64,000 bases of DNA, taken from Bartonella birtlesii IBS 325. Its GTDB lineage: Bacteria; Pseudomonadota; Alphaproteobacteria; Rhizobiales; Rhizobiaceae. Made by a program: the position numbers and the translations under genes. The notes under the pieces were generated by a model. It was not told the origin of the DNA. It did not search any database and was given only the letters and a program-made list of their open reading frames with translations. Below, in pieces: positions 1 through 64,000 of this stretch; the first letter of the stretch is position 1, and the number at the start of each line of letters is the position of its first letter. The stretch lies in assembly GCF_000273375.1 (NCBI RefSeq), contig NZ_CM001557.1, positions 10,001 to 74,000 on the forward strand, read 5' to 3'.

Positions 1-1
1 A

Positions 2-742
2 CAAATTACAGCTGCTCACAGTGCTTTAGATGATGCACAAGCACAAAAAGCTGCCGCTTCAGCCATAGCAACCCATGCACAACTAACTTTAAAACGCACC
101 ACAGAACTTAAAGCGAGTCGTTATGCCCCTCAATCTGGTGTTGATGATGCCAAATCAGCTTATGAACAAGCCATTGCGAATGTTCACCGTGCAGATGCAC
201 AAATAGCTGCGGCACGTGCAAATATCCAAGTTCTACAAGCGCAACGCAGTGAAACGGAAAGCCAAACAAAGAGCTTAGAACTCACGCGTGAAAAAGCACA
301 ACGTGATCTTGATTCAACCATTATCCGAGCTCCGTTTGATGGCGTTATTGGAAATTTAACCGCAAAAGCGGGAGATTTTGTTATGAATGGCCAACGTCTT
401 GCGGCATTAGTTCCCATAGATGCACTTTATATTGAAGCGAACTATAAAGAAACACAGTTACAAAATATTCATGCTGGACAAACTGCTTATATTGCTGTTG
501 ACGCCTTCAAAAAAGACGCGTTTACAGGTACAGTGCTTTCTATTGCCCCTGCAACAGGAGCTGTTTTTTCTCTCTTGCCCCCACAAAATGCCACTGGCAA
601 TTTCACCAAGATTGTCCAACGCATTCCTGTACGTATCTCTATTCCAGAAAAAATATTAAAAACCGGGCGTATTCGAGCAGGAATGAGTGTTTCAGTAGAG
701 ATTGACACTCGTACAAAGCCGCAGGATAAAAATCTCCTATAA
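2..742 (+). CDS. HlyD/EmrA-family membrane fusion protein of a drug exporter (5' end outside window)
   Basis: The reading frame is open from base 2 and ends at a TAA at 740-742, so about 246 C-terminal residues are visible and the N-terminal membrane anchor is missing. The first ~100 residues are an Ala/Gln-rich alpha-helical hairpin, followed by the lipoyl-like half motif DSTIIRAPFDGVIGNL and a beta-barrel segment, the usual order in periplasmic adaptor proteins. The EmrB-type MFS pump starts 21 bases downstream on the same strand, so the two probably form one operon, with this protein linking the inner-membrane pump to an outer-membrane channel. Family assignment is firm; the substrate is unknown. 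The first ATG inside the window (383) is internal and not a real start. Confidence 0.9.
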   Translation, partial: QITAAHSALDDAQAQKAAASAIATHAQLTLKRTTELKASRYAPQSGVDDAKSAYEQAIANVHRADAQIAAARANIQVLQAQRSETESQTKSLELTREKAQRDLDSTIIRAPFDGVIGNLTAKAGDFVMNGQRLAALVPIDALYIEANYKETQLQNIHAGQTAYIAVDAFKKDAFTGTVLSIAPATGAVFSLLPPQNATGNFTKIVQRIPVRISIPEKILKTGRIRAGMSVSVEIDTRTKPQDKNLL

Positions 743-763
743 CAAAAAGCAAATGACCTTACT

Positions 764-2335
764 ATGACATCTCCCATACCAGAATCTACACATTCTCAAG
801 AGCGTACAGAAATCCGTAAAATCGTAGTTTTCATTGCTATGGCCTTTGGCATGTTCATGGCTATTTTGGATATCCAAATCGTTTCTTCCTCTTTAGCGGA
901 AATTCAGGCTGGTCTTTCAGCAAGCTCTGAAGAGATTTCATGGGTGCAAACCTCCTATCTCATCGCTGAAGTCATCATGTTACCCCTTTCTGGTTTCTTA
1001 GGAAGATTGCTCTCAACACGCGTTTTTTTTAGCATATCAGCTGTAGGGTTTACGATTACCTCTGTCCTTTGTGCAACAGCAACATCTATTGAAGAGATGA
1101 TTGTGTACCGAGCACTCCAAGGTTTTATTGGAGGAGGAATTATCCCCAGCGTTTTTGTCGCCTCTTATATACTTTTTCCTCCTTCCAAACGCCCAATTGT
1201 TACTCCTATTGTAGGACTGGTAGCAACGTTAGCGCCCACCATTGGTCCAACAGTGGGAGGCTATCTTTGTCATATCTTATCATGGCACTGGCTCTTTCTC
1301 ATCAATGTACCCTGCGGGATTATTATCTCAATTCTTGCTTGGAAATTGATTGATTTTGATAAAGCTAATCCCTCTTTAATGGCTAAATTTGACTGGCTAG
1401 GCCTCATTTCTATGGCTGTTTTTCTGGGGACTTTGGAGTATATTCTAGAAGAAGGTGCGCGTCATGATTGGTTAAATGACAATCTCATTCTAACTTTGTT
1501 CGTTATCATGATCTTTTCTGCAAGCTTATTCTTCTGGCGCGCTTTTACTGCTAAAGAACCCATCGTTAATCTCTCAGCTTTTTCTAATTTCAATTTTTCA
1601 ACCGCGGCAGTTTTTTCTTTTATGCTTGGAATCGGTCTTTATGGCCTTACATATCTTTATCCTGTCTATTTGAGTCAAATCCGTCATTATGATGCACTCA
1701 TGATTGGAGAAACATTGTTTCTTTCAGGGTTCGTCATGCTCTTAACTGCACCCCTTGCCGGATTTCTTTCAGCACGAATTGATGCACGTTTGATGATGGC
1801 GATAGGACTTTTTGGCTTTGCGTTAGGAACTTGGATGGCTAGCTCTATTACAGACAACTGGGATTTTTGGGAGCTCTTTTGGCCTCAAGTTTTCCGTGGC
1901 GCTTCTGTTATGTTATGCATGGTCCCTGTTAATAACATTGCACTCGGATCACTGCCACCAGACCGAATGCAAAATGCCTCTGGACTTTTTAATCTTACAC
2001 GTAATCTTGGCGGTGCCGTGGGACTTGCTATTATCAGCACTCTTATGACAAAACGTACAGACCTGCATTATGAACGAATAGCCGAAACAGTCCAACACGG
2101 AAATAACCAAGCAACCGAAATGCTTTCAAGCCTTACCATGTACTTTAACTCCACAACCTTTGATCCGCATACTTTTGCTCTCTTCCAACTTTTTAATATG
2201 GTACGCGTCCAAGCAATGGTTATGGCTTTTAGCGATATTTTCTTTATAATAACCATTATCTTTGGCGTCTTGACATCCCTGACTGTTTTTCTCAAAAAAA
2301 CACCACCTCTCACCGATGCTCCTGCAAACCACTGA
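764..2335 (+). CDS. EmrB/QacA-type MFS drug:H+ antiporter (DHA2 family, 14 TMS)
   Basis: The 523-residue product is almost entirely hydrophobic helices, as expected for the 14-helix DHA2 branch of the major facilitator superfamily (usual length about 500-530). Visible hallmarks are the N-terminal segment MFMAILDIQIVSSSLAEIQ (TMS1, motif D1-like), the RALQGFIGGGIIPS stretch (motif B region) and GLVATLAPTIGPTVGGYL (motif C, antiporter signature). It follows the membrane fusion protein with a 21-base gap, so it is the pump of that exporter. Substrate cannot be read from sequence. The C-terminus (KKTPPLTDAPANH) is short and polar. No terminator hairpin with a U-tract is evident immediately downstream. 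Confidence 0.93.
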   Translation: MTSPIPESTHSQERTEIRKIVVFIAMAFGMFMAILDIQIVSSSLAEIQAGLSASSEEISWVQTSYLIAEVIMLPLSGFLGRLLSTRVFFSISAVGFTITSVLCATATSIEEMIVYRALQGFIGGGIIPSVFVASYILFPPSKRPIVTPIVGLVATLAPTIGPTVGGYLCHILSWHWLFLINVPCGIIISILAWKLIDFDKANPSLMAKFDWLGLISMAVFLGTLEYILEEGARHDWLNDNLILTLFVIMIFSASLFFWRAFTAKEPIVNLSAFSNFNFSTAAVFSFMLGIGLYGLTYLYPVYLSQIRHYDALMIGETLFLSGFVMLLTAPLAGFLSARIDARLMMAIGLFGFALGTWMASSITDNWDFWELFWPQVFRGASVMLCMVPVNNIALGSLPPDRMQNASGLFNLTRNLGGAVGLAIISTLMTKRTDLHYERIAETVQHGNNQATEMLSSLTMYFNSTTFDPHTFALFQLFNMVRVQAMVMAFSDIFFIITIIFGVLTSLTVFLKKTPPLTDAPANH

Positions 2336-2709
2336 GCTTAACTGTATGAAAGTCGAGGAGTATTTTTCTTTTCAAACATTCCGTATATATGTATCTTCTA
2401 AACATGTTAGAACAAAACTTTATATTGAATCATTGTCTCTAAACGAAATCTTGCAAAAAGCAAAACTTGCTATATTTCCAATAGTAATTCATCATAAATT
2501 TTGTCAAAATCATTTTAGATGAAGAAAGTTATTGGTACTCTCAGTGGATAGCAAAAATTATTACAGAAAATAAATTCAAGATAAAAGAGAAACCATACTA
2601 CGTTATAAATCTATTCTAAAACCTTATATCGTATAAAAACACCTGACCACCAGCAAAGATGATGTGTAAAGCCTTCAATTTTTGAAAAAAGAACGAAGAG
2701 AAGAGAGCT
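2336..2709. other. Intergenic region, nothing recognised
   Basis: This AT-rich stretch lies between the convergent ends of the exporter pair and the acetyltransferase. It has only short, low-quality open frames, with no convincing ribosome-binding site or terminator hairpin. Confidence 0.5.
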
Positions 2710-3294
2710 TTAAGCCACTTTATGACACTGAAAACGACTCAAACCTTCCCGCTCTCCACTAGGGACCAAAACACCATGACATTCGGAAAGATACTCTGGT
2801 ATCAATTCCAAGGCTTGAAGACGATGTTTTTCATAAGGACCGGGCATTGCCAAATTTTCTGTTAAGCTGTTTGAAAAACCAAAACGCTGATAAAATTCAG
2901 TATCACCGACAAGTAAAATAGCGCCATAACCCTGTTTTTTTGCCGTTTCAATTGCATGCTGCATAAGAAACGATCCTATTCCCATACCGGAACACTTCGC
3001 TGAAACAGCCAGAGGCCCCAAAAGCAAAGCCTGCTGTGTTCCATTCTTCCCTTTGTTAAATCGAACATGCCAAAGACGTACACTGCCCACAAGCTCTCCA
3101 AGTGCATTTTTGACAACAAAAGAGAGTCCACACGCAGCCAACTGTCCACGACGCAAAGTTTCTGAAGACTTACGCTTACGCCCCTTCCCTAGAGCTAAAT
3201 CAAGTAAGCGTTCGCGATGTGGTTTATCAATGTCTTGTTCACCTGAAAGTGTAAAAAATGCGCCATCTTTGGTTTGAAAATGTATCATATTCAT
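2710..3294 (-). CDS. GNAT-family N-acetyltransferase
   Basis: The product of about 195 residues shows the acetyl-CoA binding core of GNAT enzymes: a beta-strand LLLGPLAVSAKCSGMGIGSFLMQHAIETAK containing the R/Q-x-x-G-x-G/A type loop (here KCSGMGIGS), followed by YGAILLVGDTEFYQRFGF, typical of YhbS-like acetyltransferases. The acceptor substrate is unknown. I chose the ATG at 3294; a GTG at 3312 in the same frame would add six residues, and neither has a strong Shine-Dalgarno. It lies 42 bases downstream of the ornithine decarboxylase gene on the same strand, so it is probably co-transcribed and would then share the decarboxylase leader control. A polyamine or amino-acid substrate would fit the context but is only inference. 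Confidence 0.85.
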   Translation of the reverse strand: MNMIHFQTKDGAFFTLSGEQDIDKPHRERLLDLALGKGRKRKSSETLRRGQLAACGLSFVVKNALGELVGSVRLWHVRFNKGKNGTQQALLLGPLAVSAKCSGMGIGSFLMQHAIETAKKQGYGAILLVGDTEFYQRFGFSNSLTENLAMPGPYEKHRLQALELIPEYLSECHGVLVPSGEREGLSRFQCHKVA

Positions 3295-3336
3295 CTTTAT
3301 CACACGCCCCACTCTATCTTCATCATAAAGAAAAAT

Positions 3337-4470
3337 TCAAATCACGTAGGAGCGCAAAGGCTCAAAACCATTAAAGGCAACAGATGCATAAGTTGCCGTG
3401 TAAGCACCAGTACCATGGATCAACAACTCATCCCCTATCGTAAGAGACAAAGGTAACATATAAGGTGTTTTTTCATAAAGAACATCTGCTGAATCGCATG
3501 TTGGCCCCGCTAAAATACAAGGCTCCATTGCCTTATCACCATGAGGTGTTTCAATAGGATAGCGAATTGCTTCATCCATAGTCTCAGCAAGACCATTAAA
3601 TTTTCCAACATCAAGATAAACCCATCGAACATTATCATTGTCTGCTTTTTTAGATATCAGAACAACTTCTGTACGAATAACGCCAGCATTACCAACCATC
3701 CCACGCCCAGGTTCGATAATGGTCTCAGGAATACGATTGCCAAAATATTTCTTTAATGAATCAAAAACAGCCGTACCATAAGCTTGTTCTGTAGGAACAT
3801 CTTTCAAATAACGCGTTGGAAAACCACCCCCCATATTAACCAACTTCAATGAAATTCCCTCTTGCTCCAAATACCTAAAAACTGTAGCCGCGTCCGATAA
3901 AGCACGATCCCATGCGCTAAGATCTGTCTGCTGAGACCCTACATGAAAAGAAACGCCATACGCTTGCAAGCCTAATTGATGTGCCCGACGTAAAACATCA
4001 ACCGCCATAGCAGGAACACAGCCAAATTTGCGTGACAATGGCCACTCTGCACCTTTTCCATCGGTAAGAACGCGGCAAAAAACACGAGCTCCTGGAGCAG
4101 CACGCGCAATTTTTTCTACTTCTTCAACACAATCAACCGCATAAAGTGAAATACCCAATGCGTATGCATGCGCAATATCACGCTCTTTTTTAATAGTATT
4201 CCCAAAAGAAATACGATCACACGTTGCCCCCGCTTTTAAAGCCATTTCAATTTCTGCAACAGAAGCCGCATCAAAAGACGAACCTAAAGAAGCAAGCAAA
4301 CTTAAAATCTCAGGAGCTGGATTTGCCTTTATCGCATAGAAAATACGGGACTGTGGAAGAGCTTTTTCAAAATTTAAATAATTTTCACGGACAACATCAA
4401 GGTCAACAACCAAGCATGGACCATCAAAACAATGTGTTGCAAGAAAATCGCGAATACGTTGCGTCGCCAT
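3337..4470 (-). CDS. Ornithine decarboxylase, PLP fold-III type (alphaproteobacterial ODC/LDC)
   Basis: The enzyme decarboxylates ornithine (possibly also lysine) to give putrescine, the first polyamine step. The 377-residue product has the fold-III decarboxylase marks: the PLP lysine in FYAIKANP (K48), the SFHVGSQ histidine strand, the glycine-rich phosphate loop NMGGGFPTRY, EPGRGMVGNAG, and the catalytic cysteine in GPTCDSADV near the C-terminus. Length matches the family. The start at 4470 is supported by AGGAGA seven bases upstream. A leader of about 420 bases separates it from a good promoter and carries a speF-type structured RNA and an attenuator hairpin, so expression is probably controlled by premature termination. 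Ornithine versus lysine preference cannot be told from sequence alone. Confidence 0.93.
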   Translation of the reverse strand: MATQRIRDFLATHCFDGPCLVVDLDVVRENYLNFEKALPQSRIFYAIKANPAPEILSLLASLGSSFDAASVAEIEMALKAGATCDRISFGNTIKKERDIAHAYALGISLYAVDCVEEVEKIARAAPGARVFCRVLTDGKGAEWPLSRKFGCVPAMAVDVLRRAHQLGLQAYGVSFHVGSQQTDLSAWDRALSDAATVFRYLEQEGISLKLVNMGGGFPTRYLKDVPTEQAYGTAVFDSLKKYFGNRIPETIIEPGRGMVGNAGVIRTEVVLISKKADNDNVRWVYLDVGKFNGLAETMDEAIRYPIETPHGDKAMEPCILAGPTCDSADVLYEKTPYMLPLSLTIGDELLIHGTGAYTATYASVAFNGFEPLRSYVI

Positions 4471-4611
4471 CTATCAATTCTCCTAGGGAAAAAAATCCCT
4501 ACCCTACGCCTAGACAGCATAGAGCCGCCAACAGCCAAAGTACAAAATACACACAATGACTATCCCCATTCTGATTACTGAAATAACCAGAAATTAGCAT
4601 TGCATACAGCG

Positions 4612-4636
4612 AAAAAACAGCGCGCAAACCGCGTTG
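4612..4636 (-). terminator. Intrinsic terminator (attenuator) inside the ODC leader
   Basis: Read on the minus strand, CAACGCG-GTTTG-CGCGCTG forms a 7-bp stem with one A.C mismatch and is followed directly by six T residues. It lies about 140 bases before the decarboxylase start and downstream of the structured leader, the place expected for a regulatory premature terminator. Confidence 0.7.
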
Positions 4637-4649
4637 TTTTACTTTATCT

Positions 4650-4894
4650 GCCTTTTTGATTGGAGTTGAGAAACCACTTCCGCACTGAAGGCAATGAGGT
4701 GTGCCTCTATAGTTATCCCAGCATTTGGACAGCTGGAAGACACCAGAAAGGCCCGCACCGTCGTTGCTTCAAGATGTCCTCACTCTTTCGGTTGGCCGTA
4801 AGAATGACTGGAGCGGTTAGTTCCAGGTACCGTACCGGTTAATCTCACCATTTGAGAACCAGCGGACACCCACAGGCACGTGCGACTTTGGGCA
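4650..4894 (-). ncRNA. speF-type structured leader RNA upstream of ornithine decarboxylase
   Basis: This 245-base stretch is much richer in G+C than its flanks, has no credible ORF, and lies between a promoter-like sequence and the attenuator in front of the decarboxylase. On the minus strand it shows nested complementarity, for example GGTT-CTC-AAATGGT-GAG-ATT-AACC at about 4832-4857 and several further short helices. A cis-regulatory RNA called the speF motif is known upstream of ornithine decarboxylase genes in alphaproteobacteria; position, length and composition fit. I could not run a covariance search, so the family name is inferred from context. Confidence 0.7.
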
Positions 4895-4900
4895 AGGCTT

Positions 4901-4929
4901 CATATAAAACGAATTCTTATTCATTTCAA
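4901..4929 (-). promoter_or_regulatory. Sigma-70-like promoter for the speF leader/ODC
   Basis: On the minus strand TTGAAA and TATATG are separated by exactly 17 bases, placing the transcription start near 4894, just before the GC-rich leader begins. Confidence 0.55.
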
Positions 4930-5573
4930 TCATTTTTTTTATTTTAAACATTTTTTAATTTTTAACGATAAGATGATGTAAAAAAGCAACAATGCCCTCA
5001 TGCAAATAAGTCACCTTATCCGCTTTAATGGGGTGTAACCTTCACGAAATCCCCACACCATTATGTTACTAATTCACAATCTTACTTTAAAAGAATCTCT
5101 TTACTTGAGTGCCCTTATTCCCCCCAACACCACCTAGAAAGTATAACGTAAGATCTATGAAATATGACAATCTTTACGTTATGAAATCAGTAGCATCATT
5201 ATATTTATCTACATCGCTAACGCATTTTCTCTTACATTAACATAGCACATTAATCGTATGTTTCAGTCTATTTTAAAACAACTTTTAAAATCACACGTTC
5301 GCCTTGAGGCTATCTCCCCCATTGGACTACCATAGTACTGTTTTTACTGTTTCAGAATTAAAAGTATTTGAAATAACTGAGTATTATAACATCAAGAATA
5401 TCGGCTCAAAATGCATAATGCTAATATATTTATAAATAAATTACTGAATTTTTTACACAAAACAAAAGACCGAGCAAAAATCAGCTTTATAAAATACTTT
5501 CCCACCAACTCCGAAAACTTTTTTCTCTTAACAAGAAAAAAACCAAAGTTTCAAGCCCTAAAATATAATGCCT
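4930..5573. other. AT-rich intergenic region
   Basis: It lies between the decarboxylase promoter and the 3' end of trhO. Only low-complexity short frames are present; I see no RNA gene, repeat or gene remnant. Confidence 0.45.
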
Positions 5574-6503
5574 TTAAGACTCTTGATGAGAATCAATCGC
5601 ACGCAATTTTGTTAATTGAAACTGCTTATGACGTTCGCGAAAACGCTGCCTATCAGCGTCACTCTTCGTATTATAACAAGCATCACACGAAACACCCTCC
5701 TCATAATGAACCGATAGTTTGCTTTCAGCATTAAGAGGAGAACGACATGCATGACATAATTCGCGCCCACATTCTTCAAGACCATGTTTAACAGAAACAC
5801 GCTCATCAAAAACAAAACACTCGCCCCACCACAAACTTTTTTCCTTTGGAATTTTTTCCAAATATTTCAGAATCCCACCTTTTAAATGGTAAACCTGATC
5901 ATAACCAAGATCACGCACATAAGCTGTTGATTTTTCACAACGAATCCCACCTGTACAGAACATGGCAATTTTCTTTTTCTTCTTTAAATCAGCCTCGTGC
6001 TTGAGCACCCACTCAGGAAATTCCCGAAATGTCTTAATACGCGGATCAATCGCTCCTTGAAAACTCCCAAGCGCATATTCATAATCATTACGCGTATCAA
6101 TGAGGATTGTCTCTTCATCTTGAATAAGGGCATTCCAATCTTCAGGATCGACATAAGTACCAACAGCCTTTAACGGATTAACACCTTCAACCCCCATTGT
6201 GACAATCTCTTTTTTCAACCGCACTTTCATGCGATGAAAAGGCATTTTTGATGCCCATGAATATTTAATCTCCGGCGTTTGGAATGCGGGCTCAGCTATA
6301 ATAAAACTGACCAACGCTTCAATCGCAGCACAAGATCCTGCAACAGTTCCATTGATTCCCTCTTGTGCTAAAAGCAGTGTCCCTTTGATACCCTTTGTTT
6401 GACATAAATCTAGCAAAGGTTTCTGTAATTGACAATAATGCTTCAAATCTGCGAAGCAATAAAGTGCAGCAACTTTAAAATTCTTTTCCATAAGTCTTGC
6501 CAT
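5574..6503 (-). CDS. trhO: tRNA uridine(34) hydroxylase, rhodanese-domain (YceA/TrhO family)
   Basis: TrhO catalyses prephenate-independent, oxygen-dependent formation of 5-hydroxyuridine at tRNA position 34. The product of about 309 residues has the family layout: an N-terminal acylphosphatase-like domain with [16 protein letters not shown], a central rhodanese domain with [19 protein letters not shown] and the active-site loop [12 protein letters not shown], and a C-terminal cysteine cluster ([15 protein letters not shown]) that may bind metal. The frame extends to a TTG at 6527; I chose the first ATG at 6503, and another ATG at 6491 is equally possible because none has a clear ribosome-binding site. 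It is transcribed away from the aldolase gene. Confidence 0.92.
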
Positions 6504-6601
6504 AACGCGCGTTTCATTCAATTTCAAGATCTATTCATCTACTCTTTAACATATTGTGCTTAATCACACTATACGAACAACACACTCCTAGAGAAAAAAC
6601 C

Positions 6602-7267
6602 ATGTGCCAAAAAATAAATCACCTTTTAACACTCCTCCAAGCACAAACTGTCATCCCTGTTTTGCACATTGACGATCTCCAAATTGCTGTACCCTTAGCA
6701 CGCGCTCTTGTTAAAGGTGGATTGAAAACAATGGAGATCACATTGCGAACATCCAATGCATACGATGCAATAAAAGCAATTACACAAGAAGTGCCGCAAG
6801 CAATTGTTGGAGCAGGAACAATTCTCAATACCATACATTATGAACAAGCCGAACGCGCAGGAGCAAAATTTATCGTAAGCCCTGGATTATCAGACGAATT
6901 GATCGATTGTGCAAAAAACAGTGAAATCCCCCTTCTCCCTGGTGCAATAACACCAAGTGAACTCATGCAAGCATCGAATAAAGGCTATTCATATTTTAAA
7001 TTTTTCCCTGCCAAAGCGGCGGGAGGTATGGATTTTATCCAAGCCTTAGCAGCCCCTTTCTCTGAAATCAGATTTTGCCCAACAGGCGGCATTACACAAA
7101 AAAATGCAGCTCAATGGCTCCAACTTTCTAACGTCTTCTGCGTTGGCGGTTCTTGGATAGCTCCCAAACAGCTTATTACAGCAAATGATTGGGATACCAT
7201 CAGCGCACTAGCACATATAGCAGCACAACTCCCCTCTCATCCGACAAAAGCACGTTCCACAACATAA
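6602..7267 (+). CDS. eda: KDPG/KHG aldolase (2-dehydro-3-deoxy-6-phosphogluconate aldolase)
   Basis: Class I aldolase of the Entner-Doudoroff pathway, splitting KDPG into pyruvate and glyceraldehyde-3-phosphate; members may also act on 4-hydroxy-2-oxoglutarate. The 221-residue product has the catalytic glutamate in KTMEITLRTS, the phosphate-binding GAGTI loop, the Schiff-base lysine in YFKFFPA and the C-terminal FCPTGGIT motif. Length is normal (about 210). I start at the ATG 6602; an upstream in-frame ATG at 6554 would add 16 residues that do not look like the family. Its last 31 bases overlap the 3' end of the convergent fpr gene. Confidence 0.92.
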   Translation: MCQKINHLLTLLQAQTVIPVLHIDDLQIAVPLARALVKGGLKTMEITLRTSNAYDAIKAITQEVPQAIVGAGTILNTIHYEQAERAGAKFIVSPGLSDELIDCAKNSEIPLLPGAITPSELMQASNKGYSYFKFFPAKAAGGMDFIQALAAPFSEIRFCPTGGITQKNAAQWLQLSNVFCVGGSWIAPKQLITANDWDTISALAHIAAQLPSHPTKARSTT

Positions 7268-8067
7268 GTCGCTGGTGCATTATTTGCACCTTCAACAAGA
7301 CCAAAGGATTCACACATTCTTGCACAATCCTTCAGCATTGCCATCGAACCACAAATCATCACACGATCTTCATCAGGATGAATTCTTGGCAAACCTGTCG
7401 TTTCAAAAAAAGTACCGCGTTCCATAACCGTCGTAATGCGACCCATATGCTCAGAAGGTTCGCGAGTTGTCATAGGATAAAATTTCAACTGTTTTGCACA
7501 CTCACCAATTAGTGGATCTTCTTGTAAAGAAGCAACAAGTTCTTTTGCATAAATAAGTTCATCTTTTTTTCTGGTTGTTTGAATAAGAACCACTTCTAAA
7601 AACTTTTCATAAGTTTCAGGATCACGAATAAGGCTTGCAAAGGGAGCAACCCCTGTTCCCGTTGAAAGTAGATAAAGGCGCTTGCCAGGAATAAGAGCAT
7701 CCAAAACCAATGACCCAGTGGATTTTTTCCGCATCAAAACCGTGTCACCAATTTGAATTTTTTGTAGATGCTCGGTTAAAGGTCCACCTGGAACTTTGAT
7801 TGAAAAAAACTCAAGCTGTTCATCCCAAAATGGACTGGCAATCGAATAAGCACGATAAATTGGCTTTTTGGCATTCGGTAAACCAATCATAACAAATTCA
7901 CCCGAACGAAAACGAAAACTTTCCGGACGATTCAATCGAAATTTAAACAAACGATCTGTATAATGATAAACCTCTTGAACAATAAGCGCGAATACATTTT
8001 CAGAAATCGGAAAGTTTGACGTAACGCCGCTGATGTTTGATTGAACATTGGTAGCGAACATATTCAT
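7237..8067 (-). CDS. fpr: Ferredoxin/flavodoxin--NADP+ reductase
   Basis: FAD enzyme that exchanges electrons between NADPH and ferredoxin or flavodoxin. The 276-residue product has the FAD-binding motif YRAYSIASP, the SIKVPGGPLTEHL segment, the NADP-binding LLSTGTGVAPFASLIRDPE loop and MICGSMAMLKD near the C-terminus, and ends in a VERAFVG tail with the penultimate aromatic typical of the bacterial subclass I. GGGAAGAG four to five bases before the ATG at 8067 supports the start. It is convergent with eda and overlaps its last 31 bases. Confidence 0.93.
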   Translation of the reverse strand: MNMFATNVQSNISGVTSNFPISENVFALIVQEVYHYTDRLFKFRLNRPESFRFRSGEFVMIGLPNAKKPIYRAYSIASPFWDEQLEFFSIKVPGGPLTEHLQKIQIGDTVLMRKKSTGSLVLDALIPGKRLYLLSTGTGVAPFASLIRDPETYEKFLEVVLIQTTRKKDELIYAKELVASLQEDPLIGECAKQLKFYPMTTREPSEHMGRITTVMERGTFFETTGLPRIHPDEDRVMICGSMAMLKDCARMCESFGLVEGANNAPATYVVERAFVG

Positions 8068-8794
8068 AAAACTCTTCCCTATATCTCACTAAATATTAAA
8101 TCTTGAATTTGCCAAGTGATATAATACTTGCATCATCATCTGCCAATATTTTTCTTAAAATACAAGCCTTACGATTAACACTTTTATATCAAAATTAGTT
8201 GCAAAGAAAAAACACACAAAACACCAAATTACATTATTATTTTGGTGAAAAAAGAAATTCGATCAAACGCAAATGAATAGACCGTACATGCTTGAACAAA
8301 GACAATCCTCCCAATAAAATAGCATAACTTGGCAAACAAACTAAAAATAATAAAAAGTTTTTTTGACTCTGTCATGGATCATAAAGCCCACCTTTAACTC
8401 ATTACAGATAAAGTCAATTTTATTAAAAACACACTCCGCTCACGCTATTTATACTAAAATCTTTTGACTTCATTATGAAAAATAATACAACATAGCTGTG
8501 TTTTTATTTTTAAAGCATATGACAACTGCAAACAGGAAAAAAAGCCTATTCTTCTTCCAATTATCAGAGGATAAGATGTTTATAATCACATCAATAAAAC
8601 TACGGAATCTCTTTATGATCCAGAAGCAAACATTTTACCTTAAAAGAGTACTTTAATAACATATGATCAAGATGAAGTGCTCATGACTTTAACAATAACA
8701 AACTTTATAGGCCTCCTTTTTATATATCATAAAAAACGATATGAGCGAAGCAAAGGGAACTTCGTGTCTCACAGACTCGAGAAAGAATTTTAAA
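8068..8794. other. AT-rich intergenic region before alr
   Basis: This long stretch separates divergent fpr and alr. I found no gene remnant, RNA or strong repeat; promoters for both genes are expected here but none stands out. Confidence 0.45.
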
Positions 8795-9913
8795 ATGAAT
8801 AAATCCATTAATGATGAAGAACATGCATTATTTCCTGCTACAGCTATAGCAACCATCGATGTGCGTGCTATTGTTGCAAATTACAAAACTTTAACCCAAT
8901 ATGTTGCTCCAGCAGAATGTTCTGCAGTTGTTAAAGCCAATGCTTACGGACTTGGTGCACACAAAATTGCCCCTGCACTTTATCAAGCGGGTTGCCGCAT
9001 TTTTTTTGTCGCCAAAATTGAAGAAGCACTCCAATTAAAAAATATTTTACCTTCCAATATCACACTTGCTCTTTTGAATGGTCTTCCACATACAGCAGAA
9101 GAATTTGTTGCACAATCGGGTATTATTCCTGTTCTTAATTCTTGGAAAGAAATTGAAAACTGGCAAATACTTTGCCAAAAAAAACATAAAAAGTTTCCAG
9201 CGATTATTCAAATTAATACCAATATGAACCGATTAGGACTTGATAAAAAAGAGTTAGAAAAACTTATCAAACAACCCTCAATTTTTGAAAACGCAGAAAT
9301 AAAATATCTTCTCAGTCACCTTGCAAATGGAGAGGATGACACACATTCATCCAACGATATACAATTAGCTGTTTTTAGAAATCTCCTTGCAAAATTGCCT
9401 ATCTGTAAGGTCTCATTTGCCAATTCTGGAGGCATTTTTCTTGGTTCAGATTTTCATTTCGATCTTGTTCGCCCCGGCATTGCACTTTACGGTGTTGATC
9501 CCAATGGCAAACACCAAACCACTCTCAAACCCGTTTTAAAACTTGAAGCACAAGTCCTTCAAAGCCGCTTTGTTGACGCAGGAATACCTGTGGGTTATGG
9601 AGAAAGCTTTATTACCAAAAGACCGAGTACTCTTGCAACCATTTCTATCGGCTATGCAGATGGTTGGCCACGCATTCTTTCGAATAAAGGTAGCGTTTAT
9701 TTCAACGGGCACAAACTTCCTATTGTTGGACGCGTTTCTATGGACTCTATCATAGTTGATGCTACCGATCTTGATAAAAAACCTCAAAGAGGTGATTGGA
9801 TAGAACTCATTGGCCCCCATCAAACCCTCGAAAAAATAGCAACCGACGCCAACACCATTCCAAATGAAATTCTTACTTCTTTAGGAAACCGCTATAAACG
9901 TATTTATATTTAA
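8795..9913 (+). CDS. alr: Alanine racemase
   Basis: PLP enzyme that interconverts L- and D-alanine for peptidoglycan synthesis. The product of 372 residues has the PLP-lysine motif AVVKANAYGLG (K47), the second catalytic base tyrosine in SIGYADGWPR (about residue 287), the MSHLANGEDD-like region (LLSHLANGED) and the C-terminal GRVSMDSIIVD motif. I place the start at ATG 8795 because GAGAAAG lies about nine bases upstream; the frame extends to an ATG at 8741 that has no ribosome-binding site. It is monocistronic, with the convergent gcv operon ending at a shared bidirectional hairpin. Confidence 0.93.
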   Translation: MNKSINDEEHALFPATAIATIDVRAIVANYKTLTQYVAPAECSAVVKANAYGLGAHKIAPALYQAGCRIFFVAKIEEALQLKNILPSNITLALLNGLPHTAEEFVAQSGIIPVLNSWKEIENWQILCQKKHKKFPAIIQINTNMNRLGLDKKELEKLIKQPSIFENAEIKYLLSHLANGEDDTHSSNDIQLAVFRNLLAKLPICKVSFANSGGIFLGSDFHFDLVRPGIALYGVDPNGKHQTTLKPVLKLEAQVLQSRFVDAGIPVGYGESFITKRPSTLATISIGYADGWPRILSNKGSVYFNGHKLPIVGRVSMDSIIVDATDLDKKPQRGDWIELIGPHQTLEKIATDANTIPNEILTSLGNRYKRIYI

Positions 9914-10126
9914 AACACTTTCAAGAAAGACAAAATCATCCTGTTCATTACATGATTTTAAACAGCCAAATATAAAGCTATCCATTAATGCTTTCTTCAA
10001 ACTTTGTGTATCAATATTTTTCATCAACATGCTTAAACAGAATAATGAAAAGCACTAATTTATTTAAAAACTCTTACGAAAAAACAAAAACCAAGGGAAA
10101 ATTGTCCAATTTATCATAACAGGTGA

Positions 10127-10158
10127 AAAAAAGCCCACACATTTCGTGTGGGCTTTTT
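10127..10158 (-). terminator. Bidirectional intrinsic terminator between gcvP and alr
   Basis: GCCCACAC-ATTTC-GTGTGGGC (10133-10153) is an 8-bp perfect stem flanked by an A-run on the left and a T-run on the right, so it can act on both strands. It lies 18 bases after the gcvP stop codon. Confidence 0.9.
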
Positions 10159-10175
10159 CCTTCATATAAATAAAT

Positions 10176-12980
10176 TTAATACGTATTCCCCAATGGTGGA
10201 CAAGAACAAATAAGCACTCTATCTCCCGCAACATTATCAATACGTGAAACAGGAGGCCAATATTTATTTGCTGGATCAAGAGAACTGTCGGGAAAAGCCG
10301 CCTCTTGTCGTGAATAAGGTCGCGTCCAAGCATCATCTAAAGCATCCACCAATGTATGTGGTGCATTTACCAAAGGATTATCTTCTTTAGGCCAAACACC
10401 GCTACCGACTTTCTGAGCTTCTTCAGCAATAGAGAGCAAAGCATCACAAAAACGATCAATTTCTGCTTTTGGTTCTGATTCCGTTGGTTCAATCATCAAA
10501 GTCCCAGCAACAGGAAACGACATCGTCGGCGCATGAAACCCGTAATCAATCAAACGTTTTGCAATATCATCAACACTCACCCCATACTGCTCTTTCAGCA
10601 CACGAGTATCCACAATACATTCATGTGCAACACGCCCATGCTTTCCCCGATAAAGAATGGAATAAGCCTTTGAAAGACGCGCAGCGATATAATTAGCATT
10701 CAAAATTGCTGTTTGTGTTGCGTATTTCAAGCCATCGGCGCCCATCATCCGAATATACATCCAAGTAATAACAAGAATAGATGCACTTCCATAAGGAGCT
10801 GCTGAAACCGCATGTGTTGATCCATCTTCTTCATGACCTGGTAAAAAGGGCTTCAAATGTGTTGCCACACCAATTGGCCCCATACCAGGACCACCACCAC
10901 CATGGGGAATGGCGAATGTTTTGTGAAGATTCATATGACAAACATCCGCCCCAATATCTGCTGGACGAGCAAGCCCAACAAGCGCATTGAGATTAGCACC
11001 ATCAAAATAAACTTGCCCACCATTTGCGTGGATAATAGAGCAAATCTCCTTAATGTTTTCTTCATAAACACCATGAGTTGAAGGATAGGTAATCATGAGA
11101 GCTGCCAATTTATCCTTATGCAATTGTGCCTTCATTTTGAGATCATCAACATCAACATCACCATCACTTAGGCATTTCACCACAATAACTTCCATACCCG
11201 CCATATGAGCTGAAGCTGGATTGGTACCGTGCGCAGAAGCAGGAATGAGACAAAGTGTGCGTTGATGGTCTCCCCGTGATTGGTGATATCGGTGGATCGC
11301 TAAAAGCCCCGCATATTCACCTTGTGCACCAGAATTTGGCTGGAAAGAAACTTGCGAAAACCCTGTGATTTCACACAACCACGCATTTAATTGGTTAATC
11401 ATTTCCAAATACCCTACCACATCCTCTTTAGGTGTGAAGGGGTGTATATTGGCTACCGTAGGCCAACTCACAGGCATCAACTCAGCTGCTGCATTAAGTT
11501 TCATCGTACAAGAACCAAGCGGAATCATTGCCCGATCTAATGCTAAATCTTTGTCGGCCAAACGACGCAAAAAGCGCATCATATCCGTCTCTGAATGAAC
11601 GGCATGAAAAAACGGCTGTGAAAGAAAAGCAGTATCACGTCTTTTCCCCATAAGCCTTGGAGAAACTTGATCAACTAATTGTGCACCAAAAAGCTGCGCT
11701 AAAGCATAAGCATCTTCTTGTGTTGATAATTCATCAAAATTGATCACAACTCGATCATCATCGAGAACACGAACAAGACGCCCACCTGCTTTCGCTTGAC
11801 GCGCAATCTCTCGAGATTTTCCCTTAACAACAATGCTTACACAATCAAAAAAAGCTTCTCCTTCACAAAGAATACCTGCTGCCTCTAAACCAGCAACAAA
11901 GCGACACGTTAAATGATGAATTCGCTGAGCAATTTCCTGCAAACCTTGCGGTCCATGCCAAACGGCATAAGCCGTTGCCATATTTGCCAACAAAGCCTGT
12001 GCTGTACAAATATTCGACGTCGCTTTATCACGCCGGATATGTTGCTCACGTGTCTGCAATGCCAAACGAAAACCAACGCGTCCTTTTGTGTCAACGGATT
12101 GACCTACAATACGTCCTGGAATGAGGCGGGTTAAAGCTTCGCTTACCGCGAGATAACCAGCATGGGGACCACCAAATCCCATAGGAACGCCATAACGTTG
12201 CATGGAACCTACAACAATATCAGCCCCCCATTGCGCTGGTGGTTCCATCAAGGTAAGTGCCAAAGGATCAGCAACAACGATCACCAGAGCCCCTTTTGCT
12301 TTTGCCTCTTTAATGACGTCAGTGTAATCGTTAAAAGAGCCTTTTGTATCTGGCCAAGACAAAACAATCGCAGCTGTATCAGAACAAATTTCGCTCTTTT
12401 CGTTTATATGAATCCCTTGTGTTTCAGCACGCGTTTGTGCAACACTTAATGTCTGGGGATGCAAAAGACTTTGAACTGAAATTTTTGTCTTTTTCTCACG
12501 CGCAAAACGCACAGCCAGCGCGTTGGCTTCAGCTAAAGCTGTTGCTTCATCAAGAAGTGAAGCAGCTGCAACAGGCAAACCAGTGAGTTCACTCACCAAT
12601 GTCTGAAAATAAAATAAAAGCTCCAAACGACCTTGGCTAATTTCTGCCTGATAGGGTGTATAAGCGGTGTACCAAGCTGGATTTTCAAAAAGATTCCGCA
12701 AAATAACGGGAGGCACATAGGTTCCATGATATCCCTGCCCAATAAAACTTTTGTGCACATGGTTACGTTCCATCATCTTGGATAATTCTTCCAAGGCTTG
12801 CCCTTCACTTGCAGCCTTTGGGAGATTAAGCGAACGCCCCAAATGGATAGAATGCGGAACAGCTTGAGAAACCAGTGTGTCAACACAATCTAGCTCTAAA
12901 ATATCAAGCATTTTTTGTGTTTCATCAGAACGAAGTCCAATATGGCGAGAAAAAAAATGACGCTCCAACATAGCAATCAT
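10176..12980 (-). CDS. gcvP: Glycine decarboxylase (P-protein), single-chain
   Basis: PLP enzyme of the glycine cleavage system: it decarboxylates glycine and transfers the aminomethyl group to the lipoyl arm of GcvH. The 934-residue product is the fused full-length form. Visible marks are the N-terminal FFSRHIG motif, the [12 protein letters not shown] segment and the PLP lysine in [19 protein letters not shown] (about residue 685). ATG overlaps the gcvH stop codon by four bases (ATGA), a translational coupling arrangement; a second ATG three codons later is possible. Last gene of gcvTHP, followed by a strong terminator. Confidence 0.96.
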
Positions 12981-13345
12981 CCAATCAGTGCTTTATAAGC
13001 AGCCTCATCCAGCAACCCTTCAAGTTGCGTTGCATCCTGCAATGTCATTTTCCAGAGCCAACCTTCTTTTTCAGCCTTTTGGTTGACCAGTTCAGGATTA
13101 TTTGCCAATGCCTCATTCATTTCGACCACTTCACCATCAAGAGGAGCATAGACATCTGAAGCCGCTTTCACTGATTCCACAACGGCAGCAGAATCCCCCT
13201 TAGAAAGCTGTGTCCCCTTCCTTGGCAAATCAACAAAAACCAAATCCCCTAACTGTTCTTGAGCATAATGTGTAATCCCAACAGTAACCACTTGTCCTTC
13301 AACACTGAGCCATTCATGATCTTGTGTAAAATAAGTTTTAGACAT
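12977..13345 (-). CDS. gcvH: Glycine cleavage system H protein
   Basis: Small lipoylated carrier of 122 residues that shuttles the aminomethyl intermediate between GcvP, GcvT and dihydrolipoamide dehydrogenase. The lipoyl-lysine site is seen in [16 protein letters not shown] (K60), preceded by the HEWL N-terminal motif and [19 protein letters not shown]. Length is typical. It sits five bases after gcvT and overlaps gcvP by four bases, so the three are one transcript. Confidence 0.96.
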
Positions 13346-13350
13346 AAAAA

Positions 13351-14469
13351 TTATCCTTTAAAATAACGTTGTTCGACAAAAGGAAGTGAATGGACAGACA
13401 GTGCCATCTTTTTGCCACGCAACTCCGTAAAGACTTCCGTTCCTTCTACTTTCCAATCAACAGGAACATATCCCATCGCAACAGGACCATCAAAAGAAGG
13501 ACCAAAACCACCTGACGTCACCACGCCAATTTGCTTTCCCTCATCATCGAAAAGTATCGCACCCGCACGAATAGGCTGACGCGTTTGCGGTTTTAATCCA
13601 ACACGACAACGAGAAGGCCCTTTCTGAAGAGCTTCAAGAAAAGCCTTTGCTCCATAAAATTGCGCTTTTTCTCGTACATTTTTGGGAACAGCCCATGTCA
13701 ATGCAGCATCAATAGGTGTCGTATCGGGCGTAATATCATTCCCATGTAAACACAATCCTGCTTCTAGCCGAAGACTATCACGCGCCGCAAGACCAACCCA
13801 TTCAACACGAGAATCTCTCAATAATTTTTCAGCCAATGCATGAGCTTGCCCTATGGGAAGAGCAATTTCAAAACCATCTTCTCCCGTATAACCAGAACGC
13901 GTTATAAACCAATCTTGTTGTGGCTCAAATCCTTGCATAAACAACAGTTCATTACCAGGCACCCCAGCATCAGCCATAACAGCTGCCGCTTGTGGACCTT
14001 GGAGAGCAAGCAATACCCTCTCAAGAGCAATGACTTGGCAATCAAAACCAACAACACGCCTCTCAAGCTCCGCAAGATCCGCTTGTGCATTTCCAGCATT
14101 GGCGACCAGCATAAAACGGTTTTCTGCCAATCGAGTAATGATAAGGTCATCAAGGATACCAGCCTGCTCATTAAGCAAATAATTATACCGTGATTGACCA
14201 ATCTTTAACAATGCTGCATCAACAGGGAGAGCGTACGATAAATATTCTGCTGCTTGTGCACCCTCAATGGCAATCAATTTCATATGAGAAATATCAAAAA
14301 GTCCTGCATGTGCACGCGTATGAAGATGCTCCTTCAAGACTCCAAGAGGATAGGTCAACGGCATTTGCCAACCAGCAAAAGCACCAAACTTCGCTCCAGC
14401 CTTTTCATGCAATTCGTGTAAAGGAAGCATTTTTAAAGAAGATGTTTCAAATTCTTGTGATGTACCCAT
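13351..14469 (-). CDS. gcvT: Aminomethyltransferase (glycine cleavage T protein)
   Basis: Tetrahydrofolate-dependent T protein that releases ammonia and forms methylene-THF. The 372-residue product shows the [12 protein letters not shown]-terminus, AGLFDISHM, and [15 protein letters not shown], all family signatures, and ends with a barrel segment [24 protein letters not shown]. The start ATG at 14469 lies 39 bases downstream of the glycine riboswitch. A second ATG at residue 14 ([16 protein letters not shown]) is also plausible and is closer to the usual family start. First gene of gcvTHP. Confidence 0.95.
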
Positions 14470-14507
14470 AATATCTCCAAAGCTGCGCTAACGCCCACAC
14501 GATATGG

Positions 14508-14697
14508 ACGTCTCTGCACCCTTCTGTTACAAACCTGAGAGACTCGCGAAAAGACTTTTCGCTTACACCTTCGGCGCGGACCTTTCCGACTTTCCAGATC
14601 TGCCTTGCTCCTTTTACGGTCCTTAGAGCCTGAGAGATTATGGGCTATTTTCCCCTTCGGCGGCAGGTGCGAAAGTTTGCAGTCTGCACTCTCCCGC
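14508..14697 (-). promoter_or_regulatory. Tandem glycine riboswitch
   Basis: Read on the minus strand there are two consecutive aptamers. The first starts at GGGAGAGTGCAGACTGC and contains CGCCGAAGGGG and TCTCAGGC; the second contains CGCCGAAGGTGTAAGCG and CTCTCAGGTT and ends near GAAGGGTGCAGAGAC. The paired GCCGAAGG / CTCTCAGG elements are the established glycine-aptamer core, and the location directly upstream of gcvT is the usual one. In most bacteria this element switches gcv expression on when glycine is plentiful. Confidence 0.95.
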
Positions 14698-14741
14698 AAA
14701 AGAATGAAAGAAACGATAACGCCCTTTCCGACATATTTCAG

Positions 14742-14770
14742 TCTATATCCTATCTTTGTCACACTGTCAT
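14742..14770 (-). promoter_or_regulatory. Sigma-70-like promoter for the gcv riboswitch transcript
   Basis: ATGACA and TATAGA on the minus strand are 17 bases apart, placing the start near 14735, about 40 bases before the first aptamer. Confidence 0.45.
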
Positions 14771-15189
14771 TAGGAAAGTGATGAAAGCATTCTAATTTTA
14801 AACTTGCATAAGCTACTTTAAAAGACTTATAATGTAGATCTTTTGAGAATCCTGAAAATTGTTAAGCGGCCGCGTTTCAGAAAATCAAGGAGAAAAATTT
14901 TTTAAAGGCCATACACAAAGATATAATTTGAAAAAAGCGAAAATTTCACGTTGAAAAAGGCCGAAGATCTTAGGTCTTCAAGAAAATTATAACACAATAT
15001 CCCTCTTGCACAGACTAATTTTAAACCACAGAGTTTTATATCTTTTAAGAGGAAAGATTCCACGTATTTTATAAACTTAACACACAAGAAATTGATTTTT
15101 CTTCTCTTTCGATTTTTGTCTCTAAATAGTGTCATAAATTGCGGTTATTTACATACCAAACTTCATCGAACAAAGGTTACAAAATACTC
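14771..15189. other. Intergenic region between divergent gcv and LON-domain genes
   Basis: AT-rich with one minus-strand open frame of 77 codons that has no family resemblance or ribosome-binding site. In related bacteria a thioredoxin-like gene often precedes the LON-domain gene; I see no trace of it here. Confidence 0.4.
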
Positions 15190-15846
15190 ATGAAAGCCGG
15201 CAATATCCATTACAATTGTGAAAATGATCTCCCAAAACAAATTGCTCTTTTTCCACTAGAGGGAGCACTCTTACTGCCTGGTGGTTTTCTATCACTCAAT
15301 ATTTTCGAACCAGAAGCGCTTGAAATGGTTGAAAATGTTATGGTATCTAATCGTTTACTGGGAATCATTCAACCGCTTTCATCGGCACCAGATTGCTGCT
15401 CCACACAGCTTTACAAAACAGGCTGTATAGGACGCATTACCAATTATAGTGAAACAGGCAATGGGCAGCTTTTCATTATCCTACAAGGCGTTTGTCGCTT
15501 TACTCTAGAACAGGAGTTGGTGCACACAAAACCTTATCGAACTGCTCTCATCCGATCAAATATAAAAGACTTACAAGAGCACGATATTGCAGCAGACATT
15601 AATCGAGAAAACCTCCTCAATATTGTTGAGCAATATCTCACGATAAATGAAATGGAATATAATTGGAACAGTATCATACAAGCACCCACCCCGCTATTGG
15701 TGAATGCTTTTTCAGCCCTTATTCCCTTTACACCAGCAGAAAAACAAGCTTTACTGGAAGCTCCAGATATCGGTAGTCGCGCCCAAACTCTTCTTGCTTT
15801 AACGGAATACTCACTTATGAAACAAACAGGAGCGGAGTACCATTGA
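15190..15846 (+). CDS. LON N-terminal (substrate-binding) domain protein
   Basis: The 218-residue product has the stand-alone LON/PUA-like domain: IALFPLEGALLLPGGFLSLNIFEP near the N-terminus, matching the family phrase IPLFPLxGALLLPxGxLPLNIFEPRY, then GRITNYSETGNGQLFIILQGVCRF. No ATPase or protease part is present, so it is not a Lon protease; the biochemical role of these proteins is poorly defined. I use ATG 15190 (AAAGG ten bases upstream); the frame extends to 15139. The Trm112-like gene follows 18 bases later and they are probably co-transcribed, a conserved pairing in alphaproteobacteria. Confidence 0.88.
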   Translation: MKAGNIHYNCENDLPKQIALFPLEGALLLPGGFLSLNIFEPEALEMVENVMVSNRLLGIIQPLSSAPDCCSTQLYKTGCIGRITNYSETGNGQLFIILQGVCRFTLEQELVHTKPYRTALIRSNIKDLQEHDIAADINRENLLNIVEQYLTINEMEYNWNSIIQAPTPLLVNAFSALIPFTPAEKQALLEAPDIGSRAQTLLALTEYSLMKQTGAEYH

Positions 15847-15864
15847 AAGAATAAAGGATAAAAT

Positions 15865-16065
15865 ATGAAAAAAATGACCACCGACCCCAAAATGCTTGAA
15901 TTGCTCATTTGTCCAATCACAGGGGGCACACTTTCTTTAAACCGAAAAACACAAGAATTAATTTCACTCAAAGCAAAACTTGCTTATCCTATTCGTGACG
16001 GTGTTCCTATTATGCTTGCTTCTGAAGCACGTTCTTTGAAAAATAATGAAAAAAATAGCACATAA
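15865..16065 (+). CDS. Trm112-family (UPF0434/YcaR-like) small protein
   Basis: A 66-residue protein with the Trm112 fold signature: [18 protein letters not shown] N-terminus (here [15 protein letters not shown]), then [15 protein letters not shown]. Eukaryotic and archaeal Trm112 activates methyltransferases; bacterial members are small and mostly uncharacterised. Only one of the possible zinc-ligand cysteines is present, which is usual for this branch. It is 18 bases after the LON-domain gene. Confidence 0.88.
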
Positions 16066-16380
16066 GAATAACAACCCTTATACATTTTTGTTGATGATAG
16101 CGTACTGTTCTCGAGTCCTTTTTCACCAAAAGATCTCTTTTATTCCTATTTTTTTATATTTTCTCGCTCGAAAAAGAAATTTTCTAACAAGCTATCCGCC
16201 ACAATTTTCTTGAAACACTTCTAATGTTGTGTAGCTTTAAAAAGTTCATGAAGAAATTTTCCGCAAGTTCTTTTGCGCTCTTACAAAAAATTATGATCTT
16301 AAAGACAACACATCTATTGCCCTCAAATGGCATTTTAAAATACACTAAAAACTAAGGAATTATCCTATCAATAAACTTGT
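16066..16380. other. Intergenic region, nothing recognised
   Basis: AT-rich sequence following the Trm112-like gene, with no open frame worth reporting. It leads into the decayed RNA element at 16381. Confidence 0.4.
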
Positions 16381-16570
16381 AATTTTGGGTATCATCCCTA
16401 AAATTCTATAGAATCTGGAAGCTCAAAAATTAAATACTAAATAAATTCGCTTGGTGGATATTTCAGAGATTTCGGAAGCTCTTATGATGTCCAAGTGCTT
16501 TGCAGCACCAAAAGCAAGAGATTGACTCGGTTTCAATACTTCCAAACTCCATACCAGATTCCATAATTGA
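16381..16570 (+). ncRNA. Decayed copy of the Brt-like structured RNA element
   Basis: Roughly 150 bases here align end to end with 18481-18630, with most differences being G-to-A and C-to-T changes. Shared blocks include the CTGGAAGCTC hairpin region, three consecutive hairpins (16447-16457, 16462-16476, 16495-16508) and the CTTCCAAACTCC tail. Several changes keep base pairing (see findings), pointing to a once-functional RNA. No regulator gene follows this copy; the 3' end of the MFS gene does. Its own expression is doubtful. Confidence 0.5.
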
Positions 16571-16689
16571 AGATACGGTTATAATAAAGCCATTGTCATA
16601 CAAAAGGATGATACAAGCTTTGCGTAAGCCATGTTATGAGTCTAACTTTACATTATAACTCCAACTTAATTTTACATCTGAATGACAAA

Positions 16690-17931
16690 TTATCTACGGC
16701 GATCGTCATCTACTGTAGTGTTAAGCGGTGTTATAGCTTTATTTTTCTTAATTTTTATAACTCCAATAATTCCAGTAGAAATAATTAATGCAGACATAGT
16801 TAAAAAAGAGCTCATTAATCCCACAAGTGCAAAAAATCCAGCAATAAAGCCAGATACTGCTTCAGCAGAGTTCGCTAAAGTTGAAAAAGTTCCAAAACTT
16901 TTACCAAAATCTTCACGACGAGAATATAATTGAAGAGCTGAGACTAAACTAATATCCACAAATGCACCAATAAATCCTAAAACAAATGCTAACACTAGAA
17001 GGAGTTTTAAATAAAATATTGCGGCTAAAGGCATAACAAACATAATAACCCCATACAAAAGCCAAAATATCATGAGCTTCAACGATGTAACATTTAATAT
17101 AATTTTACTATATAACAAACCACCTACAATAGTTCCAACAGCAATGAGAGAAAAAATATAACTAACAAAGCTTTCCTCTCCCCCTATAGAAAGAACAAAA
17201 GCTGGAATTAAAAATCTTAAAATTGCCCCAGTAAAGAGAATAGCAAATGATGAGCCAACGAGCATAATAAATAAATTATTATTTTCTGTAGAAATATATT
17301 TAAGATAGAAGGCTGTTTCTCGATAAATTTTTATAAAATTAAACAATTTATTCTCATTTGAATTTAAATTCATGAGGTTAAATAACAATATAATAGATAT
17401 AAAATAGGTAAAAAAATCAAAAATGAGTACTGTCGATTTATTTGCCAAAGAAAGCAGTACCGAACAAACTAAAGGGCCAATTACCGATGCAGTCTCATTT
17501 ATAATTTGTGCAATGCTATTTGCCTTTGTAAGATCATTTATTGAAAACATTCTCGGAATAGCAGCTTGAAAACTTGGTTGAAAAATACTTCTTCCTATCG
17601 TTGTACATATTGCTGCAAAAATAAGAAAAATAATATGTGTGCTACCTGTTATATATGTTATAAAAATGAATAATGAGGTTGATAATCTAACAAATTCACT
17701 TAAAATCATATTTTTCTTCAAAGAAAAATTATCAGCTAACCAACCTCCTATAGGACCAAAAAAGAGAAAAGGAATAAATCGAAAAAAATACACAAGACCT
17801 GTAAAAAAGTAGTTATCTGTTAATTCTAAGACAAGTAAAATAAAAACAACTTCATAAGCATAATCACCAACTTTAGAAATAAAGAGAGAACAAAAAAGAG
17901 AGAAGGGACTCTTTTTCAAAAATAAATTCAT
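16690..17931 (-). CDS. MFS transporter, EntS/MefA-like (MFS_3 type)
   Basis: The 413-residue product is a 12-helix major facilitator protein. Marks include SKVGDYAYEVVFILLVLELTDN in TMS1, GPIGGWLADNFSLKKNMILSE (motif A between TMS2 and 3) and a Lys-rich C-terminus. Resemblance is to the enterobactin exporter / macrolide efflux branch; substrate is unknown. Codon use is strongly AT-biased even for this genome and it is flanked by two related RNA elements, suggesting insertion or acquisition between them. No ribosome-binding site is strong; the ATG at 17931 is the first in frame and gives a normal N-terminus. Confidence 0.88.
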   Translation of the reverse strand: MNLFLKKSPFSLFCSLFISKVGDYAYEVVFILLVLELTDNYFFTGLVYFFRFIPFLFFGPIGGWLADNFSLKKNMILSEFVRLSTSLFIFITYITGSTHIIFLIFAAICTTIGRSIFQPSFQAAIPRMFSINDLTKANSIAQIINETASVIGPLVCSVLLSLANKSTVLIFDFFTYFISIILLFNLMNLNSNENKLFNFIKIYRETAFYLKYISTENNNLFIMLVGSSFAILFTGAILRFLIPAFVLSIGGEESFVSYIFSLIAVGTIVGGLLYSKIILNVTSLKLMIFWLLYGVIMFVMPLAAIFYLKLLLVLAFVLGFIGAFVDISLVSALQLYSRREDFGKSFGTFSTLANSAEAVSGFIAGFFALVGLMSSFLTMSALIISTGIIGVIKIKKNKAITPLNTTVDDDRRR

Positions 17932-18480
17932 CTCAACTATCCGATATTAAACTTTCTTACACTTAAAGTTATACTCCCTTTAATAAAATTGGTGATATAA
18001 ACTTCAAAGAAATCGTATATTCTTATAAATTGCTTAATAAATTATAAGTTCATAGAAAACCTTTAAAAAATACTCAAACTTCTTGGCATCTGAACCAATC
18101 CATAAGAAGTATTTCTATTCCTCCCTGTCCTTATTTCTACCCATACGCCCGCCCCGCTTTTGACGTGTAAGCAAATGATTTTATTGCCCCCAAGGCATTA
18201 AAAATACACCAAGTAATAAGAAACAAATTCTCAATAAAATAATCAATTAAAAATCTGAACTCACCCCTTTTAAAACACAGAGCATTTAAGCATTCATGGC
18301 TTTCAAAAAAATAGAGAAAAAATGAACTAAATTCTTATGAAAACAGCAAAGACACATTGTAACAGTTGCATGTAAATTTTGCAAAAAAACAACAAGCACA
18401 ACCGCTTTAATTCTAATTAACGATTTAAAGAAAGTCTCCTATGAATGAACTCGTGATATTTGTCATATATGCAACAATCA
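17932..18480. other. AT-rich intergenic region between MFS gene and Brt-like RNA
   Basis: No ORF of note. It should hold the promoters of the MFS gene (minus) and of the RNA element (plus), but neither is clear enough to mark. Confidence 0.4.
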
Positions 18481-18660
18481 ATAGGGCCTGGAGGCTCTAA
18501 CATCGAACACAGAACAAGTCCGCTTTGCGGGTATCCCGGAATTTCCGGGGGCTCTTGTTATATACAAGTACTCGAAGTACTAAAAGCAAAAAGCTGATTC
18601 AATGCCAGTGCTTCCAGACTCCGGAATATTAATGCGAAGACGCTCGCACCCAGAGGGGAT
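18481..18660 (+). ncRNA. Brt-like structured RNA upstream of an XRE regulator
   Basis: A GC-rich island with four successive hairpins: AGGGCC-TGGA-GGCTCT (18483-18498), CCGC-TTT-GCGG (18520-18530), CCCGGAATTTCCGGG (18535-18549) and GTACT-CGA-AGTAC (18568-18580). Bartonella is known to carry a family of about 200-nt abundant RNAs (Brt) each placed just upstream of an XRE-type DNA-binding protein (Trp). Location, length and structure match that arrangement; the following regulator is a pseudogene here. The Brt name is inferred from context and needs a sequence comparison. Confidence 0.6.
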
Positions 18661-18972
18661 AAAGTGCGTGCGAAAAATCCACATTTTAACGATATCACTG
18701 TAGGAAAAAATTCGTCTCAGAAGAAACATCATAGAGCTTTCACAACAACGATGAGGCAGTCGCTTAGGTGTTACTTTTCAACAAATTCAAAATATGTAAA
18801 AGGCATAAATCATGTGAGCACAGGACGCTTGCAGAAAATTGCCGATATACTGGATGTTCCAGTCTCCTTTTTTTATGCAGATATCTTAACAAAAGGAAAG
18901 ACCTCAGCCCCCTATGATGACAAAATATCGAGCAAAATTGCTCATGAAGAAAACAGCAGCTTATTTTCATAA
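18661..18972 (+). pseudogene. Frameshifted XRE-family (HTH) transcriptional regulator
   Basis: Pieces of a standard HTH_XRE protein are spread over two frames. The N-terminal KNPHFNDITVGK and the C-terminal KYVKGINHVSTGRLQKIADILDVPVSFFY lie in the longest frame, while the central helix-turn-helix (IRLRRNIIELSQQR, stop, GSRLGVTFQQIQ) is in another. So there are two frameshifts (near 18708 and 18795, the latter in CAAAATATG) and one internal TGA. A working protein is not expected. It follows a Brt-like RNA, as the Trp regulators of Bartonella do. Confidence 0.8.
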
Positions 18973-19330
18973 TTTTCCTCAAGCTTGCTGCAACAAAAAA
19001 CTTTAAAAACTTATTACAAAAGATAAAAGCATGGAGGCTCTTACAAAAAACTTAAAGAACACAATAGATAAAAGCGAAAGAATTCAGAAAATTAAAACAT
19101 GAAGTAATCTTCACATAAGCCTAGTATAAAATATTCAAATTTCCTCCACTCTCAAATATACAAAAACGCTAATGTGCAAAATAAGCTAAATCTATCAGCT
19201 TAATGAAACTTGTACATAAAGATTAACTTTCTGAAAATTGAGAAGATACCTAAATATTCCTTGACCAACGCACCTTCTCCTGAGTATAGCCCGAAGGGAG
19301 AAATGTGGAGAGGAACAGGAGTATAAAAAA
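18973..19330. other. Intergenic region upstream of asd with a leader hairpin
   Basis: Mostly AT-rich. At 19275-19302 TTCTCC pairs with GGGAGAA around a 15-base loop within the asd leader; AGGAG at 19317-19321 is the likely asd ribosome-binding site. I do not recognise a riboswitch. Confidence 0.4.
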
Positions 19331-20362
19331 ATGAGTTTTAAAGTTGCAGTTGTTGGCGCAACGGGAAATGTTGGTCGTGAAATGCTCACAATTTTAGAAG
19401 AGCGTGGTTTCCCTGCCCATGAAATTATTCCTCTCGCATCACGGCGTTCATTAGGGCAAGAAGTTTCTTATGGTGACAAAACTTTAAAAGTAAAAGCGCT
19501 TGATACATACGATTTTTCCGATACCGATCTATGTCTTATGTCTGCGGGAGGAAATATTTCCAAAGAATATGCTCCCAAAATCGCTGCTGCTGGCTGTGTG
19601 GTAATAGACAATTCATCCACTTGGCGCTACAATGCAAATGTCCCGTTGATTGTTCCCGAAGTCAATGCACACGCTATTGATGGTTTTTCCAAGCGTAATA
19701 TTATAGCAAATCCTAATTGTTCAACAATTCAACTTGTCTTAGCTTTAAAACCTCTTCATGATGCAGCAATCATTAAACGCGTTGTTGTATCCACTTATCA
19801 ATCGGTTTCTGGAGCTGGTAAAGAAGGAATGGATGAACTCTTTGAACAATCGCGAGCAGTTTTTGTTGCAGATCCAATCACAACAAAAAAATTTACCAAA
19901 CGTATTGCCTTTAACGTCATTCCCCATATCGATGTGTTCATGGAAGATGGCTATACCAAAGAAGAATGGAAAATGACGGCTGAAACAAAGAAAATTCTTG
20001 ATCCTAAGATCAAACTAACAGCCACTGCTGTTCGAGTACCTGTCTTTATCGGTCATGCTGAAGCTGTAAATGTTGAATTTGAAAAACCACTAAGCGCCTA
20101 TGAAGCACAAGCCATTCTGCGTGATGCACCTGGCTGCCAAGTTATCGATAAACATGAAGACGGTGGTTATACCACTCCCTATGAATGTACTGGTGAAGAT
20201 GATACCTTTATTAGCCGTATTCGTGAAGATATCACCGTTGAAAATGGCTTAGCTTTCTGGGTTGTTGCTGACAATTTAAGAAAAGGAGCGGCATTGAATG
20301 CCGTGCAAATTGCTGAACTCCTTATTGCACGTAATTTGATAAAACCTAAGGCAGCAAATTAA
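19331..20362 (+). CDS. asd: Aspartate-semialdehyde dehydrogenase
   Basis: NADPH enzyme that reduces aspartyl phosphate to aspartate semialdehyde, the branch point to lysine, diaminopimelate, threonine and methionine. The 343-residue product has the Rossmann start VAVVGATGNVGREML, the catalytic cysteine in NPNCSTIQL (C130), the STYQSVSGAGKEGMDEL active-site loop and VRVPVFIGHAEAVNVEFE with the catalytic histidine. AGGAG lies about ten bases before the ATG. A clear terminator follows, so it is monocistronic. Confidence 0.96.
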   Translation: MSFKVAVVGATGNVGREMLTILEERGFPAHEIIPLASRRSLGQEVSYGDKTLKVKALDTYDFSDTDLCLMSAGGNISKEYAPKIAAAGCVVIDNSSTWRYNANVPLIVPEVNAHAIDGFSKRNIIANPNCSTIQLVLALKPLHDAAIIKRVVVSTYQSVSGAGKEGMDELFEQSRAVFVADPITTKKFTKRIAFNVIPHIDVFMEDGYTKEEWKMTAETKKILDPKIKLTATAVRVPVFIGHAEAVNVEFEKPLSAYEAQAILRDAPGCQVIDKHEDGGYTTPYECTGEDDTFISRIREDITVENGLAFWVVADNLRKGAALNAVQIAELLIARNLIKPKAAN

Positions 20363-20370
20363 ATAAAAAG

Positions 20371-20416
20371 AGCAGCATGAGATATTCTTCCGTTTCATGC
20401 TGCCATAATTTTTTTC
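20371..20416 (+). terminator. Intrinsic terminator of asd
   Basis: GCAGCATGA and TCATGCTGC pair across a 14-base loop and are followed by AATTTTTTT. Confidence 0.85.
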
Positions 20417-20448
20417 TGTTATCCTAACAACAATAAATTTTTTCACCC

Positions 20449-21075
20449 TTATGGAGCAGGATAAGTTACAATACGGTAACGCGTTTCATTGCGCTCAAAG
20501 TTTTTGAAATTGACATCTTCAGGGAAAAATGGATTATAAGCATTTACATGCTTTACAGAGACGCCTTGTGCTTTTGGTGATGGATTAAAAATTGTTCGTT
20601 CATCTCTTTTTTTGACCCCCGTTGAATCAATAATCATATCTGTTCTGTATAATTTTTGCACGTTTTTTCGTGTTTTTTGAGGTACTTTCATAGATTTGAA
20701 ACGAGGAGTAGCCTGTTTCACTTTTCCTTTTTGTGTTTTTATCATAGAGTGCGGCTTTACACGCATATGTGCAAAAGAAATCGTAGGAACATTGTTAACA
20801 TTTACATAATGTGCCAAAACCCAACCATCCTTGCCATTATAACGTAGAGAACACCAAGCTTTATTGGAGAGACAACCATGAATTTGCACTTTTCCTCCCA
20901 TTGGAATGGTAGCAATAACCTTGTAAGCTTTCGCTGGTCCTGTACGTAAAACCGCCTTACCCGATGCGACGCGCGCAACTGTTCCAGCTACCGCATGAGA
21001 AACAGTCATTCCAAGCCCCAATCCACCCACAGCTAACAAAATCATTGTGGTTGATAAGAAATTCTTTTTTAACAT
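20449..21075 (-). CDS. Exported SH3-domain protein
   Basis: The 208-residue product begins with a signal peptide (KKNFLSTTMILLAVGGLGLGMTVSHAVA) and then a bacterial SH3 (SH3_3/4) domain: VASGKAVLRTGPAKAYKVIATIPMGGKV through WCSLRYNGKDGWVLAHYV. The rest (from about residue 100) is basic and low-complexity. Such domains usually bind cell-wall peptides, so a periplasmic, envelope-associated role is likely; the specific function is unknown. I start at ATG 21075 because GGAGAGG precedes it; the frame extends to 21135. It converges with asd. Confidence 0.85.
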   Translation of the reverse strand: MLKKNFLSTTMILLAVGGLGLGMTVSHAVAGTVARVASGKAVLRTGPAKAYKVIATIPMGGKVQIHGCLSNKAWCSLRYNGKDGWVLAHYVNVNNVPTISFAHMRVKPHSMIKTQKGKVKQATPRFKSMKVPQKTRKNVQKLYRTDMIIDSTGVKKRDERTIFNPSPKAQGVSVKHVNAYNPFFPEDVNFKNFERNETRYRIVTYPAP

Positions 21076-21467
21076 TATTTTTTTCCTCTCCAGAGTATGA
21101 AAGACAAAATATTTGTCATTGCAAAAATTTGCCACGTTTCAGTCAAATAGTAATAAATTCTTGTCTCGCCTTCAAAAACCCATCACATTTAGAGAACAGC
21201 TCTCTTACTTTGTCCCCTGCCACCCTATACACCGGGCTATTGTTTTGATTGCACAATATTTGACGCGTAGATTTACTGCTAAAATATCATCTGATTGCTT
21301 GGCTATTCAGCCAATCATCACTTAAAGAAGTTTTGAAAGTGCTATTGGTTCCCCAAACAAATAACTGCGATACAAAAATTATTATCTAGATTGAAAAAAG
21401 GTACCGCGAGCGCACAATGTTGTTTTTTAAAGAATGCTTACAGTATAGGAAAAAATAACATTCTTTT
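21076..21467. other. Intergenic region between the SH3 protein and metQ
   Basis: It contains an imperfect hairpin at 21292-21317 (TTGGCT-ATTC-AGCCAA core) without a U-tract. I looked for a SAM riboswitch because metQNI follows and saw none. Confidence 0.4.
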
Positions 21468-21497
21468 TTGAATAAAAATGATTGAATATTCTATAAA
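21468..21497 (+). promoter_or_regulatory. Sigma-70-like promoter of metQNI
   Basis: TTGAAT and TATAAA are 18 bases apart, 88 bases before the metQ start codon. Confidence 0.45.
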
Positions 21498-21585
21498 GCT
21501 TTTATAAGCTTAAAATCCCTATAATACAGAATTACATTTTCTTCCCTCAACAAGTCTCTTGGAAAAGAAAAAAGGATAAACATCC

Positions 21586-22404
21586 ATGACATTAAAGAAA
21601 TTATCTCGGAATGCCACCATCGGATTCCTCCTTCCTCTCTTTGCACTTTTCTTGTCTGTTCCCTTTTCCATGGCAACAGACAAATCAAAAATCAAACTCG
21701 GTGTTATGGAAGGGCATGAAGCAACTATTTGGAAAGTTGCTGGCGAACAAGCTAAAAAAGCGGGTTTAGAGATTGAACTTGTTTATTTTTCTGATTACAC
21801 TTTGCCTAACGATGCGGTTAATGCAGGAGAGATTGATGCGAATGCTTTTCAACACTCCCCTTATCTTAAAAATCAAATTGAACAGCGTGGCTACAAACTT
21901 TCAACTGTGGGGTACACATTTATTGCTCCCATTGGTATTTATTCACACAAAATCAAAGATTTAAAAGAACTGCGTGATGGCGCACATGTTGGTATTCCTA
22001 ACGACCCATCAAATGGTGGAAGAGCCTTACTTCTTCTCAATTCTTTAAATCTCATTAAGTTAAAAGATCCTCACGATATTCTGGCTTCTCCGCTTGATAT
22101 TATTGAAAACCCTAAAAACTTGCAAATTCGTGAATTAGATGCCGGTATGTTAGGACGAGCGGTTGATGATTTTGATATTGCAATTGTAAACACAAATTGG
22201 GCTTTGGTTTCTGGATTAGACCTACAAAAAGACGCGATAGCATGGGAAAAAGCAGAAAATAATCCTTATAATAATATCATTGTTGTGCGCACCAGCGATA
22301 AAGATGAGCCATGGGTCAAAAAATTAGTTGCTGCTTACAATAACGAGACTGTCCGTGCGAAAATCAAAGAAATTTTCGGGCCAGCCGCGCAAACATCTTG
22401 GTAA
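21586..22404 (+). CDS. metQ: Methionine ABC transporter substrate-binding protein
   Basis: Periplasmic methionine receptor (NlpA/MetQ family) of 272 residues. A hydrophobic signal sequence (about residues 12-30, ending SMATD) precedes IKLGVMEGHEATIWKVAGEQAKKAGLEIELV, and the ligand-site features GEIDANAFQHSPYL and GIPNDPSNGGRALLLL are present. Unlike many members it has no lipobox cysteine, so it is probably a soluble periplasmic protein rather than a lipoprotein. AAAGGA is about 12 bases before the ATG. First gene of metQNI. Confidence 0.94.
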   Translation: MTLKKLSRNATIGFLLPLFALFLSVPFSMATDKSKIKLGVMEGHEATIWKVAGEQAKKAGLEIELVYFSDYTLPNDAVNAGEIDANAFQHSPYLKNQIEQRGYKLSTVGYTFIAPIGIYSHKIKDLKELRDGAHVGIPNDPSNGGRALLLLNSLNLIKLKDPHDILASPLDIIENPKNLQIRELDAGMLGRAVDDFDIAIVNTNWALVSGLDLQKDAIAWEKAENNPYNNIIVVRTSDKDEPWVKKLVAAYNNETVRAKIKEIFGPAAQTSW

Positions 22405-22427
22405 TTACGCCAAATTGGTAGTTATGA

Positions 22428-23462
22428 ATGGAAAAACCCGCTCTGATCTCCTTAAAAAACGTCAGCCGTTATTTTAACAAGACGGCTGGCATTCCGGCTG
22501 TTGACAATTTATCTCTCAATATCCACGCAGGTGAAATTCTTGGTATTATTGGTCGTAGTGGAGCAGGAAAATCAACACTTATTCGCTGCTTAAATGGACT
22601 AGAGAGAATTGACGCAGGGTCTATTTTTTTTGAAGGCGTAGATGTTTCAAATCTGTCAGAAACACAATGGGCGCCTTACCGCCAACGTATTGGAATGATT
22701 TTTCAACATTTCAATCTTTTATCATCACAAAATATTCTTAATAACATCGCATTACCACTTAAATTAAGTGGTATAAACAAAAAACAGCGCTACAAACGTG
22801 CCCTTGAACTCATCGAATTGGTCGGCTTATGTGGTAAAGAGCACTGTTATCCGGCAGAATTGTCAGGAGGGCAAAAACAACGCGTTGGCATTGCACGCTC
22901 TTTAGCTGCTAATCCTAAAATATTGTTATCAGATGAAGCAACCTCTGCTCTGGACCCTGAAACAACACAATCTATTCTGGAACTTCTTGCTGATATTAAC
23001 AATCGTCTAAATCTCACTATTGTACTCATTACCCACGAAATGGAAGTTGTACGCACTATTGCGCATCGCGTTGTTGTCCTCAATCAAGGACGCATTATGG
23101 AACAAGGACGTGTGAAAGACATTTTCACCTCTCCGCAAGAGGAAACAACCATTGCCATGCTCAAACTTGTTACTCCACAACTTCCTGAAAAATTTGCAAA
23201 AAATCTTAAACCAATAGGCCAAGAAGCTGTTATTGAAATCAATATTGCAGGTGAAATTGCCCAACAACCTTTTCTCAATCTTTTGGAAGATGAAATCGGT
23301 TTAAGAGCACGTATTCTGCATGGTGGTATTGATACAGTCCAAGGAGAAACCATCGGGCGACTATTCTTAGGTCTCCCAACAAAAGATAAAGAAGCTTTAG
23401 AAAAAGCTGTTCAGTGGTTGACAGAAAAAGGACAATATTGCGAGGTTTTAGGTTATGTTTAA
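22428..23462 (+). CDS. metN: Methionine ABC transporter ATP-binding protein
   Basis: ATPase of the methionine importer, 344 residues. Walker A is GRSGAGKST (about residue 41), the Q-loop is MIFQHFNLL, the signature is LSGGQKQRVGIARSL and Walker B is ILLSDEATSALDP. The C-terminal 90 residues form the NIL domain that senses methionine and causes trans-inhibition in this family. It follows metQ by 23 bases and overlaps metI by eight bases, so the three genes are coupled. Confidence 0.95.
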   Translation: MEKPALISLKNVSRYFNKTAGIPAVDNLSLNIHAGEILGIIGRSGAGKSTLIRCLNGLERIDAGSIFFEGVDVSNLSETQWAPYRQRIGMIFQHFNLLSSQNILNNIALPLKLSGINKKQRYKRALELIELVGLCGKEHCYPAELSGGQKQRVGIARSLAANPKILLSDEATSALDPETTQSILELLADINNRLNLTIVLITHEMEVVRTIAHRVVVLNQGRIMEQGRVKDIFTSPQEETTIAMLKLVTPQLPEKFAKNLKPIGQEAVIEINIAGEIAQQPFLNLLEDEIGLRARILHGGIDTVQGETIGRLFLGLPTKDKEALEKAVQWLTEKGQYCEVLGYV

Positions 23463-24114
23463 TGTTCTCTCTCGTGAACTCCCCAACGCTGTTTTTGATA
23501 CAATCTTGATGACGATAAGCGCTTCTTTGATGGCGCTTATTATAGGACTTCCCCTTGGCCTTCTCCTTTACATAACCGCACGTGGAAGGATTTTTGCCTC
23601 CTGTCTTATCAATCGCCCTTTGAGTATCCTCATTGATAGTATTCGCGCCATTCCCTTTATTATTCTTGCATTTTATCTTCTTCCTGTCACCCGTATGGTT
23701 GTAGGAAGAGGTGTGGGAATGCCTTCTGTGATCTTTGTGCTCACAATCTCAGCTATTCCTTTTTATGCACGAATGGCAGAACTCTCTTTTAAAACCGTTG
23801 AAAACGGTCTAATTGAAGCTGTTCGTTCTATGGGAGCAAGCCGTCTTCAAATTATTAGGCATGTTCTTATTCCTGAAGCGCTCCCTAGCCTGATCACAGG
23901 TTTTACAGTCATGATTATTTCTCTTATAGGAGCCACTTCGCTTGCCGGATATCTCGGCGGAGGCGGTTTAGGCGACATGGCAATTCGCTATGGCTATCAA
24001 CGCTATAATACCTCAATCATGACAAGTGTCATCATCCTTTTGATTATTCTTAATGTTATTACCCAGTGGTCTTCTGATAAAATTGTGCAGAGATTGGATA
24101 AGAAAAGACATTAA
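23455..24114 (+). CDS. metI: Methionine ABC transporter permease
   Basis: A 219-residue inner-membrane permease with about five helices. The EAA loop contacting MetN is seen in GLIEAVRSMGASRLQIIRHVLIPEALPSLI, and the end LGGGGLGDMAIRYGYQRYN is characteristic of MetI. Start overlaps the metN stop by eight bases. The 3' end of this gene is duplicated immediately downstream. Confidence 0.95.
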   Translation: MFNVLSRELPNAVFDTILMTISASLMALIIGLPLGLLLYITARGRIFASCLINRPLSILIDSIRAIPFIILAFYLLPVTRMVVGRGVGMPSVIFVLTISAIPFYARMAELSFKTVENGLIEAVRSMGASRLQIIRHVLIPEALPSLITGFTVMIISLIGATSLAGYLGGGGLGDMAIRYGYQRYNTSIMTSVIILLIILNVITQWSSDKIVQRLDKKRH

Positions 24115-24160
24115 AATTTAACAATTTCAATTTTTCAAAACCATCATAATGAACAATGAA

Positions 24161-24305
24161 AATGATTTAGGTGGTATGAAAGGTCACTATGGTTATCAGC
24201 ATTATAATAGCTCTATTATGATAAGCACCATCATCCTTTTGATCATTGTCCGTGTCATTACTCAATAATTATCTGATAAAATTGTGCACAAACGCGAGAG
24301 AACAA
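24161..24305 (+). pseudogene. Duplicated, decayed 3' fragment of metI
   Basis: About 140 bases match 23968-24105 of metI: translated in one frame it reads LGG...GYQHYNSSIMISTIILLIIVRVITQ, then a stop where metI has a tryptophan, then LSDKIVH. There is no start or upstream part. It is a tandem partial duplication that is now non-coding and lies between metI and the convergent MaoC gene. Confidence 0.85.
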
Positions 24306-24319
24306 AGCACGTAAACAAT

Positions 24320-24799
24320 TTAAGAGTTCGCGGGATTCTCTCCAACCACTGCCACAATAAGCCACTGAGCAATGAGAGCTGGTTTTTTTAACTGTTCAAT
24401 TTCCACCGTGACGCCATAATGAAAAACAACCCGACCAGAAGGTCGAATCTCGGCATCATTTAAAACAAAACGAGCACGTACCTGTGTACCTGTTTTCACA
24501 GGGCTCATAAAACGCACTTTATCAAAACCATAATTAATCCCCATTGTTGCCCCCTCCAACTCTGGAAGAGCCTCATAAGCTAACGTAGACAAAAGTGATA
24601 AGGTTAAAAAACCATGTGCAATAGTACCACCAAAAGGTGTATTTCTAGCCTTTTTTTCATCCACGTGGATCCATTGATGATCATCTGTCGCTTGTGCAAA
24701 TTGATTAATCATATCCTGCGTAACAAGACGCCACTCCGATACCCCGACTTCTTTCCCAATAAAATTGACGACATCTTGTACTGCTATTTTTTGCTGCAT
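24320..24799 (-). CDS. MaoC-like (R)-specific enoyl-CoA hydratase / NodN-type dehydratase
   Basis: The 159-residue hot-dog-fold protein has the hydratase motif FAQATDDHQWIHVDEKKARNTPFGGTIAHGFLTLSL, with the catalytic Asp/His pair (D-x-x-x-x-H). Family members hydrate 2-enoyl-CoA; the exact acyl substrate here is unknown. I start at ATG 24799 because AGGAAGAG is five bases upstream; the frame extends to 24859. No metabolic neighbours clarify the role. Confidence 0.88.
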   Translation of the reverse strand: MQQKIAVQDVVNFIGKEVGVSEWRLVTQDMINQFAQATDDHQWIHVDEKKARNTPFGGTIAHGFLTLSLLSTLAYEALPELEGATMGINYGFDKVRFMSPVKTGTQVRARFVLNDAEIRPSGRVVFHYGVTVEIEQLKKPALIAQWLIVAVVGENPANS

Positions 24800-24964
24800 A
24801 ACGCTCTTCCTATTTATTTGATAAAAGTCGCCCACGCCTCTTGCTTTTATAAAACCCATTGATTAGAGCATCAAGAATAAAAGATGAATTATTGTAAAAA
24901 CAAACGCACCTGATAGAGTAGAAAATACCTTTTTGATAAGGTAATTTTCAAATGGGAAGAAAGA

Positions 24965-26200
24965 ATGGCAAGCAATGTGAGCCTAACAGGTTTAGCGCGT
25001 GATTTGAAACAGCGTGCAGAAACCAACCCACCCATCCGTGTTGGACTCATTGGTTGTGGTGAAATGGGAACAGACCTATTGTCCACGGTTGCACATATGG
25101 ATGGCATAGTAGTTGCAGCCGTTGCAACAAGAACACCCACACGTGTTTTTGATGCCGCAGCATTAGCCTATGGCGAAGATGGGCATGTACGAGAAATCGA
25201 AAATGCCCATGCCCTTACGCAAACTATTGAACAAGGTCTAATTGCAGCAACCGATGATCTTGATCTTGTTTTACACCATGAACAAATTGATATTATTGTT
25301 GATGCAACAGGTTATCCTGAAGCTGGAGCGAAAATTGGTATCAAAGCACTTGAAAACAACAAACATCTTGTCATGATGAATGTTGAAGCAGATGTTACAA
25401 TTGGCACTTATCTCAAACATGAAGCAGAAAAACGAGGACTCATTTATACACTTGGTGCTGGAGATGAACCTACTTCTTGCATGGAACTTATCGAATTTGT
25501 TTCAGCCCTTGGGCATAAGATTGTAGCAGCTGGTAAGGGAAAAAATAATCCTCTACTCTTTGATGCCACACCTGATGCTTACGAAGAAGAAGCATTACGG
25601 CGTAATATGAATGTACGCATGTTGGTCGAATTTATTGATGGTTCCAAAACGATGGTTGAAATGGCAGCGATTGCCAATGCCACTGGTCTTCTCCCCGATT
25701 GCCCAGGAATGCATGGTCCACAAGCAGCACTTCAAGATTTAAGCAAAGTACTTATTCCAAAACAGGATGGTGGTATTTTGGAGAAATATGGCGTTGTAGA
25801 TTACTCAACAGGCCAAGGTGTTTCTCCAGGTGTTTTTGTCATTGCAGAAATAGCACATCCACGTTTGCGCGAACGTATGGAAGATTTAAAAATTGGTCAG
25901 GGACCTTACTTTACCTTTCATCGCCCTTATCATCTCACAGCAATGGAAGTTCCCCTTACCTGTGCACGAATTATGCTCTATGGTAAAAAAGATATGGCAC
26001 CTCTTGATCACCCCACAGCAGAAGTTTGCGCTGTTGCTAAAAAAGATTTATATCCTGGTGATCAGCTAGACTTTATCGGTCTTTATACTTATCGTGCGTG
26101 GATAATGAGCTATACAGAAGCCCGTACACACCAAGCCATCCCCTGCGGGCTTCTAGAAAAAGCAACCGTAACAGCTAAAATTAAAAAAATGAACTTATAA
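24965..26200 (+). CDS. NAD(P)-dependent oxidoreductase with C-terminal SAF domain
   Basis: The 411-residue product begins with a homoserine-dehydrogenase-like Rossmann domain (RVGLIGCGEMGTDLL, residues 25-39) with IDIIVDATGYPEAG and a central catalytic-type segment (YTLGAGDEPTSCMELIEF), and ends with a SAF-type domain (about residues 335-405, VAKKDLYPGDQLDFIG). Proteins of this layout occur in sugar-alcohol or sugar-acid catabolism loci of Rhizobiales, but the substrate is not known and the neighbours do not help. GGAAGAAAGA precedes the ATG. Confidence 0.8.
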   Translation: MASNVSLTGLARDLKQRAETNPPIRVGLIGCGEMGTDLLSTVAHMDGIVVAAVATRTPTRVFDAAALAYGEDGHVREIENAHALTQTIEQGLIAATDDLDLVLHHEQIDIIVDATGYPEAGAKIGIKALENNKHLVMMNVEADVTIGTYLKHEAEKRGLIYTLGAGDEPTSCMELIEFVSALGHKIVAAGKGKNNPLLFDATPDAYEEEALRRNMNVRMLVEFIDGSKTMVEMAAIANATGLLPDCPGMHGPQAALQDLSKVLIPKQDGGILEKYGVVDYSTGQGVSPGVFVIAEIAHPRLRERMEDLKIGQGPYFTFHRPYHLTAMEVPLTCARIMLYGKKDMAPLDHPTAEVCAVAKKDLYPGDQLDFIGLYTYRAWIMSYTEARTHQAIPCGLLEKATVTAKIKKMNL

Positions 26201-26202
26201 CA

Positions 26203-26316
26203 GTGTATAATACCGCTATTCGTGAAGATCAGTGGATTGCACGTCTTCGCACCAAACAAAACCTTTTACTTCAAGACCTTTCTCATTCATGCATACCCTC
26301 CCCCCTATTACTTTAA
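26203..26316 (+). other. Possible short gene remnant (38 codons, GTG)
   Basis: A frame directly after the previous stop reads VYNTAIREDQWIARLRTKQN and ends in a short hydrophobic tail. Its amino-acid content is protein-like, unlike the sequence that follows, but it has no recognisable family or ribosome-binding site. It may be the start of a lost gene. Confidence 0.3.
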
Positions 26317-26729
26317 ATTTGTCTTATTGATTTATATTTAATTTATCGTTTTTCTTCCTGCATGAAAGCCGTGAATATATAGGGATATTTTTTATTTTAT
26401 CCTGTTATGAAATATAAAAAACATTTTAAAAAGGGTAAAATATGCTTTTTATAAATAACTCTCATATTAACAGCAGGTAAAGAATATTAAAAGGCTAATA
26501 AAGAGAACGAGAGTGCTCGTTTTATAACTAAAAAAATAATCATAAACTGTAAAAAATTAGATTCTACCATTTTAAAAAGAAAAAACGTCAATTGCACAAT
26601 TTAGAATTTTAATAATGCCAACACAAGATACATTTAGCGTTAACTAAAGCTTCCTTTCTATTCAATACAGTATAAATCATTTCAAATATTGATTTTTTAA
26701 ACATAATGGGGTGAACCAAAAATACACAA
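26317..26729. other. AT-rich intergenic region
   Basis: Nothing recognised; very AT-rich, no hairpins with U-tracts. Confidence 0.4.
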
Positions 26730-27080
26730 CTATAGTGTACAGAATAATCCTACAAGAGAGACAACAGCACTAACGAAATCACCAACACATAAAGAAGCAA
26801 AAAGTGATACAATACCTATTCCACCCCAAAAAGCTGAACCTGAAAATACAGAAACTTTTTCAACTTTTCCAAAAGCGAATCTATTTTGTCCTGCAAGATC
26901 ATGGATAACAGCTCTATCTAGCGCTTCAATAACTATACTTTTCTCTAGTGTAGAAATAATTCTACCCTCTTGAAATTGATTTTTTACCAAACTTGCATTC
27001 CCTTCCACAGTTTGTACAAAAAAAAGAATAAAGACTGCAGAAACAATTGAATAAACAATATTGTTAAATATTTTAAACAT
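26730..27080 (-). CDS. Small exported/membrane hypothetical protein
   Basis: A 116-residue frame with an N-terminal signal or anchor (NNIVYSIVSAVFILFFVQTVEG), a central polar part rich in charged residues (about residues 30-75) and a glycine-rich hydrophobic C-terminal helix (GGIGIVSLFASLCVGDFVSAVVSLVGLF). GAAAGAAAG lies just upstream of the ATG. I do not recognise a family; such small exported proteins are common in Bartonella. It stands alone between AT-rich spacers. Confidence 0.6.
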   Translation of the reverse strand: MFKIFNNIVYSIVSAVFILFFVQTVEGNASLVKNQFQEGRIISTLEKSIVIEALDRAVIHDLAGQNRFAFGKVEKVSVFSGSAFWGGIGIVSLFASLCVGDFVSAVVSLVGLFCTL

Positions 27081-27466
27081 AACTTTCTTTTCTCATCTTT
27101 TTTCTTTAAAACAATAAATAATTTTATGTATAAAAACCCAAAAATTATATTTTATAACTTATATATATACACATAATATATTAAAATATATTAAATAATA
27201 CATTATGCAACATATAAAGACACAAAATTAACATAATTTAAATTCACACACTCTTTGAAAATTGGGAGCTCTCATAGCATATCAAAAATTGAAATAACTT
27301 TTTTCAATGAGGTTTACCATTAAAAATTTTTACTTCTGTTGCACCCTTATTTGTTGTAAAAGGACTTTTATTTGCGTTTGTCTCATAGATAGGTTAAATT
27401 GAAGGCTGCAACCTTAGCGCCTTTAATAACTTTGTTTCTATTAACTTTTCTTTTGGGCAATAATTC
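27081..27466. other. AT-rich intergenic region
   Basis: Divergent spacer with strongly AT-rich runs near 27160-27200; no gene or RNA recognised. Confidence 0.4.
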
Positions 27467-28210
27467 ATGCTATCTGATATGCCTTTTCTTTCTCTCTTAC
27501 CCCTGGGCGCACACGAATATCACGGGGATCACCTTCCTTTTGAAACAGACTGGATTATTGCTGAATCTTTTGCAAAAGCACTCACTTTACAAACAAAAGA
27601 ACAATTTCCTATCGCACTTTTACCGGTTGAAAAAATTGGCTATTCTGTAGAACATATGGATATTAAGGGCACAAAAACCCTCAGCTTTTCTGATGCTATT
27701 GAGCGATGGATAAGTATTGGTGAGAACTGCTACCACAAAGGCATAAAACGTTTTCTTCTTCTCAATGCTCATGGAGGAAATTCACCTTTAATGAGCATTG
27801 TTATCACTGAACTACGAAGACGTTTTTCAATGCTTGCAGTAGCAACAAGTTGGAGTCGTTTTGGTCTCCCGCAAGGTTTTATGGAGCCCTCTCAACAGCA
27901 TCTTGATATCCATGGAGGATTTATAGAAACCTCCCTCATGCTCTATTTAGCACCAGAAAAAGTACATATGGAAAAGGCTAAAAATTTTCATAATAAGCAA
28001 GCTGATATGATTGCCAATTATCGCTATTTACGCGCTTATGGTCCTCATGCCTTTGGGTGGAAAATGCAGGATCTGAACACACAAGGAGCAGCAGGCAATG
28101 CAAGTGAAGCAACGCCACAAGCAGGTGAAGCGATTTTTGCGCATATTCTTTGCGGACTTCGTGATTTACTTGAGGATATCAACCGATTTGAAATAAATGT
28201 ATTACAATAA
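27467..28210 (+). CDS. Creatininase-family metal-dependent amidohydrolase
   Basis: The 247-residue product has the metal-binding motifs of the creatininase/formamide-hydrolase family: LPLGAHEYHGDHLPFETD near the N-terminus, LLNAHGGNSPL in the middle and DIHGGFIETSLML. The N-terminus is about ten residues shorter than usual because the frame is closed upstream, so either the start is genuinely short or the true start is lost; the ATG at 27467 is the earliest usable. Substrate unknown. It heads a cluster with a CobW GTPase (13 bases away) and a WD40 protein. Confidence 0.82.
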   Translation: MLSDMPFLSLLPLGAHEYHGDHLPFETDWIIAESFAKALTLQTKEQFPIALLPVEKIGYSVEHMDIKGTKTLSFSDAIERWISIGENCYHKGIKRFLLLNAHGGNSPLMSIVITELRRRFSMLAVATSWSRFGLPQGFMEPSQQHLDIHGGFIETSLMLYLAPEKVHMEKAKNFHNKQADMIANYRYLRAYGPHAFGWKMQDLNTQGAAGNASEATPQAGEAIFAHILCGLRDLLEDINRFEINVLQ

Positions 28211-28222
28211 AAGACGTAAACC

Positions 28223-29251
28223 ATGGAAAAGATACACAATACGCTCAGCAAAATCCCCGTTACGGTTCTCACAGGCTATCTTGGTTCAGGAAAAACTACT
28301 CTTCTCAATCGCATTCTCAGCGAAAACCATGGCAAACGTTATGCCGTCATTGTCAATGAATTTGGTGAAATTGGTATTGATAATGACCTTATTGTTGAAT
28401 CAGACGAAGAAATTTACGAAATGAATAATGGCTGTGTTTGCTGTACCGTGCGTGGCGATCTTATTCGTATTTTGGAAAGTCTGATGCAACGCTCTCATCG
28501 ATTTGATGCCATTATTTTAGAAACAACAGGACTTGCTGATCCCATTCCTGTTGCGCAAACTTTCTTTATGGATGATACTGTCCATGAAAAAACTGCTCTC
28601 GACAGTGTTATCGCAGTCGTTGATGCAAAACATTTTCCACTCCAGCTTAAAAAAAGCCGTGAAGCTGAAGATCAAATTGCCTTCTCTGACATTATTTTGT
28701 TAAATAAAATTGATCTTGTTAGTGCAGAAGAACGTGCACATGTGCAATCGCTTATTTTCGCAATTAATCCCCGAGCCATACTTTATGCAACGGAACGCGC
28801 CAATATCCCACTTAATAAACTCCTAGACCGTGGTTCATTTGACCTACAACGCACACTAGAAAACGATCCCCATTTCCTCAATCACCAGCATTCAGATCAT
28901 GTGTGTGGTCCCGATTGCAGTCATCATCACGTACATCACCATACTTCCACCATTCATGATATTACGATAAGTTCCATAAGTTTAAAAACAAGTGCTCTTC
29001 ATCCAGAAAAATTTTTCTCTTGGATCCAACAAGTAACTCAGAAACAAGGCCCTGATATTTTGCGTTTAAAGGGTATTATTGCCTTTCAAGGAGACGATGA
29101 CCGTTATGTCGTTCAAGGCATACATATGATCCTTGAAGGACAACATCAACGTCCATGGCGTGAAGATGAAAAACGTGAAAGCCGACTTGTTTTCATTGGT
29201 CGCAATCTTGATCCCGAAAAGCTTAAAATTGGTTTTGAAAATTGTGCATAA
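28223..29251 (+). CDS. CobW/COG0523-family GTPase, likely zinc metallochaperone
   Basis: The 342-residue G3E GTPase has Walker [13 protein letters not shown], the metal-binding CXCC motif in [13 protein letters not shown], Walker [11 protein letters not shown], the guanine-specificity motif LLNKIDL and a His-rich loop (about residues 229-243, alternating His/Asp/Cys, including HHHVHHH). Family members deliver metal, most often zinc, to client proteins. Co-location with the WD40 protein downstream is a conserved alphaproteobacterial pairing. No Zur-like site was identified. Confidence 0.9.
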
Positions 29252-29261
29252 GTGAGTGACA

Positions 29262-30233
29262 ATGCCAAGCATTACCCATTATGATCTCCAAAGTTATTGT
29301 CTTTCCTGTGGCTTTATTGAGAATAAACCAACCTTCGTTTCCGTAGAAGGTTTAATTGTTTTTTTAGAATCTCCCCCCAAAACCATTAAAGTTCACCAAG
29401 GAATAATTTCAAGCCATTTTGCACATGATAACACAGCTATCATCACAGGTGGAGAAGATGGAAAGGTCTGTCAAACAACAGCAGATGGTCGTACAGAATT
29501 GCTAAGCAAACAAGAAAGCAAATGGATAAACAACGTTGCTTTTGGACCACAGAAAATTTTTGCCTTTTCCTCCTCACGTCGAACATGGGCAAATGTTGGT
29601 AACGGACTACAAGAACTCCTCCATGAACGCAGTATAGAAGGGCTTGCTTTCGCTCCAAAAGGTTTACGGCTTGCTGTTGCCCATTACAATGGTGTGACTC
29701 TTCATTGGTTATCAACGCAAATACCCCCAACCACATTAGCATGGAAAGGAGCCCATTGTGGTGTTACTTTCTCACCAGACAACCGCTACGTCATTTCCAC
29801 TATGCAAGAAAACGCTCTCCATGGCTGGCGTCTTTCTGATAATCAACATTTACGCATGAGTGGCTATCCGAGCAAAGTTAAAAGCTGGTCATGGAGTGCA
29901 AAAGGAAAATGGCTAGCAACATCAGGCGCATCCGCAGCAATTGTTTGGCCTTTTCATGCGAAAGATGGTCCCATGGGAAAAACACCATTAGAACTCGGCA
30001 CACGGGCAAATGCATTTGTCACCACTGTTTCATGCCATCCAAGCAAAGAGATTGTCGCAGTAGGTTTCAATGATGGAATGATTTTATGTGCACATTTTCA
30101 TGATGGCAAAAAAGTTCTTCTCAAAGATTGTGGGAAAAGTGCTATCTCCACCCTAAACTGGGATAAAATGGGACATAACCTAATCTTTGGAAGTGAAGGG
30201 GGTGAATGTGGGATTATCAACATCACTGCCTAA
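29262..30233 (+). CDS. WD40-repeat beta-propeller protein
   Basis: A cytoplasmic-looking protein of about 323 residues without signal peptide. WD-type repeat elements recur, for example IITGGEDGKVCQTTADG, GLAFAPKGLRLAVAHYNGVTLHWL, GVTFSPDNRYVISTMQENALHGWRL and WSAKGKWLATSGASAAIVWPF, so a single seven-bladed propeller is likely. It probably acts as a protein-binding partner of the CobW GTPase next to it. The frame has a GTG at 29256; I use the ATG at 29262. It starts within about ten bases of the CobW stop codon. Confidence 0.85.
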   Translation: MPSITHYDLQSYCLSCGFIENKPTFVSVEGLIVFLESPPKTIKVHQGIISSHFAHDNTAIITGGEDGKVCQTTADGRTELLSKQESKWINNVAFGPQKIFAFSSSRRTWANVGNGLQELLHERSIEGLAFAPKGLRLAVAHYNGVTLHWLSTQIPPTTLAWKGAHCGVTFSPDNRYVISTMQENALHGWRLSDNQHLRMSGYPSKVKSWSWSAKGKWLATSGASAAIVWPFHAKDGPMGKTPLELGTRANAFVTTVSCHPSKEIVAVGFNDGMILCAHFHDGKKVLLKDCGKSAISTLNWDKMGHNLIFGSEGGECGIINITA

Positions 30234-30786
30234 GAAAAACATCAATAATAATAGGACAGATAAAAACAATCCCTCACCTTTCAGTAATGACGAAACCTTC
30301 CCTCCTTTTACAGCAGGTTTCCCCATTACAAAATACTAAAAAGATATATAATTCAAAACTATTTTTAAAAACGCTGTAAGCTTCAAAAAAATCATCACTG
30401 TAAAAACACAATAAAATGTATTTTGAATATTCTTTATGATATCTTATTCCTCCCCTTCTTCCTTGTTTAAAATAGGAAAAATACTAAAAAATATTTCAGA
30501 AACCACTTAAAAAGAAGAGAGAGATTAATCTCTACCAAGAGTGCATAGATTTTATGTTTTTATATAAGAAAAAAACATCAATACCAAATACAAATAATCC
30601 TTTGCAACACTATGCCATGAATATAAAGCATTTATCATGTGACATTTTCACTCATCAGCAAAGCAATCACATATTGTGACTCTTTTTATAAAGAAATAAA
30701 GAGCCCTTAAAAGACAATAAGAGAAATTTTAATAAATTAAAAGGTAGCAGAATATGCTGCCTCGCAAAAATACACATCCTATCTTA
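30234..30786. other. AT-rich spacer before the autotransporter array
   Basis: No gene or RNA recognised. GAAACCT and AGGTTTC at 30289-30318 could pair, without a U-tract. Confidence 0.35.
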
Positions 30787-32487
30787 TCAAAAACGATGGC
30801 GCAAACCAGCAGAAAAACCTGCTTCAGTAAGCCGATGCTGATAGATTACATCTCTATGAAGTGTGAATTCGGAGATAATTGTGCATTAAAACCAAGCCCT
30901 GCTTCAAGAAATAAACAAAAAGCACCCAACTAGAAATCTTTTTCAAAAGAGACAATCTGTTTATCTTCACAACTACGTGAAAGATAAAACTTATTATAAA
31001 AGGAAACAACACGACCTTCTTTAGAAGTAGAAAGAACCTTGGTAAAACGTCCACCAACACGCGCTATCCATTGTTCAACATTTCCCAAAATCAACATCAA
31101 GCTCATCAATATCACGCACACGATCAGACTGAAGATTCTGATAAATTAACTGCACCTGTGGATCAAAGAAAATACCCTTATGTCTCACAGCAAATGTTTT
31201 ACCGCCCTTTATGGCAATATTGACCTGCTTACTTTTTAACGTCGCTGTTTTATCCCGAATAAGTAAGAGAGCATCCCATCCATAAGAGAAGAAGTGCTCG
31301 CTTTAACCAATAGAGAAGCCTGACTTTCAGCTTTTAACAATAAATCACCAAAGATCTTCGTCTTTTCTGAGAATTCAAGAGTGCCTCTAATCCCATAATT
31401 CTTAGCCCCCTTCACATAAATAGCAATACCGTCTGGAACTGTCATATTTGTCTGTGATAAATAAACGAATGCTTTCCCCGTTACAACTGTTTTAGATTCT
31501 AAAAGCTTTTCATCCTCCCATTGCCTCAATATTTTCGCAAGTTCTTCTAGAGCTAAAACATTAAAATACAGACCATATGCTCCCTCCCTCTGTATAAAAA
31601 TATCATTTTTTTCTATCTTAATACTTGTATTCTGAAAGCCATTTTGTAAATTATATTTTTGTAATGATTTGCCATTTTCATCTGCATAACCTGAAAAATT
31701 TTTAATCAAGAAACCATGCATATGCTTAAGCTGAATCAATTATTTTTCAAATAAACATCACCATCTTGAGAAATCTCAAAAGCTTCTGGTAATATTCCCA
31801 TAGCTTCACCACTATTTATTATAGCTTCTTCTCTCTGCCCTTGTCCCGTAATAACCATAATATCGAGAAGATAGTGCCCGCCAAACCGTGTTGAAAATGA
31901 GCCAGTCTGATTAAAAGTAACGGTACCGCTTGACATTCTAAACATTGCACCCAAACCACGAACAAGTCCAATCCCTGTCATATTTAAATTATCCGTCTCA
32001 ATTTCGATATTCACACTCGATAAAGTAATATCCGTTTCTCTCCCCCATGCGTAAACAGCATGTGATATTCCCTTAATTGCCCCTACCGTCATACCAATAA
32101 CTGCATTCTGAGCACGAATCCCAGCTATATCCTTAAAATTTGAAGCTATGAGATTAAGCCTTCCACCATTTTTTACATAAGCACTATATGCAGATATTTT
32201 ATCTGGATTATCACCATAAACTGTTATCTGTGATGCATTAACAATAGTGTCTACATTTTCTATATACAGAGCTGCAACAAGCGCCATACGAAGAGACGTA
32301 TGCTGAAAATTTTTAAGTAATAAACTCTATCTGCAAATGTGCGTACCCTACTATCATTAGCACTATAAAACGCCTTTCCTAAATCACCTGAAGTTCCTGC
32401 GGCATGAACATAACTAATTGGTAAAAAATAAAAAATAGCTGTTGTAAAAGTGCATAAAAATATATGATTACGAAATACATTGACCAT
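30787..32487 (-). pseudogene. Autotransporter relic: passenger with internal deletion into the barrel
   Basis: From the 5' side (32487) it has a signal peptide (MVNVFRNHIFLCTFTTAIFYF...), a frameshift near 32300 in AAAAATTTT, passenger sequence closely related to the gene at 33357-36668 (VNASQITVYGDN, IKNFSGYADENGK, VYLSQTNMTVPDGIAIY), another frameshift at 31737, then at about 31250 a jump straight from passenger (SSLMDGMLSY) to the middle of the barrel (RDKTATLK, out of frame), and finally a barrel C-terminus riddled with stops, ending GLRHRF. A few hundred codons, including the linker and the first barrel strands, are deleted. No product of function is expected. Confidence 0.88.
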
Positions 32488-32637
32488 AACTCTTCTTCAC
32501 CCCTACTTAATAACGAAGAATATTTTGAATGTATTTAATTATAGTAAAGTTCTTAAAATATAAAAACGATAAACTAATTTAATACTTAATATAACAATTT
32601 ATAATTATATATAAATCATTCTATATTTTATTTATAG

Positions 32638-33408
32638 CTAAAAACGATGACGTAAACCACTAGAAAAACTTACTTCAGAAAACCCAGCTTTAGTAAGCCG
32701 ACGCTGATAGGTTATATTTCCATGAAATGCAAGCCTTGGAGATAATAGAGCATTAAAACCAAGCCCTACCTCTAAAGGAGTGCCAAAAGCACCTAATTGA
32801 AAATCTTTTTTAAAAGACACAATCTCTCTCTCTCTAAAATTATAGGAAATATAGAGCTTACTATAGAAAGAAATAACACGCCCTTCCTCAGAAGAAGAAA
32901 AAAACTTACTTAAACACCCACCAAAACGCGCTGTCCATTGATCAAATTTTCCCAAATCAACATCAATATTATCAACATCATGCACACGATTAAATTGAAG
33001 ACGCTGATAGAGAAGCTGAATCTGTGGATTAAAAATGATACTCTTATGCCCTGCGATAAATGTTTTACCACTAGTCAAAGAAGTATTAAGCTGTCTTCCC
33101 TTTAACGTTGCTGTCTTATCCCGAATAAGGGTAAACACATCTCCCTTAAACAAACCATAAGAAAATACGCCATTTACGTAAAAATCTGTATCATGCTGCA
33201 TATTTCCATAAGCAGCAACAGACCATTTATCAAATGGACTCTTTTTGCTATATTCAACATCTTGAGGATACAGGGAGAGGCTTCCATAAGTGCCCATAAC
33301 CCCAAATAATGTGTGACTGTATAAACTTTCAATTTCTTTTAAAAAAATACCTGCTTCTAGTGCCGTATAATCGAGATCAGCCCCATACCCATATTCAAGA
33401 GCAGACAA
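32638..33408 (-). CDS. Autotransporter beta-barrel, 3' half of a frameshifted gene
   Basis: The 256-residue frame is the barrel of the gene whose passenger lies at 33357-36668. It carries the family barrel phrases FDKWSVAAYGNMQ, GLFKGDV, RDKTATLKG, FNPQIQLLYQRLQF and ends in the outer-membrane signature GLRHRF with a C-terminal phenylalanine. It is out of frame with the passenger by one base; the correct joining point is the C5T5 tract at 33448-33457. It has no ribosome-binding site of its own, so it should be made only if the frame is restored. Confidence 0.85.
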   Translation of the reverse strand: MSALEYGYGADLDYTALEAGIFLKEIESLYSHTLFGVMGTYGSLSLYPQDVEYSKKSPFDKWSVAAYGNMQHDTDFYVNGVFSYGLFKGDVFTLIRDKTATLKGRQLNTSLTSGKTFIAGHKSIIFNPQIQLLYQRLQFNRVHDVDNIDVDLGKFDQWTARFGGCLSKFFSSSEEGRVISFYSKLYISYNFREREIVSFKKDFQLGAFGTPLEVGLGFNALLSPRLAFHGNITYQRRLTKAGFSEVSFSSGLRHRF

Positions 33409-36400
33409 ATTTGAAGCATAATGATAATTTCCGCCATAACCACGAACAAAAAGGGGGAAATTTCATCATTTTTCAAAAGACTACCAGCAACCCTTCGCAT
33501 AATTTTTAATTTTTTATTTTGAATGGTCAAATCCATCAAGCCAGCTTGGAACAGGGCATTGGGCAACAAAAGATATGTTGGCAATTGCGGAACAATAGCT
33601 CTAACTTGAGACTTAGGCTGAATATCAGGCTGAACAGAAACCTCTGGCAAAGAATCTACGGGTTTAAATGGCTCAGAAGACTTTGGCTCAATAGATGTAA
33701 GAGAGAAAGAAGCCGTGGGGTCAGATGGCTCAGATGATGGTACAGGCAAAGAAGATGCAGGAAGAGAATCCTTAGACAAAGTATTTACAAGAACAGATGG
33801 CTCAGATGGTAGTACCTCTGTAGGTGTTTTAGTTGGTACAAACGGCACAGATTGCGCAGAAGAAGGATTCTTTGGATCAGGTGGAATGGACGCAGATAGA
33901 GTGGAATCCGTAGGAAGAGAATCTACCAAAGCAGATGGTACAACAGAAGAAGGCTTTTTTTCAATAGATGTAAGAGAAAGAGAAGCCGTAGGATCAGGTG
34001 AATCAGATGATGGTACAGGCAAAGAAGGTGCAGGAAGAGAATCCTTAGACAAAGTATTTACAAGAACAGATGGCTCAGATGGTAGTACCTCTGTAGGCAT
34101 TTTAGTTGGTACAAACGGCACAGATTGCGCAGAAGAAGGATTCTTTGGATCAGGTGGAATAGATTCGGATAGAGTGGAATCCGTAGGAGGAGAATCCACC
34201 GAAGCAGATGGAATAACAGAAGAAGACTTTGGTTCAATAGATATAGGTGAAAGAGAAGCTATAAGATCTGACGGTTCAAGTACTTCAGACAAAGACGGTG
34301 TAGATGATGGTACAGGCAGCGGTTCAATAGAAGAAGATGCAGAAACAGAATCCTTAGACGGAGGAATGACCGAATCGATTGGTTCAAATGGTGGAACTTC
34401 AGCAGAAGTTTCAGTTGGAACAAGTGGTGCAGGCACAGGTTGTACAGAAGAAGAATCCCTTGGATCAGCTGGAACAGGTACAACTGGAGCAGAATCCATA
34501 GATGGAGAAACTATAGGAGTAGATGCCTCAGCCCCGGAAGTCCCTGTTTCTACAGCTGTAGAAACGGTAGAAATAGAATTCGTAGGAGCAGATGTTTCAA
34601 ATGATTCAGATACTTCAAGTAAAGACGGTGTTGATGCTACAGGCACTGAATCAACAGAAGGAGATTGTTCAGCTAAAGACGATGGAGGCGAAATGGGCTC
34701 TACTGGTGGCTCAGAAGGAACAATTCCTGATTCAGGGAGGGATGGTAAAAATGGAGAATCTAAAGACGAAACAGAAGTAGATTTAGATTCAGAAGAATTT
34801 GATTTAGGATCAATATAAACACCTTCGAGACGAAAATCCCAAAAATCTCCACTTCCTGCAACCAATCGATTCTCTAATTGTGATTGTCCCCAAGAAGAAG
34901 TTGGACCATAAGCGCGAAGATGATATTGATAAGGAAAACCATTAATTGTAATATAATTATTAATTAATTTAAAAGAATTTTCCTCCGCCGTCCCAGCAAC
35001 TTGAACAAGTGAAATACTTTGACTTTCTTTATTGCCTACTTCTTCTCCTGAAGTTTTGGAAAAGTTTTCCATCACGAGCAATGTAGTTCCCCAGACATTC
35101 CCGTAGATCAGAATGCGATCAGTTTTCTCAGGATCAAATAAACCATTCTTATTGAGAAACGTGCCGAGCTTAATCTGAGTATTACCATCTGCACCATATA
35201 CATACTCCTCGTCATCTAACATTACTTGGTTTATATCACTTTCTTTTCCAATATGCAGCGTTTGATAACCACTAGATTGATAATGATCAAAAGCAATTGT
35301 ACTATCTTCAAGAGAAATACCTGAAAGCGATGAAACCGTAGCATCTGCCTCCTGTGAGCCTTTATATTTACTTTTGGTAAGAAGCCATTTAGAACCACGC
35401 TTTAAATTCAAATAAATATCAGAAGTATCTTCAACACGAGAATCTCCTGTAAGTGTAGAGGAATTTGCTTCAACGAGAAGATAAGAATCATTCTCAGCTT
35501 TTAATAACAAATCACCGGAGATTTTTGTGTTTTCTAAGTTAACTATAGCTTGAGCTCCATAAACATCATCTCCGGCACTATAAATAGCTATACCATCTGG
35601 AACCGTGAAATTTGTCTCTGATAAATAAACAAACGCTTCTCCCATAACAACTTGTTGCGCTTCGGAAAACGTTGAAGGTGTTATATAATCCTCTAACAAA
35701 TCAACCCATGCATTTGGATCTAACCCATAAAAATACAGACCACGTGCTCCCTTCCCCTTAATAGAAATATCTGTATTTTCAATTTTAATATTTGTCTTTT
35801 TAAACTCATACGATGAATTAAATTTATTAATTAATTTGCCATTATCATCTGCATAACCTGTAAAATTTTTAATCAAAAAACCATGCATGCCAATAAGTTC
35901 TACCGGACTATTCCTTAATTGAACGTTACTACCTTGAAATACCTCAAAAGCGCCTAGTAATTTATCAATATTTTTTTCGTCTTCTATAACAGTTTCTCGT
36001 TTCCCTATTCCCTTAATAACAGTATTATCAAAAGTATATTGCCCTCCAAATTGTGCTGAAAACGCACCAATCTCATTAAAAGTAACGGTACTGCCTGACA
36101 TCCTAATCTTTGAACCAAAACTGCTAACAAGACCTATCTCTTGTGTACTATTTAATTGACTTGGTTTAGTCTCAATATTTATACGCACCAAAGCAACATC
36201 GGTTTCTATCCCAAATGCATCCATAACAAGAGAAGTCCCCGTAATCGACCCATCTGTCATGCGAACAACTGAATTTTGAGCATGAAGTGCAAGAACATCC
36301 TTAAAATTTGCATTTTTTAAATCAAGATGTGCACCACCTTTTAGATATGCACCATACACATTTCCTTGACCTGAATTATCGCCCGTAACAGTTATCTCAG

Positions 36401-36668
36401 ATGCATTAACAACTGTACCTTGTCCTTCTATATACAAAGCTGCAATAGGAGCGGAATCAGAAGAAACTCTCCAAGAATTTTTTAAATGATAAGTTTTATT
36501 TCTTATTGTGTGTTTTTTACCATCACCGCATATATACACACTCTCGCTGTCATCACAGTTTTTCTTAAAACTATTGGGAGCTGCATAAACACTCATGACG
36601 AGCAAAAAAGAAACAGGTGCAGCTGTAAAAGAGAATAAAAACCTATATTTTCTCAGTATATTAACCAT
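33357..36668 (-). CDS. Autotransporter passenger with Pro/Ser repeat linker, frameshifted before the barrel
   Basis: The 1103-residue frame has a signal peptide (residues 1-29), a C-x(8)-C-GDGK N-terminal motif, a beta-helix type passenger ending at FWDFRLE (about residue 611), a Pro/Ser/Thr-rich linker of some 400 residues with three 91-residue repeats, and the helix RAIVPQLPTYLLLPNALF leading to the barrel. The frame is then lost in a C5T5 tract (33448-33457) and ends after about 35 out-of-frame residues. The barrel continues in the next frame. It may be phase-variable or simply inactivated. Confidence 0.88.
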   Translation of the reverse strand: MVNILRKYRFLFSFTAAPVSFLLVMSVYAAPNSFKKNCDDSESVYICGDGKKHTIRNKTYHLKNSWRVSSDSAPIAALYIEGQGTVVNASEITVTGDNSGQGNVYGAYLKGGAHLDLKNANFKDVLALHAQNSVVRMTDGSITGTSLVMDAFGIETDVALVRINIETKPSQLNSTQEIGLVSSFGSKIRMSGSTVTFNEIGAFSAQFGGQYTFDNTVIKGIGKRETVIEDEKNIDKLLGAFEVFQGSNVQLRNSPVELIGMHGFLIKNFTGYADDNGKLINKFNSSYEFKKTNIKIENTDISIKGKGARGLYFYGLDPNAWVDLLEDYITPSTFSEAQQVVMGEAFVYLSETNFTVPDGIAIYSAGDDVYGAQAIVNLENTKISGDLLLKAENDSYLLVEANSSTLTGDSRVEDTSDIYLNLKRGSKWLLTKSKYKGSQEADATVSSLSGISLEDSTIAFDHYQSSGYQTLHIGKESDINQVMLDDEEYVYGADGNTQIKLGTFLNKNGLFDPEKTDRILIYGNVWGTTLLVMENFSKTSGEEVGNKESQSISLVQVAGTAEENSFKLINNYITINGFPYQYHLRAYGPTSSWGQSQLENRLVAGSGDFWDFRLEGVYIDPKSNSSESKSTSVSSLDSPFLPSLPESGIVPSEPPVEPISPPSSLAEQSPSVDSVPVASTPSLLEVSESFETSAPTNSISTVSTAVETGTSGAEASTPIVSPSMDSAPVVPVPADPRDSSSVQPVPAPLVPTETSAEVPPFEPIDSVIPPSKDSVSASSSIEPLPVPSSTPSLSEVLEPSDLIASLSPISIEPKSSSVIPSASVDSPPTDSTLSESIPPDPKNPSSAQSVPFVPTKMPTEVLPSEPSVLVNTLSKDSLPAPSLPVPSSDSPDPTASLSLTSIEKKPSSVVPSALVDSLPTDSTLSASIPPDPKNPSSAQSVPFVPTKTPTEVLPSEPSVLVNTLSKDSLPASSLPVPSSEPSDPTASFSLTSIEPKSSEPFKPVDSLPEVSVQPDIQPKSQVRAIVPQLPTYLLLPNALFQAGLMDLTIQNKKLKIMRRVAGSLLKNDEISPFLFVVMAEIIIMLQICLLLNMGMGLISIIRH
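33688..34500 (-). repeat. Three 273-bp tandem repeats (91 residues each) in the passenger linker
   Basis: The phrase TCAATAGATRTARGWGARAG recurs at 33688, 33961 and 34234 on the plus strand, exactly 273 bases apart. The first two copies are nearly identical and the third is degenerate. On the coding strand they encode Pro/Ser/Thr/Asp-rich repeats (with SAQSVPFVPTK and PSEPSVLVNTLSKDS). Confidence 0.9.
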
Positions 36669-36756
36669 ATACCCCTCTCATAATCTCCCTCCCCCTTAAT
36701 TTGTATCTAAAAGAAAATAAAATCTAAAATAATACTAAATTAAATACACAAATAAT

Positions 36757-36794
36757 GAGAAGTATAAAATTTAAATATTCATTTTATACTTCTC
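36757..36794 (-). terminator. AT-rich perfect inverted repeat after the 36842 autotransporter
   Basis: GAGAAGTATAAAAT and ATTTTATACTTCTC form a 14-bp perfect stem with a 10-base loop, 48 bases beyond the stop codon of the gene ending at 36842. A terminator is plausible although a U-tract is weak. Confidence 0.5.
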
Positions 36795-36841
36795 ATAACA
36801 CTCTATAACTTACGTAAAACTTACTTTATATTTCATAAGTA

Positions 36842-39463
36842 CTAAAAACGGTAGCGAAGACCGCCTGCAAAACGCGTTCCTGAAAAACCAGCTTTGCTTA
36901 TCTTATGCTGATAAGTCACATCTCCATGCAAAGCAAAGTTCGAAGACAATTGCGCATTAAAACCAATTCCTGCTTCTAACAAAGAGCCAAAAGCACCCAA
37001 CTGGAATTTATCTCCAAAATGCACGAACTGTTTTCCTGCAAAACTATGAGCAAGATGAAGCTTTCCACTGAAAGAAACAATGTTACCTGTTTGAGATGCA
37101 GGAAGTGTCTTGCTTAAACGTCCACCAGCACGCATTACCCACTGATTCAGTTTTCCTATTTCAATATCAAAACCATCGACATCAGATGCTTTATCAAAGA
37201 GCAGATTCTGATAAACAATCTGAATCTGTGGATCAAAAACAAGACCTTCATATCCTGTCATAAATCTCTTACCGCTAACCAAGGAAGCATTCAGAGAATT
37301 TCCCTTCAACGTTGCTGTTTTCCCTCTTTTAAGAGTAAGAACGTCGCCCTTAAACAATCCATAAGAAAACAAACCATCTAGATAAAAGCCACTATCACTC
37401 TGCATGCTGCCATAGGCTGTAACCGACCATTTATCAAATGCACTCTTCTTGCTCTCTATGACATCCTGAGGCTGTAGAGAAATTTTCCCATAAGTTCCTA
37501 TAATTCCAAAACTTGTGTTACGATCTGCACTTTCTATTTCTTTCAGCAAAAAACCTGCCTCTACAGCATGATAACCAAGATTTCCTCCATAGCCATATTG
37601 AAGCTCAGGAAGATCCGAAACATAATGGTTATGTCCACCATAACCCCGCACAAAAAAAGCAGGATTTTCACTATTTTCCAAAAGACTTCCAACAGCAGCA
37701 CGGAGTGTCTCTAGCTGTTTATTCTGATTACTAATATCGACTAAACCAGCATGAAACAAAGCATTTGGCAACAATAGATATGTTGGAACTTGTGGGACAA
37801 CAGCTTTAACGCCCTCGTCAAAATAAAAAACAGAACCATCATGACCAGCAAAAACATCATTATGATGAGCATGAGATCTAATAGAGCGAGATATGCGAGA
37901 ATGAGATACCTGCCCTTTTAACCGAGAGGCCTTCAATTGAGCAGAACGAGGAGAGCGCTGAACATATTCGGCTTCAAGGCGGAAATCCCAAAAATCTCCA
38001 TTATAAATATTTTTTTCTTTAGCTAATTTGTTTTTATCTTTTTCTTGCCGATGAGAAGAATTAGGACCATAAGCACGCAGATTATATCGGTAAGGTGCCC
38101 CTCTTAAAGCTACATAATCAGTCGCCAGTTTAAAGGAATCTGCCTCGGCCTTTCCATAAACCTGAATAATTGAAACACTTGGGCTCTCCTTTTGCTCACC
38201 TTGGCTACGCCCCTTTCCTTGCGCTGTAGCAGCTGAAATTTCCACAACCTGCACTTTTGTTTTTCCATAAACATCACCATAGACAACAAGTTTATCAGCC
38301 TTTATTTCCTTTTTTTGACCATCCGTAGCAAAAGATGCATTTACAATAAGTCGCGCATTGCTTGCAACATATGCATAATCTGAGACAAGATCATCTGCCC
38401 CAATCTGAAGAGTTTGATAATGACCATCTTTCGGTTTTTGGAAAAAAATAGAACTGTTAACATTCCTTACAAATGAAACAGATGAAACCGTAGATTGTAC
38501 ATTTTTTCGGTTATTACTTTTTCTTGGTGTCACAGTCCATTGCGATTTATTAAACAAATTAAGCTCTGCATAAGAGCTTTTATCAATATGCGTGCTCCCT
38601 GTAAGAAAAGAAGCATCAGCTAAAACTGACGCATATGAATTATTTTTAATCTCTAATAACCGATTAGCAAAGATACGTGACCCCTCTATTGCAGTGATAT
38701 AAGAGGATCTTCTGATATCATCAGCATAAATAGCCGTGCCATTAGGAACTTTTAAAGAGCTCTTCTTAAAAAGAACCTCCCCTAATGGAAACAACGCCTC
38801 TCCTTCCGTATATTTATCTTCTGAAAGACCTCCCAGAAAATACAACCCACGAACCCCGTGTCCCTTAAGAGTAATATCTGAACTTTCAAACACAATATCA
38901 GACTTACCGCTCATTCCTTGCGAACCTTTTTCTTTTTGCTCAAGCAAAGAAAAAGCTGGGGCACTTTCAGCTACTAAACCATAAACATTGCTAACATTAA
39001 CCGTGTTATCCCTAACAAGGAGAGCCCCACCTTGTTCTACGCCGAAAATCGCCTGATTTACACCATTATTACGACCACTTACTTTTTTACTATTATGTGT
39101 ATTTTTTCCACTACTGGTAATTGAACCGCTTTCCAAAACAACCTTTGTCTTTTTGGGTGAAAACACATCTGATGTAATTGTGCCAGCTTTTTTTAATTTT
39201 AAAATCCCATCAATATTTAATGCTTTCTCTCCTACCTTAATAGAAGCCGGCGAAAACCCCTTTATAACTGTAACACCAGCAATATCAGGACGGGCAACAT
39301 CAGTGTTCTCAATTTTCCCAAGATCATCACATTTATGTGAATTTAAAAGGGAACTGCATGAAGGTTTAGAATCTTGTGCTCCAGCATTTATATTGGTTAT
39401 AAAGAAAAAAACCGATGTTGTAAGGGCACATAAACATACATGGTGTTTTAAGACTTTAATCAT
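36842..39463 (-). CDS. Autotransporter (type Va secreted surface protein), intact
   Basis: The 873-residue protein has a signal peptide (residues 1-29, ending NAGAQ), an N-terminal C-x(8)-C motif (CSSLLNSHKC), a passenger with beta-helix-like strands and IYADD / VPNGTAIY phrase, the conserved passenger end FWDFRLE, then VKAVVPQVPTYLLLPNALFH (about residue 553) and a barrel of about 280 residues (FFVRGYGG, FDKWSVTAYG, GLFKGDVLTL) ending in GGLRYRF. A variable His/Arg/Ser linker (about residues 515-550) separates passenger and barrel. Paralogue of its neighbours. Bartonella proteins of this general type include the angiogenic factor BafA and the CAMP-like factor Cfa; I cannot assign orthology. 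Confidence 0.92.
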   Translation of the reverse strand: MIKVLKHHVCLCALTTSVFFFITNINAGAQDSKPSCSSLLNSHKCDDLGKIENTDVARPDIAGVTVIKGFSPASIKVGEKALNIDGILKLKKAGTITSDVFSPKKTKVVLESGSITSSGKNTHNSKKVSGRNNGVNQAIFGVEQGGALLVRDNTVNVSNVYGLVAESAPAFSLLEQKEKGSQGMSGKSDIVFESSDITLKGHGVRGLYFLGGLSEDKYTEGEALFPLGEVLFKKSSLKVPNGTAIYADDIRRSSYITAIEGSRIFANRLLEIKNNSYASVLADASFLTGSTHIDKSSYAELNLFNKSQWTVTPRKSNNRKNVQSTVSSVSFVRNVNSSIFFQKPKDGHYQTLQIGADDLVSDYAYVASNARLIVNASFATDGQKKEIKADKLVVYGDVYGKTKVQVVEISAATAQGKGRSQGEQKESPSVSIIQVYGKAEADSFKLATDYVALRGAPYRYNLRAYGPNSSHRQEKDKNKLAKEKNIYNGDFWDFRLEAEYVQRSPRSAQLKASRLKGQVSHSRISRSIRSHAHHNDVFAGHDGSVFYFDEGVKAVVPQVPTYLLLPNALFHAGLVDISNQNKQLETLRAAVGSLLENSENPAFFVRGYGGHNHYVSDLPELQYGYGGNLGYHAVEAGFLLKEIESADRNTSFGIIGTYGKISLQPQDVIESKKSAFDKWSVTAYGSMQSDSGFYLDGLFSYGLFKGDVLTLKRGKTATLKGNSLNASLVSGKRFMTGYEGLVFDPQIQIVYQNLLFDKASDVDGFDIEIGKLNQWVMRAGGRLSKTLPASQTGNIVSFSGKLHLAHSFAGKQFVHFGDKFQLGAFGSLLEAGIGFNAQLSSNFALHGDVTYQHKISKAGFSGTRFAGGLRYRF

Positions 39464-39551
39464 AATTTACTACAAACTTTCTTATCTCATTCACATAAAA
39501 AACTGAGGAGACATATCTACCGATAGCTCCATTAAGAAGTTTTCTGTAATT

Positions 39552-39572
39552 CGTTTTGTGTTGTATGTAAAG
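39552..39572 (-). promoter_or_regulatory. Shared autotransporter upstream box (copy 1)
   Basis: Minus-strand CTTTACATACAACACAAAAC, one of four near-identical 21-bp boxes upstream of paralogous autotransporters, 89 bases before this start codon. TTTACA could be a -35 element. Confidence 0.55.
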
Positions 39573-39653
39573 TTAAAATCAAAAAAATAACACAATAAAG
39601 TCACTATTTGTATTTTAAAAATTTTGCTAAAAATATATCAAGAAAAAATGCAA

Positions 39654-40397
39654 TTAAAAATGATAACAGAATCCACTAGGAAAATGTGTTCCAAAAAAAC
39701 CAGCTTTGGTAAATTTAGATAGGTCAGATCGCTATGAAATGTAATCTTTGTAAACAATTGTGCATAAACACCCAACCTTGCTTCCAGAAAAGAACCCAAA
39801 GCACCCAATAGAAAAGTATCCCCCCAATACACGAATTATTTATCACTAAAATCACCAACAAAATGAAATTTACCATAGAAAGAAACCACATGTGCTTCTT
39901 CAAATGCTGTAAGAACCTTGGTTAAATACCGGTCAACACGCGCCATCCAATAATCTGGTCTTCTCATTTCAATATCAACACCCTTAACATCATATGTCTT
40001 ACAATAACTGAAGATGTTGATAAACAAATTGTATCTGTGGATTAAAAACAAAATTTTCGCACCCCACTATAAACGCTTTACCTGTTATCTAAGTACTTTT
40101 GCCTACATAACCATTTACATACGAAATACCATTAATAATGATAGCATCTGCTCCAATGACTGTATTTTCCCCTCAGGCCTCTATCACTGCATCAGGATTT
40201 TCACTCCTAACTATATAAGTTTTTTCAGAGATTTTATGTTCTTTTCCATCATTACAGTGATAAAATGAAGCATTTTTACTACATGAAAATTGTCTCTTGC
40301 CAGCAGATTAATCATGAGCATCAGCATTATGTACAAAAATAAGAATAATTATTGTAAAATGACATAAAGAGGGGTGATTTTTAAATATTTTGATCAT
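39654..40397 (-). pseudogene. Short autotransporter relic with internal deletion and stops
   Basis: Starting at 40397 it reads MIKIFKNHPSLCHFTIIIL (signal peptide), a stop, then the family motif FSCSKNASFYHCNDGKEHKI, two more stops (after VIEA and GKST), then directly barrel sequence ITGKAF...FNPQIQFVYQHLQ, a frameshift near 40020, VDIEMRRPDYWMARVDRYLTK, a stop, and a barrel end GFFGTHFPSGFCYHF. Nearly all the passenger is missing. It still has the shared upstream box. A dead gene. Confidence 0.88.
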
Positions 40398-40509
40398 AAT
40401 TTCTATAGATTTCCTTCCTGTTCCTATGAAAAACAACAAACCAACTTTCACGTAATTTCTTTTATTAATTGTGCACAAGAGATATAATACATTTTATATT
40501 TTGTTGATC

Positions 40510-40530
40510 CGTTATGTGTTTTATGTAAAG
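40510..40530 (-). promoter_or_regulatory. Shared autotransporter upstream box (copy 2)
   Basis: Minus-strand CTTTACATAAAACACATAAC, 113 bases before the start of the relic at 39654-40397. Confidence 0.55.
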
Positions 40531-40710
40531 GTAAAAAATCACGCCCCAAAGCTGCAATATCAGCAAAAATACAATCAAAAAGAAAAGCACATACCCCCTC
40601 AAAAAACATTCTCTAAAAACAGTAAATTTGTAGGAATGGAAAGCAACCCAACAAAAGCAAGGAAATTTTAAAAAGAAAAAACTCTAAAAATAACTAAACG
40701 ACTGTTATCA

Positions 40711-40741
40711 AAAAAGCCACAAATATAATTTGTGGCTTTTC
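40711..40741 (-). terminator. Intrinsic terminator of the 40765 autotransporter
   Basis: GCCACAAAT-ATA-ATTTGTGGC (40716-40736) forms a 9-bp stem with A/T runs on both sides, just beyond the stop codon. Confidence 0.88.
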
Positions 40742-40764
40742 AAAATATTCATTACAAAACCAAA

Positions 40765-43419
40765 TTAAAAACGATAGCGCACCCCTCCAGAAAAACTTAT
40801 TCCAGAAAATCCACCCTTAGCAAGCTTATGCTGATAAGCCAGATCTGCATTAAGGGCAAATTTTTGAGTAAACTGAGCATTAAAACCAAAACCAGCTTCT
40901 AGAGAAGAGCCAAAAGCACCTAAATGGAAAACATCTTTAAAGCGCACAGATTTTTTTTCTCCAAAACTATGAGCAAGATGAAGTTTCCCATATAAAGAAA
41001 TATTACCCCTCTTTTCAGGCATAGAAAGGCTCTTACTCAAACGTCCACCAACACGTGCCACCCATTGATTAAGCCTGCCCATCTCAATATCAAAACCATC
41101 AATATCATGGGACTTATCAAACTGGAGATGTTGATAAATAACCTGAACTTGCGGATCAAATACAAAACCTTCATATCTCGTTGCAATTGTCTGACCACCA
41201 GTCAAAGAAACACTTAAAGGATTGCCTTTTAATGTAGCAGTTTTACCTCGTGCAAGGGTAGACACATCACCTTTAAACAAACCATAGGATAAAAGACCAT
41301 CCACGTAGAAGCCGGCATCACACTGTATACTACCATATGCTGTCGCCGTCCATTTATCAAATGTGCTTTCTTGGCTTTGTGTAACACCTAAAGGTTTTAG
41401 AGAAAGTTTTCCATAAGATCCCATAACCCCGAAGGATACGACACTATCAGCATTTTCAATTTTTTGCAATAAAAGTCCTGCCTCTACAGCCTGATAACCT
41501 AAATCGCCTTCGTAACCATACTCAAACACAGACAAATCTGAAGTGTAACGGTAACTTCCACCATATCCACGCAAAAAGGAAGCAGGATTTGCGCCAGTAC
41601 TTAATATCCCATTTGATATACCCCGTTGTATCTCCAACTGCTTATTTTGGTTGCTGATATCCATTAAACCAGTATGCAATATACTATTTGGCAAAAGCAA
41701 ATAATTTGAAACTTGCGGAACAACAGCCTTAACACCTTGCTTGGAATGGGAAGAAGGCCTAGAATCCTGAGTTTTTCTAGATGTCGTATCAGAATCAACA
41801 ATTCCATTTTCGAGGCGGAAATCCCAAAAATCTCCTTCACCCTCAACCAATCTTTGAGAAATATTTGCTTCTCCTAATTCAGAGCCTGGACCATAAGCGC
41901 GAAGCCTATACTGATAAGGCAAACCACCCAGTGCAATATAATCACCATCCAATTCAAAAGAATCCTTCTCTGCCTTTCCAGAAACCTGAATAACTGAGAT
42001 ACCTTTGGCATTTTCATAACGCCCCGTACCACCTCCTGGACTTCCAGCAACGCTTTGCACATGTACTACTGTTTTCCCTTCAACATCACCATAGATTAAA
42101 AGCCGATCCGTTTTTTGATCTTGAAGAGCACCACCCTTATTTAAATAAGTGTTTAAATAAAGGCGCGCATTGCCTTGCGCCTTATAAACCTCACCTGTTC
42201 CTCTCCCAACACGAAGCGTCTGATAACCATCAACTATGTTAGTTTCTGATTGTTCAAAAACAATAGAACTATTACTAAGATGTATCAATGAAATCGATGA
42301 AACACCTATAGCATCAGAATCTTGCAAACTTTTATTTTTTGGTCGTGACAAAATCCATTTTGAATCATCTCTTAACCGAAATTCAGCAGAAGAATCTGCA
42401 TCAATACGTGCCCCCCCCACAAGTGTAGAAGCATCAGCCGAAATTTTTACAAAAGAGCCATTCTCAGCCTTCAGTAACAAATCTCCAGAAAGTTGGGAAT
42501 TTCCGAAAAGTTTGATAAGACCACCGGATTTGTTACTATAAATAGCGGTACTATTTGGAACCATAAACTTAGTATCGTATAAATAAACATTCCCTCGCAC
42601 AGGCAAGTTCCCCTCCGGCACACCTCCGAATAATTCGCTTTCCCCCCAAAAACGATAAATTCTTTCTTTTGTAAAAGATTCTTTCTTACCTTCAAACTCT
42701 CCCTCCCCCGAAAAATGGAAACCATAAGATTCATGTCCCTTCACCACAACAGTGGAACCAAAAAAATCAATATAATGAAGTTCTCCCTGAAATGATACAG
42801 CATGAGTATCGATAACCTCAACGTTACCTTTCACAAAAAGAATAAAGCCACCATATTGTGACATCTGAAAAGCTGAATTTTTAGCATCATTGGCTATACT
42901 TTTTTCTTGGATGCCTTTTTCAGCAATCGAGACATTGTTTAACACAACGTGTCCCTCTTCTCCTGTATAAACTGCATCACCATTTATAAAATTAATCACT
43001 CCTTCCTTTATATCAACCCGTCCAAATTTATCTGCCATTATGCCATATTTCCAAAAGCTTTTTTTTGAACCATTGTTTATATTTGAAGCACTATTAATAG
43101 TTATATTCTCGCCAAAAATTTTTGTTCCGTTTTCAGATATGTTTATAGCCGCCTCTTCAGCATTGTGCTCATCAGTGAACTGATAAGTTTTACTAGAAAT
43201 ACGATGTCTTTTACCATCATTACACCGATAAAATGCGGTCATAACACATGAAGTTTTCTTCGGACTATTTTGTATCTCACCATCAACAGAAGAATGAGCT
43301 TGTGCCTCAGAACTAACAACAGCATCAACTTGATCTTTAGCATTAACACTTTGTACAAAAAAAAGAATAGCCGTAGTCAAAGCACATAAAGAAAGATGTT
43401 TTGTAAATATTGTAACCAT
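40765..43419 (-). CDS. Autotransporter, intact
   Basis: The 884-residue protein starts MVTIFTKHLSLCALTTAILFFVQSVNA (signal peptide). The N-terminal motif is CVMTAFYRCNDGKRHRISSKTYQF (Cys-x(7)-Cys-NDGK), followed by short beta-helix repeats, the KFMVPNSTAIYSN phrase, FWDFRLE at about 533, VKAVVPQVSNYLLLPN at about 562 and a barrel ending in GGVRYRF. I start at ATG 43419 because GGTGG precedes it by six bases; the frame extends to 43470 without a better start. Its barrel DNA around 41105-41270 is almost identical to that of the gene at 48164, suggesting gene conversion. It has its own terminator and upstream box. Confidence 0.93.
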   Translation of the reverse strand: MVTIFTKHLSLCALTTAILFFVQSVNAKDQVDAVVSSEAQAHSSVDGEIQNSPKKTSCVMTAFYRCNDGKRHRISSKTYQFTDEHNAEEAAINISENGTKIFGENITINSASNINNGSKKSFWKYGIMADKFGRVDIKEGVINFINGDAVYTGEEGHVVLNNVSIAEKGIQEKSIANDAKNSAFQMSQYGGFILFVKGNVEVIDTHAVSFQGELHYIDFFGSTVVVKGHESYGFHFSGEGEFEGKKESFTKERIYRFWGESELFGGVPEGNLPVRGNVYLYDTKFMVPNSTAIYSNKSGGLIKLFGNSQLSGDLLLKAENGSFVKISADASTLVGGARIDADSSAEFRLRDDSKWILSRPKNKSLQDSDAIGVSSISLIHLSNSSIVFEQSETNIVDGYQTLRVGRGTGEVYKAQGNARLYLNTYLNKGGALQDQKTDRLLIYGDVEGKTVVHVQSVAGSPGGGTGRYENAKGISVIQVSGKAEKDSFELDGDYIALGGLPYQYRLRAYGPGSELGEANISQRLVEGEGDFWDFRLENGIVDSDTTSRKTQDSRPSSHSKQGVKAVVPQVSNYLLLPNSILHTGLMDISNQNKQLEIQRGISNGILSTGANPASFLRGYGGSYRYTSDLSVFEYGYEGDLGYQAVEAGLLLQKIENADSVVSFGVMGSYGKLSLKPLGVTQSQESTFDKWTATAYGSIQCDAGFYVDGLLSYGLFKGDVSTLARGKTATLKGNPLSVSLTGGQTIATRYEGFVFDPQVQVIYQHLQFDKSHDIDGFDIEMGRLNQWVARVGGRLSKSLSMPEKRGNISLYGKLHLAHSFGEKKSVRFKDVFHLGAFGSSLEAGFGFNAQFTQKFALNADLAYQHKLAKGGFSGISFSGGVRYRF

Positions 43420-43532
43420 AATTCCACCATAATTTCTTTCCCCCATCAAATAAAAGACACACCCAACCACATTGCCTTAATCAAAAACAATGTTTAATAC
43501 GCTTCATCAGAATATTGCGTAGGTTATTAATA

Positions 43533-43553
43533 TGTTTTGTATTTTATGTAAAC
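43533..43553 (-). promoter_or_regulatory. Shared autotransporter upstream box (copy 3)
   Basis: Minus-strand GTTTACATAAAATACAAAAC, 114 bases before the start at 43419; TAATAA follows TTTACA at a 17-base spacing as a possible -10. Confidence 0.55.
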
Positions 43554-44384
43554 ACAGAATTAAAAATTTTCTAAAAATAAAAGACAATAAAAAAGTGCAC
43601 TATAAAAAGCTGTTGCACAAAAACAACTAATGCGTGCTTCCATTCTTACCAAAGAAAAATAATCAACCCTAAAAAATACGTAATTGAAATAAATAAGAGA
43701 ATTAATAAATAATTACGGTATTTATCATCAAAGAAGCAAAAATATTATGTATACTTATCTAAATTATCTCTGATAATAGGATTACAGCTTCATTTAGGAA
43801 AAGTAAAAGTCATAAAGGTAAAAAACCAATTTCCATCTTTACTGCTTCCTTTTTAATGCCTACTTTACAATCTTCAAAAACATTTAAACGCCCTATTCGC
43901 TCTATTCAAAGAGTAACAACGCATTTTCTCTTATTTTCCTTACTGCTTTTTCTGAAATAGAATTATATCCCTCACAAAAACAGCAAAGCATTGTGCCGTG
44001 CATTTGCGCACTTTTTTAAAGGATCTATCATTTTTCTCAATTTCATCTCGCAACATCACCGATCTATAATATAAAATGAATTAAACAATACCATTTTCAT
44101 ACTAAAAAATACAAACAGCATTACCATTTAATTTTCTAACTCAAAATGTTTACAAATACCTTGCTTTGCAACGGTTTTAAGAGATATCTTTAGCCTTTTA
44201 TAAAATGATTTTTATCCATATGTCCATTCCATTTATAATATACAAGCATTTGATTTTGTTGTATTTATTCAAAAAAGATTAAAAAGAGAAATGTGACAAT
44301 TTCAACGATTAATTATTGAACACAAAAACGCATTTAAAACACGAAAAATACCTATTCCTTAAAAAGGTAAGAGTTCAAAATGAT
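43554..44384. other. AT-rich spacer between autotransporters
   Basis: About 830 bases without a credible ORF. I see no autotransporter relic in it, unlike the spacer at 39654-40397. Confidence 0.4.
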
Positions 44385-44414
44385 AAAGTCACAAGCTATG
44401 CTTGTGACTTTTTA
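44385..44414 (-). terminator. Intrinsic terminator of the 44440 autotransporter
   Basis: AAAGTCACAAGC-TAT-GCTTGTGACTTT is a 12-bp perfect stem with a 3-base loop, followed by further T/A runs, 26 bases beyond the stop codon. Confidence 0.9.
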
Positions 44415-44439
44415 AAGGATTAGCTAAAAACTAATAAAA

Positions 44440-47400
44440 CTAGAAATTATAACGCAGTCCACCAGAAAAACTAGTACCAGAAAAACCAGCTTTCGTTAGC
44501 TTGTGCTGATAAACCAGATCACCATGAAGTACAAATTTCGGAGACAATTGAGCATTAAAACCTAATCCCGTCTCTAGTGCAGAACCAAAAGCGCCCAATT
44601 GAAAAGCATCTTTAAAATGCGCAAATTGTTTCCCTCCAAAACCATGTGCGACATGCACCTTTCCGTAAAAAGAAATGACACGCGCTTCTTCTCCTACAGT
44701 AAGCATCTTTGTTAAACGTCCACCAACACGTGTTACCCACTGATCAATATTTCCTATCTCAATATCAAAATCATCTATATCATGGGCCTTATTAAATTGG
44801 AGACGCTGGTAAACGACCTGAATTTGGGGATCCAAAATAAGACCTTCATCGCCTATCATAAACGGCTTACCAGAAGTCAATGAAGCGCTTAGAGAATTCC
44901 CTTTTAACGTTGCTGTCTTATCCCGCGCAAGAGTGAGAACATCACCTTTAAACAAACCATAAGATAAAAGGCCATCAACATAAAAACCCGCATCCCACTG
45001 CATACCACCATACGCCGTAACGACCCATTTATCAAAAGTACTTTTTCGACTCTGTTCAACGTTTAGAGGCTGTAAAGAAAGCCTTTCATAAGATCCTATC
45101 ACTCCAAAAGAACTAGAACCATATATATTTTCAATCTTTTGTAGCAAAACACCTGCATCAATGGCATTATAGTCAAGTTCACCTCCATACCCATATTCAA
45201 GCATAGAAAGATTTGACGTATAACGGTGATTACCACCATAACCACGCATAAAGAAAGCGGGGGTTTCACGCATTTCTAACATCCCACCGGAAACAACGCG
45301 TAATGACTCCAACCACTTGTTTTTATTATCAATATTAATCAAATCTGTATGGAACAAAGCATTTGGCAAAAGCAAATAAGTTGGAACTTGTGGAACAACA
45401 GCCTTAACACCCGGCTTAGGAAGAGGCTCTGGTTCTGGAGAAGGTGTGGGCCCCGGTAATGGATCAGGAGCCGGCTTTGGCTCAGGCTCAGGCTCAGGCT
45501 TAACATATCCATTTTCAAGACGAAAATCCCAAAAATCCCCTTCACCTTTAACTTGTCTTTGAGAAGCTTCCCCCTGCCCTAATTCAGAACTTGGACCATA
45601 AGCATAAAGTCGATACTGATAAGGTGCATTATCTAACGCGACATAACCACCGTCTAACTGAAAAGAATCCTTCTCTGCCTTACCAGAGACCTGAATAATT
45701 GAAATTCCTTGGTTATTTCCACCACTACCCGTAACTCCTCCTGGACTTCCTGAAACAGCACGCACATGAACCATAGTTTTTCCCTCAACATCACCATGAA
45801 TTAAAACACGATCTGTCTGTTGTTTATCAAGGGGCCCTCCCTCATTCAGATATGTATTAAAATAAATATGCGCACCATCTTGCGCCTTATAAGCAACACC
45901 AATGCCATTTCCAATGCTAAGTTTTTGATAACTGTAGCTCTGATCAGCTGCAGGCTTTAATTTTGTAAACTTAATAGAACTCTCATTCATAAGAGTAACG
46001 TGTGAAACAGATGAATCATTTATCAAACTCAATCCACTCTGTTCTCTCTCTCCTGATTTTCTTAAAATCCATTCAGAATTATCGCCCAAATAAAGTTTAG
46101 CAGTAGAAATGTCATCAATATGAGCTCCCCCCTCAAGGGTAGAATGCGTAGCCAAAACTGTTAAAGAAGCCCCCTTCTCAGCTTTTAAGAATAAATTCTT
46201 TGAACTCAACGTACTTTCTGTTAAACTAACAATACCTTTAATGATGTTAGTGCTTTGAATAGCATTATCTTCAACAGAAAATTTTGTCTTATTCAAATCA
46301 ACAAATTCCATTCTAGAGCGTTTTTTGTCTTCTTCTGATGAATCTTCTTCGTGAAGATTAGATTCTGTCAACGGCTTATTTCCTTTAAAATAGATACCGT
46401 AAGATCCATGACCATTTACATTAACAGAAGAAGATTTAATATTAACTTCAGTTACAGAAACTTTCGACTCGGAATCCTCATCCGATAAATCTTTAACTTT
46501 CTGAAAAGGAATAGAATTGGAGATATTGACTGCATTTTCTAATAATATGCCATGGATATCCGTAGCACTAATAGTAGTACCCTTTAAATTCACATCCCCC
46601 TCTAAGTCCGTATGTACAACTGCATGATTACCCGAATTTTTTTCTTTACCCTTCCCAGTAATTTTAACATTCTCGAGATTTATCTTTCCACCTAGCCTCG
46701 AAGAAATCCCATGGCTGTTCATAAAATCAATGGATCCACCAGACATCCAAATCTCTGAACGATCATAACTTAAAAGACTTGCATTCCCATTAGCAGTTTT
46801 AATATCTGTATCTTCTAAAAGAACAAACGAACTCTCTGCTGCATCAACACCCTCATGATTTTCTTCAATCTTCCCATTCTTTACCTCAATCACTCCATTA
46901 GTCGCACGAAGAGCTATAGTTGTACCTTTGACAGTCGGAGCTTCCAAAACGATCTTGCCATTCTCTGATGCATGCATACCAATTAGAAAATTTTCATCAG
47001 AAACATTACCACTAACCGTTACATCCTTACCCTTAACTTCTGTACCTATTCCCTTCACCGTTATAGCAGTAAAGCTAGTAGGTTCCCATTCGTTGGTAGA
47101 ATTATTGGTAGAATTATAAGATTTATTATCAATTTGACCGTTTCCGCAATCATTGCATATATAATATGTACCATCATATAGCGTCACCTGATTCTTAGCG
47201 GTATCATACTTATAAGTATAGCTACCATCCTTATCCCCACCTATCCCACTAAGAGGCTTAGAGTTATTCCCACTAAGAGGCTTAGAGTTATTATTCCCAC
47301 TAAGAGGGGAAATAGCAGAAGCGAGATTTATAGTTCCACTCGACCCAGGAGATATAACAGGAGAGCCATCTAGATAAGAAGGCACTATAGGAATAACTTT

Positions 47401-47511
47401 GATAGTATATTTCTCTGAATTTGCACCAACTGCTACTCCATTTTGTAATAAAGAAAAGACAGCTGTTGTGACAGTATATAAACACATACGATTTCTAAAT
47501 ATTTTAATCAT
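44440..47511 (-). CDS. Autotransporter with Pro-Glu linker, intact
   Basis: The 1023-residue protein has a signal peptide (residues 1-30), a short SGNNNSKPLSGNNSKPLSG repeat (about residues 70-90), the cysteine motif YYICNDCGNG, a long passenger with beta-helix-type strands (GMHASENGKIVLEAP, ATDIHGILLENA), FWDFRLE at about 660, a linker built of Pro-Glu/Pro-Lys dipeptides (about 668-697), VKAVVPQVPTYLLLPNALFH at about 700 and a barrel ending in GGLRYNF. It has its own upstream box (227 bases away) and strong terminator. Confidence 0.92.
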   Translation of the reverse strand: MIKIFRNRMCLYTVTTAVFSLLQNGVAVGANSEKYTIKVIPIVPSYLDGSPVISPGSSGTINLASAISPLSGNNNSKPLSGNNSKPLSGIGGDKDGSYTYKYDTAKNQVTLYDGTYYICNDCGNGQIDNKSYNSTNNSTNEWEPTSFTAITVKGIGTEVKGKDVTVSGNVSDENFLIGMHASENGKIVLEAPTVKGTTIALRATNGVIEVKNGKIEENHEGVDAAESSFVLLEDTDIKTANGNASLLSYDRSEIWMSGGSIDFMNSHGISSRLGGKINLENVKITGKGKEKNSGNHAVVHTDLEGDVNLKGTTISATDIHGILLENAVNISNSIPFQKVKDLSDEDSESKVSVTEVNIKSSSVNVNGHGSYGIYFKGNKPLTESNLHEEDSSEEDKKRSRMEFVDLNKTKFSVEDNAIQSTNIIKGIVSLTESTLSSKNLFLKAEKGASLTVLATHSTLEGGAHIDDISTAKLYLGDNSEWILRKSGEREQSGLSLINDSSVSHVTLMNESSIKFTKLKPAADQSYSYQKLSIGNGIGVAYKAQDGAHIYFNTYLNEGGPLDKQQTDRVLIHGDVEGKTMVHVRAVSGSPGGVTGSGGNNQGISIIQVSGKAEKDSFQLDGGYVALDNAPYQYRLYAYGPSSELGQGEASQRQVKGEGDFWDFRLENGYVKPEPEPEPKPAPDPLPGPTPSPEPEPLPKPGVKAVVPQVPTYLLLPNALFHTDLINIDNKNKWLESLRVVSGGMLEMRETPAFFMRGYGGNHRYTSNLSMLEYGYGGELDYNAIDAGVLLQKIENIYGSSSFGVIGSYERLSLQPLNVEQSRKSTFDKWVVTAYGGMQWDAGFYVDGLLSYGLFKGDVLTLARDKTATLKGNSLSASLTSGKPFMIGDEGLILDPQIQVVYQRLQFNKAHDIDDFDIEIGNIDQWVTRVGGRLTKMLTVGEEARVISFYGKVHVAHGFGGKQFAHFKDAFQLGAFGSALETGLGFNAQLSPKFVLHGDLVYQHKLTKAGFSGTSFSGGLRYNF

Positions 47512-48110
47512 AGTTCCCTCGAAACTTTCTTTCCCCTCTCATTGAAAACAAAAGCACTGATAAAAACATGCCGACGAGCACCTCAAAACACAAAAAGGTG
47601 TAACCAAAAGAACGGATCTACCGCTTATTTGAACTGTGTAATGAATTGCTCCAATAAGTTTGGCTGAAGGTCTACACGGAAGACAACAACTACCTATAAG
47701 AGAACAATCATTATACGCAATCTATACGTGTATAATGCATTCTGTATTTCGTGTAAAGAAAAAATAAAACTATAGAGTGTAATTAACAGGATAATCAATC
47801 TATCATTGTGAATTTTAGAAATTTGACAAAAATATGCATAAAAAGGGCTATGAAAACCAATAAAAATTCTAAAAGCGAAAAATTTAGAAAATACAAAGGG
47901 GCACAGCAGATAAATCAGATGTATATAGAAAAGCATACTGTACACTAATACTAAGCACGAAAACTATCAAAGAGTCTTAGAATGAGTGACCGTATCATAT
48001 CATGATACGCAAAATTTTAAGAAAGTTCGCTTCACCATAAAGATGCTCTCATATGTGAAACCAATTATGGCTTTTTCGTTCCTCTCAAAAGAAAACAACA
48101 CAAAAAGAAA
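47512..48110. other. Spacer between autotransporters (contains upstream box)
   Basis: Besides the upstream box at 47738-47758 I see nothing coding. The stretch is AT-rich with no relic. Confidence 0.4.
47738..47758 (-). promoter_or_regulatory. Shared autotransporter upstream box (copy 4)
   Basis: Minus-strand CTTTACACGAAATACAGAAT, with TATACA 17 bases after TTTACA as a possible -10; 227 bases before the start at 47511. Confidence 0.55.
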
Positions 48111-48135
48111 AAAGGCAGCACACAGTGCTGCCTTT
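48110..48135 (-). terminator. Intrinsic terminator of the two-passenger autotransporter
   Basis: GGCAGCA and TGCTGCC pair (48114-48132) and on the minus strand are followed by TTTTTTC. Confidence 0.9.
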
Positions 48136-48163
48136 GTCTAAAATGTCCGTACTATAAATTATC

Positions 48164-51100
48164 TTAAAACTGATAACGGACTCCTCCAGAAAAACTTGTT
48201 CCAGAAAAACCAGCCTTATTGAGTTTATGCTGATAGACAAGATCCCCATGAAGAGAAAACTGTGCAGACAATTTGGCATTAAAGCCTAAACCAGCCTCTA
48301 AAGAAGAACCAAAAGCACCTAACTGGAAAGCATCTTTGAAATACACAGCTTTTTTGCCTCCAAAACCATGGGCAAGATAAAGCTTACTATAAAATGTAAC
48401 AACATTCACTGCTTCAGAGTTCTTAGGAGTCTTACTCAAACGTCCACCAACACGTGCTACCCACTGATCAAGTTTTCCCATTTCAATATCAAAACCATCA
48501 ATATCATGGGCTTTATCAAACTGCAGATGTTGATAAATAACCTGAACTTGCGGATCAAATACAAAACCTTCATATCCTGTTGCAATTGTCTGGCCACCAG
48601 TCAAAGAAACACTTAAAGGATTGCCTTTTAATGTGGCTGTCTTACCTCGTGCAAGGGTAAGAACATCACCTTTAAACAAACCATAAGACACAAGACCATC
48701 TATATAGAATCCAGCATCATGCTGCATACTACCATATGCCGTAGCAGTCCATTTATCAAACGCACTTTCTTGACTTTGTTCAACATTCAAAGGCTGTAAC
48801 GAAAGTTTTCCATAAGATCCCATAACTCCAAAGGACACAGTATTATCAACATTTTCAATTGTTTGTAATAAAAGCCCTGCCTCTACACCATTATAATCAA
48901 GGTCACCTTTGTAACCATATTCAAGTGCAGACAAATCTGAAGTGTAACGGTAATTTCCACCATAGCCACGCAAATATAACGCAGGACTTTGGCGACCTTC
49001 TAACATTCCATTAAACCTAACTCGCAGTGTTTCCAACTGCTTGTTTTGATTGCTGATATCCATCAAACCAGCATGGAATATGCTATTAGGCAAGAGTAGA
49101 TAAGTTGGAACTTGTGGAACAACAGATCTGACAAATCTTTCAGAAAGAACAAATCCAACCATAGGAGTGGTAGGTTTAACATACTGATTTTCTAAACGAA
49201 AGTTCCAGAATTCTCCTCCATCCTTAACAAATTTTTGCTGAACATGCTCCTGTTTCGAAGTTTCTTTTGGGCTATAAGAACGAAGAGCATATTTGTAAGG
49301 TGAATTCAACAGTGCAACATAACCACCATTCAGCAAGAAAGAATCTTTTTCTGCCTTTCCATAAACCTGAATAACTGGAACACTATGAGGAATCCTTTTA
49401 TCACTCCTACCTTTTTCTCCTACATCACCGGAAACTCCTTGTACATGTATTTTTGTTTTTCCAGAAACATCACCATGAATTACAACCCTATCAGTTACTT
49501 GCTCTTCACTCCGATCACTAGGGTTTAAACGCGCATTGAGACGTATTGAAACGTTACCGTGAACCTCATAAACCTTGCCGCTCCCATTTCCAATACGGAG
49601 AGTCTGATACAGATTTCCAGATTCTGGAGCAACAAACTCAATAGCACTATCTACAAGACGTACAGAGGAAGCACAAGAATCTACACACTCTGAATCTGTA
49701 GTACCCCAATTCTTATGTTCACCTCTTTTTATAAACCACTCTGATCCATTAGTCAGATCTAAATTGACATAAGAATTTTTTTCAATACTTGAACCTCCTA
49801 CAATAACCGAGTCATTAACCGAAAGCGATATATTAGAATTATTCTCAGCTCTCAACAATAAGTCACCAGAAAGTTTTGTTTTATTTTCTAAGGAAACACC
49901 TCCACTAGAATGATTTCCATAAATAGCAACACTCTTTATAACTTCGAAATCAGTTTTTTTCAATGAAACCATACCCGTTGTTATATCTATAGGTGTTCTT
50001 TCTTGTAAAGATTTAGCACTTCGCTTAACAACATCGGCTTTCTCAGCAGAATGTCCTCTTTCAGTCGACTTGGCAACAACCTTCACTGGAACCTTATTTT
50101 TATTCTGTTGACCAACCTCTTGTTGCTCTCTCCCATCAAAATATATACCATAGGATTTATCACCTTCCACCCTAACAGTTGAAGATTCAATTTTAGCATA
50201 ATTCATAGAAGGTTTAGCATAATTCATAGCAGGAAGAATATCAGAAGATCTCTTTTTCCTAGAAGAACCGGTTTCAACAACATTACTCGTTCCTTTAACC
50301 CACAAAGCATTGGCATCAGTGACAACATTACCATTTGCAAACTCAACAGAAGCATTATCACTCACCAAAATAGCAGCACGTCCAAACCTATCTATAGAAT
50401 TCGACTCTCCTGTACCTTTTTTAGCCGTAATGACAACCTTATCTAATTTAATATGCGCCCCTGTTTCTGCCCGAACTGCTATCCCATTTTTCAGAGAAAT
50501 TGTCCCAGAATCCATAGTTATCTCACCGCCTTTACTCGCTAAGCCAGCGGCAACCCCTCCCCCTACCATATTAATTTTCGTATTACTTAAATTAACAGAT
50601 GCTCCAGTGCCAGCCAAAGCTCCCACATAACGAGCATTGACCATTCCTTCAATCATTTTCACCTCCCCACCTTTTTGCGCTTCCAACCCAATCACAGAAG
50701 ATGTAATGTTTGATTTCTTATCTAGAATAACTTTCGCACCTTCTTCTGCAAGCACAGCACTCGCAAACTGAGATCCAGTAAAATCAACATCATTTTCATT
50801 ACCAGAAGAACCTGCTCCGCTAATTGTAGCACCTTCTAGGTTAATGACCGTATCCTGACTTTTTGCATACATAGAATGCTGAGCTTGATTACTCGCTGTC
50901 AGTGTAACTCCTTTAACCGTATATGATTTACCATTATCGCATGAATAAGAAACTAGCGATTTCTTATCACCATTTCCATTCGAAATACTACAATTAGAAC
51001 CATCTTTTTTACCTGTACTAAGCCCCTCAGAAGTCAAAGGCTTTGTAGGCTTTGTAGAGGCAGTAGACTTCAATGAAACTATAGCTACAGGTTCATTCGG

Positions 51101-51682
51101 TACTGTAAAAGTAACATTCTGAGGTAATTGAGAATTTCCAGAACCAGGCAAAAGACGTCCTACTGCTGAAGATTCTTTCTGTTTAGACACCGTGGATTCT
51201 ACATTTTTAGAACCTTCATTAGATTTAGAACCTTCATTAGATTTAGAACCTTCATTAGATGAAGTAGGTGTAACAGTTACGATAGACGGACCAGATGGAA
51301 TTCCAGTAGATGGAATTGTTACAATATCAATTTCATTAGAATCACTATCAGATATTATTGTATTACCCTCTTCATCTACTACATCATATCCTTGCCTATC
51401 CAATACTGCTCCAGTACCTGTTACGGTAAGAGATTCTGTAGTTTCAGAATTTTCACTATCCTCTTCAGGGGATTCAAAAGAAGGAACTAATGTTACAGAA
51501 GGCTCACTTTCTTCGGTTTCTTCGGTTTCTTCAGTTTCTTCAGACACTGGAATGGTAAGCGCACGAGCTTTAGACACATATAAAAAATGTCCGTTATCCT
51601 CATAGGGTATATTTTGGCTTTCTAAACGAAAATCCCAAACATCTCCACTATTCCTCACCAATGTCTTATCAAAATAATTCAT
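48164..51682 (-). CDS. Second passenger and barrel of a frameshifted giant autotransporter
   Basis: The 1172-residue frame has no signal peptide. It starts inside the C-terminal part of a first passenger (GDVWDFRLE), continues with an acidic Glu/Thr linker (repeats of EET and of SNEGSK), a second complete passenger with its own C-x(n)-C-DNGK motif (CSISNG ... SCDNGKSYTVKG), FWNFRLE at about 827, VVPQVPTYLLLPNSIFH at about 854 and a barrel ending in GGVRYQF. The frame is open upstream to about 51835, where it meets the end of the preceding ORF at an A7 tract (T7 at 51833-51839, plus strand). Restoring one base gives a single protein of about 1965 residues. Confidence 0.85.
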   Translation of the reverse strand: MNYFDKTLVRNSGDVWDFRLESQNIPYEDNGHFLYVSKARALTIPVSEETEETEETEESEPSVTLVPSFESPEEDSENSETTESLTVTGTGAVLDRQGYDVVDEEGNTIISDSDSNEIDIVTIPSTGIPSGPSIVTVTPTSSNEGSKSNEGSKSNEGSKNVESTVSKQKESSAVGRLLPGSGNSQLPQNVTFTVPNEPVAIVSLKSTASTKPTKPLTSEGLSTGKKDGSNCSISNGNGDKKSLVSYSCDNGKSYTVKGVTLTASNQAQHSMYAKSQDTVINLEGATISGAGSSGNENDVDFTGSQFASAVLAEEGAKVILDKKSNITSSVIGLEAQKGGEVKMIEGMVNARYVGALAGTGASVNLSNTKINMVGGGVAAGLASKGGEITMDSGTISLKNGIAVRAETGAHIKLDKVVITAKKGTGESNSIDRFGRAAILVSDNASVEFANGNVVTDANALWVKGTSNVVETGSSRKKRSSDILPAMNYAKPSMNYAKIESSTVRVEGDKSYGIYFDGREQQEVGQQNKNKVPVKVVAKSTERGHSAEKADVVKRSAKSLQERTPIDITTGMVSLKKTDFEVIKSVAIYGNHSSGGVSLENKTKLSGDLLLRAENNSNISLSVNDSVIVGGSSIEKNSYVNLDLTNGSEWFIKRGEHKNWGTTDSECVDSCASSVRLVDSAIEFVAPESGNLYQTLRIGNGSGKVYEVHGNVSIRLNARLNPSDRSEEQVTDRVVIHGDVSGKTKIHVQGVSGDVGEKGRSDKRIPHSVPVIQVYGKAEKDSFLLNGGYVALLNSPYKYALRSYSPKETSKQEHVQQKFVKDGGEFWNFRLENQYVKPTTPMVGFVLSERFVRSVVPQVPTYLLLPNSIFHAGLMDISNQNKQLETLRVRFNGMLEGRQSPALYLRGYGGNYRYTSDLSALEYGYKGDLDYNGVEAGLLLQTIENVDNTVSFGVMGSYGKLSLQPLNVEQSQESAFDKWTATAYGSMQHDAGFYIDGLVSYGLFKGDVLTLARGKTATLKGNPLSVSLTGGQTIATGYEGFVFDPQVQVIYQHLQFDKAHDIDGFDIEMGKLDQWVARVGGRLSKTPKNSEAVNVVTFYSKLYLAHGFGGKKAVYFKDAFQLGAFGSSLEAGLGFNAKLSAQFSLHGDLVYQHKLNKAGFSGTSFSGGVRYQF

Positions 51683-51759
51683 TTTTGCAGGGATAGACGG
51701 ACCATAACCACGAAGAACATACTTATAAGGCGTCCCTTCTCGTGTAATATAACCACCTT

Positions 51760-54063
51760 CTAAAGTAAAACTGTCGCTTTTTGCCTCTCCAAAAACTTGA
51801 ATAAGTGATGTGCTATAAAGTGTATCCTGTTCTTTTTTTCATTACTATTTGAAGTGTCATGTACAGACACTTTTGTTTTCCCATCAACATCACCATGAAT
51901 TAATAACCTATCGGATATTTGAGAATTCTCCGCTTCGCTAGGCATCAAATTCGCATTGAAATGAACTTTAGCATCACCCTTAGTGCTAAAAACTACACCA
52001 TCCCCTTTCCCTATACGAAGTATTTGATAACCTTGGTTTACTTGCTTTACTTGCTTTACTTGCTTTGCTTGATCTCCACCGTTTACTTGCTTTGCTTGGT
52101 CTGCTTGATCTCCACCTTGAGAGGCTGCATTGTTTCCAGATCCCAAAGACATAAACCGAATATTACTATTTCTAAGTGTTATAGACGAAATACATGAATC
52201 TAAACATTTAGAGCCATCAAGCCTCTGATTTTTATCTTTTATTAAATGCCATTCCGATCCCTGTAAAAAAATCTTTGCATTAGAACTTTCATCAACACGA
52301 GCAGGACCACCAATTAAAGAGTTATAAGCAAAAATCGACATATTAGAAGAAGATTCAGCTTCCAATAGTACTCTTCCAGAAAGAACAGATTCGTCTTTTA
52401 AGATAACAGAACCATTTAAATCAAGACCCAAAACTGCCACACCATCTGGAACTTTAAAAGAGGATTTCTTTAAAAGAACCGCACGCAAATTGGCTTTTTT
52501 TCCTACATTTCCTCTACTTTCTTCTTCCTCTTCTTGCTTCTTACTAAAGTGGATACCATAAGTATCTCCCGTCAAACGAATCCTTGAAGATCTAATACTA
52601 GCACTAACCCCTAAAGAATCTTTACTAAAGAAACTATCCCCCTCTGTAATAGCTTTTATAGTGGAGACAACATCATCAAAAGCTTCATTTTTAGCTTGAT
52701 AAGCTCCATAAGCTCCATAAGTTTCATGAGCTTCAATAACTTTATCAAGGGAATGCGCTCCATTCTCCTCATGAAAAAGAGAAACATTATCAACAAAGGG
52801 AATACCACCTGAAACGTGGAAATCAGTATTTGAATTAGGGATAGGAGGTATTTCATTACTAGGTTCTGGTATCGGAACACCAGCTAACGAGTTAATATTA
52901 TTCTTGGAAACACTAGAAACTTCATCACGAATCCAGAAAAGAGGAACATTAGAAATATCTAATTTCCCATTATCAAAGGAAATAAAACCTTTTGTATCTG
53001 ACAAGAAGACAAAACTCCCTGTATTACTTGTCCCATTACCACCAGGTTTAGATTTAATTTTAACTTTGTCTAAATTAATAGCAGATCCATCTCTCGACAC
53101 AACTCCTATTCCACCCATTTTGGGAAAAATAATTGACCCAGACTTCATCATAATACCGGAATGGTTATCAGCAAATAAACCAATTTTAGTGGTATCATCC
53201 TCACTAGTATTATTATAGTAACTTACATCAACTTCAACATGACCCAAAAAAATAGACGAAAAACTATCAGCAAAAGCACCAATATCAACATTTCTGATTT
53301 TTCCCCCCTTCATGGTAATCCATCCACCTTGTTCAGCATGAAGTCCGACAGCAAAAGTCTTAATATTTGATTCGTCTAATCTAACCCTTGAACCTGCTTT
53401 TGTCACAAATACAGCACTCCCCTTTCCTGCTGCTTCACCGGACCCCTTGTTTTCATCACCACTTCCCAAAAGACGTTGGATAGGAGACTCAAAACCGCTA
53501 TCATTAGAAGGACGGACTCCCCACAAATACATTTTCTGTAGTTTAATATCCGTCCTCCTATAGTCTTCCCCTGCTTTTCCTTTTGTAGATATGGGATTTT
53601 CACTATATTTTGTTACTTCAATTTTACTGTTTTTTGCAGTGTACACTCCACCACTGCAGACAATAGGTTTATGCTCAAGATTATAATTACTATGATGATT
53701 ATCTTGAGCAGTACCTATCTTACACTTACTGACGGACTCCGCCCTAGGAGCACCACCGGAAGGAATGCTATTAATACCATTATCTCGAATACCATTATCT
53801 CGAATACCATTATCTTGAATACTATTATCTTGAATACTATTATCTTGGATACCATTACCCCGAATACCACTACCCCGAATATCATTACCCCGAATACCAC
53901 TACCCTGAATATCATTACCCTGAATATCATTACCCTGAATATCATTACCCTGAATATCATTACGTACCTGTGCCCCCACAGAAACATTAACAGCTTGTAA
54001 AAAGAAGAGAGCACTTGTCGTCAGTGCGCACAAACGTGTACGCTTTTTAAATACATTGGTCAT
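51760..54063 (-). CDS. Signal peptide and first passenger of the frameshifted giant autotransporter
   Basis: The 767-residue frame opens with a signal peptide (MTNVFKKRTRLCALTTSALFFLQ), then about 13 five-residue repeats (NDIQG / SGIRG / NGIRD), a cysteine pair (CKIG ... IVCSGGVYTAKN), and a beta-helix-type passenger with FKVPDGVAVLG and LLIHGDVDGKTKVSV phrases. The last 30 residues are out of frame: the A7 tract at 51833-51839 shifts it away from GEAKSDSFTLEGGY...DVWDFRLE, which continues in the frame of 48164-51682. It reads divergently from the iron transporter genes. Alone it lacks a barrel and could not be displayed. Confidence 0.85.
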   Translation of the reverse strand: MTNVFKKRTRLCALTTSALFFLQAVNVSVGAQVRNDIQGNDIQGNDIQGNDIQGSGIRGNDIRGSGIRGNGIQDNSIQDNSIQDNGIRDNGIRDNGINSIPSGGAPRAESVSKCKIGTAQDNHHSNYNLEHKPIVCSGGVYTAKNSKIEVTKYSENPISTKGKAGEDYRRTDIKLQKMYLWGVRPSNDSGFESPIQRLLGSGDENKGSGEAAGKGSAVFVTKAGSRVRLDESNIKTFAVGLHAEQGGWITMKGGKIRNVDIGAFADSFSSIFLGHVEVDVSYYNNTSEDDTTKIGLFADNHSGIMMKSGSIIFPKMGGIGVVSRDGSAINLDKVKIKSKPGGNGTSNTGSFVFLSDTKGFISFDNGKLDISNVPLFWIRDEVSSVSKNNINSLAGVPIPEPSNEIPPIPNSNTDFHVSGGIPFVDNVSLFHEENGAHSLDKVIEAHETYGAYGAYQAKNEAFDDVVSTIKAITEGDSFFSKDSLGVSASIRSSRIRLTGDTYGIHFSKKQEEEEESRGNVGKKANLRAVLLKKSSFKVPDGVAVLGLDLNGSVILKDESVLSGRVLLEAESSSNMSIFAYNSLIGGPARVDESSNAKIFLQGSEWHLIKDKNQRLDGSKCLDSCISSITLRNSNIRFMSLGSGNNAASQGGDQADQAKQVNGGDQAKQVKQVKQVNQGYQILRIGKGDGVVFSTKGDAKVHFNANLMPSEAENSQISDRLLIHGDVDGKTKVSVHDTSNSNEKKNRIHFIAHHLFKFLERQKATVLL
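53776..53966 (-). repeat. 15-bp minisatellite encoding pentapeptide repeats
   Basis: About 13 units of a 15-base motif such as ACCATTATCTCGAAT (plus strand) lie head to tail, encoding NDIQG-like pentapeptides just after the signal peptide. Copy number is easily changed by slippage without loss of frame. Confidence 0.9.
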
Positions 54064-54151
54064 ATGTCAAACTTTCTAAATAATGTTGCAAAAACACTAG
54101 AATTAAGTGAAAATGAGATAAGTACACGTTCTGTAACATACATTAGTCTAT

Positions 54152-54179
54152 TTTACAACATAGTGTAATTTATTATAAT
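54152..54179 (+). promoter_or_regulatory. Sigma-70 promoter of the iron-siderophore transporter genes
   Basis: TTTACA and a perfect TATAAT are 16 bases apart, 81 bases before the start codon at 54260. No Fur, RirA or Irr site was firm enough to mark. Confidence 0.55.
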
Positions 54180-54259
54180 ATCGCTTTGTACACAAAAATG
54201 TCTAAATATAAGTTTTTAAGTACGTAAACCCTTAATATTTTATAAAATAAAAGGATAAA

Positions 54260-55201
54260 ATGATGATGATAAAATATCTAAAATGGGTAACTTCTGTTCT
54301 GCTAATCGCAATAAGTTTTACAACTTATTCATGGGCAGGTATAGATGTTAAAGAAAATATAACTATTGATCATGTTTCAGGCACAACTTCTGTTCCCACT
54401 GCTCCACAAAAAGTTATTGTGTTTGATATTGCCTCACTTGATAATATGAATCGACTTGGGATCAAAGCCGTTATCGGTATTCCTGAAGGGAAAAAGCCTT
54501 CATATTTGCAGCAGTTTAATGATGCACAATATGAAAAAATTGGTACCCTTTTTGAACCTGATTATGAAAAAATTGCCACTCTTCAGCCTGATCTAATTAT
54601 TATTTCCTCAAGAACTCAAGCTAAATATAAAGATTTATCCAAAATTGCTCCAACTATTGATCTAACTGTAGGAAATGAAAATTCTCTTGCGGATATCGAA
54701 CGAAATGTGTCTATCCTTGGGAAAATTTTTGGCAAAGAAAAAGAAGCTGAAGCAGAGATTACAGTACTTAAGGAAAATTTAGCAAAAGTCCGTGAAAACA
54801 CCCAAGGGAAAGGCACAGGGCTTGTACTGATGACTTCTGGTGGCAAAATCAGTGCTTTGGGTTCAAAATCGCGGTTTGATATTCTCCATTCCGCCTTTGG
54901 TATTGCTCCCGCAACCGATAAACTCACAGTACAAAAACATGGGCAGCTCATTTCTCCTGAATTCATTCTCGAAACCAATCCTGATTGGTTATTGGTTATT
55001 GATCGGGATGCAGCAATCGGACGGGAAGGACAATCTGCTGCACAACTACTTAACAATGAGCTTGTTCACCGCACAACGGCCGGCCAAAAAAAGCAGATTA
55101 TTTATTTAGATTCTTGGAGTTGGTATCGTGCAGCTGGTGGTTTAACAGGGCTTAACGAAGCAGCACAACAAATCAATGAAGCCTTTACAAAAAGCAAATA
55201 A
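54260..55201 (+). CDS. Iron-siderophore ABC transporter substrate-binding protein (FatB/CeuE-like)
   Basis: The 313-residue protein has a signal peptide (about residues 5-25) and a periplasmic-binding-protein class III core: PQKVIVFDIASLDNMNRLG, FEPDYEKIATLQPDLIIISSR, and a C-terminal LDSWSWYRAAGGLTGLNEAA. This matches the FatB/CeuE/YclQ cluster that binds catecholate or hydroxamate iron complexes. No lipobox cysteine is seen, so it is probably a soluble periplasmic protein. AAAGGATAAA precedes the ATG. The permease and ATPase genes follow, separated by a terminator-like hairpin. Confidence 0.9.
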   Translation: MMMIKYLKWVTSVLLIAISFTTYSWAGIDVKENITIDHVSGTTSVPTAPQKVIVFDIASLDNMNRLGIKAVIGIPEGKKPSYLQQFNDAQYEKIGTLFEPDYEKIATLQPDLIIISSRTQAKYKDLSKIAPTIDLTVGNENSLADIERNVSILGKIFGKEKEAEAEITVLKENLAKVRENTQGKGTGLVLMTSGGKISALGSKSRFDILHSAFGIAPATDKLTVQKHGQLISPEFILETNPDWLLVIDRDAAIGREGQSAAQLLNNELVHRTTAGQKKQIIYLDSWSWYRAAGGLTGLNEAAQQINEAFTKSK

Positions 55202-55241
55202 GCACACGAAACAGCTTGCTTGTTGTAAAAATAAAATTTAA

Positions 55242-55277
55242 AAGCGAGGGTTGTTTATCAATAACCTTCGCTTTTTT
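55242..55277 (+). terminator. Terminator-like hairpin between binding protein and permease genes
   Basis: AAGCGAGGGTT and AACCTTCGCTT pair over 11 positions (one G.T) and are followed by TTTTTT. It would reduce read-through into the permease genes. Confidence 0.85.
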
Positions 55278-55297
55278 CTGTTGGAAAATAACTTAAC

Positions 55298-56254
55298 GTG
55301 AAAAATTATTGGATAACCATAACAATTCTTGTTTTGCTCTCTATTCTCAGCATTTTTGTTGGTTATTCTGATATAAAACCTTCTGACCTCTTATCAAACA
55401 ATCCCTATGCATGGCTTATTTTTTGGCAAACGCGCCTTCCTCGTACGATTGCGGTGCTTTTGGTAGGTGCGGCCCTTGCACTCTCAGGTATGATTATGCA
55501 ATTGCTTGCGCGCAACCATTTTGTCGAGCCATCCACCACAGGAACCGTTGAATCAGCCTCCCTTGGTATTGTTTTTGTCATGATTTTCCTGCCCAATATT
55601 CCTGTTTTAGGAAAAATGGTAGTTGCAGCGATTTTTGCCATGTCTGGCACACTACTCTTTATGTTTTTACTGCGTAAAATTCCTTTAAAATCTGGCCTCA
55701 TTGTACCCCTTATAGGAATTATGCTAGGCTATGTTATCGGTTCCTTAACCAATGCCATTGCTGATTATGAAATGTTGCTTCCCTCTCTACAAAGCTATTT
55801 ATTTGGCAGTTTTGCGATGATTCTTGAGGGAAAATATGAACTTTTATGGCTTTCTCTTCCTCTCTGTATTCTTGCCTATTTGACTGCTGACCGTTTTACC
55901 GTAGCAGGTCTTGGAGAAGATTTAACCAATAACCTTGGACTAAATTATCGTACTATGATGCTCTTTGGTCTTTTTATTATCGCATCAATCACTGCCGTTG
56001 TTGTTTGTACAGTCGGCCGAATTCCTTTTGTAGGACTGATTATTCCAAACCTTGTTTCAAATTTCATGGGAGATAATATGCGCTACACGGCTCCTTGGGT
56101 AGCAATCAGCGGTGCAGGACTTGTCTTGATCTGTGATCTTTTAGGACGAATCATGCACCCGTCCCTTGAAATTCCCATCAGCACAACAATGGGTATTATC
56201 GGCAGTTTTATTTTTATGATACTACTGTTGCGCTGGAGAAAGCGTCTTGGATAG
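55298..56254 (+). CDS. Iron-siderophore ABC transporter permease 1 (FecCD family, FatD/CeuB-like)
   Basis: The 318-residue integral membrane protein is of the FecCD type with about nine helices. It shows RLPRTIAVLLVGAALALSGMIMQLLARN near the N-terminus and GRIPFVGLIIPNLVSNFMGDN, the loop that contacts the ATPase. The start is GTG at 55298 with no strong ribosome-binding site. It overlaps the next permease start by eight bases. Inner-membrane half of the importer. Confidence 0.9.
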   Translation: MKNYWITITILVLLSILSIFVGYSDIKPSDLLSNNPYAWLIFWQTRLPRTIAVLLVGAALALSGMIMQLLARNHFVEPSTTGTVESASLGIVFVMIFLPNIPVLGKMVVAAIFAMSGTLLFMFLLRKIPLKSGLIVPLIGIMLGYVIGSLTNAIADYEMLLPSLQSYLFGSFAMILEGKYELLWLSLPLCILAYLTADRFTVAGLGEDLTNNLGLNYRTMMLFGLFIIASITAVVVCTVGRIPFVGLIIPNLVSNFMGDNMRYTAPWVAISGAGLVLICDLLGRIMHPSLEIPISTTMGIIGSFIFMILLLRWRKRLG

Positions 56255-57197
56255 AAAAAAAGCAACAACACTTGTACTGACAACACTTATCGTAATGGCA
56301 TGTAGCTTCATCAGTCTTTACATGACATGGAATATCAACATCTATACGTGGACATTTCGACTCACAAAACTTATTTCTCTTCTTCTCATTGCCTATACGA
56401 TTACGGTTGCTACTATTTTTTTTCAAACAATTGTCAATAATCGCCTCCTCACCCCTTCACTTATGGGATTTGATCAGCTTTATATTTTCATAAAAACTAC
56501 CATAATGTATTTTTTTGGTTCCCTTTCATTGCCCCTGTTAAATGAAGAAGGGCAGTTAGTTCTTGAAGCTCTTATTCTCATTTTCTTTTCCATAAGCCTT
56601 TTTCGCTGGCTCTTTTCAGGAACCCTAAAAGGACTTCATGTAACACTCTTGATTGGTATTATTTTGGGGGGATTTTTTTTCAGCTTACGCATGTTTATGC
56701 AATTGCAACTCAACCCAGATCAAATGATGAATTTAACGGATATCATGTTCGCAAATTTTAATAAATTCAACACGTCACTCGTAAGCTTTGCTACAATTAC
56801 TGTTTTCGTCGTGAGTCTAATTGCTTGGCGCTTACGTTATCTACTTGATATTCTTGCCCTGGGACGCGAAAACGCGCTTAATCTAGGGGTAGATTATCGC
56901 AAAAGCGCTACAGCTATTCTGATTTTTGTTTCTATTTTTGTTTCAATTTCTACTGCACTAGTAGGACCTGTTACTTTTTTTGGGTTACTCGTTGCCAATC
57001 TTGCTTATGAACTTTCCCCACAAGCAAAACACGCAGTTGTCGTACCTATTGCGATATTACTAGCGATTATATGTCTGGTTGGTGGACAATTCATTTTAGA
57101 ACAAATTTTCCATATGGTAGGGCGTTTAAGTTTTATTATTGAATTTTGTGGCGGTATTGTCTTTTTAACTTTGCTGATGAAGGGAAAACTAAAATGA
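56247..57197 (+). CDS. Iron-siderophore ABC transporter permease 2 (FatC/CeuC-like)
   Basis: A 316-residue FecCD-type permease, partner of the previous gene. Marks are ILALGRENALNLGVDYRKS and GPVTFFGLLVANLAYEL. Start is a TTG at 56247 overlapping the upstream stop codon, with coupling as the likely means of translation. The stop overlaps the ATPase start (ATGA). Together the two permeases form the heterodimeric channel. Confidence 0.9.
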   Translation: MDRKKATTLVLTTLIVMACSFISLYMTWNINIYTWTFRLTKLISLLLIAYTITVATIFFQTIVNNRLLTPSLMGFDQLYIFIKTTIMYFFGSLSLPLLNEEGQLVLEALILIFFSISLFRWLFSGTLKGLHVTLLIGIILGGFFFSLRMFMQLQLNPDQMMNLTDIMFANFNKFNTSLVSFATITVFVVSLIAWRLRYLLDILALGRENALNLGVDYRKSATAILIFVSIFVSISTALVGPVTFFGLLVANLAYELSPQAKHAVVVPIAILLAIICLVGGQFILEQIFHMVGRLSFIIEFCGGIVFLTLLMKGKLK

Positions 57198-57952
57198 TTG
57201 AGATCAATCACCTTTCCAAAGCTTATGGAGCTAGATTGATTATCGATAATTTATGCCTTAAGCTCCCAAAAGGAGGAATTATTTCTCTCATTGGTCCCAA
57301 TGGTTCTGGTAAATCAACGCTTTTGATGTTGATTAGACGTCTTTTGCCGCATCATAAAGGAACAATCCATATCGACAACCTTGATGTCGATAAAGTTCCT
57401 CACACTATTTTAGCGCAAAAACTCTCAATTTTGCGTCAAGATAATCCTTTATCTTTTCGTCTTACCGTGTACGATTTAGTAAGTTTCGGGCGCTACCCCT
57501 ACTCAAAAGGCTGGAATACACATGAAGACAAACAATTTATTGACAGTGCCCTGCACTATCTCGGTTTACAAGACTTAAAAGACTGCTTTTTGGATGAACT
57601 TTCTGGTGGACAGCGCCAACGTGCTTTTATTGCCATGGTTATTTGTCAAGATACCGACTATCTCTTGTTAGATGAACCCTTAAACAATCTTGATATGAAA
57701 CATGCCGTTGCCATGATGAAGCAACTACGCCGTACTGCCGATGAACTCAAAAAAACTATTCTTATTGTGATGCATGATATTAATTTTGCTTCTTCTTATT
57801 CAGATATGATTGTTGCCCTAAAACATGGCAAAGCAGCATATTGTGGAACAGCACAAGAAATTATGCAACCAGAAATTCTTAAAGATATTTACGATGTGGA
57901 CATTCAGATCAAAACAATCGATGACATTCCTATCGCCTTTTATTATCGATGA
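57194..57952 (+). CDS. Iron-siderophore ABC transporter ATPase (FatE/CeuD-like)
   Basis: The 252-residue ATPase has Walker A GPNGSGKSTLL, signature LSGGQRQRAFIAMV, Walker B YLLLDEPLNNLD and the switch histidine in IVMHDINFAS, as usual for FepC-type proteins. I start at ATG 57194, overlapping the permease stop by four bases; the frame extends to 57146. It completes the importer. A tRNA-Gln follows. Confidence 0.93.
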   Translation: MIEINHLSKAYGARLIIDNLCLKLPKGGIISLIGPNGSGKSTLLMLIRRLLPHHKGTIHIDNLDVDKVPHTILAQKLSILRQDNPLSFRLTVYDLVSFGRYPYSKGWNTHEDKQFIDSALHYLGLQDLKDCFLDELSGGQRQRAFIAMVICQDTDYLLLDEPLNNLDMKHAVAMMKQLRRTADELKKTILIVMHDINFASSYSDMIVALKHGKAAYCGTAQEIMQPEILKDIYDVDIQIKTIDDIPIAFYYR

Positions 57953-58039
57953 ATTCTTCTCATCATCAATAATCGCAAAACTTCTCTTTTATCCTTGCCT
58001 GCACTCTAAAATCTGCTAAAAATGGTGCTATTGGCTTAT

Positions 58040-58113
58040 TGGGGAATAGTTTAATGGTAGAACAGCGGACTCTGACTCCGTCAATCTTGGTTCGAATCCA
58101 GGTTCCCCAGCCA
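58040..58113 (+). tRNA. tRNA-Gln (anticodon CTG)
   Basis: A 74-base cloverleaf with CCA encoded. TGGGGAA pairs with TTCCCCA in the acceptor stem, the anticodon stem GCGGA/TCCGT encloses CTCTGAC with anticodon CTG, and the T-arm contains GGTTCGAATCC. A promoter-like TTGCCT-(16)-TAAAAA lies just upstream (57995-58022). Confidence 0.97.
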
Positions 58114-58118
58114 AATTC

Positions 58119-58137
58119 AATACACTCTGAGTGTATT
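58119..58137 (+). terminator. Hairpin after tRNA-Gln
   Basis: AATACACT-CTG-AGTGTATT is an 8-bp perfect stem directly after the tRNA. There is no U-tract, so it may instead be a processing or weak terminator structure. Confidence 0.45.
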
Positions 58138-58995
58138 AGCTTGCCACTAGGTTTTGCAGCAATCTATTTTTTCAAAGCCTTCTTTGATTTTTAACTCAAA
58201 TTCCGATTTTTGCCATTTTTCACTCTTTTTTAGATTTTTAACTGTCAAAATCCAATTTGAAAAAACACCCACTTCATTATGAAAATATAATAAAAATATT
58301 AAGTTAATACATATCTTTTTCTCATTCCACCTCTTCACATTTAGTACAAAATTTACTATCAAACTACAAAGAAGTTTGAAAATTTTTTATCAATTTTATG
58401 GCATATTTTTTATAATTCACGCAACATATCATAAAAGATGTATTTTTGCCTTAATTCAATCAAAAGTTGTATTTATTTATAAAACTGTAACCATGTGTTA
58501 TGTGTTGTCTGCACTCTTTCAAACCATTTGCTTATTTCTTAACAACAACCACACAAACTACAAAAGAAAAAACCTCTTCATTATGAAAATCATATCTTTA
58601 ACACACACAGCTTAAGGTATATTTGCGATGAATAAAAACACCAATATCTCAGCAAAATGAAATATAGAAATTAATGAAAAAAGCTCTTCTAAAATGCATA
58701 TTTTATACTCTCTCAAGGCAAATAGAAAATGCTCAACACATTCCATACAAATCAGTTAATGTAGATCATAGAATATAAAAGACTCAACATGCACATCACC
58801 CCCATTACATAGAATCATGAGATACAAAGAAAAAACAAAACATTTTGATTTTTAAGACACTGCAGTACAATCTTGAAATACTGATTTTTCAAATTTGTGC
58901 CTCCAATACGCTTTGCCCCTTATATTGTAGTGTAGGCAACACTTCTCTTACAACTTGGGGAAAACTCTGTATCTTTTCCGATAATGCCAAGATCT
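58138..58995. other. AT-rich region downstream of tRNA-Gln
   Basis: No gene is recognised. Short frames are present but not credible. I looked for a second copy of the tRNA 3' end (attachment-site repeat) and found none in the window. Confidence 0.4.
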
Positions 58996-60405
58996 TTAAT
59001 TAATAAGGGGTTTTCCTATTTCTTCATTATAGGCTTCAACGTGAATGCTTTTCCCTTTCACATTTATAAGATAATAATCTCCGTTTAAAAGTGCACCAGC
59101 TGTATAGACAGGAATATTGCCAAAAACCTTATCATTTTTTGCACGGCAATAAGACTTGATAACGCGTATGTGCAACAAATATTGCTTTAACATTATGAGA
59201 AGTAATAATTGACTTAAATACTAACAAATCTTTAGCATTCTGTTTACGAATAAAAAATGTTTCGCCCGTTCACAGAAGCAGCACGAGCATCGTGAAAATT
59301 AATAATTGTCACTTTACCTCTTGCAGCAGCAGCTAAATCTTGTTTAAGCCAATCCAAAGATTTACTGATTTGTACTTCCACAGATTGTCCTCTCAAATGC
59401 ACTGTTCAACTTGGATAAAAAAACATCTCGCAACGCTCCCAAGCCCATTTCACGACGGCGCCCGTGAAGGGTATAACGGTAAATCTATTGAGCACCCCCA
59501 TCTTTACGCTTATGAAGGAGCAAGCCAGCTCCCAATGTTGCAACAGCCCTTGCATTCAGACGATTCATAAGGACCATTTTTACTCCTTTCTTATACAGTT
59601 TTTATCCACACACTCATCCCACTTGTTATGCGCAAATGAGTGGTTTTGATTGATTCAAGATACACAGATTTGAAATGAGAGAATCTTACGTTATTCGAGA
59701 CTCTCATTCAACATACAAAACAGTGAATTATCATTATAAATCAATTTCTTGTATAATTATGAAGCTGCACATAATGAACATCTTCATAATCCCAAGAATA
59801 ACTCAAGCTCCCTTTAATTGTATGAATATCCCCACCCGAAACAGGAAAAAAACTTCCAGTAACATCCGCACTAAAATGAGATAACTGGCTACGATATTTT
59901 TTGATTTCCACCACCATTCTTAAAACTGCACTTACAGCGCAGGCATCCCTATAAAAATTGAACACTTCAGGCATAGTACCAAGACCAACATTATTCACAT
60001 AATCATGGTTACCCAATCCCTCATAGATAGGAGAGCTAAGATTTTTATAGGGATTCTTATAATCATCATAGTTTTTCTGCTGACCAAATTCTGTCAAATC
60101 ACCATTCACAATATGGAAAGCAACATTCTGCGCTTTTATGACATTGGTAACCTGCTCATTGATTTTTAACCACGGCTCCCTGTTAGACAGTCCATTAGCA
60201 TCACCAGAATTCAAACGCTACGGCTGAGAATCAGCCATAATAATGGCGGTATAATTTTTTGTAAGAGACTTTTCTTTTATGGACCAATCCATTAACGTAT
60301 TATAAAGTCTCTCATTTTTTTTGCTTTTTCAGCCCCAATATTAAAACAGCCAGAAAGAATAAAAACAATCGTAATGATTGCTATATATTCAGTTTTATAT
60401 CTCAT
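58996..60405 (-). pseudogene. Decayed lipoprotein metallophosphoesterase interrupted by an integrase fragment
   Basis: From 60405 it reads MRYKTEYIAIITIVFILSGC (signal with lipobox cysteine), a frameshift near 60320, YTAIIMADSQP, a TAG, then calcineurin-type motifs NGDLTEFG and YEGLGNHD, and breaks at 59741. The 3' part resumes at about 59402 (SKSLDWLKQDLAAAARGKVTIINFHDARAAS) with more frameshifts, then VAHTRYQ and the tail GNIPVYTAGALLNGDYYLINVKG. Metal ligands in the phosphoesterase family are the Asp, Asn and His residues of these motifs. Between the two parts lies a phage-type integrase fragment. No function is expected now. Confidence 0.82.
59403..59577 (-). mobile_element. P4-type integrase N-terminal fragment (decayed)
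   Basis: A good ribosome-binding site (AAGGAG) and ATG at 59577 start NRLNARAVATLGAGL, then LHKRKDGGAQ, a TAG where a tryptophan is usual, and IYRYTLHGRRREMGLGALR. That is the arm-DNA-binding (DUF4102) domain of P4-family tyrosine integrases, with a small internal deletion and a stop. The catalytic domain is absent. It lies about 1.3 kb from tRNA-Gln, the type of site such integrases use. Confidence 0.8.
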
Positions 60406-61132
60406 AAACGCAGCAACATAAAAAACATTACGTATTTTGTTTATCATAAAAAACTTCTAAAAGCAGTTTTTTGATTTTTGAGCCAAGAATATGTCAAAAG
60501 CGCAAAATAATGACTATTTATATACGCACAATTTCAATGTTCTGAAAGCAGCATTCACTTTAAACTTTCAGTTTTCAGCTTTTTTATTTATTGAAATTCA
60601 GCACAAAATACATTTTTCTTGCTCTGCATCAACACAACGCATTTTGATCAAAAATATACTCCCTGCCCCTAGTTCTATCAAGAACTTTAAAATATCGGTA
60701 TAATATCAAATATCCCTATAAAGAAACACATAAGCAACGAGCACAACGAGCAGATTGGTATTATATTTGTACAAAGAATCCTTTTATATTAAGGCCAAAT
60801 ACATTCAACGAAAAGCTCTTAACAAATAATTCAAAAGCAATGAACAATAAAAGGTCATATGCAATAACAGAAATATAATAATTTATAAATATAGTACAAA
60901 CACTACTATAAATACTATTATAATGTACAATACTCATTGCACTTATAAATACATTATGAAATTAATTATATATTTTGAAAATTAAAATTTTATTTTTGAT
61001 AACATTTGACAGAGAAAGAAAAATAAATTATCAACGCTAGGAGTAATTAACGAAAAGCAATATCTATTTCTATTCTTCTTTTAAAAGAATGCGGGGAAAT
61101 AAGTATTGGGGGCTTTTAAAAGGAGAGTACAA
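60406..61132. other. AT-rich region before the repeat surface protein
   Basis: Apart from the promoter at 61006-61034 I see nothing firm. A 70-codon frame at 60491-60703 lacks a ribosome-binding site and family likeness. Confidence 0.4.
61006..61034 (+). promoter_or_regulatory. Promoter of the repeat surface protein
   Basis: A consensus -35 TTGACA and TATCAA are separated by 17 bases, predicting a start near 61041 and a leader of about 90 bases. Confidence 0.5.
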
Positions 61133-64000
61133 GTGTATAAAAAATCCCTTCTGTCATCTATAGCAACAGCAGCTATTGTGCTTTTTAATATTCAGTTTAA
61201 TGTGCACGCAGAATCTCTTGAATCTTCTGGAGAGAAAAAAGAGGTTAAAGATGCCACTTATGAGACTCTTCATGCCCTAAAGGAAGGGCAAATCATCGGA
61301 ACTGATCTAAAGGTAACCGGAAATAAAGATACAAATTCAAGCTCAAACACAAATATCTACGTTATAAGCGTTGAAGGCAAAGACAGTGCAATTAAATTAA
61401 CGGGAGATAAAACAATCATTCAAGGAACGGATTCTGATATCCGCTTGGGTCTTGAAGCAAAAGAGAATGCTATCCTTCAAATGACTGGGGGAACTGTTAC
61501 GGTTTCCGACATTGGTGTTCACTTCTCGAATAGTAATAGCTCCGAAAACAAACTGGAAAATGTAACCATATCAAGTGGTAAAAAAGATGCGTTTCTCACG
61601 AATGGAATCAATACAAACAACAGTACAGTCGCTTTAAACAATATAACCGTGACGCAAGCAGGAAAAGCCATAGTCGCAGACAATGAGTCTACAATAACAG
61701 TCTCTGGAGGTTCATTTAATGCAAAAGAAGCAACAATAACTGCTAACAACAACAGTACCATTACCTTAACCAACGATGCTCACATCACCTCATCTGAGAA
61801 CTCAGGACTTCTCGCACAAAACGGTGGCGCCATCAGTATGACAGGGGGAACCATTCAAGCTGCCCACGCTGGTGCTGACTTCAAAAACAGTAAGAGCGAA
61901 AAAAACAAACTAGAAAATGTGACCATATCAAGTGGTAAAGCCGATACGCTGCTCGAGAATGGAATCTTGGCAGAGGATAGTACAGTCGCTTTAAAAAATG
62001 TAACCGTGACGCAAGCAGGAAACGCCATAGTTGCAGACAATGAGTCTACAATAACAGTCTCTGGAGGTTCATTTAATGCAAAAGAAGCAACAATAGTTTC
62101 TGAAGGCAACAGTATCATTACCTTAACCGACAATGCTCAAATCACCTCATCTGAGAACTACGGACTTCTCGCGCAAAACGGTGGCGCCATCAACATGACA
62201 GGGGGAGCCATTCAAGCTGCCACCGCTGGTGCTGGCTTCAAAAACAGTAAGAGCGAAAAAAACAAACTAGAAAATGTGACCATATCAAGTAGTAAAGCCG
62301 ATACGCTGCTCACGAATGGAATCTTTGCAGAGGATAGTACAGTCGCTTTAAAAAATGTAACCGTAACACAAGCAGGAAACGCCATAGTTGCAGACAATGA
62401 GTCTACAATAACAGTCTCTGGAGGTTCATTTAATGCAAAAAAAGCAACAATAGTTTCTGAAGGCAACAGTATCATTACCTTAACCGACAATGCTCACATT
62501 ACGTCATCTGAGAACTACGGACTTCTCGCGCAAAACGGTGGCGCCATCAACATGACAGGGGGAGCCATTCAAGCTGCCCTCACTGGTGCTGGCTTCAAAA
62601 ACAGTAAGAGCGAAAAAAATAAACTAGAAAATGTGACCATATCAAGCAGTAAAGCCGATACGCTGCTCACGATTGGAATCTTGGCAGATAATAGTACAGT
62701 CGCTTTAAAAAATGTAACCGTAACACAAGCAGGAAACGCCATATCTGTAGACAATGATTCTACAATAACAGTCTCTGGAGGATCATTTAACGCAAAAGAC
62801 GCAACAATAGTTTCTAAAGGCGACAGTATCATTACCTTAACCGACAATGCTCAAATCACCTCATCTGAGAACGCCGGACTCCTTGCAAATGAAAATGGTG
62901 CCATCAGCATGACAGGGGGAACCATTCAAGCTGCCCTCACTGGTGCTGGCTTCCAGGGCAGTAAGAGCGAAAAAAATAAACTGGAAAATGTGACCATATC
63001 AAGCAGTAAAGCCGATACGCTGCTCACGTTTGGAATCTTGGCAGATAATAGTACAGTCGCTTTAAAAAATGTAACCGTAACACAAGCAGGAAAAGCCATA
63101 TCTGTAGACAATGATTCTACAATAACAGTTTCTGGAGGATCATTTGAGACAAAAGACGCAACAATAGTTTCTAAAGGAGACAGCAGCATTACCTTAACCG
63201 ACAATGCTCACATTACATCATCTGAGAACGCCGGACTTCTCGCGCAAAATGGTGGTGCAATCAACATGACAGGGGGAACCATTAAAGCTGCCACCGCTGG
63301 TGCTGACTTCCAGGGCAGTAAGAGCGAAAACAACAAACTGAAAGATGTGACCATATCAAGCAGTAAAGCCGATACGCTGCTCACGACTGGAATCCATGCA
63401 AATAAAAGTACAGTTGATTTAGACAATATAACCGTGACAAACGCAGAAAAAGCCATAGTCGCAGAGGATAAGTCTACAATAACAGTTTCTGGAGGATCAT
63501 TTGAGACAAAAAACGCAACAATAATTGCTGACGACAACAGTAGCATTACCTTAACCAACGATGCTCACATTACGTCATCTGAGAACGCCGGACTCCTTGC
63601 AAATGAAAATGGTGCCATCAGCATGACAGGGGGAACCATTAAAGCTGCCACCGCTGGTGCTAACTTCCAGGGCAGTAACAAAGCAGAAAACAAACTGGAA
63701 AATGTGACCATATCAAGCAGTAAAAAAGATGCATCGAGTGGTAAAGATGATACGCTGCTCACGAATGGAATCTTGGCAGATGATAGTACAGTCACTTTAA
63801 ACAATGTAACCGTAACACAAGCAAGAAATGCCATATCTGCCGATAATGAATCTACAATAAAGGTCTCTGGAGGATCATTTGACGCAAAAACAACAGCAAT
63901 AGTTGCTCAAAACGACAGTAGCATTACTTTAAACGATACTACAGTTACATCATCTCATGAAAATGGTGTTCATGCGCAAACAGGTTCAAAAATTACCATA
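61133..64000 (+). CDS. Repeat-containing surface protein, probable autotransporter passenger (3' end outside window)
   Basis: A GTG at 61133 behind AAAAGGAGAG opens a frame that runs without a stop for 956 codons to the window end. The first 27 residues are a signal peptide (KKSLLSSIATAAIVLFNIQFNVHA). After an N-terminal part of about 110 residues with short beta-helix strands (ILQMTGGTVTVSDIG) come seven copies of a 119-residue repeat rich in Gly, Thr, Asn and Ser. Such parallel beta-helix repeats are typical of type V secreted adhesin passengers, and a C-terminal barrel is expected beyond the window. It is not related in sequence to the array at 30.8-54 kb. No cysteines were seen in the repeats. 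Confidence 0.85.
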   Translation, partial: MYKKSLLSSIATAAIVLFNIQFNVHAESLESSGEKKEVKDATYETLHALKEGQIIGTDLKVTGNKDTNSSSNTNIYVISVEGKDSAIKLTGDKTIIQGTDSDIRLGLEAKENAILQMTGGTVTVSDIGVHFSNSNSSENKLENVTISSGKKDAFLTNGINTNNSTVALNNITVTQAGKAIVADNESTITVSGGSFNAKEATITANNNSTITLTNDAHITSSENSGLLAQNGGAISMTGGTIQAAHAGADFKNSKSEKNKLENVTISSGKADTLLENGILAEDSTVALKNVTVTQAGNAIVADNESTITVSGGSFNAKEATIVSEGNSIITLTDNAQITSSENYGLLAQNGGAINMTGGAIQAATAGAGFKNSKSEKNKLENVTISSSKADTLLTNGIFAEDSTVALKNVTVTQAGNAIVADNESTITVSGGSFNAKKATIVSEGNSIITLTDNAHITSSENYGLLAQNGGAINMTGGAIQAALTGAGFKNSKSEKNKLENVTISSSKADTLLTIGILADNSTVALKNVTVTQAGNAISVDNDSTITVSGGSFNAKDATIVSKGDSIITLTDNAQITSSENAGLLANENGAISMTGGTIQAALTGAGFQGSKSEKNKLENVTISSSKADTLLTFGILADNSTVALKNVTVTQAGKAISVDNDSTITVSGGSFETKDATIVSKGDSSITLTDNAHITSSENAGLLAQNGGAINMTGGTIKAATAGADFQGSKSENNKLKDVTISSSKADTLLTTGIHANKSTVDLDNITVTNAEKAIVAEDKSTITVSGGSFETKNATIIADDNSSITLTNDAHITSSENAGLLANENGAISMTGGTIKAATAGANFQGSNKAENKLENVTISSSKKDASSGKDDTLLTNGILADDSTVTLNNVTVTQARNAISADNESTIKVSGGSFDAKTTAIVAQNDSSITLNDTTVTSSHENGVHAQTGSKITI
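61547..64000 (+). repeat. Seven tandem 357-bp (119-residue) repeats
   Basis: The repeat start AAC-AAA-CTR-GAA recurs at 61547, 61904, 62261, 62618, 62975, 63332 (with AAG) and 63689, each 357 bases apart. Copies 2-5 are the most alike. The seventh has an insertion of about eight codons and drifts, so the array may be near its end. Confidence 0.92.

What the first reader, a model, noticed from the sequence alone, without database searches (positions are those of the whole stretch)
48164..54063. Giant two-passenger autotransporter with an A7 tract at the frame break
The ORFs 51760-54063 and 48164-51682 are two halves of one gene: adding or removing one base in the A7 tract (51833-51839) joins LLIHGDVDGKTKVSV to GEAKSDSFTLEGGY and gives one protein of about 1965 residues. 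It would hold signal peptide, passenger 1 ending WDFRLE, an acidic linker, passenger 2 with its own cysteine motif ending WNFRLE, and a single barrel. That looks like fusion of two tandem paralogues with loss of the first barrel. The break at a homopolymer suggests on/off phase variation.
Basis: partly seen in the sequence, partly recalled or inferred. Interest (0 to 1): 0.8.

Follow-up and report, generated by a model that had tools for sequence, protein, structure and literature searches.

The report
Broken copy of two-passenger Bartonella autotransporter
Two neighbouring genes in this Bartonella genome are the halves of one very large surface protein that many related species make in one piece; here the reading frame is broken, probably by a chance mutation or a sequencing slip rather than an evolved on/off switch.

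Summary
The ORFs at 51760-54063 and 48164-51838 (minus strand) overlap in different frames. The break cuts the autochaperone (AC) of passenger 1: the upstream ORF matches AC profile positions 5-96, the downstream frame 104-146. Both halves lie in one open frame in 37 of 71 Bartonella genomes, and a B. silvatica protein runs straight through the homologous place.

So the two-passenger, one-barrel reading is right, but it belongs to a whole set of Bartonella species, not to this strain. Passenger 1 is hypervariable; passenger 2 and the barrel are conserved. Membership of the Iba/CFA autotransporters is likely but indirect.

Phase variation is not supported. A/T runs of 7 or more occur 1.2 times per kb here; relatives lack the tract (A>=7 in 2 of 21); a published Bartonella survey looked at runs of 9 or more; no second isolate was found. 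A second autotransporter of the array is broken without any long run. A private frameshift (decay) or an assembly error fits best; a slippage switch is not excluded.

The parts
51760..54063 (-). upstream ORF: N-terminal half (signal peptide, passenger 1, first part of autochaperone 1)
   Evidence: both halves in one ORF in relatives
53974..54063 (-). Sec-type signal peptide (by eye; about 30 residues)
   Evidence: hydrophobic stretch; similar starts printed for the 21 named relatives; no predictor was run
53773..53963 (-). 15-base repeat array (12.7 copies; period keeps the frame)
51844..53673 (-). passenger 1, beta-helix, hypervariable
   Evidence: model: most helix blocks at pLDDT 80-97, with low-confidence inserts; mean of the whole ORF 67.3; best PDB match pertactin; 29-36% identity to five relatives
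51838..52215 (-). autochaperone 1, first part (profile 5-96)
51760..51838 (-). 79-nt overlap of the two open frames; the frame break lies here
51833..51839 (-). A7 tract (coding strand)
51695..51823 (-). autochaperone 1, second part (profile 104-146), in the downstream frame
51620..51637 (-). WDFRLE motif ending passenger 1
50996..51610 (-). acidic, repeat-bearing linker between the passengers
   Evidence: no significant match to five relatives
48164..51838 (-). downstream open frame (first ATG 51682): passenger 2 and barrel
49706..50995 (-). passenger 2, beta-helix, more conserved
   Evidence: 51-59% identity to five relatives
49256..49705 (-). autochaperone 2
49190..49207 (-). WNFRLE motif ending passenger 2
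48164..49099 (-). single autotransporter beta-barrel
   Evidence: PF03797 E 1e-24; 79-85% identity to five relatives
44440..47511 (-). next gene of the array: single-passenger autotransporter; a similar gene follows the giant in the named relatives
54260..55201 (+). divergent iron-type ABC transporter substrate-binding gene, found beside the giant in relatives
   Evidence: positions compared by eye

Best explanation
This is a frame-broken allele of a giant classical (type Va) autotransporter of Bartonella. In relatives the gene is one open frame: Sec signal peptide, passenger 1 (hypervariable beta-helix) with autochaperone 1, variable linker, passenger 2 (more conserved beta-helix) with autochaperone 2, one barrel. 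Inferred mechanism of the intact form: the barrel exports the chain C-end first, passenger 2 folds on autochaperone 2, then passenger 1 folds on autochaperone 1 and stands as the distal, variable tip. In this assembly translation of the upstream frame stops inside autochaperone 1, so the product lacks a barrel, and the downstream frame shows no signal peptide; the protein is probably not displayed. The break was seen only in this sequence and is most likely a chance indel (decay of one member of a fast-turning array) or an assembly error, not an evolved switch.
For: Autochaperone 1 is split between the two frames. In 37 of 71 Bartonella genomes both pieces match within one open frame of 1653-2405 aa (for G070). 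Of 28 named loci, 21 hold a whole single-frame copy, and all 21 have two autochaperones and one barrel. 51 of 55 database proteins have two autochaperone matches, some partial. B. silvatica protein P0057 is continuous across the homologous place, with a nearly whole autochaperone 1 (profile 7-146). The passenger 1 model loses confidence from residue 743. Neighbour gene and array order recur. The tract is not conserved (2 of 21) and such runs are common. A second array member is broken in an interval without a run above 5. Published: Bartonella autotransporter clusters expand and contract by tandem duplication and deletion (PMC2697382, passages).
Against: The break does coincide with one of the longer runs of the gene. 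B. silvatica's copy is listed as two proteins with the division in the linker, so breaks of this gene may recur; three more genomes look split but hold unread bases. Decay and assembly error cannot be told apart without reads or sister isolates. Display and function of the relatives' proteins were not tested.
Confidence: 0.72

Rival explanations
1. Phase-variable contingency locus: slipped-strand mispairing in the A7 toggles the giant protein on and off.
For: The break interval holds an A7. Bartonella has documented homopolymer contingency loci; their on/off genes show length ranges such as A8-9, A7-9 (cdiA), G7-12 and C6-14 (PMC11466379, sections 10 and 11). The product is the kind of surface antigen that is often switched.
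Against: That survey asked for runs of 9 or more in at least two strains; here the run is 7, and 464 kb of this genome hold 469 A/T runs of exactly 7. The tract is not conserved: A>=7 in 2 of 21 relatives at the homologous interval, 0.77 expected from the giant genes' own density of 0.30 per kb. The other broken array gene has no such run in its break interval. In that survey 20-35% of the repeats lay in the first 5% of the gene; this one lies far inside.
Confidence: 0.13
2. Sequencing or assembly error at a homopolymer; the living strain has an intact gene.
For: Break at a homopolymer; single-frame orthologues in 37 of 71 genomes; 2 of 96 conserved genes in a 400-kb sample of the same assembly are also split, one near a T7, one near runs of 5-6 T.
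Against: The assembly is one contig, 99.98% complete. The reverse comparison flags 7 of 88: by eye five are one stretch matching twice (tandem copies), one is a plain split and one a split near its end, so this assembly is not clearly worse. The second broken array gene is not at a long run.
Confidence: 0.25
3. Programmed recoding: ribosomal or transcriptional slippage on the A-rich heptamer makes some full-length protein.
For: The heptamer AAAAAAG lies in the dnaX-like codon phase at the break (the dnaX comparison is recalled).
Against: The same heptamer in the same phase occurs in 3 other ORFs of the 25 scanned, at places without a frame break. No stable RNA structure follows: z +0.67, 149 of 200 shuffles fold at least as well. 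Relatives read the gene in one frame.
Confidence: 0.06
4. Two separate functional genes: a secreted truncated passenger and a barrel protein.
For: Both frames are long and open. B. silvatica's copy is also listed as two proteins, divided elsewhere.
Against: An autochaperone is cut across the frames; the downstream frame shows no signal peptide and the upstream one no barrel; 37 of 71 genomes have one open frame.
Confidence: 0.03

Closest known systems
Bartonella Iba / CAMP-like factor autotransporter (CFA) group, B. quintana BQ10280-BQ10290
   Same: adjacent Bartonella autotransporter genes; a B. quintana genome here has the giant (1915 aa frame) followed by a 1035-aa autotransporter, as the window has; a table names BQ10280 and BQ10290 inducible Bartonella autotransporter and CAMP-like factor autotransporter, higher at 28 C (PMC3595295, passages); reviews call CFA hypervariable (passages)
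   Different: orthology to B. henselae Cfa not tested: its two primary papers are not held and its sequence was not identified here; this copy is frame-broken
Pertactin and other type Va autotransporters with AC_1 autochaperone (PF18883)
   Same: beta-helix passenger, AC_1, PF03797 barrel; pertactin is the top PDB fold match for both pieces, with modest TM-scores (by target length 0.49 and 0.64)
   Different: two passengers and two autochaperones on one barrel; by eye no two AC_1 matches listed outside Bartonella share an open frame (the list is cut)
SSR contingency loci of Bartonella (badE, cdiA, vblA and others; PMC11466379)
   Same: homopolymer at a frame break in a surface-protein gene
   Different: run of 7, not conserved, no observed length variation, deep inside the gene
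BafA (Bartonella angiogenic factor A)
   Same: Bartonella autotransporter (PMC7366657, passages)
   Different: the B. quintana BafA passenger is given as 481 residues in one piece; the giant has two passengers

Membership tests
Type Va (classical) autotransporter | C-terminal PF03797 barrel | tested here: met
   downstream ORF, E 1e-24
Type Va (classical) autotransporter | beta-helical passenger | tested here: met
   models of the two pieces, folded apart (mean pLDDT 67.3 and 50.2, high in the helices), pertactin as best PDB match; the barrel part of the second model is below pLDDT 50
Type Va (classical) autotransporter | autochaperone AC_1 | tested here: met
   AC_1 in the downstream ORF; own profile in both halves. 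Pfam AC_1 does not match the upstream ORF but matches 15 of 22 members of its alignment
Type Va (classical) autotransporter | signal peptide, passenger and barrel in one reading frame | tested here: not met
   broken in this sequence; met in 37 of 71 genomes
CAMP-like factor autotransporter (CFA) | orthology to B. henselae Cfa | not tested
   primary papers not held; only an indirect link through BQ10280/BQ10290
CAMP-like factor autotransporter (CFA) | hypervariable surface part with conserved barrel | tested here: met
   P1 29-36%, P2 51-59%, barrel 79-85% identity to five of the 21 named relatives
SSR contingency locus | unusually long or conserved repeat | tested here: not met
   A7; A>=7 in 2 of 21 relatives; common in the genome
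SSR contingency locus | length variation between isolates or cells | not testable with these tools
   no second isolate of the species among the hits: none above 76% identity
Programmed frameshift gene | slippery heptamer in phase | tested here: met
   but also in 3 other ORFs
Programmed frameshift gene | stimulatory structure and conservation of the split | tested here: not met

The most novel reading that the evidence does not exclude
A single barrel exports two separately chaperoned beta-helices in series, the distal one a fast-changing, exchangeable tip, and slippage at the A-run inside autochaperone 1 switches display of the whole double passenger. Two copies in one genome with identical autochaperone 2 segments but unlike autochaperone 1 segments (G064) fit tip exchange; the switch part rests only on the A7.
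Probability: 0.13. Interest if true: 0.7.

Novelty: new variant of a known kind. Interest (0 to 1): 0.42.

Why it matters
Two passengers with two autochaperones on one barrel raise a testable question about type V secretion: can one barrel export and fold two beta-helices one after the other, and is the distal one a replaceable antigenic tip? The paper searches found no description of that layout: 'two passenger domains' in none of the 15 listed of 253 papers, 'two autochaperone' or 'tandem passenger' in none of the 20 listed of 58. The two primary CFA papers could not be read, so this is not a claim of absence from print. The break itself is a caution: an A7 at a frame break is not evidence of phase variation in an AT-rich genome.

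Tried and rejected
Rejected: (1) conserved tract: none. One search's motif search found passenger 1 intervals in only part of the copies and used other limits (A runs 4-8); one search replaces it. (2) Recoding: no RNA structure, heptamer in phase elsewhere. (3) Other split copies: three more genomes (G029, G035, G038) looked split, but their copies contain unread bases (N) and are not counted as breaks. (4) G067: a closed 1171-aa single-passenger form whose autochaperone groups with P1, not a split. (5) Fusion against internal duplication: the tree puts most P1 and P2 autochaperones as nearest groups but leaves exceptions (the P1 pair P0023/G064, G070 P1, the P2 pair P0041/G065; three single-passenger genes lie inside the groups), so it does not decide. 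(6) Same-species isolates: none found; one search says that records of the window's own genome may be left out, and the search excludes proteins as long as the giant. (7) PDB by sequence: 0 matches for the passenger 1 alignment, one weak match (Vag8, E 0.006, to the barrel part) for the second half.

Rows dropped: of 28 named loci seven were left out: L086 and L090 (other autotransporters), L092 (same strain and length as L078), L093, L094 and L096 (gene cut at the locus end, L094 also single-passenger), L095 (unread bases). Choosing single-frame copies was part of that selection. The identity figures use five of the 21. The own autochaperone profile was built from five window genes, so it leans toward this family. 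The barrel model is poor.
Full report
What is there. The window lies in a Bartonella chromosome (1.83 Mb, one contig; genus from the named relatives; species unnamed). On the minus strand, 32638-54063 is an array of autotransporter genes next to iron-type ABC transporter genes. The first member of the array is in two pieces: ORF 51760-54063 (767 aa) and an open frame 48164-51838 (1224 aa; first ATG at 51682) in another frame, overlapping by 79 nt with a run of seven A inside.

One gene, not two. A profile of the autochaperone (AC) domain built from five array genes matches the upstream ORF over positions 5-96, ending at residue 742, and the downstream frame over 104-146: the break cuts the AC of passenger 1. 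With the pieces searched apart, both fall in one open frame of 1653-2405 aa in 37 of 71 Bartonella genomes (open-frame columns, compared by eye; the match lists were cut; for G070 the first-passenger AC comes). The other 34: the window's own genome; three whose copies contain unread bases (G029, G035, G038); one single-passenger form (G067); 29 in which I recognised no giant in the listed matches. Of 28 named loci, 21 hold a whole single-frame copy, and all 21 have two ACs and one barrel. Of 55 database proteins, 51 have two AC matches, some partial; P0040, P0044, P0052 and P0055 have one. The only database match to the upstream half is B. silvatica P0057 (63% over 676 columns; that search excludes proteins as long as the giant). 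It runs on through the homologous place and into the start of the downstream half. That protein ends in the linker, and the protein with the neighbouring locus number (P0052, partial) begins at passenger 2, so that copy is divided elsewhere.

Layout. The model of the upstream ORF (mean pLDDT 67.3) has a confident beta-helix from about residue 131, with low-confidence inserts, and falls below 50 from residue 743. Passenger 2 is also a confident beta-helix; the barrel part of that model is poor (mean of the whole 50.2). Pertactin is the best PDB match for both, with modest TM-scores. Identity to five of the 21 relatives is 29-36% for passenger 1, 51-59% for passenger 2, 62-66% for AC2 and 79-85% for the barrel; the linker has no significant match. 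The neighbouring substrate-binding protein is 93% identical to that of G068, whose giant is only 30% identical in passenger 1. The halves share 27% identity over 568 columns. In an AC tree most P1 and most P2 sequences form neighbouring groups, with exceptions; one genome (G064) has two giants with identical AC2 segments and unlike AC1 segments. In the stretches fetched from ten other genomes of the genus (G006, G008, G011, G028, G037, G040, G041, G042, G046, G047) each autotransporter frame has at most one AC. Outside Bartonella no two listed AC_1 matches share an open frame, by eye (199 and 385 genomes, a few of them Bartonella; the list is cut).

Cause of the break. Against an evolved switch: 79 A/T runs of 7 or more in the window, so 0.10 expected in 79 nt; 469 runs of exactly 7 in 464 kb; at the homologous interval A>=7 occurs in 2 of 21 relatives, 0.77 expected (for passenger 2 it is 1 of 21). 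A 2024 study of Bartonella contingency loci surveyed runs of 9 or more; its on/off genes show length ranges such as A8-9, A7-9, G7-12 and C6-14 (PMC11466379: abstract, passages, sections 10 and 11), so a 7-base state is not unheard of. Against recoding: the heptamer is in the same phase in 3 other ORFs of 25 and no stable RNA structure follows it. For decay: another array member (33357-36668 with 32638-33462) is also broken, in an interval without a run above 5. For error: 2 of 96 conserved genes in a 400-kb sample are split in this assembly, both near T runs; the reverse comparison flags 7 of 88, by eye five of them one stretch matching twice, one a plain split and one a split near its end.

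What it does. Shown: the domain layout and its conservation. Inferred from type Va autotransporters in general (recalled): C-end-first export with AC-driven folding, passenger 1 as distal tip. Without a barrel on the upstream product or a visible signal peptide on the downstream one, this allele is probably silent. The link to the Iba/CFA autotransporters is indirect: in B. quintana, adjacent genes BQ10280 and BQ10290 are named inducible Bartonella or CAMP-like factor autotransporters and are higher at 28 C (PMC3595295, passages); a B. quintana genome here has the giant and a 1035-aa autotransporter next to it. Which BQ gene is the giant was not checked. Reviews describe CFA as needed for erythrocyte infection in B. 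taylorii and hypervariable (PMC10288214 and PMC10936683, passages). The primary CFA papers were not held. Autotransporter clusters of Bartonella are described as expanding, contracting and evolving fast (PMC2697382 and PMC3610622, passages).

Verdict. The observation and the two-passenger reading are right; the phase-variation reading is not supported. The broken copy is ordinary; the double-passenger, double-autochaperone layout is the interesting part.

Noticed in passing
33357-36668 and 32638-33462 (minus strand): Another autotransporter of the array is frame-broken at the start of its barrel, in an interval without any run longer than 5.
   Followed up: partly
about 31075-32326 (minus strand): Short ORFs with a weak barrel match (E 4e-4; two of the ORFs match no Pfam family): perhaps a decayed autotransporter remnant at the end of the array.
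   Followed up: partly
L158 (G064), two giant genes of 2405 and 1771 aa: Two giant copies in one array share an identical autochaperone-2 segment but have unlike autochaperone-1 segments, as if the distal passenger were exchanged.
   Followed up: partly
L144 (G067), 4357-7869: Single-passenger form with a P1-type autochaperone directly before the barrel.
   Followed up: partly
G216:C3:201498-201772 and G211:C2:287183-287525: AC_1 domains matched in two pieces lying in two different open frames, as in the window, in other genomes of the family.
   Followed up: no
L097:1103-6619: A second autotransporter cluster on the other strand, just past the window, has an 1839-aa gene with one autochaperone and several beta-helix matches.
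   Followed up: no
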